Virus record (IMG/VR): IMGVR_UViG_3300002052_000043
Span: 1 to 39,849 of that record
DNA from: a virus
DNA length: 39,849 nucleotides
Reading direction: 5' to 3' (one strand)
The translations under genes were made by a program, and so were the position numbers. The stretch's first letter is position 1. Each line of letters opens with the position of its first letter. The notes under the pieces were generated by a model that worked only from the letters and a program-made list of their open reading frames with translations, was not told the origin of the DNA and did no database searches. Shown piece after piece: positions 1 to 39,849 of this stretch.

Positions 1-359
1 AGGGACTGCTGGGCAAGCCAGCGCAAAGCGACCTCTTCCAAGTCCATCGGGACCTGCGAGTTCGCACGCGTTTCATCGGCCAGCGGGTGAGCAAGAGCGT
101 ATTGAAGCGTCTGGTACGTTGAGCTCGAAACCCCATAGCCCGCCCGAGAATACTTGTCGCCGTAGGCGCGCGGCTTCATCTCGTCCAGGAACCAGTATTT
201 CTTGGTCAGGATGATGTAAGTCCCGTTGTCTTTGTCCACCGGCACATTGGCAAATGCCCGAGCGGCCACAAAGCGGCTGTCGGCCTGAGCAAATGCAAGC
301 AGCATGTTGGTCAGTATTGGATCGATAGGTTGAACGTCTAAAGCTGTTGGTAAAGGCAT
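1..359 (-). CDS. Major capsid protein (N-terminal 119 residues, partial)
   Basis: The gene begins with ATG at 359-357, preceded by a strong AGGAGGT ribosome site, and runs off the left edge, so only about 119 residues are visible. The N-terminus (MPLPTALDVQPIDPILTN) followed by an FVAARAFANVPVDKDNG segment and a KKYWFLDE segment resembles HK97-fold major capsid proteins, which form the icosahedral shell. The position fits: it follows the protease/scaffold and the decoration protein, the usual order in this kind of head operon. Fold assignment is from pattern and context, since the P- and A-domains lie outside the window. Confidence 0.75.
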   Translation of the reverse strand, partial: MPLPTALDVQPIDPILTNMLLAFAQADSRFVAARAFANVPVDKDNGTYIILTKKYWFLDEMKPRAYGDKYSRAGYGVSSSTYQTLQYALAHPLADETRANSQVPMDLEEVALRWLAQQS

Positions 360-369
360 CGTCTACCTC

Positions 370-750
370 CTAGTACCGGCTCGCGCCGAACAGGAAAACT
401 CGAATGATGTCGCCCGCGGCGGTGGAGGCATCGATCGCCATCCCTACAACTCGCCCGTTATCCGTGGACGTATCGCTCAAGAGTCCTGTCGAATTTGGTC
501 CCAAAATGTCACCGATGGCGACATCCGTAGGAGTGACCATAGCCTTGCACATGCCGAGCACCGCCACCTCGGCGGGCTCGCCATCAGCCGGTTCGTTCTG
601 CAGGATGCCGATCGCCACGTCGGACGAGGCTGACACGGCCACGACCTCGCCCGCGGTCGATGCCAGCTTCACGCAGTAATACTGCTTCGCCGAAAGATTT
701 GCACCTGCGAGCAGGCCAGGAAGCGTGATATATTCTCCCCAGGTTGTCAT
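370..750 (-). CDS. Capsid decoration / head stabilisation protein
   Basis: A 126-residue protein rich in Ala, Val and Gly with alternating beta-type segments such as VVAVSASSDVAIGILQNEP and GRVVGMAIDASTAAGDIIRV. This composition and the ending on a 'GDIIRVFL' strand are typical of DUF2190/lambda gpD-like decoration proteins that bind to the outside of the mature capsid. It lies 10 bases upstream of the capsid gene and directly downstream of the protease/scaffold gene, which is the classical place for a decoration gene. Residue-level proof of the family would need a profile search. Confidence 0.7.
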   Translation of the reverse strand: MTTWGEYITLPGLLAGANLSAKQYYCVKLASTAGEVVAVSASSDVAIGILQNEPADGEPAEVAVLGMCKAMVTPTDVAIGDILGPNSTGLLSDTSTDNGRVVGMAIDASTAAGDIIRVFLFGASRY

Positions 751-760
751 ATTTATCCTC

Positions 761-2116
761 CTACAGCGTGTCCGTGTAGGCTTTCGCCAACTCGGGCTTC
801 AACTCACGGACGATACCCATCGCCGTGAGATAATCGACCTTGTGCTCTTTCTGAGCCTCAAGGATGGCCGCGTGGAACTGCCCACCGGGAGTTTCAATGC
901 CCTTGTCGGTATCGCCTTCCTCGCCGGTCAGCTTGCTTTCATCGATCTGCTTGGACAGAGCCTTGAAGTTGCGGATGACCCATTCGGCCTGCTCCTTCGA
1001 CATGCCGGCGAGCATCTCCAGGGTCTCTTTCTCCTCGCCCAGCTTGACGAATGCGGCGCCGAACTCCTCCTTGACCTTATCTTTCTTAAGGTCGTCCCGC
1101 TCCTTGACGGCCGCCTTGTATTCCTCGGGGATCTCCGGCTTCTCAGGCAAAATCCTCGAAAGCAAGCTTTCAAAGAAATTCTTGGAAACCATTACGTTTT
1201 CGTCTGTCATGATCACCTTCTCCTTGCCGATTGGCTCCACATGATAAAGCGCCGCATTCTCGCCCAGGTGCGGACGATGAAGCAGCGCCAGACCAACAAT
1301 CAAAGGACCGTTGATCATTTCTCCTGTCTCTGGATTTTCAAATCCTCCGTCTTCGTCCCATATAACCTCCGGTGATGTATATCTCCAGGCGCCCTCAGCG
1401 AGTGCCTGAGAGCCTTTTTCGTTGTATTCGGGCTTGCCATAAAGCCCATCTTCACGCACTTCCAACCCGACAAGATGCCCGCCTGCTGGCAAAGCATCTT
1501 CGTGACCACCGAGCTTGATCGGTGGCTTGAAATGCGGGATCTTGAATTTCGCCGCCAGCTCGGGCGTGATGATCCGCTCCACGCCTTTCTTGATGATCCT
1601 GCCGAACTTGAAAAGCCTCAGCGGTTCGCCGGGCTTCACGGTCACGTAGTTGTCGATCTCGTCGATGAGGTACATGCTCTCTCCGTAAGATGCCATGCCG
1701 CGAGCGACACAGGCTTTCTTGAGCGCACCACAGAATCGGGCCTTATCCGAAACCGGAAACCCGCCGAAGGACGATTGTGAACAGCGGGTGAAAAACCCGG
1801 GACTCGGTCCGAACTTGGCACATAGACCACGGAGCATAGGTTCTGGAATGCGTTCAATAGCGTAAATATTGATCTTAGAAAATCCATGCGCTTCCATTTG
1901 CTCGGCACAGTCGGGACAAAACTCTTTCATCTCTTCGACTGTGACCCATCCGTCAAACTCTTCGGCTCCCATCTTGCCCTCCTTGTACTGCTTCCATAGG
2001 CCGTGACATTTGGCAGCCGCGTGACTCGAATCTTTGATGCCTTCGTTGCTCATCACATAAGAAATGCAACGCGGGATGTATTCGTCTTCTGTTTCGCCCG
2101 GTCTAGGTCGTGGCAT
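761..2116 (-). CDS. Mu I-like prohead protease with C-terminal scaffold
   Basis: About 451 residues from the MPRPRPGETEDEYIPRC start. Such MPRP...E...RC N-termini are frequent in phage head protease proteins, so I prefer this ATG over one at 2143, which sits in a hairpin loop. The middle part (roughly residues 205-295: HLVGLEVREDGLYGKPEYN, EGAWRYTSPEVIW, LLHRPHLGENAAL) matches the Mu I-type prohead protease. The last third is charged and helical (KERDDLKKDKVKEEF), typical of a fused scaffold that is cleaved off on maturation. Cysteine-rich N-terminal segments (CPDCAEQ, FFTRCSQSS) have no clear role. Downstream neighbours are the decoration and capsid genes. No good ribosome site precedes 2116; a GGAGAG lies 12 bases before 2143. 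Confidence 0.75.
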   Translation of the reverse strand: MPRPRPGETEDEYIPRCISYVMSNEGIKDSSHAAAKCHGLWKQYKEGKMGAEEFDGWVTVEEMKEFCPDCAEQMEAHGFSKINIYAIERIPEPMLRGLCAKFGPSPGFFTRCSQSSFGGFPVSDKARFCGALKKACVARGMASYGESMYLIDEIDNYVTVKPGEPLRLFKFGRIIKKGVERIITPELAAKFKIPHFKPPIKLGGHEDALPAGGHLVGLEVREDGLYGKPEYNEKGSQALAEGAWRYTSPEVIWDEDGGFENPETGEMINGPLIVGLALLHRPHLGENAALYHVEPIGKEKVIMTDENVMVSKNFFESLLSRILPEKPEIPEEYKAAVKERDDLKKDKVKEEFGAAFVKLGEEKETLEMLAGMSKEQAEWVIRNFKALSKQIDESKLTGEEGDTDKGIETPGGQFHAAILEAQKEHKVDYLTAMGIVRELKPELAKAYTDTL

Positions 2117-2155
2117 AAAATAAAAAACGCCGCCGATCCGCATGGATCAACGGCG
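2117..2155 (-). terminator. Terminator-like hairpin with start codon in loop
   Basis: On the minus strand, arms GGATCAACGGCG (2144-2155 in plus orientation) and CGCCGCCGATCC (2128-2139) pair as 5 bp, a 2x2 internal mismatch and 5 bp around an ATGC tetraloop, followed by a TTTTTT run (2127-2122) and more T-rich sequence. This has the form of a Rho-independent terminator between the Com-like gene and the protease gene. The alternative protease start ATG 2143-2141 is the loop itself. It may reduce read-through into the protease and capsid genes, or regulate initiation. Confidence 0.45.
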
Positions 2156-2205
2156 CTCTCCGGCGCTCTTCGCCTCACAAGGGCACTCTAGGTGCTCGTG
2201 CGGAA

Positions 2206-2409
2206 TTATTCAACTGAATCTAGTATAACCATTTCTTGTACGCTGTCAACCAGTACCTCTTGGTAAGCATACATTCTGGAGCACTTCGGACAGCGGATCT
2301 CAATATAGGAGCCGGGTACTAACCGGACGCGGGCAAGCAACCTCCCACAGTGCTGACAGCGGTGATCTTCGGGCTTCAATCGTTTAGCGTCCTTGTTGTT
2401 CCCGCTCAT
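2206..2409 (-). CDS. Com-like zinc-ribbon protein
   Basis: A 67-residue protein with HRCQHCGRLLAR followed by EIRCPKCSRMY: two CxxC pairs about 19 residues apart, with the CxxCxRLLAR and I-x-CPxC signatures of the Mu Com family. In Mu, Com is an RNA-binding translational activator of mom, the DNA-modification gene; no mom homologue is recognised here. The ATG overlaps the stop codon of the upstream gp10-like gene (ATGA), so this start is preferred over longer possibilities and the two are translationally coupled. The role in this phage is unknown. Confidence 0.7.
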   Translation of the reverse strand: MSGNNKDAKRLKPEDHRCQHCGRLLARVRLVPGSYIEIRCPKCSRMYAYQEVLVDSVQEMVILDSVE

Positions 2410-2870
2410 AAACCTCTGCCTTCGAGGAACTTCGCCAGCTCCTCGGCCATGATCTTCCAGGCACGCAAAATCTTTCCGTAGGCCTTGCCGATGATCGTGT
2501 CGATGGTCCACCAGTACGCGGAGAATGGATAAATCTGCTGTGTGTGCCGTGAACCGATGACATATTGAGCATATTTCAATCGCGTGCCGAAACTGCCAAC
2601 CGCACCCTTGCTATACATCTTGATGCCGAAGATTTGCGGTTGTCCCGTAGCTCCTCCGCCCATCGACGAGCCCAAAGAACGACCAAGCGTCCCGGTCCGA
2701 ACATAGCGACTGGTCGCTGGCGCAGGAGGATAAGGCGGCACGTTTTCCCACAGGATCGTAAGCGATGCGACCATGGTCTTCTGTTCGGCCTGCTTGTAGA
2801 CCTGCGGTGTGCGCTGCAACCGATCAATGAGCTCGTCAAGCCCTTCGACTTCCATGACTTTAGGCGACAT
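2406..2870 (-). CDS. HK97 gp10-like / head-tail structural protein
   Basis: 154 residues. The N-terminus has the pattern VEGLDELIDRLQRTPQ common in HK97 gp10-like proteins (head-tail joining or tail completion), followed by a central PPYPPAPATSRYVRTGTL segment and an aromatic YAQYVIGSRHTQQIYPF segment. Similar proteins with a Y-x-R-T-G-x-L core occur between head morphogenesis and protease genes in many siphophages. Its start overlaps the end of the upstream head morphogenesis gene. The exact structural role (completion or closure) is inferred. Confidence 0.55.
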   Translation of the reverse strand: MSPKVMEVEGLDELIDRLQRTPQVYKQAEQKTMVASLTILWENVPPYPPAPATSRYVRTGTLGRSLGSSMGGGATGQPQIFGIKMYSKGAVGSFGTRLKYAQYVIGSRHTQQIYPFSAYWWTIDTIIGKAYGKILRAWKIMAEELAKFLEGRGL

Positions 2871-3591
2871 AGGCTACCTTATTTGCTTCAAGATATTCGA
2901 CGACATCCAGATCGCCGAACCATCCGAAGCCTTGGCGGATCTGCTCGCGCAATCCTTCGAGACTGACGACTGGGAGCAGCCAGCATCTACAATTCGGATG
3001 AGCTGGTGGCCCCATCCAGGCGAACTCATAGCCACCCCTAAATCGTCTTTGCAACAGTTCCGGTGTCATATCTTGCGGAAGCAAAGCGAACTGACCTTCT
3101 AACTGAACAATCTTATTATGGAGCGGTCTGCAAAATGGACACACCCGTTCATCCACCGCAGTCTGCCACTTTTTCGCTCCAACAAAACCCGTGGACTGCC
3201 ACGCCATCATATTGCCCGATGCGAAGATGCGCGTCACTTCGGTCACGGCGATGGATCTTGCCCGGCTGTCACCGAAGATCGGGATGAGCCTTGATTCAAG
3301 TGCCGAGATCGGATCGCCCGATTCGATCCACTGTTCGATGGCCTGTACCGTCTGCCTGCGCGTTGTCTCGGTGATGTCCTTGATCCATTCGAACTGGTAA
3401 GTACGCAGGAAATCGAGCGCGGCCTGATTGATCACGTCCCATCCGATGAGCGTCCGCAGATTGGGTGGCAGGAGATCGATGCCGCTTCCCGCACCAGCGA
3501 GCAGGGCGAGCATGAACAGCTCGCTCAGTTCGCCGCTGAATCGACTGGCTTCTCTGATCCAGAATTCGGGGTCGAGGGGGTCAGGCATCAT
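2860..3591 (-). CDS. Head morphogenesis protein (SPP1 gp7 / Mu F-like)
   Basis: 243 residues. The C-terminal half carries the hallmark of the SPP1 gp7/Mu F minor head protein family: TEVTRIFASGN, then VDERVCPFCRPLHNK (CxxC at about 151-154) and PPAHPNCRCWLLPV (HPNCRC at about 198-203). The family member binds the portal and is packaged in low copy number in the procapsid. A helical N-terminal half (including TTRRQTVQAIEQWIE) precedes it. It follows the portal by two intervening genes, a normal position apart from the sulfotransferase-like insertion. Confidence 0.85.
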   Translation of the reverse strand: MMPDPLDPEFWIREASRFSGELSELFMLALLAGAGSGIDLLPPNLRTLIGWDVINQAALDFLRTYQFEWIKDITETTRRQTVQAIEQWIESGDPISALESRLIPIFGDSRARSIAVTEVTRIFASGNMMAWQSTGFVGAKKWQTAVDERVCPFCRPLHNKIVQLEGQFALLPQDMTPELLQRRFRGGYEFAWMGPPAHPNCRCWLLPVVSLEGLREQIRQGFGWFGDLDVVEYLEANKVAYVA

Positions 3592-3808
3592 TCACCTTTA
3601 ATAAAAAAGTTCCCTTTGGCGAAGTTCCATCTGCTTCAAACCAATATGAATCTTGATCACTCATAACAACAATTCGTTTAGATGGCAAAATAGCCCCTTC
3701 AATAATTTTGGTGTTTGGATGATTCCAGGGATCAAACCAAACAATTTCAAGAGAAATATCTTTATCTGTAAATAATGGACCGACGATCTTGTCAAGAAAA
3801 TGCGTCAT
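3581..3808 (-). CDS. Small protein of unknown function
   Basis: 75 residues starting at MTHFLDK, chosen because GGAGGTGATGGG lies directly before this ATG and the ATG overlaps the upstream stop (ATGA). The sequence has short hydrophobic strands (ISLEIVWFDPWNHP, SKRIVVMSDQDSYWFEAD) suggesting a small beta-rich domain; no family was recognised. It sits between the sulfotransferase-like gene and the head morphogenesis gene, overlapping both, so it is co-translated with them. Base composition here (3600-3800) is more AT-rich than the surrounding head genes, a possible sign of later acquisition. Confidence 0.55.
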   Translation of the reverse strand: MTHFLDKIVGPLFTDKDISLEIVWFDPWNHPNTKIIEGAILPSKRIVVMSDQDSYWFEADGTSPKGTFLLKVNDA

Positions 3809-4314
3809 CCCATCACCTCCATCTGATGTGCCCCCCAATCCTTCCGCTCCTCAACCCACAGCGGATGATAGGCGAGGCTTTCATACTCAATCTCGAATGG
3901 ATTTACGATCTTGTCTTTCTGCCATTTGTCCCAATACCAGTATTTGAGTTCGGCGATATTCCCTTCCGCGACCTCGTATCTCATCAATTCGACCGACTCC
4001 CAGATCCACTTGATCCGCTCCTGGCTGGCGATGATGTCTTCGGTTTCTCTTCGCATGAGAACCACGGCCACGCTATCGTGAGCTCCAAGCATGTGCACCC
4101 ACCGGCATAGAGCGGGACAGTGGACGACCAGATTTTCGTCCAGATTGCGGGCCATGAGTCCGCTGAGATGGTAAAGGCTGTCGGTGTGAAAATCCCGCTC
4201 ATCGACGAAGATGTGTCCTGTGTCATGGGCGATCATCCTGGCGCAGATGCGTGTGCCGGATCGCTGAGGTCCGGTGACGAACACGCGGTTGAAAGGCTTG
4301 AGAGGTTCAAACAC
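3805..4314 (-). CDS. Sulfotransferase-like P-loop protein
   Basis: 169 residues from a GTG start overlapping the portal stop, with AAAGG upstream. The N-terminus VFVTGPQRSGTRICARM (about residues 11-27) matches the 5'-phosphosulfate-binding loop of sulfotransferases (GxxRSGT). VVLMRRETEDIIASQERIKW (about 85-103) matches the R-x3-D-x3-S element that binds the 3'-phosphate of PAPS. Sulfotransferases move sulfate from PAPS to sugars, proteins or small molecules. The protein is shorter than typical cellular enzymes. It lies between portal and head morphogenesis genes, so it may modify a virion component or be a moron. A different P-loop activity, such as a kinase, is possible. Confidence 0.6.
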   Translation of the reverse strand: MFEPLKPFNRVFVTGPQRSGTRICARMIAHDTGHIFVDERDFHTDSLYHLSGLMARNLDENLVVHCPALCRWVHMLGAHDSVAVVLMRRETEDIIASQERIKWIWESVELMRYEVAEGNIAELKYWYWDKWQKDKIVNPFEIEYESLAYHPLWVEERKDWGAHQMEVMG

Positions 4315-5722
4315 GCTTGATGCCTTTTGCCCCTTTTATCACCCGCTTTTTCAGATCGGCGAAATAACTTTTGATCGTCTGCTCCCATCTGCGCTCGAAC
4401 CTGCGCCGCTCAACATCATCCGGCGCACCGGCATAGTATTCCGCTCCCATCTTCTCTTCCTCTTCGCCTTCCTGCTCCTCTTTCTTTTTCCGCAGGCCCT
4501 CGAGCATCGGTGTGATCATCGAGCGCTTCTGCTCTTTCACTTCATCGATTTCTTCCGGCGCTCGCTCGGGTAGCTTGGCCGCTCCTCTCAGCCAGATCTC
4601 ATCCTCGGTCGTCCAGGTGATGAAAGGTGAAATGGCTGTCAGGAACTCGCCCAGAGACTTGATGTCCACATCGCCTGCAGGCGAGTGATCGAAGCGCAGT
4701 CCCTCCGCATCATAGCCGTTGAGCCTCATCAAGCGCGGGATGGCGAACTTCGTGTGCGTCTCGGAGATGATGTCGGCGGTCGCGTTGACGGCCATCGTGA
4801 AGAAATCCGTTTGATCTCGGGATAGGGCAAGGGACCCGACCTGCTCCTGGCCGAGCATCAAGAACTGCGCCAGGGCGCTCATCAGCATCCGGCTCTCGTA
4901 GCGCTTGACGATCTCGTCGGTGTTGAACTGCCTCGAGCCGCCAGTGGACAGTAATTGCACCTCCCAACCAAACGGTCTGACCACGCCCGCCTGCTCATCG
5001 TTACGGATGTTGCGAACCAGCTTACTCGCTTTGCTGTAATCCGAATTGGTATCGGTTTCGTCGGTCGTTGCATTTTCTGGAAGTCCAATAACCGGCAAGC
5101 CCGCCAGATCGCGCTCAATCCCGATCGCTTCGATCTGCTGGATGTTCTTGGCGTAGTAGTATGGAATCCAAGATTGCCTCAAAATACTGCGACCTTCTGG
5201 ATTGTTCTTCTCGATATTCACCCGGTAGACGATCAGCTTTTCAATCGGAATCGGCGTCGGCGTCGGATTCCTCACCGTCTGCTGCACGACGCCTTCCATC
5301 CCGCCCTTTTCGTCAAGGTCCCACTTCCAAACCGTGTCCTGACCTCGAGGAGCGAACTTGCGCCACAAGATCCGGCTCCCGTCGCGCTGGTAGACGATCT
5401 CGAAGATCGAATGACCGAAGGGTAGGAATGTGAGCGCCTCTTCGATGTGGTCCTTCTGAGAGTGCGACATCGTGTCCCAGGAATCATTAAGGATCTCCAA
5501 GCGGGGATCCTCTTCGCCCTCTTCGCTTTCATAATTCCAATCGATAGAAAGGATGGACTGCTTGATGGCAACAAGCAGGGCTCCGATGATGGGCGAGTTG
5601 AGCCGCATCTCGTTATAACGCTTGAAGCCCTCTTTACCTTGTAGCTCTCGCAGGAAATCCTCACGGATCTGCCCGCTCCACTCGTCAAGTCCTACGATTC
5701 CGATTTCTTTGTTTTGTGGCAT
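4307..5722 (-). CDS. Portal protein
   Basis: 471 residues. The N-terminal part, EMRLNSPIIGALLVAIKQSIL with WNYESEEGEEDPR, and the EALTFLPFGHSIFEIVYQRDG segment are typical of Mu gp29/DUF935-like and related portal proteins. These form the dodecameric ring through which DNA enters the capsid. The C-terminus is highly charged (KKKEEQEGEEEEK) as in other portals. The start lies 2 bases after the terminase large subunit stop, the standard terminase-portal arrangement. Confidence 0.85.
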   Translation of the reverse strand: MPQNKEIGIVGLDEWSGQIREDFLRELQGKEGFKRYNEMRLNSPIIGALLVAIKQSILSIDWNYESEEGEEDPRLEILNDSWDTMSHSQKDHIEEALTFLPFGHSIFEIVYQRDGSRILWRKFAPRGQDTVWKWDLDEKGGMEGVVQQTVRNPTPTPIPIEKLIVYRVNIEKNNPEGRSILRQSWIPYYYAKNIQQIEAIGIERDLAGLPVIGLPENATTDETDTNSDYSKASKLVRNIRNDEQAGVVRPFGWEVQLLSTGGSRQFNTDEIVKRYESRMLMSALAQFLMLGQEQVGSLALSRDQTDFFTMAVNATADIISETHTKFAIPRLMRLNGYDAEGLRFDHSPAGDVDIKSLGEFLTAISPFITWTTEDEIWLRGAAKLPERAPEEIDEVKEQKRSMITPMLEGLRKKKEEQEGEEEEKMGAEYYAGAPDDVERRRFERRWEQTIKSYFADLKKRVIKGAKGIKRV

Positions 5723-5723
5723 G

Positions 5724-6995
5724 TTAATATCGCTTCCACCTAGATTTCTCGCCTACTGGCTCTTCTAGGAATTTGGATTCTTGAATAGGTTGTGTCTCGG
5801 GTAAACTCCTCGCTCGGATCGCCGGGATGATTTCTGTGATAACCCAAACCAAAGCATCCAGTCGGTTCGGCGACCATTTGGAAACCCCCGGAACCCAGGT
5901 GCAGAGCTCGTCTTCCAGATCGGGGAATTCGCCCACATGATGAATTCTACCTTGTTCGTACAATGCCGCAACTGGCTCTGCCCGAACTGCTTTGCCTCTT
6001 GTGGCGTGGACATCTTTGTAAGATACTAGCTCACCGCCTTCAAGCCTGCGGATGGTATTCTCCACCATATCCCCGCCGTAGTTCTTTTCTCCTACGATCC
6101 GGTCGGCTTCATTATGGTGGTATGCCGTGAGAACCTCCGAGCCCCATTTGGCAGGCGAAGCCTTGAGGCTCCTGTCCTCTATGATATATCCATCTCCGTC
6201 TTTTCCCAAAGCACCAACGATGATCCCGCACTCGGTTGCACCGCCAGGAGGATCAACCCCTACAATAACACGAACTAGAGCAGGGTGCGAAGTGACACGA
6301 TGGTCCTCGATCATCTCCTGCCGGCGCCATAGTGCCATTGGGTCGTCTTCGATGTCCTCGGCAAGGATCTCGGCGCGGTAAGCGATTGTCGTCATATCTA
6401 ATGTGATTTCGTCTAATGCCTCTTGACTCAAATGGGGATTATCGTGACTACTAAAAACAAAGGTTTCCCAGCGTCCAGATTGATCTTCTTTTGCTTTCTT
6501 AAATAATTCCTTAGAATGATGTTTGCCGCGCTTTTGCGTATAAATAAAAGTTGTATTTCCATCTGTATCTAACATCATCGGAGCTCCAACCAAACTCCAA
6601 GCGTCTTCATCCATCTGCTGATATTCATCAAGTATTAATTCATCAGCGTAATCGCCTCTCAATGAATCTGCATTCCACGCAGTTTTTGCTCTAATGCGCT
6701 GCTCCGTACCGGGAAGTTCAATGATATGTTTGGTTTCATTCTTATAGTAAATACCTGCTTCAATTGGTTCTTTTAGTGCAATCTTACACTCAAACCAAAA
6801 TCGATCAACTTGTTCTTGGGTGGGTACAGCATAGAGAATTCGATGGCCATCGAGAAAATCATCAACGGCTTTAATGGATGCGCCTGTTGTTTTGCCACTT
6901 CGTCTTCCAGCACGCACAATCTTGCGCTTGGCCTTGCTCTCAATAAATGCGCGCTGTTTTTCATGTGGAGTTTTGAGACGAACGACCAATTCCAT
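5724..6995 (-). CDS. terL: Terminase large subunit
   Basis: 423 residues. Walker A is RAGRRSGKTTGAS (GRRSGKT at about 30-36) and Walker B is ADELILDEYQQMD (about 117-129). A downstream C-motif-like FIYTQKRG segment follows. The C-terminal nuclease domain shows VGVDPPGG, VGEKNYGGDMV and SPNRLDALVWVI, which supply the acidic metal ligands of the RNase H-like fold. The enzyme pumps DNA into the procapsid and cuts concatemers. Its ATG overlaps the end of the small subunit gene by 35 bases; AAGAG precedes it. Confidence 0.93.
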   Translation of the reverse strand: MELVVRLKTPHEKQRAFIESKAKRKIVRAGRRSGKTTGASIKAVDDFLDGHRILYAVPTQEQVDRFWFECKIALKEPIEAGIYYKNETKHIIELPGTEQRIRAKTAWNADSLRGDYADELILDEYQQMDEDAWSLVGAPMMLDTDGNTTFIYTQKRGKHHSKELFKKAKEDQSGRWETFVFSSHDNPHLSQEALDEITLDMTTIAYRAEILAEDIEDDPMALWRRQEMIEDHRVTSHPALVRVIVGVDPPGGATECGIIVGALGKDGDGYIIEDRSLKASPAKWGSEVLTAYHHNEADRIVGEKNYGGDMVENTIRRLEGGELVSYKDVHATRGKAVRAEPVAALYEQGRIHHVGEFPDLEDELCTWVPGVSKWSPNRLDALVWVITEIIPAIRARSLPETQPIQESKFLEEPVGEKSRWKRY

Positions 6996-7518
6996 CTCTT
7001 ATCACTTTGATGATTACTGGACCTTCCTCGGCACCTACAACAGCATGTCTGCTAATCCGTTCGCCAACTTCAGATGCAATATCATCTAATGTCCTTCGGA
7101 ATTGTTCAATAAGTGCCGAATTAAAACGAACGATGTCAACTCGCTCGGCAAATTCCCCGCCACCGATCTGCTTGACATCTGGTAGCCATCTTTTGTCTTC
7201 GGTTTGTATCTCTTCCAGTAAAAGTTCGGCCAATTCGATTAGATCCTTAACACGCTTGGGCCAATAAGCATAGCTTGATTCAATCGCCCTTTCTTTAATG
7301 GCCTCAAACTGTGCTTGAGCTATTTCATGTTCTCTCTGTGCAATACGATCCTGCCAATGGTGCTTTGTAGACCAAGTAGCTATCGTCTCAAACCTTTTTG
7401 TTGGCGGTTTATCTTTGGTTCGTTGACAGTATTCTTCATGTAATGCACGAAGAGACCGACCTGGTCCCATATTGAAATAATCTTCAAAAGCTTGCTTCGC
7501 TTTATTCGTTTCACGCAT
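6961..7518 (-). CDS. terS: Terminase small subunit
   Basis: 185 residues. The N-terminal part (AFEDYFNMGPGRSLRALHEEY, then FETIATWSTKHHWQDRIAQRE) is the helix-turn-helix DNA-recognition domain common in small terminases, followed by a long helical oligomerisation region (YAYWPKRVKDLIELAELLLEEI). Small terminases recognise the packaging site and recruit the large subunit. It is the first gene of the leftward late operon and overlaps terL. A candidate promoter lies just upstream. Confidence 0.85.
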   Translation of the reverse strand: MRETNKAKQAFEDYFNMGPGRSLRALHEEYCQRTKDKPPTKRFETIATWSTKHHWQDRIAQREHEIAQAQFEAIKERAIESSYAYWPKRVKDLIELAELLLEEIQTEDKRWLPDVKQIGGGEFAERVDIVRFNSALIEQFRRTLDDIASEVGERISRHAVVGAEEGPVIIKVIRDGIGRSSQNST

Positions 7519-7543
7519 TTTAGTTGAATTTAGCCACGGTGAT

Positions 7544-7573
7544 ACTTTACCACAAAACGTCTTTGCGATGCAA
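7544..7573 (-). promoter_or_regulatory. Candidate promoter for the leftward packaging/head operon
   Basis: On the minus strand, TTGCAT (7573-7568) and TAAAGT (7549-7544) are separated by 18 bases and lie just upstream of the small terminase start at 7518. Both boxes match the sigma70 consensus only partly, so it would be weak or require activation, as expected for a late promoter. It is back to back with the strong rightward promoter. Confidence 0.35.
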
Positions 7574-7581
7574 TTTAGTGC

Positions 7582-7610
7582 TTGACATGACTATAAACCT
7601 ATTATATAAT
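7582..7610 (+). promoter_or_regulatory. Strong sigma70 promoter for the rightward early operon
   Basis: TTGACA (7582-7587) and TATAAT (7605-7610) are separated by exactly 17 bases: a perfect match to the sigma70 consensus. It points to the first rightward gene at 7633, which has a GAGGAGAG ribosome site. This is the expected form of an immediate-early phage promoter read by host polymerase. Confidence 0.88.
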
Positions 7611-7632
7611 TACTTATGAGGAGAGTGACAAG

Positions 7633-7833
7633 ATGACATTCCAACAATTACGCGAAAATCAGGAAGAACTGCTCGAAAGCTACCGGGCTCCGCTCTTGGC
7701 AAAGATCCGCAAACTAACCAAGGCGAACGATGATCTGCAGACGGAGAACAACCAGCTCAGAGCAGTTTTATATCAAGTCGGCAAAGATTACGGGATCGAG
7801 GATCTTGCCGATTATGTGTTTGTGGAGGGTTGA
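7633..7833 (+). CDS. Small coiled-coil protein, first early gene
   Basis: 66 residues. The central part LLAKIRKLTKANDDLQTENNQ has heptad-like leucine spacing and is predicted to form a coiled coil, so the protein is probably a dimer. The C-terminus is acidic (GIEDLADYVFVEG). It is the first product from the consensus promoter at 7582 and is preceded by GAGGAGAG. Its position suggests an early takeover role such as binding a host factor, but no family was recognised. Confidence 0.6.
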   Translation: MTFQQLRENQEELLESYRAPLLAKIRKLTKANDDLQTENNQLRAVLYQVGKDYGIEDLADYVFVEG

Positions 7834-7834
7834 G

Positions 7835-8086
7835 ATGTCTAACACATCCGAAAATGACTATGTTCCGCAGGTGCGTATAAAGTTTACTTGCCCGCATTGC
7901 GGTCTTGAACAACACAGATATTTACCGCTCAAGAGTTATTCAGATACACATTTAACAACATGTGATCACGAAAGTGGAGGATGCGAGAAATTAGTTGCCA
8001 TCCATCTTGTTCCGCGGTTTGATGTATTTACATATATTTTGACCGAGAAAAATTGGGAAAATATAAAGGAGAATAACGATGACTGA
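7835..8086 (+). CDS. Small zinc-ribbon protein
   Basis: 83 residues starting at MSNTSEN, directly after the previous stop (TGAGATG) with GGAGGG upstream. FTCPHCGLEQHRYLPL and TCDHESGGCEKLVAI provide two cysteine pairs (CxxC and Cx6C) of a zinc ribbon. It overlaps the next gene by 8 bases. The zinc-binding fold is supported by the cysteines; the function is unknown. Confidence 0.65.
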   Translation: MSNTSENDYVPQVRIKFTCPHCGLEQHRYLPLKSYSDTHLTTCDHESGGCEKLVAIHLVPRFDVFTYILTEKNWENIKENNDD

Positions 8087-9080
8087 TGAATTTGCGATCA
8101 TGCCAGTTATGGACATTCAACTGGCAGTCAATCGCCGTGATACTTTGGTGGAATTTGTCAAAGGGATCATGGTTGAAGGAACTGATTATGGCATCATCCC
8201 CGGAACAGATAAGCCTACATTGCTAAAACCGGGAGCCGAAAAACTGACCACCTTCTTTGGCCTTTCACCAAAGTTTGAGGTCTTAGAAAAAAATCTTGAT
8301 TGGAACGGCGACAATCATCACGGAGAACCATTCTTCTATTTTCAATATGGATGCTTACTGTATCGTGGCGAAATGCTTGTTGGTCATGGCGTAGGTTCCT
8401 GCAACTCATGGGAAAAGAAATACCGCTTCAGGACCGCCAATCCAGTATGTCCCGAATGTGGACAGGAAGCCATCATCAAAGGCAAGGAAGAATACGGTGG
8501 TGGTTGGCTGTGTTGGCATAAAAAGGGCGGGTGCGGCAAAAAATGGTCGGACGGTGCTGAAGAGATCGAAGGTCAAGATCGAGGCATGATCAAGAACGAA
8601 AATCCGCAAGACCTTGTAAACACCATCGATAAGATGGCACAGAAACGATCTCTGATAGCTGCAACCTTGATCGCTGTCAATGCTTCAGAATTCTTCACGC
8701 AAGATTTAGAAGACATGGAAATTGGAACAGTGATCACGCCCGAACAACCAAAACAAGAAAAAGAAACGTCAATATCTGCTCCTAGATTGAAGAACCAATG
8801 GGAACAAAAAATCATCGACAAGATCATGGATCTCCAACTGGTGCAGGCCCGACCTCATGCCGTGAACATCCTCAATCAATCGCCGTTCATTGACGTGCCC
8901 TATGGCGATCTGGACATGACCGAGGCGATCGGTTACGTGGTGCTCCGATCGCAGTTGAAAGAGGAGTTTCCTGACATTGCATCGGATGAGCGCGCGAAGG
9001 TCGCCAATGCAGCATGGGAGCGGGGGGATAATGAAGAGGCCATCGCCAAGGCGATTGACATGTTAGGAGAACAGTCATGA
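8079..9080 (+). CDS. Putative single-strand annealing / recombination protein with zinc ribbon
   Basis: 333 residues. The N-terminal MVEGTDYGIIPGTDKPTLLK plus PGAEKLTTFFGL and the later NTIDKMAQKRSLIAATLIA, NASEFFTQDLED are a conserved pair of segments found in many phage and mobile-element proteins. 'KMAxKRSLIAATLxAxxASEFF' resembles the helix of Rad52/RecT-like annealing proteins. Between them an inserted zinc ribbon (CPECGQ and CWHKKGGCGKKW) lies at about residues 125-155. The C-terminal third is a separate helical domain. Its place beside a Gam-like gene in an early operon fits recombination. The annealing role is inferred from pattern, not proven. Confidence 0.5.
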   Translation: MTDEFAIMPVMDIQLAVNRRDTLVEFVKGIMVEGTDYGIIPGTDKPTLLKPGAEKLTTFFGLSPKFEVLEKNLDWNGDNHHGEPFFYFQYGCLLYRGEMLVGHGVGSCNSWEKKYRFRTANPVCPECGQEAIIKGKEEYGGGWLCWHKKGGCGKKWSDGAEEIEGQDRGMIKNENPQDLVNTIDKMAQKRSLIAATLIAVNASEFFTQDLEDMEIGTVITPEQPKQEKETSISAPRLKNQWEQKIIDKIMDLQLVQARPHAVNILNQSPFIDVPYGDLDMTEAIGYVVLRSQLKEEFPDIASDERAKVANAAWERGDNEEAIAKAIDMLGEQS

Positions 9081-9448
9081 AAAAAGAAATAACAAAACTT
9101 CTTGATGATTTGGCAGAGATCCGAGCTGAACTTGTCCTTGTCCAACAAGAGCAAGAGCGAATGATCGATGAGGTTATGCCAAATGAGGTCAAACAAAAAG
9201 TTCAATCTATCCGAGATGAGTTTGGAGATAAGATCGAAATCGCATCTTCAAAAACCACCGCACTTGAACAAAAGATCAAGGATATGACTATTGAGCTTGG
9301 CGAAACGGTGGATGGTGAATTTCTTAAGGCTGTCTTCAATAATGGCCGAATCACGTGGGACAATAAAGCCCTTGATGGTTATGCCAAAGCACATCCTGAG
9401 CTTCTGGAGTTCCGTAAAGAGGGTAAACCTTATGTCTCAATCAGATAA
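9077..9448 (+). CDS. Gam-like coiled-coil protein (possible host nuclease inhibitor)
   Basis: 123 residues. A long N-terminal coiled coil (LAEIRAELVLVQQEQERMID and ASSKTTALEQKIKDM) is followed by a short beta segment LKAVFNNGRITWDNKALDGY and ends RKEGKPYVSIR. Mu Gam and its relatives, which bind DNA ends and block RecBCD-type exonucleases, share this topology of a helical coil then a strand ending near 'P-x-V-S-I-R'. The start overlaps the upstream stop (ATGA), coupling it to the putative annealing protein, a sensible partner. Sequence similarity to Mu Gam itself is weak. Confidence 0.45.
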   Translation: MKKEITKLLDDLAEIRAELVLVQQEQERMIDEVMPNEVKQKVQSIRDEFGDKIEIASSKTTALEQKIKDMTIELGETVDGEFLKAVFNNGRITWDNKALDGYAKAHPELLEFRKEGKPYVSIR

Positions 9449-9650
9449 GATCGAGAAGTTCATCAAAACAATAAAAGAAACACTCGATAAGTGGGAGCCA
9501 GAACTCAAGGAGTGTCGGGACGCATTAATTGATCCACCAATAAGCCCACCAAATGTTCCGTATAGAATGGTGGTCGAGCTAGACTTTCTTTTATTTGAGG
9601 CAATGAGATATATGGAGAAACAGCATGAAACCAATCAACAAAGTGCTTGA
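9432..9650 (+). CDS. Small helical protein of unknown function
   Basis: 72 residues from MSQSDKIEKF; the ATG lies inside the end of the Gam-like gene, with GAGGG upstream. The sequence is helical and charged with a proline-rich middle (IDPPISPPNVPYR). No family was recognised. It overlaps the next gene (LuxR-type HTH) by 26 bases, so it belongs to the same transcript. Confidence 0.55.
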   Translation: MSQSDKIEKFIKTIKETLDKWEPELKECRDALIDPPISPPNVPYRMVVELDFLLFEAMRYMEKQHETNQQSA

Positions 9651-9900
9651 GATCAACCAGCTACTCAACGACCCATTCCGGGCCTACCCGCAGCTTTCTA
9701 AGAACGAAAGGATTGTGGGTAGGCTCGCAATCCAGGGCTACTCCAATATCGAGATCGCAGAAGAAACCAGTATCCCGCACGGGACCGTTATCCTTTATAT
9801 GACCAATGTGTGCCGAGCTGTTGGTTGTTCAAAAAGCGAACTGGTCCGCAAGGTGTTCTTGAAAGAGCTCAAGGCGATCTTAGATGACCCTGCAAAGTAA
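9625..9900 (+). CDS. LuxR/GerE-type helix-turn-helix regulator
   Basis: 91 residues. LSKNERIVGRLAIQGYSNIE, IAEETSIPHGTVILYMTNV and the closing CRAVGCSKSELVRK form the four-helix GerE/LuxR DNA-binding domain (L-x-E-R-x2-x6-G-x-S-N-x-E-I-A). It has no receiver or ligand-binding domain. Likely role: a transcription factor switching phage gene expression, perhaps from early to late genes. An AAGAACG-type ribosome region precedes nothing distinctive; the start was chosen by the overlap with the upstream gene. Confidence 0.75.
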   Translation: MKPINKVLEINQLLNDPFRAYPQLSKNERIVGRLAIQGYSNIEIAEETSIPHGTVILYMTNVCRAVGCSKSELVRKVFLKELKAILDDPAK

Positions 9901-9997
9901 GCCGATTGTGTCCCTGGCCGAGATCCGCAATGAAGGCCGTGTGAGATGGGCTCTGATATGGAACCCTACCGCATTGCATTTTATGAGGAGACATCTG

Positions 9998-10168
9998 ATG
10001 ACCGATCAAGAGGAGCTCACAAACGAGATGATCCGAATGTTCTATGAAAAGCCCGAGTTCGATAATTGTGAACTGTGTGGGCGATATGACAAGCTGGTGA
10101 AGGGTGAGAAGTGGTGCTATCTGTGCCAGGAAGCGTTGGGCGAGGAGACCGACGATGAAACTGAGTGA
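9998..10168 (+). CDS. Small zinc-ribbon protein
   Basis: 56 residues from MTDQEELTNEM. This ATG follows GAGGAGACATCTG and is preferred over an in-frame ATG at 9884, whose extra 38 residues look like translated ribosome-site and intergenic sequence. NCELCGRYDK and WCYLCQEALG give two CxxC pairs. The acidic C-terminus (GEETDDETE) contains the GAGGAG that serves the next gene. Function unknown. Confidence 0.55.
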   Translation: MTDQEELTNEMIRMFYEKPEFDNCELCGRYDKLVKGEKWCYLCQEALGEETDDETE

Positions 10169-10460
10169 GCGAAATGAATACTGTAAAGTGATCTTACGTT
10201 ATCCCCTTTTGGGCGGGACATCAGCCGACCCATTGCCAGATCAAGAAATAGATGTAACAGATGAAGTTGCCCAACTCGAAGCTGAGATTGAGAGGTTGCG
10301 GAAAGTTGAGAAGGTGTGCAATTGGCTGTTTGAAAAGAAAGAAGATGGATATACCTTGAAATACATACTCGTTGAGGGCGAGGGTGATAAATGGCATATT
10401 CCCGAGACGATTGGATTAGCATTGGCTGATGCCCTCAAAGCAGGAGATTGTGATGGCTAA
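10155..10460 (+). CDS. Coiled-coil protein, paralogue 1 of a tandem set
   Basis: 101 residues from MKLSERN, preceded by GAGGAG. The core VAQLEAEIERLRKVEKVCNW is a coiled coil that recurs almost identically in the next gene (VAQLEAENERLREGW), and the C-terminal LADALKAGDCDG recurs in related form at 10680 and 10878. The DNA behind 'KAG' is GCAGGAG, the ribosome site of the next gene. This points to a tandem gene duplication. Function unknown. Confidence 0.6.
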   Translation: MKLSERNEYCKVILRYPLLGGTSADPLPDQEIDVTDEVAQLEAEIERLRKVEKVCNWLFEKKEDGYTLKYILVEGEGDKWHIPETIGLALADALKAGDCDG

Positions 10461-10911
10461 AACACTTGAACAATGGAAATGGGAAAGGTTGGCCGATCCA
10501 GATTTTGCGAGGGAATATGTTGCCCAACTCGAAGCCGAGAATGAGAGGTTGAGGGAAGGATGGTCAAAATTCAAGCGGTGGGCAGAAAATAAAGCGATGT
10601 ATGAAAATTCATCTATGAAAGATGAGCAATACGAAGAATGGTTAGCACAGGAAAGAAAAGAAGCAGAAGAATACTTGACGCCCTCAAAGCAGGAGATGAC
10701 GATGAGTAAGATACAAGCATCGAGCAGTGGCTTTGTTGGCGATGTCGAGTTGTGTGATGCTAAACGGCGTATAGCACGACTTAAAGCCGAGAAAGAAAGG
10801 TTGCTAGAGATAGAGAGAATTGCCTGGTTGGTTTATGATAGTGTAGATCCGGATTTGGTTTGTGAGCTTGGGAAAGCTCTCAAGGCAGGAGTAGATGATG
10901 TGGCTGGATGA
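10453..10911 (+). CDS. Fused coiled-coil paralogues 2 and 3
   Basis: 152 residues from MAKTLEQ (GCAGGAG upstream). The first half (VAQLEAENERLREGW) is a paralogue of the preceding gene; the second half (RRIARLKAEKERLLEIER, ELGKALKAGVDDV) is another. At 10677-10709 an alternative frame reads DALKAGDDDE followed by a stop, matching the C-terminus of paralogue 1. The reading frame therefore appears to have shifted and fused two once-separate genes; a start at 10702 (MSKIQA, GCAGGAG upstream) could still give the second protein alone. Function unknown. Confidence 0.55.
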   Translation: MAKTLEQWKWERLADPDFAREYVAQLEAENERLREGWSKFKRWAENKAMYENSSMKDEQYEEWLAQERKEAEEYLTPSKQEMTMSKIQASSSGFVGDVELCDAKRRIARLKAEKERLLEIERIAWLVYDSVDPDLVCELGKALKAGVDDVAG

Positions 10912-11131
10912 GATTGAGGAAGCATCTGATTCGCCAATAATAGAATTATTGATTCAGCGAAAACGCATGGCCCGTGTGTTGAGGGAGTTGGCGGAATTGG
11001 CTAAATGGGCGAAAAAAGCACGGGAAGTCTATGAGATAGTTGGATTGAATAAAGTTGAAATGACGGCCTGGATTGAATTATTCAATGCACTCAATAATAT
11101 GTCCGACGATGCGAAGGAGCTGTTACGATAA
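10895..11131 (+). CDS. Small helical protein of unknown function
   Basis: 78 residues; starts at one of two consecutive ATG codons, directly after the third GCAGGAG junction. The sequence is almost wholly helical with Lys/Arg/Glu/Ala-rich segments (LRELAELAKWAKKAREVYE). It overlaps the end of the fused paralogue gene by 17 bases. No family recognised; the role could be DNA binding or protein binding. Confidence 0.5.
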   Translation: MMWLDEIEEASDSPIIELLIQRKRMARVLRELAELAKWAKKAREVYEIVGLNKVEMTAWIELFNALNNMSDDAKELLR

Positions 11132-11153
11132 TTTACGTTATCGAAAGCATAAA

Positions 11154-11975
11154 ATGTGGAAATCGGGATTAGTTGAGTGGATCGAGGACGAAACGGCATA
11201 TATTTCTGTTGTGTTCTCTTGGCAAAAACAAGAAGCATATCAGAAATGTGTTTGGTATAAGTCGTTAGGTTATAAGGTAATGGTGGGTGGTCCCGCTGTA
11301 TCTTATGATCCCACCTTCTTTGATGATGTTGCAGAAGTCGGAGATTTTTATAGGGATGCAATTAAACTACATAATCCACAAGCGACTTTCACGAGTCGTG
11401 GTTGTATTCGTAATTGCTCATTTTGTATTGTTCCTAGCATAGAGGGTAATCTTTATGAATTAGAGAATTGGCCGATTCGACCAATCATTTGTGACAATAA
11501 TCTATTAGCAACAAGTTTCAATCACTTTGATTCAGTTATTGATAAACTCAAGCCATTAAAAGGAATTGATTTTAATCAGGGTTTAGATGCTAGACTTCTT
11601 ACCATTCATCATGCTGATCGGTTACGAGAATTAGATACTAAGTGTATTAGATTGGCATGGGACCATTCAAGGCTAGAAAAACAATTTATGAAAGCCTTTG
11701 AGATTTTGACCGCATCGGGCTTTTCAACATGGCATATTAGAGTTTATGTTTTGATTGGATATAACGATGATCCTGAAGATGCCCGATACCGACTAGAAAC
11801 GATAAAGGGCTTGAAAGCATGGCCGAATCCAATGCGATACCAACCCATTGATTCATTACAAAAGAATTCATATGTAAATGGGAAATGGACCGACCAAGAA
11901 CTAAAGAATTATATGCGCTATTGGAGTAGGCAAAACTGGTTGTGGAAGGTTCCGTTTGAAGAATACTTAGGATAA
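11154..11975 (+). CDS. Radical SAM protein
   Basis: 273 residues from MWKSGLVEW. TFTSRGCIRNCSFCIVPS contains the radical SAM iron-sulfur motif CxxxCxxC (Cys84, Cys88, Cys91). An N-terminal VMVGGPAVS segment resembles the end of a B12-binding-type domain, and DFNQGLDARLLT and YVLIGYNDDPEDA fit later strands of the TIM barrel. Radical SAM enzymes cleave S-adenosylmethionine to start radical chemistry; the substrate is not predictable. The start has no clear ribosome site; an in-frame ATG at 11073 would overlap the preceding gene. GC content falls here, consistent with separate acquisition. Confidence 0.8.
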   Translation: MWKSGLVEWIEDETAYISVVFSWQKQEAYQKCVWYKSLGYKVMVGGPAVSYDPTFFDDVAEVGDFYRDAIKLHNPQATFTSRGCIRNCSFCIVPSIEGNLYELENWPIRPIICDNNLLATSFNHFDSVIDKLKPLKGIDFNQGLDARLLTIHHADRLRELDTKCIRLAWDHSRLEKQFMKAFEILTASGFSTWHIRVYVLIGYNDDPEDARYRLETIKGLKAWPNPMRYQPIDSLQKNSYVNGKWTDQELKNYMRYWSRQNWLWKVPFEEYLG

Positions 11976-12006
11976 AGTCAATTATCGAAACCAAAAAGGA
12001 GGAACG

Positions 12007-12276
12007 ATGGCTTTATCGTGTTTTACTGATGATTATGATACTTGGATTGCCGAATCGTTGGACGATCTAAAAAAATTGTTAGTTGAAGAACACAGTATTT
12101 TAAGCGAGATTGATTTTGAAAAAGACACCGAATGGCGACAGATTCCTGATGATGAAGTGATCAAGATAATTCGTGATCAGTATTTGCCGGAAGAGGATTG
12201 GATAATTGATGAGAAAACCGCGGCAGAATGGGTTGAGCATAATGGCCGAGGCTTTCTTTGTTCAACAGAATGGTGA
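12007..12276 (+). CDS. Small acidic protein of unknown function
   Basis: 89 residues, very acidic, with many Asp, Glu and Trp residues (DDYDTWIAESLDDLKKLL, DQYLPEEDWIIDEKTAAEW). An AAGGAGGAACG ribosome site of near-consensus strength lies immediately before the ATG. Acidic small proteins in early phage operons are sometimes DNA mimics or anti-defence factors; nothing in the sequence proves this. No family recognised. Confidence 0.6.
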   Translation: MALSCFTDDYDTWIAESLDDLKKLLVEEHSILSEIDFEKDTEWRQIPDDEVIKIIRDQYLPEEDWIIDEKTAAEWVEHNGRGFLCSTEW

Positions 12277-12313
12277 AGTTAACACCACATATCATAACAG
12301 GGGAGTTATTGAG

Positions 12314-12430
12314 ATGAACCACTTGAATGAAGACTGCCCGCTTGCTCCTGCACGAGGATGTTTATATGGCATTTTGTTCAGTTTGCCATTATGGATTTTT
12401 ATTGGATTGTTGGCTGGCCAATTCACGTGA
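12314..12430 (+). CDS. Small single-span membrane protein
   Basis: 38 residues from MNHLNED, with GGGGAG upstream. Residues about 16-38 (CLYGILFSLPLWIFIGLLAG) form one transmembrane helix preceded by a short polar N-terminus. Such membrane peptides in early operons can affect host membrane functions or superinfection, but there is no specific evidence. The short length makes the call less certain than for larger genes. Confidence 0.45.
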   Translation: MNHLNEDCPLAPARGCLYGILFSLPLWIFIGLLAGQFT

Positions 12431-12433
12431 CAA

Positions 12434-12449
12434 CTCAGCACCCGCTGAG
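12434..12449 (+). promoter_or_regulatory. Short perfect hairpin between genes
   Basis: CTCAGC (12434-12439), loop ACCC, GCTGAG (12444-12449): a perfect 6-bp stem with a tetraloop, right after the stop of the membrane peptide. TGGCTGGCC also occurs twice around it (12411 and 12481), giving further pairing options. No T-run follows, so it is more likely an RNA processing or stability element than a terminator. Confidence 0.4.
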
Positions 12450-12508
12450 GCCATTCCCCCTACAAGTACAGGCTTGACGGATGGCTGGCCCCTTCACAAG
12501 GAGGAGTT

Positions 12509-12778
12509 ATGTATAAAACTATTTGGAAGTTTGAAATACCAATCCAAGATCAGTTCCAGATCCAAATGCCTGAGGGCGCAGAAATATTGGATGTGCAAAT
12601 GCAATTTGGTCATCCTGTGCTCTGGGCGTTAGTTATTGCAGGAAATCCTCCAGAATATCGAACATTTCAAATCAAAGGAACGGGCCACATTATTACTGAT
12701 TTATCAAAAAAAGATTATATAAGTACTTTTCAACAATATGACGGCCAACTGATTTGGCATTTATTTGAGATTTGTTGA
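12509..12778 (+). CDS. DUF7352-like protein
   Basis: 89 residues with a strong AAGGAGGAGTT ribosome site. The N-terminal YKTIWKFEIPIQDQFQIQMP and AEILDVQMQFGHPVLWALVI followed by EYRTFQIKGTGHII match a small beta-rich domain (DUF7352-type) common in phages and mobile elements: 'i.mP.GAeIL.vq.q.g.p.LWalv' then 'r.f...GTGh.i'. Its function is not known. It lies between two structured intergenic stretches. Confidence 0.65.
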   Translation: MYKTIWKFEIPIQDQFQIQMPEGAEILDVQMQFGHPVLWALVIAGNPPEYRTFQIKGTGHIITDLSKKDYISTFQQYDGQLIWHLFEIC

Positions 12779-12840
12779 AGGGAGTTGGTCAATCCAAACG
12801 AAAGGAGCCCTGGAGAGATGTCGTGTGAGGCCAACTCCCT
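12779..12840 (+). promoter_or_regulatory. 10-bp inverted repeat enclosing a possible leader peptide
   Basis: AGGGAGTTGG (12779-12788) and CCAACTCCCT (12831-12840) are perfect inverted repeats around a 42-base loop. Inside and beyond the loop an 11-codon reading frame (MSCEANSLAII, 12818-12853) follows AAAGGAGCCCTGGAGAG. The next real gene starts at 12864. This could be a translation-sensitive leader, or simply an RNA stability hairpin. Confidence 0.4.
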
Positions 12841-12863
12841 AGCTATTATCTAAGGAGAGTGAC

Positions 12864-13241
12864 ATGGATATATGGACTAGAAATATGTCAGCATTTATGA
12901 GAGGTGAAGCTGCAAGAATAGCAGGAGATCCGCTCATGGTTTTTGATTGGAATAAGGCTGCCAAACTAATAAAAGACAATAAACCTTTCACTGCTTCAGC
13001 AGGCTTGGCGGGCGATTGGGACTGTACAGGCGGCGAAATATATCGAGATGGAAAGCCTATTCCTCAAGACGAAACTTATGTTTATCTTGCTTCCATCTGG
13101 GCTACACCAGAATTAGAGATGGATGGACTTCGTCAGGATTGCTACATTATGGAAGAGGATTTGCCCGCAGAATGGGAAGAGGATCCTGCTTATATTTATT
13201 GGCCCAAATCGGCATTAGATATTCTTAATGACCGACCTTGA
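12864..13241 (+). CDS. Hypothetical protein
   Basis: 125 residues preceded by AAGGAGAGTGAC. The protein is acidic and tryptophan-rich, with IAGDPLMVFDWNKAAKLI, GLAGDWDCTGGEIYRDG and EEDPAYIYWPKSALDI. The 'VFDWNKAAKLI' segment resembles short phage proteins of unknown function found with restriction-modification or methylase genes. The methyltransferase module begins 66 bases downstream with the structured region at 13.3 kb. No function assigned. Confidence 0.6.
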   Translation: MDIWTRNMSAFMRGEAARIAGDPLMVFDWNKAAKLIKDNKPFTASAGLAGDWDCTGGEIYRDGKPIPQDETYVYLASIWATPELEMDGLRQDCYIMEEDLPAEWEEDPAYIYWPKSALDILNDRP

Positions 13242-13306
13242 CACCATCCCGGCAATCAGCCACGGTCCCACTTGCACTAAGATTGAGAATGTGCTAGAGT
13301 CTTGAT

Positions 13307-13441
13307 ATGGACACAAGCGCGACTTTGACTATTAATCATGGTGCCTACTACTTAGGTGGGCGCGGCCCAAAGCTCCTAGTCGTGCTTCGTGTCCACCGCG
13401 ACCACCTAAATAGTGGGCATCAGCTATTTAATCATGAATGA
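13307..13441 (+). ncRNA. Structured leader with pseudoknot potential (or 44-residue ORF)
   Basis: Arm B (13342-13359) pairs with B' (13402-13419) over 18 positions with two non-Watson-Crick pairs, extended by CGCGG (13361-13365) with CCGCG (13396-13400). The 30-base apical loop holds GCTTCGTGTCCA (13384-13395), complementary with one bulge to TGGACACAAGC (13308-13318) upstream, giving an A-B-A'-B' pseudoknot order. The element ends at the methyltransferase start (13434). The same stretch is open as a 44-codon frame (13307-13441, MDTSATLTINHGAYYLGG...) that overlaps the methyltransferase start, so a small coding gene is an alternative. No ribosome site is obvious for it. Confidence 0.45.
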
Positions 13442-14531
13442 ACTTGCCACTCGCAAAAATATAATCCCGGCCCTATCAGTTGGTCCCTTCGTTGTAACGC
13501 GCACGGGACTTATATTAGATCGTGTTCCCGAGTGGGAAGAATGGCAGGCGTTTTTTAATGGGATGCACAACATAGGTGACGCGGTTCAATGGAACATTGG
13601 CGATGCTCTTTGTCAAATAGAAACGCAATACGGCGATAAAGGAACACAACTCTTATCGGCCTTTCCTGATTATGAATATTCAACTTTAAACAAATATAGG
13701 TGGGTCGCAGAAAATGTTAAATTTGTTCTACGTAGAATAAATTTGAAATGGTCACATCACGAACAAGTAGCCGCGCTTGAACCAGAAGAACAACAAAAGT
13801 GGTTGGAAAAAGCAGAACGCAAAGAATGGTCTGTCAGAGAACTTAGACAGGCGATTAATGGGGCAGCAGGTGATAGCAGAAGGGCTTGGCTTAGAGTCTA
13901 TCAAGTTTGGGGGTTTGCGTTTCGCGATGAACGTTTTGGCATGGAACACCCCGGCAATATACCAGCACAAGTTTTAATGAACCTCAATTATTACTATACT
14001 GACCCAGGCGATCTTGTTGTAGATCTATTTGCGGGCGGAGGTGTCACAATAGACGTCTGTAATAGTGATGATTTAGATTTTGGCAGTCGAGAATGTCTTG
14101 CCTATGATATTGATCCGATCAGAAGTGATATTCAAAAAAGAGATATTGTCAAACAAGGATTACCAAACTTCAAAAAAGCAAAAATGATCTTTCTTGATCC
14201 CCCATATTGGAAACAAAAAAAAGGCGAATATAACGATCATGAAACCAATCTTGCTAATATGTCACTTGATCGTTTTCATGATGAGCTCACAAAGATAATA
14301 ATTGAATGTCAAGAGAAAACAGAATATACAGCACTCATTATCGGCCCAACCCAAGAAAACTGGGGCATTATTGATCACGCTGCAGAAATCATTTACCGCA
14401 TTGGTCCACCGTGGCATAGAATACAAGTGCCTTATTCAACACAACAACACGGTGGTGAATATGTTTCTAAAGCCAAGGCCAATAAAAAGTGGCTTTATCT
14501 AGCAAGAGATTTAATGATATGGAAGATGTAA
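13434..14531 (+). CDS. Site-specific DNA methyltransferase with N-terminal regulator-like domain
   Basis: About 365 residues. Motif X-like PGNIPAQVLMNLNYYY precedes motif I VVDLFAGGG (about 195-203); motif IV is FLDPPYW (about 253-259), the DPPY of N6-adenine or N4-cytosine methylases. The first 140 residues (WNIGDALCQIETQYGDKGTQ, YRWVAENVKFVLRR, KEWSVRELRQAI) resemble LmbU/ParB-like helical DNA-binding domains, an unusual fusion that may give specificity or autoregulation. A GTG at 13413 is a possible longer start, inside the hairpin. It overlaps a putative nuclease gene downstream, so it could protect phage DNA or belong to a restriction-modification pair. Confidence 0.85.
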   Translation: MNELATRKNIIPALSVGPFVVTRTGLILDRVPEWEEWQAFFNGMHNIGDAVQWNIGDALCQIETQYGDKGTQLLSAFPDYEYSTLNKYRWVAENVKFVLRRINLKWSHHEQVAALEPEEQQKWLEKAERKEWSVRELRQAINGAAGDSRRAWLRVYQVWGFAFRDERFGMEHPGNIPAQVLMNLNYYYTDPGDLVVDLFAGGGVTIDVCNSDDLDFGSRECLAYDIDPIRSDIQKRDIVKQGLPNFKKAKMIFLDPPYWKQKKGEYNDHETNLANMSLDRFHDELTKIIIECQEKTEYTALIIGPTQENWGIIDHAAEIIYRIGPPWHRIQVPYSTQQHGGEYVSKAKANKKWLYLARDLMIWKM

Positions 14532-15013
14532 TCGATAGATTTAAAACATCAGAAATAGCCGAAAGATTAGTATTTCAGTGGTTCTTAGACAAAGGCTATT
14601 CAATAAGATTGCTCAGGGCAATCCCTCAATGGGTGCGATCAAATATGCGCTTTAATTATGATAATGATATAGCTTTAATCAAGCATTTTCCAGATGCCGA
14701 ACTTACATCCCCAATATCAGGAAATCATTTGCTTCAAATCAAAGCAGCACCTAATGGTTCCAATTATCCTACATTAACCATTGAACAAGCATCTTTGATC
14801 GCATGTAAAAGATTGTCAGAAATCGGTGTTCCAGTAATACTGTGGTGGATTACAGATAATGGTAGTTTTTGGAACTATGCCAAAGAAATAACTCCGATAA
14901 AGCCTAAACCCAAAAGACATGAATTAAAAGGTTCACAAACACCTATGTTTTTAGTCCCCAAGAAACAACTAAAAGAAGAAGTTGAATTATCTTTATGTCC
15001 AATAATTGAATAG
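14519..15013 (+). CDS. Putative PD-(D/E)XK-type nuclease adjacent to methyltransferase
   Basis: 164 residues from MEDVIDRF; the ATG overlaps the methyltransferase end by 13 bases. SEIAERLVFQWFLDKGY (Glu12), NDIALIKHF (Asp50) and LLQIKAAPNG (Gln73-x-Lys75), followed by TIEQASLIACKRLSEIGVPV, reproduce the E...D...(E/Q)xK layout and the alternating strand-helix pattern of the PD-(D/E)XK nuclease fold. Paired with a methylase it may be a restriction endonuclease, but a repair-type nuclease or non-catalytic protein is also possible. The Gln in place of Glu is known from some families. AT-rich composition sets this two-gene unit apart from its flanks. Confidence 0.5.
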   Translation: MEDVIDRFKTSEIAERLVFQWFLDKGYSIRLLRAIPQWVRSNMRFNYDNDIALIKHFPDAELTSPISGNHLLQIKAAPNGSNYPTLTIEQASLIACKRLSEIGVPVILWWITDNGSFWNYAKEITPIKPKPKRHELKGSQTPMFLVPKKQLKEEVELSLCPIIE

Positions 15014-15279
15014 AAGTATTTCGCGGTTTGGCACCGCGCAACAAGAGCCAGCAATCATAGTAAACTGGTCAAGCAGGCATTAGCCGGGCGACGTGGTTGA
15101 CTTCGGTCAGGATCAGCGGGTAGGGTAGCGGTAATCCCGCCACGGGCAGCAAAGCCGCAGGGAAGGAACCCTCAATGGCTCCGGGTGAAACCATCCCCCC
15201 TGATCTTCCTATCTTGCTATGGGGGTTAGGGGGGAAGTTTGCCTAATTTTCCAAATGAAACCGCTAAGGAATTAAAAAC
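15014..15279 (+). ncRNA. Structured intergenic region, possible non-coding RNA
   Basis: This 266-base gap has no convincing gene but dense hairpins: CGCGGT/ACCGCG (15022-15038), TGAC-TTCG-GTCA with a stable UUCG tetraloop (15098-15109), GCGG/CCGC (15128-15140), AGGG/CCCT (15159-15172) and CCCCCCT/AGGGGGG (15195-15234). It is GC-richer than the AT-rich genes before it. A 23-codon frame (15175-15246) exists but overlaps the last hairpin. No known riboswitch or catalytic RNA could be matched by eye. It could be a regulatory leader of the DnaA-like gene or a phage ncRNA. Confidence 0.4.
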
Positions 15280-15558
15280 ATGAACTTAGATCAAACACCC
15301 TGGATACAAACACTAATCACAATAAGAAACACCTATTACAAAAGAACCATGTATAAAGCTTCAGGTGAGTTTAATAAGTTCTGGCAACCCACAGAATACG
15401 GTGGACGTAAAGACGGGAAGTTCACGGTGATTTGTGAGTCCGAAGACCAGCGTGATTGGCTTGAAGATCGCGGTAAGGCGATTGCGGAAAAGACGTTGGT
15501 TGGCGTTTTGGGCGAACAGGTTGAAGTGGAGTTTGTGTGTGGAGGAGCAAAGCGATGA
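15280..15558 (+). CDS. Free-standing DnaA N-terminal-domain-like protein
   Basis: 92 residues. The pattern W...L...Y........FNKFWQPTEY, GKFTVICESEDQRDWLEDR and IAEKTLVGVLGEQVEVEFV closely follows the DnaA N-terminal domain (domain I), in which a conserved tryptophan surface is followed by a 'dWle.ry...i...l' helix. In bacteria this domain self-associates and binds DnaB helicase and regulators such as DiaA or SirA-type factors. The AAA+ and DNA-binding parts are absent. The phage protein might recruit host helicase or block host initiation. AAGGAA precedes the ATG by 10 bases. Confidence 0.6.
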   Translation: MNLDQTPWIQTLITIRNTYYKRTMYKASGEFNKFWQPTEYGGRKDGKFTVICESEDQRDWLEDRGKAIAEKTLVGVLGEQVEVEFVCGGAKR

Positions 15559-15809
15559 CCACCATCTACCATGAACAGGGATTTGATGAAGATAAGTATT
15601 TTGGGGTTCAAGTTGTTTGCCCCGACTGTGAAGGGCAGGGTTATGTTGTTCAAACCAGATATGTCACCAAAGACATGGCTACCGACGCCTGTGCTCCAGA
15701 AATGGAAGGTATGCCAATACCCGACCAAATAAAATGTTGGAAGTGCAATGGTGATGGCTGGATTGTTTCCACTCAAATCACAAAAGACGATGACGAAATC
15801 CCATATTAA
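15555..15809 (+). CDS. DnaJ-type zinc-finger protein
   Basis: 84 residues from MTTIYHEQG with GAGGAG upstream; overlaps the previous gene. VVCPDCEGQGYV and IKCWKCNGDGWI are two CxxCxGxG motifs, the signature of the cysteine-rich zinc finger of DnaJ/Hsp40, here without J-domain. Small isolated DnaJ-type zinc fingers are common in phage early regions and in Chloroflexota genomes. Likely a protein- or nucleic acid-binding adaptor. Confidence 0.7.
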   Translation: MTTIYHEQGFDEDKYFGVQVVCPDCEGQGYVVQTRYVTKDMATDACAPEMEGMPIPDQIKCWKCNGDGWIVSTQITKDDDEIPY

Positions 15810-16038
15810 ACACCGCGCCCGCCAGGAGCTCAAGCGGATCCGCAGGCAGGAACTGGGAATGAGCATTGCGGAATTCGCCGAGTTGCTGAATGTGTCATGG
15901 TATACGGTGCAAGCATGGGAGGGCGGACAGCGGAACGTTATCGCGCCGACGATGCTGAGCCTGTGGTGGAATGGAAATCTGGAGGCCTCAAGGATCGCCG
16001 GCAAGATTTTCCAGAAGGCGTTTGAAGGATGGCCCTAG
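15790..16038 (+). CDS. XRE-like helix-turn-helix protein
   Basis: 82 residues from MTKSHIKH. QELKRIRRQELGMSIAEFAE, LLNVSWYTVQAWEGGQR form the helix-turn-helix of the Cro/CI (XRE) superfamily: 'S-x-x-E-F-A-x-x-L-x-V-S-x-x-T-V-x-x-W-E-x-G'. The extra C-terminal LASRIAGKIF segment may dimerise. It overlaps the DnaJ-type gene and the next micro-gene, so it is co-expressed. It could be the phage repressor or an antirepressor-like switch. Confidence 0.75.
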   Translation: MTKSHIKHRARQELKRIRRQELGMSIAEFAELLNVSWYTVQAWEGGQRNVIAPTMLSLWWNGNLEASRIAGKIFQKAFEGWP

Positions 16039-16115
16039 ACGAATGGATCACCGTCGCCTGCTTCCTGTTCCCGATCGTGCTGGTGGTTTATTTGCTGGTG
16101 AAGGAAAGAAGATGA
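16029..16115 (+). CDS. 28-residue single-span membrane peptide
   Basis: MALDEWITVACFLFPIVLVV followed by YLLVKERR and a stop. One transmembrane helix occupies nearly the whole peptide and ends in a positive cluster. The ATG is in the end of the HTH gene (after GAAGG) and the stop overlaps the start of the nuclease gene as ATGA, a context in which every neighbouring gene is coupled. This supports real translation despite the small size. Function unknown. Confidence 0.45.
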   Translation: MALDEWITVACFLFPIVLVVYLLVKERR

Positions 16116-16873
16116 ACGAAGCTGATTTGATAAAAGCAATTATGGTGCGTTGGCCGATGACGGTCAGACAGCCACGGTATGTGACCGCAGTTCAAGTGCA
16201 TAATGGCGCCGGATTTGGATACAGCCGCAAACTTGATGCCATTGTATTTGATACATGGCCAAGCAAAGGATTGAGATTGCATGGCCTAGAGATCAAGACA
16301 TCGAGGGGAGATTTGCGGAGGGAGTTACAAGATACGCGAAAATTCGCTGAGTTTGAACCGCACCTGGATTTATTCTCAATTGTCGCTCCAAAGGGTATTG
16401 TTGATCTTAAAATATTGCCGCCAAAATGGGGATTGTATATACCAGATGGCGAAGGATTGCGAGCCCGAAGAAAACCATTATCTTTACATTCTGATAAGCG
16501 AGCTGAGATGTCAAGGTCCATAGCCGCGGCATTTGTCAGAGCATTAGTAGATAGGTCTTTATCCCGCGAAGCACAAGATGCTGAGTATCAACGTGGGTTT
16601 GAAATCGGAAAAAAAGAAGGCGAAAGGATTAGCTTAGAAGCAAAGCGACATGTAGATGAGCTGGAACGCGCAATCAGCGAATTTCAAGAAGCCAGTGGTG
16701 TGCAAATCTTAACATGGAATGCAAACAAAATTGGCGAAGCGGTAAAGACAATTATGGATGGTGGCATTATGAAGCGCATTCGATTTGCACCCGATATTCG
16801 AGATATTGGAATGCGTTTAATAGCACTCGCCGATGAACTGGATTATTTGAAAGATAAATTTAGTGAACCGTGA
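16112..16873 (+). CDS. MmcB-like PD-(D/E)XK nuclease
   Basis: 254 residues from MNEADLIKAIM, chosen by the ATGA overlap and GGAAAG upstream. RKLDAIVFDTW (Asp42) and LHGLEIKTSRGDLRREL (Glu60-x-Lys62) give the D...ExK active site of the PD-(D/E)XK fold. The following FAEFEPHLDLFSIVAPKGIV and LPPKWGLYIPDG match the MmcB DNA-repair family. The C-terminal third (EGERISLEAKRHVDELERAI) is a coiled coil and is not part of MmcB, so this phage form is extended. Likely role: processing of phage DNA or degradation of host DNA. Confidence 0.65.
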   Translation: MNEADLIKAIMVRWPMTVRQPRYVTAVQVHNGAGFGYSRKLDAIVFDTWPSKGLRLHGLEIKTSRGDLRRELQDTRKFAEFEPHLDLFSIVAPKGIVDLKILPPKWGLYIPDGEGLRARRKPLSLHSDKRAEMSRSIAAAFVRALVDRSLSREAQDAEYQRGFEIGKKEGERISLEAKRHVDELERAISEFQEASGVQILTWNANKIGEAVKTIMDGGIMKRIRFAPDIRDIGMRLIALADELDYLKDKFSEP

Positions 16874-17258
16874 CGATCTTCGGTTACTGCTAGAAGAACT
16901 AAAGATTACATCTTGCGAGAAAATCAGCGATTTGCAATGGATGTTAGCCACAATGATTTTTGCTGGGAGTAATAATATGGATGTGTTAGAAAAGCTCACA
17001 AATTTTCATCAACAAGTATCTCAATTAAACAACGATGAATTAGCTAAAAAACTTTTGGATGAAATATGGGCAGATTTATTGTTAGGAACAATTGAAGAAG
17101 CACTTGTATTTGAGGCAATTGAAAGATTACGAAATAAACTTTGTGATTGTGGAAATACCGCAACACATTGGATTGAAGAACTAAACGAATGGTTATGTAC
17201 AGATTGCCGAGATGTTTGGCGTTCTGAAAAAATACAAGAAGAATATGAATCGCGATGA
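16863..17258 (+). CDS. Hypothetical protein with C-terminal zinc-binding motif
   Basis: 131 residues from a GTG start (MNRDDLRLLLEE) overlapping the upstream stop. LCDCGNTATHWIEELNEWLC and TDCRDVW supply CxC and CxxC cysteines of a zinc ribbon near the C-terminus. The N-terminal MNRDDLRLLL is repeated exactly, by different codons, at the start of the next gene (17245). The middle is helical. Function unknown; low GC content. Confidence 0.55.
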   Translation: MNRDDLRLLLEELKITSCEKISDLQWMLATMIFAGSNNMDVLEKLTNFHQQVSQLNNDELAKKLLDEIWADLLLGTIEEALVFEAIERLRNKLCDCGNTATHWIEELNEWLCTDCRDVWRSEKIQEEYESR

Positions 17259-17604
17259 TTTACGCTTATTGCTCCTGAACGACCCAAGACGCAAGGGCAG
17301 CTTTGGAGGGCATCAATTTGATTGTGAAGGGGTTGATTATCTTTGGCATACCTGCAAAGGACCGCTTGCAATCAATGAAGTTCTCATTCCGAGAAACGTA
17401 TTCCAGAAGTTGCCCAATGAGCTACAGGATTATTTTTATAACAAACACAACTGCTCGCTGAATTGCAGATTATTCCACGCTAATGCCGGTCATTCGAGAG
17501 AATTCAGGATCTGGTTCCGTGAACGCATGGACCGGATATATGATGAAACGATGGTGCAGCTATGGATCGATCAAGCACCGCTGAAGTTGAAACGAACGAA
17601 ATAG
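17245..17604 (+). CDS. Hypothetical protein, distant HNH-like pattern
   Basis: 119 residues from MNRDDLRLLLL. The middle reads FDCEGVDYLWHTCKGPLAIN, EVLIPRNVFQKL, then NKHNCSLNCRLFHANAGHSR. Spaced His, Asn and Cys residues (H...N...NCxLNC...H) recall a zinc-bound HNH endonuclease, but the canonical order is incomplete, so this is only suggestive. It shares its first ten residues with the preceding gene and overlaps it. An HNH-like protein or an RNA-binding zinc protein are the main options. Confidence 0.5.
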   Translation: MNRDDLRLLLLNDPRRKGSFGGHQFDCEGVDYLWHTCKGPLAINEVLIPRNVFQKLPNELQDYFYNKHNCSLNCRLFHANAGHSREFRIWFRERMDRIYDETMVQLWIDQAPLKLKRTK

Positions 17605-17795
17605 TTTGGCAAGCCTGTCAGGAAGGCAAGTACCAGCATCGTTTCCGTGAGATCGACAAGCCCTTCAAGATGCAGGGCAAGCTGATCCAGTGGGTATCGA
17701 TCTGTGGCCGGGCTTATTGCTATGACCCACCGATCGTGGATGAACGGCTGAAGAGATGCAAATATTGTGAGGAGAGAAATGACACACAGGCATGA
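17562..17795 (+). CDS. Small cysteine-containing protein
   Basis: 77 residues overlapping the previous gene by 43 bases in another frame. The C-terminus RLKRCKYCEERNDTQA and an earlier SICGRAYCYDPP supply two cysteine pairs for a zinc site. The GTGAGGAGAG encoded at its end serves as ribosome site for the next gene. Function unknown. Confidence 0.5.
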   Translation: MDRSSTAEVETNEIVWQACQEGKYQHRFREIDKPFKMQGKLIQWVSICGRAYCYDPPIVDERLKRCKYCEERNDTQA

Positions 17796-18048
17796 GTGGA
17801 TACTTACAGAGGATGGAATTGAAACCCATCAACTGCCATATTGTAGAGAATGTGAAAGGCCGATGGACGAAGGAGAGATTTTGCGCCGCCTCAACGATTA
17901 CGAGAGACTGAAGAAAGCCACAGATTTATTAAGTGCTGAGGATGCGGTAAGAATGGCCCGAACGATGAATAACCATTTGGGATTCCATGCATTAACTAAA
18001 GATGAGCTTCTATTATTAACTTACGCCAAAACACTGAGGGGTGAATGA
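17779..18048 (+). CDS. Small zinc-ribbon protein
   Basis: 90 residues from MTHRHEW (AGGAGAG just upstream). QLPYCRECERPMDEGEILRR contains a single CxxC, possibly completed by the two N-terminal histidines (HRHEW). The rest is helical (LKKATDLLSAEDAVRMARTM). It is sandwiched by overlaps with genes on both sides. Function unknown. Confidence 0.5.
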   Translation: MTHRHEWILTEDGIETHQLPYCRECERPMDEGEILRRLNDYERLKKATDLLSAEDAVRMARTMNNHLGFHALTKDELLLLTYAKTLRGE

Positions 18049-18335
18049 TGGGCTATAACCCCACCGCCTACAAACCATGTCCCAACTGCGGGGATCAAAT
18101 GATTAGAACTCGGTACATTTGTGGAAAGTGTGCGGAGCGTTACCCAAAGCCCGAAGCACCGGCATTGCATCCCGAGCTGTTGCAATATGAACGCACCCAC
18201 CATAAACAATGCGAAAATTGCGAGGTCGAATGGTTGTGCAGGATCTGGGTGTTCTACCTCGGCCTTTGGGCTCTGTGCGAGATTCCGAGCGATACCGATT
18301 TGTTATTGTTGAGGCAAAATGGTCACCCGGCGTGA
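18045..18335 (+). CDS. Double zinc-ribbon protein
   Basis: 96 residues (or 95 from the second ATG). PCPNCGDQMIRTRYICGKCAE forms one four-cysteine ribbon (CxxC...CxxC) and KQCENCEVEWLCRIWV a second partial one. Such ribbons usually bind nucleic acid or protein. The ATG overlaps the upstream stop. The VRR-NUC gene starts inside its last 17 bases, so the two are coupled. Function unknown. Confidence 0.55.
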   Translation: MMGYNPTAYKPCPNCGDQMIRTRYICGKCAERYPKPEAPALHPELLQYERTHHKQCENCEVEWLCRIWVFYLGLWALCEIPSDTDLLLLRQNGHPA

Positions 18336-18600
18336 TGCGAGGACGGATGCCAACGAGCCCGAGATCATCGAGGCACTCGAGGCTGCGGGCGCCTTAGTTT
18401 ATCGCGTCAAATGGCCCTTGGATCTACTTGTAGCCTTCCGGGGAACTTTCTATGTCCTCGAGGTCAAAACCGAAGGATCGGGGCTAAATAAAAACCAGGC
18501 CAAGGTCGTGAAAGATATGATGCTACACGGTTGTTTTCCGGGAATTGTTTACAGCCCTGAGGATGCCCTTAAATCCATTGGCGCGATGCTCATAGAATAG
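18319..18600 (+). CDS. VRR-NUC domain nuclease
   Basis: 93 residues. NEPEIIEALEAAGALVYRV (Glu13), PLDLLVAFRG (Asp35), FYVLEVKTEG (Glu48-x-Lys50) and LNKNQAKVV (Gln60) are the ordered motifs of the VRR-NUC family, a stand-alone PD-(D/E)XK nuclease frequent in phages. Such proteins act on branched or flapped DNA, like a Holliday-junction resolvase, and may trim replication intermediates before packaging. Length is normal for the stand-alone type. Confidence 0.85.
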   Translation: MVTRRDARTDANEPEIIEALEAAGALVYRVKWPLDLLVAFRGTFYVLEVKTEGSGLNKNQAKVVKDMMLHGCFPGIVYSPEDALKSIGAMLIE

Positions 18601-18602
18601 GC

Positions 18603-18638
18603 TATAATGCGTCAGGCTTAGCGTTACAAAGAGTAACG
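18603..18638 (+). promoter_or_regulatory. Candidate promoter and operator before HTH gene
   Basis: A TATAAT box (18603-18608) with a weak TTGGCG at 18578-18583 (19-base spacing) is followed by CGTTAC (18622-18627), a 5-base spacer, and GTAACG (18633-18638), a perfect palindrome that ends at the ATG of the HTH gene. It has the form of an operator for that protein. No separate strong ribosome site is visible in it. Confidence 0.4.
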
Positions 18639-18863
18639 ATGGAAAAACAAGTAGTTGATCGAGTTTGGAATTTATACGCCGAATTGGGTAGTTGGCGAAA
18701 AGTGGCTGACCATTATGGATCATCAAAATCAATGGCTTGGCGCATTGCCAATGAGGGATACGAACCCAAAGATAAAGCCATAAGAAAGAAATTCGGATTC
18801 ACTGAGCTTATTACTCAAAAAGTAAGGCGGAACGAACATGGCAGATTTACCAGAAGAACTTAA
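18639..18863 (+). CDS. Helix-turn-helix DNA-binding protein
   Basis: 74 residues. VVDRVWNLYAELGSWRKVAD and HYGSSKSMAWRIANEGYEPK form a helix-turn-helix of the homeodomain-like/resolvase type ('G-S-W-R-K-V-A-x-x-Y-G-x-S-x-S-x-x-W-R-I'). The C-terminus is basic (KVRRNEHGRFTRRT). A palindrome touches its start codon, so autoregulation is likely. It is near the end of the rightward operon and might control the convergent late genes. Confidence 0.7.
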   Translation: MEKQVVDRVWNLYAELGSWRKVADHYGSSKSMAWRIANEGYEPKDKAIRKKFGFTELITQKVRRNEHGRFTRRT

Positions 18864-19011
18864 CGAAGAACCTATTTACGTAAACATCCGCATCCCCATT
18901 GATCAGGCTTGGCTTATTGTGGATGCCCTGCGCGTGCGTGGGATGCACGACTTGGCCCACGACATCATTGATGCCATTGACGAAGCGGCGAACCAACTCC
19001 CATCCGATTAA
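18838..19011 (+). CDS. Small acidic protein, last gene before terminator
   Basis: 57 residues, MADLPEELNEEPIYVNIRIP then DQAWLIVDALRVRG and an alpha-helical end. The ATG overlaps the HTH gene by 26 bases, and the stop is 3 bases before a strong terminator hairpin, as expected for the last cistron. The pattern 'V-x-I-R-I-P-x-x-x-A-x-x-I-V-x-A-L' suggests a strand followed by a helix (ribbon-helix-helix-like possibility). Function unknown. Confidence 0.55.
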   Translation: MADLPEELNEEPIYVNIRIPIDQAWLIVDALRVRGMHDLAHDIIDAIDEAANQLPSD

Positions 19012-19014
19012 ACT

Positions 19015-19046
19015 GGAACCCCGCGGTTGGGCCGCGGGGTTCCTTT
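19015..19046 (+). terminator. Rho-independent terminator of the rightward operon
   Basis: GGAACCCCGCGG (19015-19026), loop TTGGG, CCGCGGGGTTCC (19032-19043): a perfect 12-bp stem with 8 GC pairs, followed by TTT. The T-run is short but the stem is very stable. It separates the rightward early operon from the convergent leftward lysis operon, which ends at 19098. Confidence 0.8.
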
Positions 19047-19057
19047 GGAGGAGAGCG

Positions 19058-19108
19058 ATGAACAATCTGACGCTCTATTGCTATTATAGCACCTTCGTCA
19101 AGGTGTAA
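19058..19108 (+). CDS. Possible 16-residue peptide after the terminator
   Basis: MNNLTLYCYYSTFVKV, preceded by an ideal GGAGGAGAGCG ribosome site but located after the terminator hairpin. It overlaps the last bases of the convergent holin-like gene. Translation would need terminator read-through. The strong ribosome site is the main support; it may be a relic of a longer gene. Confidence 0.25.
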   Translation: MNNLTLYCYYSTFVKV

Positions 19109-19418
19109 GCAACTCACTCCCCCGATCCAGCCATGAAAGAACGCCCTTCAAAATCGCTTCATAAAGCACATGCGCGAACACCAGGACTTCACCGGCTGCT
19201 GCTATCAAGGCCACGGCAAAACCCATCGGATCTTCACCGAGCGAGGGAACACCGAAATCCCCCACAAAATAAGCGAGCGGGATCGCCACGATAAAGACAA
19301 GTTGGCGAATACGTCCCACTGATGGTTTGGGCTGCCCGAGTAGTTTGACCCATATGATCTTGATAGCTTGTACGATTAGTGCAGTGACGATGACGACGAT
19401 CTGTTCTTGAGTAAACAT
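19098..19418 (-). CDS. Holin-like membrane protein
   Basis: 106 residues with at least two and probably three transmembrane helices: VVIVTALIVQAIKIIWV, LVFIVAIPLAYFVGDF and AVALIAAAGEVLVFAHVLYE. Size, helix number and position as the last gene of a cassette with a GH25 lysozyme match phage holins, which permeabilise the inner membrane to trigger lysis. The start is preceded by the end of the next gene with AAGGAGGATACGC, an AAGGAGG ribosome site. Confidence 0.75.
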   Translation of the reverse strand: MFTQEQIVVIVTALIVQAIKIIWVKLLGQPKPSVGRIRQLVFIVAIPLAYFVGDFGVPSLGEDPMGFAVALIAAAGEVLVFAHVLYEAILKGVLSWLDRGSELLTP

Positions 19419-20149
19419 TAGCGTATCCTCCTTGTGGGAAATGTAGCACGATTTTGTGCTAGTGGCAATTCATGATAGTTGTTGAATGTCATCCACTCGC
19501 CATTTATCCTCCATTCGTTAGGGGGCCGGAAATAGATCCTCGGTCCTGTGCGATCAGCGTACTCCACGATCTCATCATACCATTCTGATAATATAACACT
19601 TTCACCATATCGCGGTTTCGTTTTAGAAATCTCAACATTAGGATAAGGTGGTTCGAGCTCCCATCTTTGGGCGGTTTCCCATCCAACCTCAACCGCCTCT
19701 TCCCTGTGCATGATGACGGGGTACATATCACCTCGCCGAGCACAATCCACAACTAAAAATGGACCTTCCCAATTGCCATCGAATTTAATCCATACTCTGT
19801 GCCCAATGTCCGCGGGTGACATGAGTGCAACGCCATCGACATAACCATCTAACGATAAACCGCGCCATGTGGCGGTTGCTTCCATAACTCCCTGATCATA
19901 ATAAACCACCCGACCGCTAAAATGATCAGGAGCAGGAGTAAACCATGTTTCAATCGTGATGTAGCCAGGAACCCAAACCTTGTTCCAAGCCCAATAGCCG
20001 TTGATCGGCCATCCATCATCACACTTCGGCCAGTACCACTCATTGAGACATTCATTGCTTGCCTCCGCAGCTCTTGCAATTAACGCTATCAGAATTAAAA
20101 GCAAAAAAGCCAGGGCGAGCCTTGCTTTTAGTGTTTCGTCATCACTCAA
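19418..20149 (-). CDS. Secreted RlpA-like double-psi beta-barrel protein
   Basis: 243 residues. A hydrophobic segment (ALAFLLLILIALIARAAEAS, about residues 12-31) is a signal peptide or anchor. Region YYDQGVMEATATWRGL, YVDGVALMSPADIGHRVWI and EGPFLVVDCARRGDMYP resembles a double-psi beta-barrel (RlpA/3D type): a metal- or glycan-binding fold with a conserved 'G-x-x-A' start, 'VALMSPxDIGxxVWIk' middle and 'VVDCA' end. RlpA and 3D proteins are lytic transglycosylases acting on peptidoglycan, so a role in envelope lysis is inferred from fold and the neighbouring lysozyme and holin. The barrel's catalytic Asp is plausible (VVDCA). Confidence 0.55.
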   Translation of the reverse strand: MSDDETLKARLALAFLLLILIALIARAAEASNECLNEWYWPKCDDGWPINGYWAWNKVWVPGYITIETWFTPAPDHFSGRVVYYDQGVMEATATWRGLSLDGYVDGVALMSPADIGHRVWIKFDGNWEGPFLVVDCARRGDMYPVIMHREEAVEVGWETAQRWELEPPYPNVEISKTKPRYGESVILSEWYDEIVEYADRTGPRIYFRPPNEWRINGEWMTFNNYHELPLAQNRATFPTRRIR

Positions 20150-20171
20150 AGGAATAGCCCTCCACTAGCCC

Positions 20172-20486
20172 CTAGTGAAGACCTAATGAACCATTCTGGA
20201 GTGACTTAACAATCGCATAGAGTACCGCTCCCGCACTTCCACCACCGATGATCAATGGTAGTGCTATCTTTTCAAGTACCCACCGAAAGGTGACCGCGTT
20301 CTTTCCCCCTGACGAAGAACTATTGATCACCTTTTCGAATCGTTTTTCTATCTTATCCGGTAAAACATCAAGTCTTAGTTCAACACCTCCAAGGCGTGAA
20401 TCTAAGCCATTTAGTTTTTGATCAACTCCCCCCTGCCAACGAGATAATTCAATGGGGTCTATTTCTGGCATCTTCGGTGCAATCAT
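20172..20486 (-). CDS. Coiled-coil membrane protein of lysis cassette
   Basis: 104 residues from MIAPKMP (AAGGA upstream, start overlapping the lysozyme end by none and following it directly). A coiled-coil (VDQKLNGLDSRLGGVELRLD) is followed by one transmembrane helix near the C-terminus (IALPLIIGGGSAGAVLYAIV). This is the layout of XhlA/holin-associated proteins, which sit beside holins and lysins in many siphophages. The exact role in lysis is unproven. Confidence 0.55.
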   Translation of the reverse strand: MIAPKMPEIDPIELSRWQGGVDQKLNGLDSRLGGVELRLDVLPDKIEKRFEKVINSSSSGGKNAVTFRWVLEKIALPLIIGGGSAGAVLYAIVKSLQNGSLGLH

Positions 20487-20487
20487 G

Positions 20488-21210
20488 TTATATCCTTTTG
20501 AGTGTAAATTCAATGATCTCGGCTTCTTTCGGGATGTCCACCTCCACCTTATGAGTTATAGGTGATTTCAGCCATTCCCGCAATTGGTCTTCAGTACCAT
20601 TGAAAACATTATAGTCAAGCGACTCGCTTTGAACACCAATCGGCTTACCACTTGAGGTCCACTGCCAGAATGTCCATGTGTCCCATCCGCGCCCAAGGCT
20701 TGTCGGGTCTTTTTCTTGAGGTGCTTGTGAAGGGTCCCACTTCATCTGACCGGGCGGGACCGATAAGTATTCAGCTTCCCAAAGCGAATAATCTTTTTCC
20801 CATCCTGCGGGTGAGGGGAGTTGATTCCAGAACCACGACCCAGTATAAATGATTGGCCTTTGTCCAAGATGCTTTTCAACTTCAGTCAACCACTCTTCGG
20901 CATATCCTAAGACATTTTGTTCGGCATGAACTTCGATGTCACAAACAACAAGATCCACTTGAGATCCAAGATTTTGTAGGAACCAATCAACCTCTTTCAG
21001 CACCGCTTTGTTGCGCGGCCAGATGACATGATAAGCCCCAAAGATGAGATTATTTGCAACCGCCTGCGCGAGATTTCTTGAGTATTGCGGATCAATATAA
21101 CCCCATCCTAATGTACATCGTGCAACGATTCCACAGAATCCTGCTTCGGCAATCTTTTCGCCGTTTATATTTCCTTGATGCTTTGATACATCTACGAGTG
21201 TTGCTCTCAT
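20488..21210 (-). CDS. GH25 lysozyme (endolysin)
   Basis: 240 residues. TLVDVSKHQGNINGEK (Asp7), VCDIEVHAEQNV (Asp91, Glu93), IIYTGSWFWNQL, FWQWTSSGK and LDYNVFNG are the strand-end motifs of the GH25 (Chalaropsis-type) muramidase TIM barrel, which cleaves the MurNAc-GlcNAc bond of peptidoglycan. Nearly the whole protein is the catalytic domain; a short C-terminal extension is present. No signal peptide, so export depends on the holin. It follows the tail genes in the same leftward transcript. Confidence 0.92.
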   Translation of the reverse strand: MRATLVDVSKHQGNINGEKIAEAGFCGIVARCTLGWGYIDPQYSRNLAQAVANNLIFGAYHVIWPRNKAVLKEVDWFLQNLGSQVDLVVCDIEVHAEQNVLGYAEEWLTEVEKHLGQRPIIYTGSWFWNQLPSPAGWEKDYSLWEAEYLSVPPGQMKWDPSQAPQEKDPTSLGRGWDTWTFWQWTSSGKPIGVQSESLDYNVFNGTEDQLREWLKSPITHKVEVDIPKEAEIIEFTLKRI

Positions 21211-22460
21211 TACGTCCTCCCTAATCTATGCAGTTCTAAATCCTGCTGCGCAAGGTAAATATCGAGCGAGTTCGGTCGCCCAGTCGTGATCTCACAGGTC
21301 TCCTTGTCGTCGCGGTAGTTCGTCTTGGTGATCAGGAAAATAAGATCATCTGCGTCCAATGCGGGATCTTGCAGGAAATTCTCGATCCTCAAGCGCTTGC
21401 CAGCCTGGATCTGCGAAGCGGGAAGCAAGTCGCCACTCTTTTTACGAATATGGCCCTCAATCTTGATCGACCTAGCCATGTGCCAATAAGGATCTTTGTG
21501 CGCCTCGAGGAAGCGACGCCCGATATTCACGGCTACGGATTGATCAGCATGACCTATGCGAATCAGATAATCGCGCTGTCCCCAATCACTGATGCTGGTC
21601 GTGTCCTTCAAATTAGCATTATCATCTGGCGTTACCCACTGATTGAACCCCCGCTCATCGCGATATTGAACAACAATCCAGTTCCAAACATTGTTTTCGT
21701 CCGATCCGATATAGCCTTCGGAGATGTCGAAATTAGGTGCAAGATTACTCTCTTCTACCCGAACGGCATAATCATAATCAGTAAGCACCGGATACTGTTC
21801 AGCGAAAAGAATAGGCTTGCTGTCAGTTGAAAGATGCGATCCTCTAATGCCAACTGCCCATCTATTCTGTGAGCTGTCGCCATAACTTGCCGCCTCCTGC
21901 AGAATATCACCGATCGTTGGAAAACCATCAGCAATGATCGGCCTCAAGTCTAGTGTATTGCTTCCGATCAATGTCTCGTTGCTTGATAAATCTGTAAGCT
22001 CGGCGCGTAAGTCTCGAGCGATCTCATATAGATTGACGACATTCTTGCCCCCGGCTGGCGTGTGATTCATGGTGGCATAAACGGTGATATTTCTCATTTC
22101 GGCATATAGATCAAGCGAAGCAGTTGGAACAGTTTGGCTCCCTGCTAAAGAAACAATCTCGAAACTGAGTTCATTACATCCAGCAGCAGGTTCTACATTC
22201 TGGCCCGTATTGCTGCCCGTTGCATCAATAACGAAAAGATCAGTCGCATTCGCTTCATCTCGCAATCTCATCTTCCATGTCTGTCCGCTCGCTTCAAGAA
22301 AGTCATAATCATAATCGACGCGTCTTATGGTTTCGCCCGTAGGTGCGAGATAGGTCAAGCGTGCCGTATCATTGGCCGCCCATGTAACTCCTCCCTGCGG
22401 AACAAAACGCAGCATGTTCTCGCCTTGATCTTCATCGTATCGGATAACGTTCGTTTTCAT
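21210..22460 (-). pseudogene. Tail protein, C-terminal part, out of frame with its N-terminal part
   Basis: About 416 residues if started at the ATG 22460. It encodes the bulk of a tail or baseplate protein: TNVIRYDEDQGENMLRFVPQ, then repeated beta-rich segments (YDYDFLEASGQTWKMRLRD, HADQSVAVNIGRRFLEAHKD), and ends DLELHRLGRT. Removing one copy of the 25-base duplication at 22431-22480 joins it in frame to the upstream segment (22432-22881), giving about 552 residues with the run EQTNVIRYDEDQGEN. The downstream ATG arises inside the duplicated block and lacks a good ribosome site. The product would be a distal-tail or baseplate protein. Whether the shift is an error, a mutation or a switch is open. 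Confidence 0.6.
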
Positions 22461-22480
22461 CGTATCGGATAACGTTCGTT
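22431..22480. repeat. 25-bp perfect tandem duplication inside tail gene
   Basis: Bases 22431-22455 are repeated exactly at 22456-22480. Because 25 is not a multiple of three, the extra copy shifts the reading frame of the tail gene; removing one copy restores it. Such exact adjacent copies typically arise by replication slippage and can be lost in the same way. Confidence 0.95.
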
Positions 22481-22881
22481 TGTTCCGCTTGATAATCCAC
22501 AGGAGTCGACCACATCCATGTTTGTTCATCGGTCCTGGCGTCGGCATAAAGCCTTTGCAATCTCCGCGTGGCAAGTAGAGCGCCCCAATAACCTACGGCT
22601 TCGATTTCAACGCCTTGAGATGCTCGTTGGAGAGCCCGGCGCAAATCTGCAATCTTGCCTTCCCAGACCATTTCTAGCCCATTCATAATTACAAGCCGTT
22701 GGGCACCTTTGACAAACCAGCTCTGAGCAATATCGCGCGGAACATTCATCGAGGCATTTAGATAAAGACCGCCCGGATAACCTTTAGAAAAATTCAATCC
22801 CTCAATCAATTCCAGTTCTCCCATAGGATCATTGATTGGTGTCGTTCCTGTAGAATAAACCACCACTCGTAAATTATTCAT
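22432..22881 (-). pseudogene. Tail protein, N-terminal part, truncated by 25-bp duplication
   Basis: About 149 residues from MNNLRVVV, whose ATG overlaps the upstream stop (ATGA). It reads LELIEGLNFSKGYPGGLYL, then GLEMVWEGKIADLRRALQRA and VEIEAVGYWGALLATRRLQR, a beta-rich N-terminal domain of siphophage tail proteins. It stops after the frame shifts in the second copy of the repeat (TNVIRYDENERYPIR). The first copy's protein sequence TNVIRYDE is thus repeated in both fragments. The intact gene would belong between the LamG-domain tail protein and the lysozyme. Confidence 0.6.
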
Positions 22882-25316
22882 AATAAAGTCCAACGAGGTC
22901 TAATTTCTACCGATGTAAATGTCATCGTATCCGTAATTGTTAAAATTCCGGTGTCGTTCGCCATAATAATCCAGATATAATTGAGCTCTTCTGGTAACAG
23001 CTCTATTTTCCTACCTTTAGTTGGATATAAACTCAGCAACGATCCCGCACTATCTGTACGATAAACAGATTCCTTAGAAATAGTTAGATAATATGACGCA
23101 TATACATTACCATCTACATGGATTAGTTCTCCATTGAGCGCCATCAAAAAATCGCCACGGAAATTAGTCGGAAACGTTCCATCAGTAACTTCTATACCCC
23201 ATCGGCTTTGCTTTGTTGTATCATCAACAAATTTTGGATAATCAAAATACATTGAGCCGAGATAATACCATCGGAAACCATTTATAAGCACACAGTATTT
23301 TTGGTCTCCCTCAATGACATCTCCGCCAGGACCAAAATACATCACCGGAGTTATCCACACGTTCTCAGTCGCATCAGAACCCAATCTCCCAAAAAAGTGG
23401 ATGTCGCCACGGAACTCTTCGGGATAATCGGGATCTAAAGTTTCTACTACAGTAGCCGTTGAAACCGCCGTTTGCTCATATTGTCCGCCACTACATGCAC
23501 CATCAGATGTTCCTTGCATTTCTGCATACCACTGAGATGTTGGATACACAAACTTATTGTACGGCATCCGACATCTAGCGATATAAATACCGGGTAAAGA
23601 CTCTCCTGCTTTGAGCATCTGCATTTCGGTTTCAGCCTGTACGCTTCCCGGTATTCCCCCAATCACACAATAATTATCCCTCGTGCTGTCGTCGCAGTTA
23701 TCGACAACATCATCCCCATCCTTCGTCCACAGCCAGGGGATCGGAGATAGTCGCCGATCATCTTCCACATGCTCAAGTATGTTGGCATAATCATTGGAAA
23801 CTTCGGTTGCACTCATGGCTTGAGCAAAGGTTTCAAAGCCCATGAAGGTGCCACCCGCATGATCTGTAACGTCATTCTTCAAACCAATATAAAGATTTGT
23901 GCCGAACGCCGGAGGAGCATAAACTGATCCAGTCGCTATCTCTGAGCTATTTTTATAAATCTTCATCGTGCCGGGGCCATAGACATAATGAAAAATCATG
24001 ATGTCGCCAGCGGCGAAGGTTTGTGCAGCCGATTCGATATTATTGCCATTGCTGTCTTGAAACTTGAATTTATCGTCTGCATAATCAAAAAGGCCTCTAA
24101 AGGTAAGACCGGTCATATTGAAATGGAACAATGAATGCGAAATTGTGTTGGCATAATCTGTTTTCCAAACAATGCGGATCGTTCCTTCTGCATTATCTAA
24201 ACTATCGGCTGTCGCTATCTTCAATTGTGCTGCCGTCCTACTGCTAGTCGAGGCATGAGCCGTTCCTGACCATGAGCAGCCCAGCATATCACCATGACAG
24301 AGAGGTGTTGCATAGGCTTTTTCTTCGATCTGGAAACCGTCAGTATAAACGGTATAACCGCTCTTAATTTCTATTCCTGTTGCTGTTGCCGAGGCAATGC
24401 CTGTTACCGACGCGGTCAAGCGATAGATTCCATTTCCGATCAGGGTATAAGTTGTCGTCTTGGCCGATCCGTAATAAAGCTGCGCCTGCGTCGCGCTGAT
24501 AACTCCCCCATTCGGCAGCTTGGCGTAACAGCTCAATACATGTGCATTCGTATTGCCGACATCAATTGACTGTGTGAACTGCCCGCCACCACTCGGATCG
24601 GTCAGCTTGGCGCTTGATTTTCCGTGCGCGATAAAAGCTGGATCTGTGTTCTCAGTCGCGGTCAGGCTCGTCGCCGTCCATCCATTATTCCATGTCGAAT
24701 AGCCAAAGATCGGATTGGTCATTTTATTGGTGGTCGCTTCGGGGATGATCGTGCCTCGGCTGATTCCGTCCGTGGTCCCAATGATGTCTTCTAAAATCCC
24801 GCCAACTGCCGAGCCCAAACGCTGTTGAAGACCGAGGGCGAAGGGCTTGATCACCAGTTCGACTGGGCAGGACGGAAGGCCCATCCCACGCAAGGTCGCC
24901 ACGCCATACTGCGTCGATAATGACAACTTACCGCTCAGAATTTCATAGCGTAGGTTCGCTCCGTATTGGCCCCATAAGGGTTCAAAACCCACATCAGAAT
25001 TAGCACGATACTCAAAATAAACAGGGTTCGACGGATCACCCGCTTGATGTAAATACCACTGAAGATTTCCCGCTGCTCTTGCGATCTCGGCGTCGCTTGT
25101 ACCATCAATGTGAACGCCAAATGCCCATCGACGGTCCTGTGCCTTTTTACTAATCAAGCGACCACCGCCTAACCGATTAGCCGATGTTCCAGAACCAATT
25201 TGAACCACCTCATTAATCGAAGGTGGAACAAAGTCTGGACCAAGTCTATAATTGCCTGAATTCAGATCAAGTTCATTGTTCTTGTATGTCAATTTTGCAA
25301 TATAAGTCGTCGTCAT
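22878..25316 (-). CDS. Distal tail / fibre protein with carbohydrate-binding and LamG-like domains
   Basis: 812 residues. The first about 190 residues (IAKLTYKNNELDLNSGNYRLG, RLISKKAQDRRWAFGVHIDG, FEYRANSDVGFEPLWGQYG) resemble a tail protein of the distal-tail type. About 200-330 is a CBM-like module (NPIFGYSTWNNGWTATSLTA, GKSSAKLTDPSGGGQFTQS). About 365-500 resembles a LamG/concanavalin-like jelly roll (NAEGTIRIVWKTDYANTISH, MKIYKNSSEIATGS, GTFMGFETFAQAMSATEV). These modules bind sugars, so it likely contacts the host surface. It follows the tape measure gene and overlaps the tail gene after it. Confidence 0.6.
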   Translation of the reverse strand: MTTTYIAKLTYKNNELDLNSGNYRLGPDFVPPSINEVVQIGSGTSANRLGGGRLISKKAQDRRWAFGVHIDGTSDAEIARAAGNLQWYLHQAGDPSNPVYFEYRANSDVGFEPLWGQYGANLRYEILSGKLSLSTQYGVATLRGMGLPSCPVELVIKPFALGLQQRLGSAVGGILEDIIGTTDGISRGTIIPEATTNKMTNPIFGYSTWNNGWTATSLTATENTDPAFIAHGKSSAKLTDPSGGGQFTQSIDVGNTNAHVLSCYAKLPNGGVISATQAQLYYGSAKTTTYTLIGNGIYRLTASVTGIASATATGIEIKSGYTVYTDGFQIEEKAYATPLCHGDMLGCSWSGTAHASTSSRTAAQLKIATADSLDNAEGTIRIVWKTDYANTISHSLFHFNMTGLTFRGLFDYADDKFKFQDSNGNNIESAAQTFAAGDIMIFHYVYGPGTMKIYKNSSEIATGSVYAPPAFGTNLYIGLKNDVTDHAGGTFMGFETFAQAMSATEVSNDYANILEHVEDDRRLSPIPWLWTKDGDDVVDNCDDSTRDNYCVIGGIPGSVQAETEMQMLKAGESLPGIYIARCRMPYNKFVYPTSQWYAEMQGTSDGACSGGQYEQTAVSTATVVETLDPDYPEEFRGDIHFFGRLGSDATENVWITPVMYFGPGGDVIEGDQKYCVLINGFRWYYLGSMYFDYPKFVDDTTKQSRWGIEVTDGTFPTNFRGDFLMALNGELIHVDGNVYASYYLTISKESVYRTDSAGSLLSLYPTKGRKIELLPEELNYIWIIMANDTGILTITDTMTFTSVEIRPRWTLL

Positions 25317-27247
25317 ATTCCCACATATCCAGTGCCCGACATTCTTGCTTGCTCAGCCATCCTCCCAAGCTCGTATGAGATTTCCTGAGCGATCGCATGC
25401 CCATCCGCACCTTCGCCGACATGAACATGAATTTCACCAATGCTCATACTACTTGAGCTTGGACCATATTGACCCTGTGGTGTGACCGTTACCTGTTCAC
25501 CCGCGGTCGCAAAGAAAGATACTGGAACACGATCAACGCCTGGAGGTCCTTGAACAGTCCAAGTTCCACCTTGCTGTCTGCGCTGAGTTTCTGGAAGCGT
25601 AATGGGAATATCAACGCCGAGCTGCCGAAGGATGTAATAGGCCCGTTCAAGATCCTCAAGCCCCGTAATCTCAAGGGCGACTTCAGGCGTTACCTCTTCT
25701 GGCAAGTCCGTGAGCTTCGTGTCCAGTGTGCCCACGGCGGTCGCAAATTCATCGACCGTGATCTTGTCCGCGGCCAAAAGTTGCGTGAGCTCGCCCATGT
25801 TTTCCCACGCTTCACGAGTTGGCTCATCGATCAATCCCATCTGCTCGGCAAGTGCCCCAAGTGCTTCGGCCTGAACATCAATCGGTAAAGCCTCAAGTGC
25901 TCTAGCGGCCATGTTGAAAAGGATCTCTTGCGTGTTTCTCTGCCAAGCCTTTTTCTCTTCCTCAAGAGCTTTTTCACTGTCCTTAAGTGCTCCTTGTAAA
26001 TCTTCGAGATCGTCCGTCTTCCAAGATGGCACACGTTCAATATCGCCGTATTTAGCGATAAATTCATCTAATGCACTCTTGGCTTCATCGTATTCTGCTT
26101 GAAGATCGCGTAGTTTTTCTTCATGATCTTCTATGGATTGCCCCAATTCGACACCGATGAGATAGTTCAACTCCTTGATCTGGGATTCAGCTAACTCTTC
26201 GATCTCCTCGGCGGTCAATCCTGCCTGCTCGCCAACCGCCTCTAATCCGCCTTCTACTTCACCTAAAGAATCCCGCACCAACTTGTTGACATCATGGAGA
26301 TCCTGCTGGGTTTGTTTGAATTTGAGGACATTGATCCGTGCGTCAATTTCTTCTTTGGCTATTCCTCTATATCTCTCAGGGATACCCTCAAGTGATTCGG
26401 ACCATTCTTCAAGTGCTTCAATGGAGTTCCAGCGCTCATCCGTTTCCTGCTTGGAGGCTTTTTGGGCTTCCTGTACCGTCTTGATCCAATCATTTAGAGA
26501 TTCAACTGCGGGTGTTATTCCTTCGGCAATAGCAACTTTGAACGCATCGGTAATCTCGCCTATCGTGACCTTGAATTGAGCATACGTATCCGCTGCGCTT
26601 TCGGTCGTACCGCCCGCCTGTTCGATCAGCGTCCCGCCAGCCTCAATGGCCGCATTCAGCAGCGCCATCTTCTGCTCGGTGGCGGTCAGTTCTTTGGAGG
26701 TTTTGCCAAGTTTTTCCGCGTACTTTTCGTTGGCCTCACCGACCTTGATCGTGAGCCCGAGGTTATCCAAAATAAGCGGGGACGCTCGCTTGATGCCCGT
26801 TGCGAGGGACTGGTACATGAAGTTTGTATCGCCAAGAGCAGGATTTAGTTTGTTAGCAGCCTTGGCGATTTCCATGAGCTGAGGTGTTGCGCTGACAAGA
26901 GCCTGAGCAAGCTCTTCCTCTGCGCCCGCGGCGAGCGTCATCGTCGCCGACATCAGATCAATGTCTTTGATCGTCCCGCGTGATGCTGACCGCAGATCGT
27001 CAAGCAAATCGGGAGCAACGCCTACTTTTTCAAGAAAGAGATCAAAGGATTCCCGTGTCTGTGTGATGACCGCGCCCTGCTCAGCCCATTCAAAAGCCTT
27101 TTTAACTGTGATATTCATACCCATAAAGGAGACGCCCGTAAGCAGTGCAGTTTTGGCAAGAGAATTTAAATTATCTATTGCGGATTTCGTGCCTTTACGC
27201 GTCTCATCTATAGTTTTAATAATTAGTTGAACTTCATTGCCGGGCAT
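25313..27247 (-). CDS. Tape measure protein
   Basis: 644 residues. The N-terminus (VQLIIKTIDETRKGTKSAID) and an early hydrophobic stretch (LLTGVSFMGMNITVKKA) are followed by TREGFDLFLEK-type and AGAEEELAQALV helices and long coiled coils (LEEWSESLEGIPERYRG, HEEKLRDLQAEYDEAKSALD). This fits phage tail length tape measure proteins, which run inside the tail tube and set its length. 644 residues would correspond to a fairly short tail. Its ATG overlaps the stop of the tail chaperone extension (TAATG). Confidence 0.85.
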   Translation of the reverse strand: MPGNEVQLIIKTIDETRKGTKSAIDNLNSLAKTALLTGVSFMGMNITVKKAFEWAEQGAVITQTRESFDLFLEKVGVAPDLLDDLRSASRGTIKDIDLMSATMTLAAGAEEELAQALVSATPQLMEIAKAANKLNPALGDTNFMYQSLATGIKRASPLILDNLGLTIKVGEANEKYAEKLGKTSKELTATEQKMALLNAAIEAGGTLIEQAGGTTESAADTYAQFKVTIGEITDAFKVAIAEGITPAVESLNDWIKTVQEAQKASKQETDERWNSIEALEEWSESLEGIPERYRGIAKEEIDARINVLKFKQTQQDLHDVNKLVRDSLGEVEGGLEAVGEQAGLTAEEIEELAESQIKELNYLIGVELGQSIEDHEEKLRDLQAEYDEAKSALDEFIAKYGDIERVPSWKTDDLEDLQGALKDSEKALEEEKKAWQRNTQEILFNMAARALEALPIDVQAEALGALAEQMGLIDEPTREAWENMGELTQLLAADKITVDEFATAVGTLDTKLTDLPEEVTPEVALEITGLEDLERAYYILRQLGVDIPITLPETQRRQQGGTWTVQGPPGVDRVPVSFFATAGEQVTVTPQGQYGPSSSSMSIGEIHVHVGEGADGHAIAQEISYELGRMAEQARMSGTGYVGI

Positions 27248-27522
27248 TAGATGAAACCTTCTTTTCTTAGATACCCAAGTAACCGACGTTGGGAATGAGT
27301 CAAGCGGTGGATCTCCGCGCCTTTCAACCCGCGCAAATATCTCACCGTATCGTACACATTCCCTAATGCGGTCATCTCGGCCATCAGCGCAGCATCCTGG
27401 TCCAAGTAGCCTCCGTCCTTTGGTAAGGTTTGATATTCAAGACAGCGCCAGCGGAGTTTCAACGCTGGCGGCGGTTCTGTTCCCAAATCGAAGGTGTCAA
27501 CCGCCGCCTTTATACGTTTTTT
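27247..27522 (-). CDS. Tail assembly chaperone extension (-1 frame, GT-type)
   Basis: This frame is open from the slippery site (AAAAAAC, 27516-27522 on the minus strand) to the stop at 27247, adding about 89 residues (RIKAAVDTFDLGTEPPPALK, RWRCLEYQTLPKDGGYLDQD, AEIHRLTHSQRRLLGYLRKE). It has no ATG of its own; only a TTG at 27486 is available. Fused to the upstream gene by -1 frameshifting it forms a 188-residue product equivalent to lambda gpGT, made in small amounts and binding tape measure and tail tube. It lies directly between the short chaperone and the tape measure, the invariant position. Confidence 0.75.
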   Translation of the reverse strand, partial: KKRIKAAVDTFDLGTEPPPALKLRWRCLEYQTLPKDGGYLDQDAALMAEMTALGNVYDTVRYLRGLKGAEIHRLTHSQRRLLGYLRKEGFI

Positions 27523-27812
27523 GGAATGGCGTCAAGCCCGCTCATGTGAGTCAGGACTTTCGTGCCAACCCACAAAATAAGCCTTGTCAAAGCGGGATCT
27601 GTTTCCTTATCAATGTCGATCTCTTTGGGATCGGGCCACTGATCACACTTCCATCCATTGATGACCTGCAAAGCTCCCTCCCAATGTCTGATCCACATCT
27701 CTTGCCCGAATGCTTCACTGATCGCACTGAAATACGCGAGTTGAGTGCGAACGAGGATATGATCCGGTACGGAAAACTCAACGCCGTGCTGTTCGTTCTT
27801 GAACTCGGCCAT
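27510..27812 (-). CDS. Tail assembly chaperone (G-type, zero frame)
   Basis: 100 residues from MAEFKNEQHG, whose ATG overlaps the tail tube stop (TGATG). An alternative start MEREPYV at 27872 has a nearby TGGAGAC but would overlap the tail tube gene by 60 bases. The sequence (VRTQLAYFSAISEAFGQEMW, ALTRLILWVGTKVLTHMSG) is helical, as for tail assembly chaperones. It ends two codons after the in-frame slippery heptamer A-AAA-AAC. Function: keeps the tape measure in solution during tail assembly. Confidence 0.7.
   Translation of the reverse strand: MAEFKNEQHGVEFSVPDHILVRTQLAYFSAISEAFGQEMWIRHWEGALQVINGWKCDQWPDPKEIDIDKETDPALTRLILWVGTKVLTHMSGLDAIPKNV
27516..27522 (-). promoter_or_regulatory. Programmed -1 ribosomal frameshift site
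   Basis: On the minus strand the heptamer A AAA AAC lies in the exact X-XXY-YYZ phase of the chaperone gene (codons CCA AAA AAC GTA TAA). After slipping -1 the ribosome continues CGT ATA AAG GCG into the downstream frame. Downstream GC-rich GGCGGCGGTT and CCGCCGCC (27500-27470 region) can pair to form a stimulatory hairpin. Confidence 0.75.
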
Positions 27813-28225
27813 CAGGACAGAGCCACGCTGGTTCGGTTCACCGCTCCTGAAAACGTAAGGCTCGCGCTCCATGTCTCCAGGGTATCGGATGCGCCTGAAT
27901 ACGCGGGTGCGGTCACAAAAACCTCACCGTTGTAATAACGATTGGCGTAGGCTTGAAACTGAACCGTTTTGGTGATGGATGTCCGGTTTCCTACAAGCGG
28001 GCCGAAAATCCCATCTGTGGTCGAGTTGAGAAACCCATTCAAATCGATGGTCGCCCCGGCCATGCCTGGAAGATAGGTGCGCTCTTCATCGCTCAGCGCA
28101 CTGTCCTCGAGGATGTTGAGGGCTCCAGTAAGGCCTTGACTGTTGACGTGTGCCGTGATGTCTACCAGCGCGCCCGTGCTGTCGTCGATCTTGATTCCCA
28201 TATCCTTAAACAACAAATTCGCCAT
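27812..28225 (-). CDS. Major tail tube protein
   Basis: 137 residues, AAGGAGCAGGCAG upstream. The N-terminal LLFKDMGIKIDDSTGALVDI, then VFVTAPAYSGASDTLETWSA and a final SLTFSGAVNRTSVALS are typical of siphophage tail tube proteins, which stack as hexameric rings. The order tube - chaperone - tape measure (reading leftward) is the standard tail module. Confidence 0.75.
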   Translation of the reverse strand: MANLLFKDMGIKIDDSTGALVDITAHVNSQGLTGALNILEDSALSDEERTYLPGMAGATIDLNGFLNSTTDGIFGPLVGNRTSITKTVQFQAYANRYYNGEVFVTAPAYSGASDTLETWSASLTFSGAVNRTSVALS

Positions 28226-28397
28226 CTGCCTGCTCCTTTTCTTCGTATTTCGCCAGCTCGTTCCTTAGACGAGCTGCGGTTCGATGCCATGCTGTATTAC
28301 CCTGGCCCTGTTCGCTGAAGTGCCGCTCCCAGCGTTCGGCCTCGGCCAAATCTGCCAAGAGCTTCGCCGGTGGCTTACTCGGCGAACGCGACTTCAT
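28206..28397 (-). CDS. Small helical protein of tail module
   Basis: 63 residues from MKSRSPSKPPAK (AAGAG upstream), overlapping the previous and following genes. It is rich in Arg, Lys, Glu and Ala with an AEAERWERHFSEQGQGNTAW and ARLRNELAKYEEK helix, so a small helical protein, perhaps a minor tail or assembly factor. No family recognised. Confidence 0.5.
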   Translation of the reverse strand: MKSRSPSKPPAKLLADLAEAERWERHFSEQGQGNTAWHRTAARLRNELAKYEEKEQADGEFVV

Positions 28398-28821
28398 TTT
28401 GCTCTTGCCACTCAATGTTCACCTCCACCCGGAGCCACTGCGGGGCTCCGTCTGTGATCCACATCTCCATGATTTCAGCACTTGATCGCGGGTTGCCATC
28501 AAGTACAACATCCGAATCACCTAAAAATCTGTAAGGCAACAACCCATCGACAATTTCCTTATGCCACTTCAAAAGATCGGTGTAGCTTGTCGTATAGTTT
28601 TTCCATGACTGCCATATCTCGATCACCGTGGTCCAGTAGGCGCGATAGACGGTTGGCGAATCCCACGCTAATCGAAAAGGCCCCGGCCTGAGGATGGCAT
28701 AATGATCGGATTTGCCCTTGTTAAGGATGTCGTAATTTCCACGCGCAACATTGTTTGGCCCAAAGGTTGCCAATGCGTGAAGTCGCAGTTCAATCAGTTC
28801 TTCGCCGTCTTCGTATGCCAT
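28375..28821 (-). CDS. Tail terminator / completion-like protein
   Basis: 148 residues. LRLHALATFGPNNVARGNYD and FRLAWDSPTVYRAYWTTVIE then GDSDVVLDGNPRSSAEIMEM fit proteins placed between the head-tail connector and the tail tube gene. The pattern 'L.VevnieW.E' at the end is frequent in tail terminators and tail completion proteins. AAGGG precedes the start. Assignment depends mostly on position. Confidence 0.45.
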   Translation of the reverse strand: MAYEDGEELIELRLHALATFGPNNVARGNYDILNKGKSDHYAILRPGPFRLAWDSPTVYRAYWTTVIEIWQSWKNYTTSYTDLLKWHKEIVDGLLPYRFLGDSDVVLDGNPRSSAEIMEMWITDGAPQWLRVEVNIEWQEQNEVAFAE

Positions 28822-28830
28822 TGATAACCC

Positions 28831-29337
28831 TTACACATCAAACAAACCGCGCTTGAATTTGGGCTGCTCAAGATCGCTGTCGTCGGGATCCGCTCGATCT
28901 GCCTGTGCATCAAGCGCTGTGAACGCCAGCCCTTCGCTGGTCTTGTGGTCCACACCCACGCCAAGACGCTTGAAGCCCAGCGAATTTTCGTTCACAAACT
29001 CCTTAGCTTTTTTGTGCAGCTCCTTGATTGCCACAATGCGCGTACCCTGCGCGGTTGTAAAGCCGATCCCGCCCCTCGTCATCTCGACATATTCTGCGGA
29101 GCGAGCAACCACCCAATCGTCAATCAGAAGTTTAGCGGTCGTGTTGGTCACTGGCGTGGAAAAGCCCGCCCTTTCCAGGGCTACGTTCATCGTTGCACTC
29201 GCTCGATCAATGAACTTCTCAACCTCCGTACCAGTCGGGACCGTGCGCGTATTGAAGGTTGATTCGCCTTCGAGCAAACGCCGGGTGAGTGCAACGACCT
29301 CATCTACCGAACCATAGGAATCGTCTCTTATCGCCAT
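28831..29337 (-). CDS. Head-tail connector (adaptor) protein
   Basis: 168 residues from MAIRDDSYG with GAGGAG before it. Near the start, SVDEVVALTRRLLEGEST and VEKFIDRASATMNVALERAG match the four-helix bundle of HK97 gp6/SPP1 gp15-type connector proteins, which dock on the portal. The C-terminal third is more variable. It lies immediately before the tail completion gene and after a fibre-type gene in the transcript. Confidence 0.65.
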   Translation of the reverse strand: MAIRDDSYGSVDEVVALTRRLLEGESTFNTRTVPTGTEVEKFIDRASATMNVALERAGFSTPVTNTTAKLLIDDWVVARSAEYVEMTRGGIGFTTAQGTRIVAIKELHKKAKEFVNENSLGFKRLGVGVDHKTSEGLAFTALDAQADRADPDDSDLEQPKFKRGLFDV

Positions 29338-29339
29338 GG

Positions 29340-29642
29340 TCACTCCTCAGCCTCTATGTCCAGCCACGCCTCCAAGGTGTTGCCGCTATAAACCCATTTG
29401 AACTCTAGCCGATAATCTTCGCCTGCAGTCAAGCCAATGACCAAGGGCGAAGTGATCAAAACCCCTGTCGTGTCAATCGTTCCCGAAAGATTGGTCTCCG
29501 AAATATTTACACCGGTACTGTCTTTCAAGACACAAGTTGCATCACTTGAATAACCGCCCCAGTTGGTCGTGTCCAAGACATAAGCGACCCTTTCGTCTTC
29601 GCCCTGTTTATGTGGATTTTCTTTGACATGTCTTACGGTCAT
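29340..29642 (-). CDS. Small structural protein, beta-sandwich-like
   Basis: 100 residues. TCVLKDSTGVNISETNLSGT and ITSPLVIGLTAGEDYRLEFK have the alternating pattern of a small beta-sandwich resembling a fibronectin- or immunoglobulin-like module, typical of virion decoration domains. The stop overlaps the start region of the connector gene (TGACC ATG). It could be a head or neck accessory protein. No specific family recognised. Confidence 0.5.
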   Translation of the reverse strand: MTVRHVKENPHKQGEDERVAYVLDTTNWGGYSSDATCVLKDSTGVNISETNLSGTIDTTGVLITSPLVIGLTAGEDYRLEFKWVYSGNTLEAWLDIEAEE

Positions 29643-31075
29643 TTTTCCTCCAGGGTCAGCACAAATGATCGCTCATATAAATCGAGAACAAAAGAACGAT
29701 CATCTAAAGTTAATGTCACAATACTGGCAAATAATCCAACAATATCCCATGCTAACGTTAAATCTTTGTTCACTGACTCTAACAAATCCCACTGCAAACC
29801 TAGGTCTTTATTTGCCAATTCTGCAATGTCCCAGTTCAGCACTTGATCCTGATTTGCGGTTACCAGAATATCCCAAGTTAGTGCCTGGTCCTTATTGATC
29901 GTATTAAACAAATCCCACTGCAGTATCAAATCCTTGTTGACAGCACCTTCTATGTCCCACACAAGAATTAAGTCCTTGTTAACTACACCTTCCATATCCC
30001 AAACAACAACCAAATCCTTATAGGCAACCCCTTCCATATCCCACACGAGCGATAAGTCTTTATTGATTAGGCCGAAGATGTCCCATGCTAGAACATGGTC
30101 TTTGTTCACTAAGCTGAACAAATCCCATTCTGCAGCTAAATCTTTGTTGATTAACCCAAAGACATCCCAAGCAAGTGATAAATCCTTTTGAATAACACCT
30201 TCCATGTCCCAAACAAGGGTGAGATCTTGATAGATAAGTTCCGCAATATCCCACTGAAGAGCATGATCCTTGTTGACGAGGCTCAAAATATCCCATTGAA
30301 GTGCTTGATCCTTATCAACCGCGTTCAAGAGGTCCCATTGGGCGGCCAGATCTTTATTGATAATCTCGGCCAGATCCCATTGAGCGCTCAGGTCTTGATA
30401 GACCTGAGCCAGACCGCCGATCCTGGCATCTTCGGCTTGAACTTCATCAAAGTAAGTCGTCGAATAGGAACCAACATGCCAGTTATAAGCACCTACTCCG
30501 AAGTTAAGAACAGGAGACGTTAGTTCGGATCTTTTTCCACTCCCCGTCCAATCTCCTATGCTAACGCCATCAATCCACAACTCAACATAAACGTTGGTTC
30601 CAGACCAATCATAAAGAAATTCGATCTCATATTCCGTGTCTTCGCTGATCGAATATTCTATTCCACATTCTTGATAATCAGCGCTATCGTGGGCTCTCAT
30701 TCTTATGGTATCCCCTTGAGGATCGAGATGAAGCCCTATATACATACTTCCACCATCTGTGCTCCCGGCATATTCATTGATGCCGGCCAACAGACAGCAA
30801 TAGTCATAACTACAGTTACCGTGTCCGGTTGTCTGTAAAAGGAAATAAACATATATTTTGTCATTCGCGGGATTCGTGATATTTTTGCATCCAAAAGCCA
30901 CATCTCCTGATGAGCCCGATGTTGTATATCCTCGAAAACTATAGCTTCCCTCAAGCGCTGGCGAGCTGACCGTATCTACCACACCAGTGCCAGTTGTATA
31001 GGTAGAATCACAATCGTTAAGATTGTTTTCTTCGAAGTCTAATGTTGAAGGAGAATTAGTAAATACAGTCGTCAT
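29639..31075 (-). CDS. Fibre-like protein: LamG-type domain plus 16 copies of a 14-residue repeat
   Basis: 478 residues. The first about 225 residues (STLDFEENNLNDCDSTYTTG, YEIEFLYDWSGTNVYVELWI, WHVGSYSTTYFDEVQAEDAR) look like a LamG/concanavalin jelly roll that binds sugars. Residues about 226-449 are sixteen nearly perfect repeats of NKDLxLxWDIxxLV type, 14 residues each. The last 29 residues (VTLTLDDRSFVLDLYERSFV) are a cap shared with the next large protein (31412-35071). Strand-like L-x-L-x-W-D-I spacing suggests a beta-helical or solenoid stalk, probably oligomeric. It likely is a virion fibre. Confidence 0.65.
   Translation of the reverse strand: MTTVFTNSPSTLDFEENNLNDCDSTYTTGTGVVDTVSSPALEGSYSFRGYTTSGSSGDVAFGCKNITNPANDKIYVYFLLQTTGHGNCSYDYCCLLAGINEYAGSTDGGSMYIGLHLDPQGDTIRMRAHDSADYQECGIEYSISEDTEYEIEFLYDWSGTNVYVELWIDGVSIGDWTGSGKRSELTSPVLNFGVGAYNWHVGSYSTTYFDEVQAEDARIGGLAQVYQDLSAQWDLAEIINKDLAAQWDLLNAVDKDQALQWDILSLVNKDHALQWDIAELIYQDLTLVWDMEGVIQKDLSLAWDVFGLINKDLAAEWDLFSLVNKDHVLAWDIFGLINKDLSLVWDMEGVAYKDLVVVWDMEGVVNKDLILVWDIEGAVNKDLILQWDLFNTINKDQALTWDILVTANQDQVLNWDIAELANKDLGLQWDLLESVNKDLTLAWDIVGLFASIVTLTLDDRSFVLDLYERSFVLTLEEK
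29729..30400 (-). repeat. 42-bp coding repeat array, 16 units
   Basis: The minus strand encodes 16 consecutive 14-residue units, with the plus-strand signature TCCCA (for W-D) recurring about every 42 bases. The units differ at many bases but keep Asp, Leu, Trp-Asp and hydrophobic positions, so selection acts on protein. Not a CRISPR array. Confidence 0.9.
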
Positions 31076-31404
31076 TCGTTAAAATCCGACGGGCTTATTG
31101 GACCCTCTTCAAGTGTTGGCGGTGGATCAATCGGGATACCCGGCCTTGCCACAGTCACACCCAACAATGGATAACCGCCCAAATCCACGTTTTCAAGTTC
31201 CCAAACTCGAATATGAAGTTGGCAGTTCGGAAGCAGTATGGCATAACCCAAAAATTCTTCTAAGTCCTCCTTGGTGGCCGATGGATTTGCCGCCCTCCAT
31301 TGGTTATAATCCACTTTGCGAAACCGGCGCGTAGTGTGAACAATATCTTCGATACGAAATATGTCGTTGCCCATATATCCACCTTGCAATACTATTGCGG
31401 GCAT
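31072..31404 (-). CDS. Hypothetical protein between fibre genes
   Basis: 110 residues (or 100 from MGNDIFRIED at 31374, which has AAGGTGG close before it). The stop overlaps the start of the repeat fibre gene. FRKVDYNQWRAANPSATKED and LHIRVWELENVDLGGYPLLG show no recognised family. Pro-rich C-terminus (IPIDPPPTLEEGPISPS). Likely a virion or assembly protein that acts with the two repeat proteins flanking it. Confidence 0.5.
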   Translation of the reverse strand: MPAIVLQGGYMGNDIFRIEDIVHTTRRFRKVDYNQWRAANPSATKEDLEEFLGYAILLPNCQLHIRVWELENVDLGGYPLLGVTVARPGIPIDPPPTLEEGPISPSDFNE

Positions 31405-31411
31405 TCAGGCC

Positions 31412-34400
31412 TCATCTTTCATCCAGGATCAATGTGACAGAACGTTCATCAAGTGTAAGATCAAAAGATCGCGGATAAAGCGTGAGATCAACAATCCCTG
31501 TATATAGCACAAAAATATCCCACACCAAGGTTAAATCTTTATTCATCAACTGATCCATATCCCAAACCAGTGTCTGACTACTGCCAGCCAGCTCAAATAT
31601 GTCCCAAATAAGATCTTGGTCTTTATTAACGATTATCAGGATGTCCCAGGTAAGCTCCTGATCTTTTTCAATCGTAACTAGAATGTCCCATTGGGCATCT
31701 AAGTCTTTGCTGATGAGTTCCGCAAGATCCCATTGAAGGCTCAAATCTCTGTTCGCTAGTTGGGCAATATCCCAGACAAAATCCTGATCTTTTTCTATGG
31801 ATGTAAGAATATCCCAATGCAGCTCCAGATCTTTACTGATAAATTCCGCTATATCCCAGACAATAGACAAATCCCGATAAATAACACCACTGAGATCCCA
31901 AACAAGGGTCAAGTCCCTGTTTGCCAATCCCGCTATATCCCAAGTAATTGTTATATCTTTTTCAACCAAAGCCCCGATGTCCCATTGAGCATCAAGGTCT
32001 TTGTTGATCGTTCCTAGAATATCCCATTGAAGATCGAGATCGGCATTGGCGAAGCTCAGAATATCCCAAACAAGAGCCATGTCCTGATAGACGCCCGCAG
32101 CTAGAATATCCCAAACGAGATCGAGGTCTTTGTTTGCAAGTTGGCGAATGTCCCAAGTTATAGATTGATCCTTGCTGGCAAGATTTAAGAGATCCCATTG
32201 AAGATCAATATCTTTGTAAACCCCAACTCCAATATCCCAAACGATTGCCAAATCCTCATAGGCTAATTGGGCCATATCCCAGATTAATTCAATATCCTGA
32301 TTGACAACATTGAAGATGTCCCATACCAAAGACTGCTCTCGATAGACTGCGTTCAATAAATCCCATTCAAGCGTCAAGTCTTTATTCGTGAGATTTCGCA
32401 GATCCCACTGAAGCGCCAAGTCCTGGTAAACCCCACCGATGATGTCCCAGACGAGCGACAGATCTTGACTGGCAAGCTGGGAGATGTCCCACTGAAGGAC
32501 AAGATCGTTGTTCACGAGTTGGGCGATGTCCCAAGCGAATGATTGGTCTTTATTCGCAACAAGGAAAATATCCCATTGAGCCGTCAGATCACTAATGGCA
32601 AGCTCCGTCAAGTCCCACTGCAGAATCAAATCATTGTTTGCTAATTCGGCGATGTCCCACGCAAAAGATTGATCCCGATTTGCCAGGACGAATAAATCCC
32701 ATAAAGCCGTCAAATCCTTGTTGATCAGATTTTGGAGATCCCACTGGAGCGTTAAGTCTTGATAAACACCAGCACCTAAAATATCCCATACAATCTCAAG
32801 GTCTTTGTTGATAAGATTAACAATATCCCACTCGAGTGTTTGATCCTTGTTGACCATTGAAAGGATGTCCCAAACCAAGGACTGATCCTTTTCGACCACA
32901 ATGAGGATGTCCCATTGTAAAGACTGATCTTGGCTGACGAGCTCCGCAATGTCCCATTCGAGCTGAAGCTCTTGATAGACCGAGCCGACTATATCCCAAA
33001 CTAGGGTCACGTCCTGATTGACGAACGATAAAATATCCCATTGCAAAGCGCTGTCTTGATAAACGGAATTGAGCAAATCCCACTGAAGAGCCAAATCGTT
33101 GCTTGCCAGTTGCGCCAGATCCCAAAGCAAAGATAAATCTTGATGCACCACGCCCGACATATCCCAGACAAGCACAAGATCGAGATTCGCAATCTGGGCC
33201 ATATCCCATTGGAAAGTCTGGGAATTGGCGGCTAAAACAAAGATGTCCCAATCTGCGGATAAGTCATGATTAACAAAGTTGAATAAATCCCATTGAAGAG
33301 TTAATTCTTTATTGATCGCACCAAATAAATCCCATTGCAATTCGAGGTCTTTAGTCGCAAGTTCGGCCAGATCCCATTGGAAGGCTTGATCTTGATAGAT
33401 GAGATTAAAGAGATCCCAGGCAAGAGACAAATCTTTATTGACTATGCCGGAGAGATCCCACTGAAGCGCTAAATCTTTATAAGCGAGCTCGGCAATATCC
33501 CACTGAAATTGCTTATCCTGATTTACAAGAGAGAAGATGTCCCATTGAGAGGCTTGATCTTGATATACCAAATTCAAGAGATCAAATTGGGCAGTTAAAT
33601 CCTTGTTGACGTTTTCGGCAATATCCCATTGAGCAGCGAGATCTTGATTTACTGTTGCCCCTCCAGCAGAATATTCAATATGGAGTTTGGCGGCATAAGA
33701 ACTATCTTGATCGTATAAATAAACACCTAAATCTCTAAGGGTATTTTCACTACCCTGAATAATACAGAGCATTGGTGCGCCGGAGGAATAATCATAAGTT
33801 CCAATAAGTTCCTCAATAATTGTTGTGACATTAATTGTTCCTTCCGCTAATTCCGAAAGCCAGCCAGGGCCTCCCAAACCCTCATTAGAATATTTAATAC
33901 TTGTAGAAGTTGGGGTTCGTCCAGAAATATCATAATAATCAGCCACGAACGCAGCCGGGTCGTCAGTATCTTCAAAATATACATTATGATCTGGCTCATC
34001 ATAATTTGCGTGATAGACATACGCATCAATTGTGGCTGTAATTATTGATGCTCCCGATGGAATAACTATACCTCGCCAGCAAAATGCAACGAATTCGTTT
34101 GTATAATCAACTATTGTATAGCTTGCCGTAGGATCACAAGTTCCTGTGCTGGATTCTCTTGAATCGTCTGCACCTTCGGCAATTGTTTTATCAACTGTCG
34201 TATCAATCTCGATTGGGTAAACAGCAGATTGAATCCAATCCAAAGGAATGCGATGTTGAACAAATAGATATGGGCCTTGTTTATAAAGCCTGAAAATTCC
34301 TATTAGTTCAGTTGGCTCATATTCTTCATCTTCGGGATTATCGCTTTCATTAGATTTCGGAAGCTGGAAATGCCAAAGTGTTTTTTGTGTTGATTTCTGG

Positions 34401-35071
34401 CGAAATTCTACATACCCTGATGTTTCTACTGGATTGTTGGGATTTTCGTTCCACTTTATATCATTTACATAAATCTCAAGATCGTTGGATTTTTGAAAAA
34501 TAAATTCCAATTTAAGACATGGATTACCGCCATCTAAGATATATTGCTCTGGAATTGGCAAGGCCGCTAAGTTCTGGATAATCAGACGCTTATCTAAGCG
34601 GGTAGTTTGTGCCTGCCAGCGCAAATCTATATCGTTGCCGAAAGCACCCGTCCAATATAAAGCATCATCATCAACAGATGCCTCAACAGATTGTGGATCG
34701 GCAATTGCTTGGATTTGATCTAGGTCATTCGTGTATTGAAGCTGTAGGGGCTGAAAGGCGATGCTCTGGCCGCTGTTGGGGTCAACATATTTGACAACCT
34801 GCCCATAAGAGAAATTGGACAAGGCATAGGCATTGTAGCCCGCCTTGATCATCTCGTAATCCCAAGGTGCGGTTCCAGCCTGCCACGCGGTGTCGATTTC
34901 CTGGTCGAAACTTGCCCCGTAGTGAAGCGGTCCGATGGAGCAGTCCAGCACATAGCGACCAGGAATAGACGGAATGCTGTGCTTGAGCGATTTTTCTTTT
35001 CGCTCAAATACCTCCGCATCTGGATATTTGGCCTTTACCTTGGCCCTTATTTCTGCGGCTGGATTAGCCAT
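31412..35071 (-). CDS. Giant fibre-like protein with about 51 copies of a 14-residue repeat
   Basis: 1219 residues. The first about 474 form a beta-rich head: IPGRYVLDCSIGPLHYGASF, then WRGIVIPSGASIITATIDAY, GPGWLSELAEGTINVTTII and LYDQDSSYAAKLHIEYSA, the latter resembling a DNRLRE-type adhesion module. Residues about 475-1190 are about 51 tandem 14-residue repeats (typical unit NKDLTLVWDIFVL); two units have one extra residue. The last 29 residues (VDLTLYPRSFDLTLDERSVT) are homologous to the cap of the 478-residue protein. The stalk probably forms a long beta-solenoid. It is most likely a virion fibre; its host receptor is unknown. Confidence 0.7.
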   Translation of the reverse strand: MANPAAEIRAKVKAKYPDAEVFERKEKSLKHSIPSIPGRYVLDCSIGPLHYGASFDQEIDTAWQAGTAPWDYEMIKAGYNAYALSNFSYGQVVKYVDPNSGQSIAFQPLQLQYTNDLDQIQAIADPQSVEASVDDDALYWTGAFGNDIDLRWQAQTTRLDKRLIIQNLAALPIPEQYILDGGNPCLKLEFIFQKSNDLEIYVNDIKWNENPNNPVETSGYVEFRQKSTQKTLWHFQLPKSNESDNPEDEEYEPTELIGIFRLYKQGPYLFVQHRIPLDWIQSAVYPIEIDTTVDKTIAEGADDSRESSTGTCDPTASYTIVDYTNEFVAFCWRGIVIPSGASIITATIDAYVYHANYDEPDHNVYFEDTDDPAAFVADYYDISGRTPTSTSIKYSNEGLGGPGWLSELAEGTINVTTIIEELIGTYDYSSGAPMLCIIQGSENTLRDLGVYLYDQDSSYAAKLHIEYSAGGATVNQDLAAQWDIAENVNKDLTAQFDLLNLVYQDQASQWDIFSLVNQDKQFQWDIAELAYKDLALQWDLSGIVNKDLSLAWDLFNLIYQDQAFQWDLAELATKDLELQWDLFGAINKELTLQWDLFNFVNHDLSADWDIFVLAANSQTFQWDMAQIANLDLVLVWDMSGVVHQDLSLLWDLAQLASNDLALQWDLLNSVYQDSALQWDILSFVNQDVTLVWDIVGSVYQELQLEWDIAELVSQDQSLQWDILIVVEKDQSLVWDILSMVNKDQTLEWDIVNLINKDLEIVWDILGAGVYQDLTLQWDLQNLINKDLTALWDLFVLANRDQSFAWDIAELANNDLILQWDLTELAISDLTAQWDIFLVANKDQSFAWDIAQLVNNDLVLQWDISQLASQDLSLVWDIIGGVYQDLALQWDLRNLTNKDLTLEWDLLNAVYREQSLVWDIFNVVNQDIELIWDMAQLAYEDLAIVWDIGVGVYKDIDLQWDLLNLASKDQSITWDIRQLANKDLDLVWDILAAGVYQDMALVWDILSFANADLDLQWDILGTINKDLDAQWDIGALVEKDITITWDIAGLANRDLTLVWDLSGVIYRDLSIVWDIAEFISKDLELHWDILTSIEKDQDFVWDIAQLANRDLSLQWDLAELISKDLDAQWDILVTIEKDQELTWDILIIVNKDQDLIWDIFELAGSSQTLVWDMDQLMNKDLTLVWDIFVLYTGIVDLTLYPRSFDLTLDERSVTLILDER
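31502..33649 (-). repeat. 42-bp coding repeat array, about 51 units
   Basis: About 2.1 kb of minus-strand coding repeats, each 42 bases (two are 45), translating to xKDLxLxWDIxxLx. On the plus strand TCCCA or ATCCCA recurs at each W-D position. Unit sequences are diverged at synonymous and surface positions. The regular Trp-Asp and Leu positions show protein-level conservation. Confidence 0.92.
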
Positions 35072-35526
35072 TATTCTCTCACGGTCGCAATTACCTTTAC
35101 CTCATCATCATCTGGATTCAAGGGAAATACTTTTCGATATTTGAAATGATCCTTTTCGGCTTTTGCTCGGAGCTCATCAATATCTAATCCCGCGGGGTGA
35201 TAATGAATCACCCCGAGTTCACCCAATTCAGGAATTTCCTCAACAAGTCGAATATAAAGCGTTCGAGGATTGGCCCACATACTGTTGAGAAAAATAGGCT
35301 CCGAATAGTGAATCAGGAAGATGCAGCCAAACTTATCGGCAAGCCATTTGTCACTTTCTGGCAGCTTGCGCGTAAAATTCTTTTTCTGCTCTTTGGATTG
35401 ATCATCAGGGAGGACCATTTGGATCCCTTTGTCCTGCAAATATTGGACAATGGGCAAATAATCCTCCTTGAATTGACGCATGACCAGAATACGCCGCATC
35501 AAGCGGACATCGTTTTCTATAAGCAT
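35071..35526 (-). CDS. Hypothetical protein
   Basis: 151 residues. RRILVMRQFKEDYLPIVQYL, GIQMVLPDDQSKEQKKNFTR and LGVIHYHPAGLDIDELRAKA show no recognised domain. Positioned between the large repeat protein and a structural protein, with one-base overlap to the former. Hydrophobic strand/helix alternation suggests a globular protein. It could be a fibre assembly factor or virion protein. Confidence 0.5.
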   Translation of the reverse strand: MLIENDVRLMRRILVMRQFKEDYLPIVQYLQDKGIQMVLPDDQSKEQKKNFTRKLPESDKWLADKFGCIFLIHYSEPIFLNSMWANPRTLYIRLVEEIPELGELGVIHYHPAGLDIDELRAKAEKDHFKYRKVFPLNPDDDEVKVIATVRE

Positions 35527-35538
35527 TGCAAATCCCTT

Positions 35539-36078
35539 CTAAGCTGCGGTATCGCCCTCGCAGCGCATCGTCACACTCTCTGCTGACTGCGCTGATGCAC
35601 TGGCCGAAATCTGCCGACGAAGCCAGAGTCCGAACCAATCGCCCGCCGCAAGATCCGATCCTGTCCCCGGGAAATCCTTGCCCGTTGCCTTGCTTGTGGC
35701 ATCGGACCATCCACCAAGGCCTGTTGGCGCGGTGCTTTCATTGGCAATCGATTGAATGCTTCCCGTGGTTTCATCAGAAGGTTCTTCAACATCAAACGAA
35801 ATATCATCCTCAGCATTACCGGTGTCTGTTTGGATCCAGACCTTGCCGCTTGTCAGCGCCAATGATCCGTGATTGTTCAAAAAACCCACCGCTCGATATT
35901 CCGTGTCGCCCGACGAGGCCTCATCGCCCGTCACATCATCGAATAGGTTGTTATCCCCAGCACCGACATCGTTTGATGCCCGATAACTTCCGAGCGAAGC
36001 ATCCGGATCGGATTGAGCTGCGTTGTGCGTTGCGGCTCCTGTCAGCTTGTAAAGAAGATCACTTTGTGAGATTGCCAT
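35539..36078 (-). CDS. Structural protein of the fibre region
   Basis: 179 residues, AAAGGAGAAAG before its ATG. Ser/Gly/Ala/Asp-rich, beta-type sequence (LGSYRASNDVGAGDNNLFDD, KVWIQTDTGNAEDDISFDVE) with ISASASAQSAESVTMRCEGD near the end, similar in character to phage appendage or head-fibre proteins. It overlaps the end of the glycosyltransferase gene. Assignment as a virion protein is based on composition and position. Confidence 0.55.
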   Translation of the reverse strand: MAISQSDLLYKLTGAATHNAAQSDPDASLGSYRASNDVGAGDNNLFDDVTGDEASSGDTEYRAVGFLNNHGSLALTSGKVWIQTDTGNAEDDISFDVEEPSDETTGSIQSIANESTAPTGLGGWSDATSKATGKDFPGTGSDLAAGDWFGLWLRRQISASASAQSAESVTMRCEGDTAA

Positions 36079-36748
36079 TTTCTTTCTCCTTTTCTTTCAT
36101 TCTGAGCCACTGATCCCAGGTGGCCTCACCCAATCTAAGATGAATAGCGTGTAATGTCGTGTCTACGTAAATCTTGTATCCTGCCTCCTTAGCTTTTCTG
36201 CAAAAGAAGAAATCAGTTGTGCCTCTTTCGCGGTAAGAAAACCACTCCGGTCCCTCGAAGCTCTTTTCGTCGATCTCGAGCCAGTTTGGGATGAGACTTT
36301 CAAAGACTTCACGCTTGACCAAAAGCGCTCCGCTCCCCGTCGCGTCCACTTCCACGAGCCCATCCTCAAATTCCTCGATTTTGTCGTAGATGTAGCCAAA
36401 TTCATCCTTGCGCTTGTATTGATAAAGATGCGGCTGCGGCGCGACGTGCTTGTGGGTATAACCTGCACCAACAATGTCCAGATCATGCTCGGCCAGCCTC
36501 AAGGGCAGCTCTGGCTCGATGATCATGTCTTGTTCGAGGAAAAAGATATGTGTGCAAGGACTTCGTAGAAATCGGCACACAAGCCCGTTCTGCGCACGAT
36601 GCAGTGAAATCCCATCACAGGAATCATAGAAATGCTTATCGATCCCAACATTGCAGAGATGAACGATCAGCGCGATCAGATTATTCGTAAACCGCGGCCA
36701 GATCGTGCCATAATAAGGAACTGCAACAAAGATGCGCGCATCCTCCAC
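36059..36748 (-). CDS. GT-A type glycosyltransferase
   Basis: 229 residues. RIFVAVPYYGTIWPRFTNNL at the N-terminus is the nucleotide-sugar binding start of a family-2-like GT-A fold. HIFFLEQDMIIEPE (about 68-80) carries the acidic pair that binds the metal, and DATGSGALLVKREVFE with DFFFCRKAKEAGYKIYVDTT are the acceptor-side and late motifs of the fold. Phage glycosyltransferases can modify virion proteins or host surface sugars. It is embedded in the structural operon. Confidence 0.75.
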   Translation of the reverse strand: MEDARIFVAVPYYGTIWPRFTNNLIALIVHLCNVGIDKHFYDSCDGISLHRAQNGLVCRFLRSPCTHIFFLEQDMIIEPELPLRLAEHDLDIVGAGYTHKHVAPQPHLYQYKRKDEFGYIYDKIEEFEDGLVEVDATGSGALLVKREVFESLIPNWLEIDEKSFEGPEWFSYRERGTTDFFFCRKAKEAGYKIYVDTTLHAIHLRLGEATWDQWLRMKEKEKENGNLTK

Positions 36749-37071
36749 TAGACATCTCCAGCGTGCTTATATCCCATGATCGAAACGGTAGACGTACCTG
36801 CCCCACCTGAACGACAGAACTTTAGTATTGAAGTCCCGTCATAGCCGTCCAGTTCATACGGTGCTAGTGCTTTGGTGAACAGCACACCGGTATTGTTGGT
36901 CGGATCGGTCCCGTCGGATCGCATCCTGGCATCGGTTGTTTCCACTGAAATAAACAAAACTGATGCATCTTGGACTGTGCTGTTGATCGCCACGGCGGTT
37001 GAATTTGCGAGGCTCATCACCTGAAATCCGGCCGGGATAAGTCCAGCTTTTCGTATTCTAGTTATTGCCAT
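36748..37071 (-). CDS. Structural protein of unknown type
   Basis: 107 residues from MAITRIRKAG, preceded by GGAGAAAGTAGC. KAGLIPAGFQVMSLANSTAV, DASVLFISVETTDARMRSDG and GTSILKFCRSGGAGTSTVSI are beta-rich with Thr/Ser/Gly loops typical of small virion decoration or neck proteins. It lies directly before the glycosyltransferase, within overlapping genes. Confidence 0.5.
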   Translation of the reverse strand: MAITRIRKAGLIPAGFQVMSLANSTAVAINSTVQDASVLFISVETTDARMRSDGTDPTNNTGVLFTKALAPYELDGYDGTSILKFCRSGGAGTSTVSIMGYKHAGDV

Positions 37072-37072
37072 G

Positions 37073-37429
37073 CTACTTTCTCCTTTTGTTCTCGCGTGAA
37101 ATGCCAGCTCTGGCAGTGCTCTCCGCGACGCCGAACACTTCGGCGATGTGTTCATAAGGCAAATCTTCCTCATAATACATGATCCACATCAGCGCATCAC
37201 GGTATCGTGGTTTCAGGCCAGGTTTACCGTTCTCAGGTGGTTTAGCTGAAGACCCTAAAGGCTTGCCCCTGCGTGACCCGGCCTGTTTTTCAACTGGTGT
37301 CACAAAGCGATCTGTGCTGATCAAGGTCTGATCGTTCTTGAAGCCTTCGGGCTCCCAAAGATCACCGGGTTTGTATTTCTTGCCGTTGTAAGTAAACCCC
37401 ATCTTGACAACATATTCCACGTCGCTCAT
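37073..37429 (-). CDS. Protein with C-terminal helix-turn-helix
   Basis: 118 residues. The N-terminal half (YVVKMGFTYNGKKYKPGDLW) looks like a small beta domain seen in virion or connector proteins; the last 35 residues (YYEEDLPYEHIAEVFGVAES plus TARAGISRENKRRK) form a sigma-like or resolvase-like helix-turn-helix with a basic tail. The two halves are joined by a Lys/Pro-rich linker (RRGKPLGSSAKPPENGKPG). Possible role: regulator within the late operon or a DNA-binding virion protein. Confidence 0.5.
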   Translation of the reverse strand: MSDVEYVVKMGFTYNGKKYKPGDLWEPEGFKNDQTLISTDRFVTPVEKQAGSRRGKPLGSSAKPPENGKPGLKPRYRDALMWIMYYEEDLPYEHIAEVFGVAESTARAGISRENKRRK

Positions 37430-37671
37430 TTTTTGGCCTCCACTTCTGCTTGAATACGATCCTGTTTTCTTGGTGCATCCTCAATGTGTCGTTTGATGGC
37501 CGGTGCAAGCTCGCCATGGCTAGGTCTGAGCCCTCCCCAGTTCACCATCGGAACGTTCGGTTTCCTGTGCATCACCAGTCCACAGTCACATAGGATTGCG
37601 GTACTGTATAGCATCCTGACTTCGACTTCCCTTTCATGTCCTTCTGGGCAGAGATAAATAAATTCAGGCAT
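37426..37671 (-). CDS. FmdB-like zinc-ribbon protein
   Basis: 81 residues from MPEFIYLCPEGHEREVEVRM, the FmdB/regulatory zinc-ribbon start (Y-x-C-xxxGHxxE), followed by ILCDCGLVMHRKP (CxC). The rest is a charged linker. Such proteins are common in Chloroflexota and phages and may bind nucleic acid. The start overlaps the stop of the TIM-barrel gene, tying the two together. Confidence 0.65.
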   Translation of the reverse strand: MPEFIYLCPEGHEREVEVRMLYSTAILCDCGLVMHRKPNVPMVNWGGLRPSHGELAPAIKRHIEDAPRKQDRIQAEVEAKK

Positions 37672-38554
37672 ATTGACTGATCGCCCATTCGATCTCTTCA
37701 AGCATCCAGGGCTCGATCTTGCGATGCTTCTGAAAATTGTGTTTCGGTGCGGTGAACATCCGCGCGCCGCCCGCTTTCAAAATCGGCACGTTTTCGCGCA
37801 TCCCCTGTATGTACTCCGTCCCGGCGAAGTAAGTCATCGCTTCCCATTTTTGATTTTCTTGGATGCGTTCTCTGATGTGTTTTCTCCCGATATGTTGCAC
37901 ATAGGTAAAGATGATCCCATAATGCTTTGCGAATGGAAATGCGCTGAATAACGCACCATAAACCGGCGACCAATACTCCGGGTCTGTGTACGGATGGTAA
38001 GCCGTCCAGATCTCTCCATGTTGCAGTTCCATTAATCTCTGACGATCCACAACCCACGATGTGAACAGTTCCATCGGGTAATCCATACGACCATGTGCCG
38101 GGAAAAGATGTAGTGCGAATTCCCCATTTGCGGGGATGGCATAGATCACCTGAACTTCATCGCCTTGATAGCGATCGATGATCTCTTCAATGAACTCATC
38201 TAACTCGGCGGCAAGTTCCACATTTTCATAATTCGGCACGCCGTAAGCCTGCCCGCGGATTTCTCGACTGTAAAAGTAGCTGTCCGGCTTCCATCCCGGT
38301 ATCGAATAAACAAAAGGAATAAGTGCTTTCAGCCCAGCGCGACTCATGTTCTCCACAAACGCATCGAGGATCGACCAGTCTAACGGCGCATCCGCGCTGG
38401 GCTGCATGATGTCCCAACGAACTGCAGCTTGGAAATAGATCGTTTTCACACCGGCACTTTTGAGCATCTTCATCTCATCAAGCGTCAATGCCACATCTTC
38501 CATGCGGTTGTTCAGATCCATGATGATGATATATTCGTCGGGATCGATAAACAT
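37664..38554 (-). CDS. TIM-barrel glycoside-hydrolase-like protein
   Basis: 296 residues from MFIDPDEYI (start overlaps the upstream stop as TAATG; TGGAAG before it). KMLKSAGVKTIYFQAAVRWD, IMQPS and LDWSILDAFVENMSRAGLKA then LIPFVYSIPGW and VIYAIPANGEFALHLFP (Asn143-Gly-Glu145) follow the beta/alpha alternation of GH42/GH14-like beta-galactosidase-type barrels, with Glu145 as possible acid/base. The substrate cannot be predicted and a second catalytic Glu is not certain. It lies between the ABC binding protein and a zinc-ribbon gene. Confidence 0.5.
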   Translation of the reverse strand: MFIDPDEYIIIMDLNNRMEDVALTLDEMKMLKSAGVKTIYFQAAVRWDIMQPSADAPLDWSILDAFVENMSRAGLKALIPFVYSIPGWKPDSYFYSREIRGQAYGVPNYENVELAAELDEFIEEIIDRYQGDEVQVIYAIPANGEFALHLFPAHGRMDYPMELFTSWVVDRQRLMELQHGEIWTAYHPYTDPEYWSPVYGALFSAFPFAKHYGIIFTYVQHIGRKHIRERIQENQKWEAMTYFAGTEYIQGMRENVPILKAGGARMFTAPKHNFQKHRKIEPWMLEEIEWAISQYA

Positions 38555-39582
38555 TACTTCCAACGCTGCCTTACCCGTTCACCATAAGCGTAGTATTTGT
38601 CAACATCTTCGGCCAGGATGATTGGTGCGGGATACCAATTTGCGAATTGGATTTCCTCACCGTGAAGCAGATCCACTAGGAGCTCAACCGCTCGATAGGT
38701 TTCTTCATAAAGCGGTTGACCCACAATCGCATAAACCCATCCCTGGCTCAACCAGTCTAGGTTCTGCTCCGAATAATCCATGCTGACGACCATCACATCG
38801 CCCGGTTCCTTGCCCGCATCTCGTAAGGCGGTCGCCCACGTTGTCGAGCCCGCACCTGTCGTCGAGTAAGCCCCGGTGATGTCGGGATGTGCAGTCAGGA
38901 TCGCCGCCGCTTTGGCGATGGCCGCTGCGGGTTCCCCGCCTTCCTCTTCGGGCGGGAACCCTTCGATCCCCGGACAGAGCTCCTCCATACGTGCTGTAAA
39001 AGCATTCACCGCGGGCGTTTCGATGTCGTTGGGCCCGAAGAACGTGGTTGCGATCGGTCCTTTACACTCCAGCTTTTCGGCCATCATATCGGCCACACGC
39101 TCGGAATAATCAACCGAATTCGGCGCAACCCAGGAATTCGCGATGTCGCCCTCGAGCTCGTCATCCAGTGCGATGTGAAACCCAACGATCGGGATTCCCG
39201 ATCCCATGATGTCGCGCATGTTTTCGTACAGGAAACCATCGGGGTAATAGACCACGCCCGATGATCCGAGGCTGATGCACTCTTCGCCCCGAGCGATCAG
39301 CGCCGAAATATCGACGTAATCGATCCCGGCCATCACGCAGTCCACGTCATAGTCCTCGCACGCCTCAAAAAAGCCCAGCATCATGATCCTTACGATGGGA
39401 TGCTGATTGTTCGGCACGACCATGCGGAACGGGTTGCCTCCTTGCAGGTCGCGGTTAGTCGGTTCCGATGTCTCTGTGGGTAACACCTCCTCCGTAATAA
39501 CGGCAGTCGGCTGTGGCTCAGGTTTGGTAGAGCAAGCTGCCAGCACCAGCACAACCATAAGAAAAAGCCTGGTCTTTTTCAT
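38554..39582 (-). CDS. Sugar-type ABC transporter substrate-binding lipoprotein
   Basis: 342 residues. MKKTRLFLMVVLVLAACST is a signal peptide with lipobox VLAAC (lipidated Cys17), followed by a Pro/Thr/Glu-rich linker (PQPTAVITEEVLPTETSEPT). VVPNNQHPIVRIMMLGFFEA, GIPIVGFHIALDDELEGDIA, ITGAYSTTGAGSTTWATAL and VMVVSMDYSEQNLDWLSQGW follow the ribose/galactose-type periplasmic binding protein (Peripla_BP_4-like) fold. These bind a sugar outside the membrane and deliver it to the permease. The permease gene end overlaps its start. No phage structural role is evident. Confidence 0.85.
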   Translation of the reverse strand: MKKTRLFLMVVLVLAACSTKPEPQPTAVITEEVLPTETSEPTNRDLQGGNPFRMVVPNNQHPIVRIMMLGFFEACEDYDVDCVMAGIDYVDISALIARGEECISLGSSGVVYYPDGFLYENMRDIMGSGIPIVGFHIALDDELEGDIANSWVAPNSVDYSERVADMMAEKLECKGPIATTFFGPNDIETPAVNAFTARMEELCPGIEGFPPEEEGGEPAAAIAKAAAILTAHPDITGAYSTTGAGSTTWATALRDAGKEPGDVMVVSMDYSEQNLDWLSQGWVYAIVGQPLYEETYRAVELLVDLLHGEEIQFANWYPAPIILAEDVDKYYAYGERVRQRWK

Positions 39583-39849
39583 ATCTGAGATTCCTCCATA
39601 ATGTCTAATTTAATTTTGCGACGCGCATCAAGGAACATTGCCAATGACAACGCCGCTCCGATGACGATCATTTGCAGATAAGGCGACATGCCGACTGCGA
39701 CCAAGCCGTTCGCCAGAACCTGCATCGTTGCAAGCCCCAAAAACGCACCGATCAAAGATCCTTCATAGCCGTAGATGCTCCCCCCGCCGATCGCACAGGC
39801 GGCGAGAGCTTGAAACTCCCATCCTTGGCCCAACAAAGGTTGTGCGGCA
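39579..39849 (-). CDS. ABC transporter permease (C-terminal part, partial)
   Basis: About 89 residues visible; the gene continues past the right edge. FQALAACAIGGGSIYGYEGS, LIGAFLGLATMQVLANGLVA, GMSPYLQMIVIGAALSLAMF follow the C-terminal membrane helices of RbsC/BPD_transp_2 permeases, where 'A-x-x-I-G-G-x-S-x-x-G-x-x-G-S' is the conserved coupling region. The stop overlaps the start of the substrate-binding lipoprotein, the normal order permease - binding protein for some sugar uptake systems. The ATPase gene is not in the window. Confidence 0.75.
   Translation of the reverse strand, partial: AAQPLLGQGWEFQALAACAIGGGSIYGYEGSLIGAFLGLATMQVLANGLVAVGMSPYLQMIVIGAALSLAMFLDARRKIKLDIMEESQI

What the first reader, a model, noticed from the sequence alone, without database searches (positions are those of the whole stretch)
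31502..33649. A 1219-residue fibre with about 51 copies of a 14-residue W-D repeat
Directly seen: about 51 consecutive units with the pattern x(K/Q)DLxLxWD(I/L)xxLx, only two of them one residue longer. Inference: the L-x-L-x-W-x-I alternation followed by a short turn is compatible with a beta-solenoid or triple beta-helical stalk, with each unit one rung. The Trp and Asp at fixed positions could make a ladder along the fibre. I do not recognise the repeat as a named family.
Basis: partly seen in the sequence, partly recalled or inferred. Interest (0 to 1): 0.78.

Follow-up and report, generated by a model that had tools for sequence, protein, structure and literature searches.

The report
Phage strand array with co-evolved partner
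Two proteins of this virus of bacteria carry long rows of one short 14-residue segment, and the same kind of row occurs in very different phages almost always beside a gene for one small beta-sandwich protein that has co-evolved with it, so the row is probably a string of docking sites that many copies of the partner bind, rather than a fibre that folds by itself.

Summary
In detail: ORF 31412-35071(-), 1219 aa, has 51 consecutive WD units, 48 spacings of 14 residues and two of 15. No Pfam, NCBIfam or PDB sequence match; PHROG 6079 ('tail protein') hits the repeat. The real news is a partner. A 179-aa beta-sandwich protein (phrog_13135, window 35539-36078) is linked to such arrays in siphoviruses, KVP40-like myoviruses (array = C-terminal extension of tail-terminator gp15; five relatives checked without the partner have no extension) and an Alteromonas podovirus. 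Loci picked only by the partner carry 14-residue aromatic arrays (51/80, against at most 8/80 for any other period). Residue 169 of the partner is small when the array uses Trp and bulky (Phe/Tyr) when it uses Tyr: found in one set, replicated in held-out loci (15/16 and 15/18), holds within each GC tercile, and on the tree about 8 changes agree and 0 oppose. So the partner most likely binds the units; its predicted Ig-like fold resembles donor-strand pilins, which suggests that each unit is a donor strand. The self-folding solenoid/triple helix is not supported. Binding is inferred; donor-strand geometry is a hypothesis.

The parts
31412..35071 (-). Array protein 1 (P0001), 1219 aa
33653..35071 (-). 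N-terminal module (residues 1-473); 45-51% identical modules in 16 other viral contigs are joined to other repeats or to none
31505..33652 (-). 51-unit 14-residue WD array (two spacings of 15)
   Evidence: similar R-x-hydrophobic-x-hydrophobic tails in many relatives
29639..31075 (-). Array protein 2 (P0002), 478 aa
29732..30403 (-). 16-unit array, all spacings 14
30404..31075 (-). N-terminal domain of P0002 (residues 1-224); resemblance to concanavalin-like lectins is by eye only
   Evidence: sequence; no Pfam hit
29639..29731 (-). C-terminal segment of P0002 with 9-mer cap (VTLTLDDRS FVLDLYERS FVLTLEEK)
35539..36078 (-). Partner protein (phrog_13135), 179 aa, predicted Ig-like beta-sandwich (pLDDT 92, pTM 0.88)
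35572..35574 (-). Codon of V169 of the partner, the residue whose size co-varies with the array's aromatic
35071..35526 (-). 151-aa gene between partner and array; a 44% identical protein lies between the same genes in L051
31072..31404 (-). 110-aa protein between the two array genes, no match
29340..29642 (-). 100-aa protein downstream of P0002; a relative lies near the P0001 N-terminal module in L349
27812..28225 (-). Major tail protein (context)
   Evidence: phrog_10528, E 1.9e-8
25313..27247 (-). Tape measure protein, 644 aa (context: long-tailed virion)

Best explanation
P0001 and P0002 are virion fibre backbones of a long-tailed phage. Each 14-residue unit is one extended beta-strand with alternating hydrophobic side chains (positions 5, 7, 9, 11, the aromatic at 9) plus a short linker, and it is a docking site for one copy of the co-encoded beta-sandwich protein phrog_13135 (35539-36078). 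The aromatic enters a pocket lined by residue 169 at the start of the partner's last strand. The likely geometry is donor-strand complementation as in chaperone-usher pili, but with all strands supplied in tandem by one chain, giving 'beads on a string' with up to 51 + 16 partner copies. A fully extended 14-mer (about 47 A) is about as long as one Ig-like domain, which would explain the fixed period. Shown: the arrays, the specific two-way genetic linkage, the co-variation. Inferred: physical binding. Hypothetical: donor-strand geometry, presence in the virion, and a role of the variable N-terminal domains in contacting host or environment.
For: Linkage from array to partner: (relatives of the window partner beside arrays in more than a dozen loci, also KVP40 and F86); every record of 26 kb or more that I checked with this array type has it. 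Linkage from partner to array: 80 loci chosen only by phrog_13135; 51 have 5 or more consecutive aromatics at period 14, against at most 8 for any other period from 8 to 22 (44 against 3 for 6 or more); nearest array on the same strand in 48/49, gap of 60 nt or less in 23/49. Isolates: phrog_13135 is found in only 54 of 50,697 phage records, 52 of them Vibrio phages; all ten named isolates that I read, including an Alteromonas podovirus and Vibrio EniLVp02 (Tyr for Trp), have an adjacent array. Gain together: gp15 is 319-504 aa with array plus partner in nine Vibrio phages but 226-278 aa, with gp16 directly next, in five relatives without partner. Co-variation: partner residue 169 small with Trp arrays (29/30), bulky with Tyr/Phe arrays (17/20); held-out dissimilar loci 15/16 and 15/18, Fisher 6e-6; tree-disjoint pairs about 8 for, 0 against, p 0.008; best of 172 columns; holds in each GC tercile. 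Fold: many of the VIA-align rows (Z 5.3-6.8) are donor-strand pilins or their homologues (FimA, FimG, FimI, PapA, CfaB, CS17). Array alone is not confidently folded by AF2.
Against: No direct evidence of binding or of either protein in a virion. VIA Z values of 5-7 are middling for beta-sandwiches, other folds (PorA N-domain 7.2, plant/bacterial hexosaminidases 7.0) rank as high, and Foldseek gave no PDB hit below E 0.001. The partner model is already confident without an added strand, which is not what a strictly incomplete fold requires. The low AF2 confidence of the array may reflect the shallow alignment. Several phrog_13135 loci show no recognisable array within reach (some fragments, some not). 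Co-variation has exceptions (10 of 91 sequences, several with mixed arrays).
Confidence: 0.6

Rival explanations
1. Self-folding stalk: the units form a beta-solenoid or a trimeric beta-helix/prism with an internal Leu-Trp-Ile core; phrog_13135 only caps or decorates it.
For: L-x-L-x-W-x-I alternation and about one predicted strand per unit; shared C-terminal cap repeats.
Against: AF2 confidence in the array only 55-65, with a known AF2 bias to solenoids for repeats (PMC11795689). A buried aromatic would not be expected to co-vary with one residue of another protein. In KVP40-like phages the array hangs on gp15, a hexamer in T4 (own knowledge), which does not suit an obligate trimer. Relatives have 15-residue and irregular units.
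Confidence: 0.15
2. phrog_13135 is a dedicated assembly chaperone that binds the strands during folding and is absent from the virion.
For: Adjacent same-strand genes and co-variation fit any specific binder; one weak fold match to a PapD-like domain (6fvi).
Against: Fold matches are mostly to pilin subunits rather than to chaperones; the partner lies among virion genes.
Confidence: 0.2
3. The array is a multivalent glycan- or cell-wall-binding region whose exposed Trp/Tyr stack on sugars; phrog_13135 is merely a frequent neighbour in the structural module.
For: Some neighbouring or attached N-terminal domains look lectin-like (Laminin_G_3, weak, in another window protein).
Against: Does not explain why loci picked by phrog_13135 carry 14-residue arrays, the joint presence in KVP40-like phages, or the size-complementary co-variation. 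Six records with a different 14-residue WD repeat have no phrog_13135.
Confidence: 0.05

Closest known systems
Chaperone-usher pili (FimA/FimG/PapA/CfaB), donor-strand complementation
   Same: Partner's predicted sandwich aligns end to end with pilins (e.g. 3bfq_G, residues 13-144; Z 6.2); the unit has the alternating hydrophobic pattern of a donor strand; the co-varying residue is in the last strand, the one that in pilins borders the acceptor groove (own knowledge).
   Different: All strands would come from one tandem chain instead of from the next subunit; partner shows no signal peptide; no usher or periplasmic chaperone seen; middling Z values.
T4 gp15 tail terminator and its KVP40-type extended form
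   Same: KVP40 gp15 carries the same class of 14-residue array C-terminally and the partner gene follows it.
   Different: gp15 of relatives without the partner has no array; in the window the array sits on unrelated N-terminal modules.
PHROG 6079 ('tail protein') and PHROG 13135 ('unknown function')
   Same: Profiles match the array (E 2e-22 and 8e-8) and the partner (E 2e-17).
   Different: No function, no pairing and no co-variation attached to them in the library.
T4 Hoc capsid fibre (PMC10385173)
   Same: A phage surface fibre made of Ig-like domains.
   Different: Hoc's Ig domains are one polypeptide; here they would be separate subunits on an array.
SANWDSVYTSV 14-residue WD repeats of other phages (L053, L033, L022, L075)
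   Same: Period 14 with Trp-Asp.
   Different: Different consensus, no phrog_13135 in six whole records.

Membership tests
PHROG 6079 tail protein repeat | Profile match over several units | tested here: met
   P0001 E 2.3e-22 (8 stretches), P0002 E 7.5e-8
PHROG 13135 | Profile match of the partner over most of its length | tested here: met
   E 2.4e-17, residues 19-179, profile 25-182/182
Array-plus-partner module proposed here | Aromatic every 14 residues for 5 or more units | tested here: met
   51 and 16 units
Array-plus-partner module proposed here | phrog_13135 gene within a few kb, same strand | tested here: met
   35539-36078, minus, about 470 nt upstream of P0001
Array-plus-partner module proposed here | Trp array with small residue at partner position 169 | tested here: met
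   V169
Array-plus-partner module proposed here | Physical binding of partner to units | not testable with these tools
   needs co-expression or structure
Chaperone-usher pilus | Pilin-like Ig fold of the subunit | tested here: inconclusive
   VIA-align Z 5.3-6.8 to many pilins, Foldseek E above 0.001
Chaperone-usher pilus | Secreted subunit with signal peptide | tested here: not met
   Partner begins MAISQSDLLYKLTG, no signal peptide by eye; no usher or chaperone Pfam hit among 18 window proteins
WD40 repeat | Units of about 40 residues ending in WD, Pfam match | tested here: not met
   Unit is 14 residues; no Pfam match
Beta-solenoid / triple beta-helix fibre | Array folds by itself into stacked rungs | tested here: inconclusive
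   AF2 pLDDT 55-65

The most novel reading that the evidence does not exclude
Phages of three tail types share an undescribed way to build a fibre: one chain carries tens of donor strands in tandem, and a separate Ig-like subunit threads onto each, making a pilus-like virion filament of genetically set length without usher or secretion. The array spreads by fusion to whatever virion protein is at hand (gp15, lectin-like heads) together with its partner gene, and Trp/Tyr versions keep matching pockets.
Probability: 0.4. Interest if true: 0.88.

Novelty: new variant of a known kind. Interest (0 to 1): 0.72.

Why it matters
It turns an odd repeat into a testable two-gene system found across myo-, podo- and siphovirus-like phages, gives a role to a protein family so far listed as 'unknown function', and predicts a contact (array aromatic against partner residue 169). 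If the donor-strand reading holds, it is a new way to build long filaments of countable subunits, and it makes the function of gp15 extensions in KVP40-like Vibrio phages, which are in culture, open to test.

Tried and rejected
Protein search with P0001 or with the P0002 N-terminal domain in viral contigs: nothing. PDB sequence search with P0001, P0002 and a 30-row repeat profile: no relative. NCBIfam hits for L301 and L066 are low-complexity matches far below cut-off. HHBS14_1, VAC7 and PhiR12_3 tblastn hits were looked at and rejected as unrelated. Natural fusion of partner and array: none found; the split phrog_13135 hits in L239, L235, L303 and L323 have long non-array inserts. Recent DNA expansion rejected: units share on average only 52% of bases. 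GC content as the cause of the Trp/Val against Tyr/Phe pattern: rejected. Tree forks supported by both measures leave only two independent Trp/Tyr contrasts in the first set, so I enlarged the set.

Full report
WHAT IS THERE. The window is a 39,849-base virus record (IMG/VR, linear). ORF 31412-35071 on the minus strand encodes 1219 residues. From residue 474 it consists of 51 consecutive units, W (once F) followed by D in every unit, 48 spacings of 14 and two of 15. All units differ; mean identity is 41% in protein and 52% in DNA, so the period is held by selection and not by recent duplication. A second gene, 29639-31075(-), has 16 units at exactly 14. Both end in three 9-residue repeats (LTLDERS type), and similar short R-x-hydrophobic-x-hydrophobic tails end many relatives. 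The genes lie among virion genes: major tail protein 27812-28225, tape measure 25313-27247, terminase, portal and protease at the left end.

KNOWN FAMILIES. Pfam and NCBIfam have no model for the array; PDB sequences have no relative. PHROG 6079 ('tail protein') matches P0001 at E 2.3e-22 and P0002 at 7.5e-8.

RELATIVES. A DNA pattern (TGG-GAY every 42 nt, four times) in viral contigs brought distant relatives on many N-terminal domains. A 4-unit profile built without the Vibrio phages finds the C-terminal extension of the gp15 tail terminator of Vibrio phages F86 (E 1.5e-25) and KVP40 (E 2.9e-15). KVP40 gp15 matches T4 gp15 only over its first 222 residues; the rest is the array. The N-terminal module of P0001 occurs with 45-51% identity in 16 other contigs, joined to quite different repeats or to none, so the array behaves as a mobile module.

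A PARTNER GENE. Comparing all window proteins with all fetched loci showed that the protein at 35539-36078 (179 aa, phrog_13135, 'unknown function') has a relative next to the array in locus after locus, including the gene right after gp15 in KVP40 and F86. I then asked the reverse question: 80 viral loci were chosen only by this protein. In 51 of them an ORF within about 4 kb holds 5 or more consecutive aromatics at period 14; no other period from 8 to 22 exceeds 8 (6 or more: 44 against 3). Several of the remaining loci hold imperfect, 15-residue or non-aromatic versions. The nearest array is on the same strand in 48 of 49, within 60 nt in 23 of 49, on either side. Among 50,697 isolate phages, phrog_13135 occurs in 54, of which 52 are Vibrio phages. 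I read ten named isolates with it; all have an adjacent array, in Vibrio EniLVp02 and the Alteromonas podovirus PT15-A5 with Tyr in place of Trp. The uncultured 595 kb record LR756511 has two copies and no clear array.

WITHIN ONE PHAGE GROUP. gp15 relatives occur in 2077 records. In five relatives without the partner gp15 is 226-278 residues and gp16 follows directly. In nine Vibrio phages gp15 is 319-504 residues and the partner gene sits between gp15 and gp16. Extension and partner go together.

CONTROLS FOR SPECIFICITY. Six whole records with another 14-residue WD repeat (SANWDSVYTSV) have no phrog_13135. Array records without the partner are fragments of 6-25 kb; those of 26 kb and more that I checked have it.

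CO-VARIATION. Arrays are mostly Trp or mostly Tyr/Phe. This class, read from the array gene, follows the tree of the partner (7 changes against 17.8 for shuffled labels). One partner column stands out, window V169 at the start of the last strand: V/A/M/S/G with Trp arrays, F/Y/W with Tyr arrays. I fixed this as a prediction in the notebook and fetched new loci. In held-out sequences under 0.85 similar to any other: Trp arrays 15 small, 1 bulky; Tyr/Phe arrays 3 small, 15 bulky (Fisher 6e-6). Fisher ignores relatedness, so I used branch-disjoint pairs on a 91-sequence tree: about 8 agree, 0 oppose, 5 tie (sign test 0.008; all branches of a quick tree, not only the well-supported ones). With every column given its own best recoding, this column ranks first of 172 (net 9.3; 97.5th percentile 5.4). 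GC content does not explain it: the association holds in each GC tercile. Large aromatic with small partner residue, smaller aromatic with Phe or Tyr, is what a pocket contact would give. Two other columns (L45, residue 74 of L362) also rank high and were not followed up.

STRUCTURES. The partner is predicted with pLDDT 92, pTM 0.88 as a beta-sandwich. Foldseek finds no confident PDB match. VIA-align rows include many donor-strand pilins and homologues (CfaB 6.8, CS17 6.5, FimA 6.4, FimI and FimG 6.2, PapA 5.6), together with unrelated sandwiches of equal Z (PorA N-domain 7.2); such Z values are a lead, not proof. P0002 with 18 sequences is poor: array pLDDT 55-65 with about one strand per unit, N-terminal domain below 50. 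AF2 is biased to solenoids on repeats (PMC11795689), so I do not read geometry from it.

MECHANISM. The simplest account is that the units are docking strands for phrog_13135. A donor-strand arrangement would use the alternating hydrophobics at 5, 7, 9, 11, place the aromatic near the partner's last strand, and explain the period (14 extended residues, about 47 A, roughly one Ig domain). I put binding at about 0.8 and donor-strand geometry at about 0.45; 0.6 is for the statement as a whole. Rivals are a self-folding stalk, a non-virion chaperone, and a glycan-binding array.

NOVELTY. The pieces are listed in PHROGs without function. The paper searches, limited to open-access text, brought up no description of the pairing. 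I file it as a new variant of phage fibre and keep the stronger reading (a tandem donor-strand fibre) as the novel case.

Noticed in passing
37664-39849 (-): At the right end, beside virion-like genes, lie a cut ABC-type permease (by eye), a Peripla_BP_4 lipoprotein (38554-39582, E 1e-21) and a glycosidase-like protein; host flank of a provirus or cargo is undecided.
   Followed up: no
22431-22481: A perfect 25-bp tandem duplication lies where two minus-strand tail genes (22432-22893 and 21210-22574) overlap; possibly a split or frameshifted gene.
   Followed up: no
L053, L033, L075, L022, L025, L094: A separate 14-residue WD repeat (SANWDSVYTSVKNT) in other phages, without phrog_13135.
   Followed up: partly
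L359 2656-2849 (Vibrio phage 1.081.O, MG592456.1): The record annotates 'CRISPR spacers' 2-6 at 42-nt steps inside gp15; they are the DNA of the 14-residue array, so the annotation looks false.
   Followed up: yes
L337-L351: The N-terminal module of P0001 is joined to about 20-residue repeats (GAITLADATLAATAQVPVDGD; AVADALLALAAESPTLTQHN), in several contigs just upstream of a head-morphogenesis gene.
   Followed up: partly
L239, L235, L303, L323: phrog_13135-like domains split by inserts of several hundred to over 1000 residues in large phage proteins.
   Followed up: no
L396 6799-8580: A 14-residue array next to phrog_13135 in which the aromatic is replaced by Ala or another non-aromatic residue.
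   Followed up: no

Follow-up and report, generated by a model that had tools for sequence, protein, structure and literature searches.

Sugar-transporter genes as probable cargo of a variable late-operon slot in an uncultured tailed phage

Introduction

Do the genes of a sugar ABC transporter at the right edge of a viral contig belong to the phage, or do they come from a bacterial chromosome that was joined to it? The contig in question, called the window below, is a linear and incomplete virus record from IMG/VR with a length of 39,849 bases. A sequence-only reading had described the end of a permease gene, a lipobox-bearing sugar-binding protein (SBP) and a third, hydrolase-like gene at this edge, and had left it undecided whether they are metabolic cargo of the phage or part of a captured host operon. 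Here we place these genes within the genome layout of the phage and its relatives and weigh the explanations for their presence.

Results

Genome layout of the phage

The virus is an uncultured tailed phage. In its left part, the minus strand of the window encodes, in transcription order, the small and large terminase subunits, portal, head morphogenesis protein, neck protein, protease, scaffold and the start of the major capsid protein; in its right part it encodes the permease end, the SBP, the third protein, an FmdB-like protein, a helix-turn-helix (HTH) protein, a small structural-type protein, a glycosyltransferase-like protein, tail proteins, the major tail protein, the tape measure protein and a GH25 endolysin, the last of which implies a peptidoglycan-containing host. 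Early genes lie on the plus strand, among them one for a radical SAM protein (phrog_9298, 11073-11975) near a DNA methyltransferase gene (13413-14531). No tRNA or Rfam match was found in the window, and no integrase was recognized among the genes scanned in it. Both edges are cuts, the left one within the major capsid gene and the right one within the permease gene. A circle joining position 39849 to position 1 had been considered earlier; the ends of the 39,849-base window have no terminal repeats.

Three contigs from other samples (L002, L003 and L082), whose nucleotide sequences are 99.6 to 100% identical to the window, represent the same virus and independently confirm window positions 8 to about 17,000. 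All three stop short of the right edge, and a search with a 24-mer from this edge found no second contig containing it. The protease gene (761-2143) is about 72 bases shorter in the window than in L082, the difference lying near 1070-1081, and L003 matches L082 up to the point where L003 stops; this is strain variation. The large terminase (5724-6995) shares 51.6% identity with that of Methanosarcina virus MetMV, far above any other record of the phage collection, and this MetMV-like terminase coexists with the GH25 muramidase in the same phage. Additionally, two large tail proteins (31412-35071 and 29639-31075) have a common PHROG domain (phrog_6079), and a homologue of the larger one (44-46%) lies soon after the terminase gene in L006, L007, L009 and L036.

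The permease fragment, the SBP and the third gene

The three genes were confirmed at the right edge of the window, all on the minus strand (Table 1). The permease fragment matched the NCBIfam models MglC (E 7e-14), RbsC (1e-12) and GguB (1e-12), with the match running to, or close to, the last model positions; the MglC match covers just the C-terminal part, the N-terminal two thirds of the protein fall outside the window, and a piece so short gave no match to Pfam BPD_transp_2. The SBP matched Peripla_BP_4 over nearly the whole profile (Pfam, E 1.1e-21, positions 3-258 of 258), and its lipobox LAAC with Cys17 is followed by a P/T-rich linker. Its relatives of solved structure include 3g1w, 6sw4 (arabinose-binding), 4y9t and 7x0g, and its own predicted structure was too poor for a structure search. 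Owing to truncation or divergence, the equivalog matches of the SBP and the permease have bit scores far under the cut-offs, and since those of the SBP are so low, no sugar substrate can be named. A fused double ATPase of the RbsA/MglA type was not found in the window, which lacks the stretch that separates the start of the capsid gene from the permease.

Table 1. Genes of the window at and around the cargo slot
Feature	Position	Strand	Remarks
ABC sugar permease, RbsC/MglC type, C-terminal 89 aa	39579..39848	-	open at window edge; NCBIfam MglC, RbsC, GguB
Lipoprotein-type sugar-binding protein (SBP), 342 aa, complete	38554..39582	-	Peripla_BP_4, lipobox
296-aa orphan protein (third gene)	37664..38554	-	weak GH14 similarity; start coupled to SBP stop by TAATG
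FmdB-like zinc-ribbon protein, right-hand slot border	37426..37671	-	homologues in all slot-bearing relatives
HTH protein, sigma-70 region 4-like	37073..37429	-	PF08281 2e-6; after FmdB in L113, L094, L092, L116
Small structural-type protein after HTH	36748..37077	-	homologues (35-49% identity) downstream of FmdB in many relatives
Glycosyltransferase-like protein	36059..36748	-	phrog_1574 4e-20
Major capsid protein, first 119 aa, left-hand slot border	3..359	-	phrog_1005 3e-20

Relatives of the SBP were absent from the viral contigs (single-protein query), the genome contigs and the phage collection, and the plasmid search with it yielded one distant Nonomuraea SBP on an 11.85-Mb record listed as a plasmid. 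The permease found matches in the phage collection at 34-39% identity, the annotated ones being bacterial records such as Salmonella ribose operons. A profile built from three SBPs picked out L126 as the sole viral contig, where it matched a fragment at the end of the contig that is apparently the edge of a provirus. The glycosyltransferase, used as a single-protein query, found no relatives in the viral contigs.

The third gene was called as a TTG open reading frame (37664-38563), of which the ATG start at 38554 is the likelier one. It had been read as TIM-barrel hydrolase-like and glycosidase-like, for which just two observations speak: a similarity to GH14 (PF01373) with an E value of 0.04 and 13.3 bits against a cut-off of 27, below the family score, and an alternating strand/helix pattern in a single-sequence AlphaFold2 model (pLDDT 38) that carries no confidence and was too poor for a structure search. 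The protein, which has no recognized family, may possibly be an enzyme resembling (beta/alpha)8 glycosidases. Neither a hydrophobic signal-like stretch nor a signal peptide was seen in it, and no relative was found in the viral contigs, the phage collection or the PDB, nor a convincing one in plasmids.

Gene junctions and codon use

The overlaps of 1 to 8 bases described before were read from the sequence as 4 bases between permease and SBP (ATGA), 1 base between SBP and third gene (TAATG) and 8 bases between third gene and FmdB-like gene (ATGCCTGA). The three genes lie directly upstream of the FmdB-like gene on the same strand and run through the ATGCCTGA overlap into this gene and the structural genes. 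All readable cargo frames are intact and translationally coupled. A codon-use comparison, which the sequence-only reading had proposed, showed the cargo genes to lie inside the range spanned by late genes of the phage.

A variable glycan cargo slot in related phages

Relatives were found through the capsid protein, which shares about 50-65% identity between the window and these contigs, and the cargo was read in 19 contigs that contain both slot borders, some of them near duplicates and many of them fragments. The order is constant, with the capsid gene, the cargo, the FmdB-like gene, the HTH or small gene and the structural genes; as a rule a small decoration-like protein gene directly follows the capsid gene before the cargo, and the distance from the capsid to the FmdB-like gene ranges from 1.7 to about 6 kb. 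Homologues of the small structural and tail genes of the window lie downstream of the FmdB-like gene. The transporter genes of the window thus occupy the right-hand end of the slot. Their location between phage genes is given on one side by the sequence and on the other by comparison with the relatives; a place downstream of the major capsid gene is what the relatives have and what is predicted for the window virus, whose edges are unjoined in the contig. The earlier expectation that the cargo would follow the capsid genes if the genome closed is supported by this order.

The capsid-to-FmdB region of L092-L121 is a hypervariable glycan cargo slot of this uncultured clade. Glycosyltransferases or glycan-modifying enzymes, identified partly by Pfam and otherwise by sequence inspection, are present in the cargo of all 19 contigs, and a family-2-like glycosyltransferase in 18 of them. 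A fused group-1 glycosyltransferase (GT4) and methyltransferase is frequent, while UDP-galactopyranose mutase, formyltransferase, radical SAM protein, further methyltransferases and a P-loop sulfotransferase-like protein are single cases. Slot, strand and borders are the same in L092, L094, L096, L098, L099, L101, L113, L116 and others; the cargo there attaches or modifies sugars, whereas the slot of the window holds sugar-uptake genes. Profile searches that matched the control genomes detected neither a Peripla_BP_4 protein nor a BPD_transp_2 permease in the relatives' records, which gives no hint that the transporter genes have been retained for long.

The ATGCCTGA junction recurs in L092, L094 and L113, where the TGA of this junction is again the stop codon of the cargo gene before it, and these upstream genes are unrelated to one another and to that of the window. 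Importer genes in the place where the relatives have sugar-attaching enzymes suggest a swappable cargo site. Two further genes of the window have slot counterparts. The glycosyltransferase-like protein of Table 1 is homologous to slot glycosyltransferases of L094 (7e-7) and L083 (2e-5, phmmer) and, unlike these, is encoded downstream of the small structural-type gene and ahead of the tail genes. A P-loop gene (3805-4314; sulfotransferase-like, sub-threshold) lies between the portal and head-morphogenesis genes, and its homologues within the slot of L113 (2e-57) and L099 (1e-42) indicate that it has moved between sites. Since both genes match slot genes yet lie elsewhere, cargo genes move within the clade.

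Discussion

According to the above-described analysis, the slot content, as far as sequence similarity can tell, is a set of ribose/galactose-type (CUT2) sugar importer genes plus one more gene. We consider it probable, with some reserve, that the three genes are true phage cargo, carried in a variable late-operon slot of a clade of uncultured tailed phages whose host contains peptidoglycan, and the transporter genes are most likely phage auxiliary transport genes. Against this reading stand the facts that the slot contents are only partly seen and that the window contains neither the N-terminal part of the permease nor an ATPase, as well as the single contig at the right edge, the absence of an SBP or sugar permease from the relatives and a third protein of no confident family or fold. 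Between metabolic cargo and host operon, the cargo alternative gained from the relatives' slot, and the host operon became unlikely in view of the overlaps, the 8-base junction and the codon use.

A recent capture of host DNA that plays no role in infection and will decay is an unlikely origin: it would fit with transporter genes that are absent from all relatives and incompletely seen, whereas the intact, translationally coupled frames and a codon use like that of the phage's own genes do not resemble a passing insertion. We also judge it quite unlikely that all three genes belong to a host chromosome attached to the phage contig, whether as an assembly chimera, a concern raised earlier, or as a provirus edge. 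The region is covered by one contig only, the transporter genes sit at its edge, sugar ABC genes are ordinary in hosts, and host flanks are frequent in IMG/VR records. However, the overlaps leave no join point between the genes, and the one at the FmdB-like gene recurs in relatives; the same order and shared 8-base overlap in these relatives make a chimera or an adjacent host chromosome unlikely. The genes also share slot and strand with the relatives' cargo, their codon use is phage-like, no integrase turned up among the genes scanned, and searches of species genomes with capsid patterns or profile revealed no prophage of the clade.

Some phages are known to encode lipoproteins that exclude other phages, usually small products of single genes. 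It is improbable that the SBP and permease serve such competition, by altering the envelope or masking a sugar-transporter receptor to exclude superinfecting phages: an exported-type lipoprotein in a late operon and a slot otherwise holding genes likely to change glycans would suit this role, but here a permease of the transporter's own family is encoded together with the SBP.

If the three genes are phage cargo, they would be co-transcribed with the virion genes. The SBP would be exported and lipidated, capture a sugar or sugar derivative and pass it to the permease; the ATPase would come from the host or from a gene in the stretch missing from the contig. Once imported, the sugar may nourish the infected cell or supply the glycosyltransferases of the phage itself, and the cytoplasmic third protein may act on it. 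A more far-reaching version, which we hold to be doubtful, is that a complete sugar importer and a processing enzyme have replaced the glycan enzymes in a single modular slot of the late operon. Uptake late in infection would then bring sugar into the dying host and feed virion production or the phage glycosyltransferases.

Compared with the CUT2 importers RbsB-RbsC-RbsA and MglB-MglC-MglA, the window likewise has a Peripla_BP_4 SBP gene adjacent to, and overlapping, a fragment that matches the C-terminus of MglC/RbsC permeases; here, in contrast, the genes lie in a phage late operon, the permease precedes the SBP, and no ATPase is seen in the window. The phosphate-binding PstS belongs to another binding-protein family than the present SBP. 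Phage-borne ABC genes that include a binding protein have been described for phosphate, namely PstS in 31 of 153 cyanophage genomes (PMC10452541) and a pstSCAB cluster on the contig of a soil phage (PMC10987575), which differ from our case in the substrate, phosphate instead of sugar, and in lying outside a glycosyltransferase slot. Sugar ABC transporter genes were also reported within a viral region of Paracoccus (PMC10169181); that case is a provirus in a host genome, whereas the slot described here lies among virion genes in a clade without detected prophage. A limited literature search turned up no report of sugar ABC transporter genes inside a late-operon glycan slot.

If the phage-cargo reading is true, this clade would exchange sugar-related functions, from glycosylation to uptake, in one fixed slot behind the capsid gene. 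Such a slot would provide a defined place to seek new auxiliary genes in uncultured phages, and phage-borne ABC transport would be extended from phosphate to sugars.
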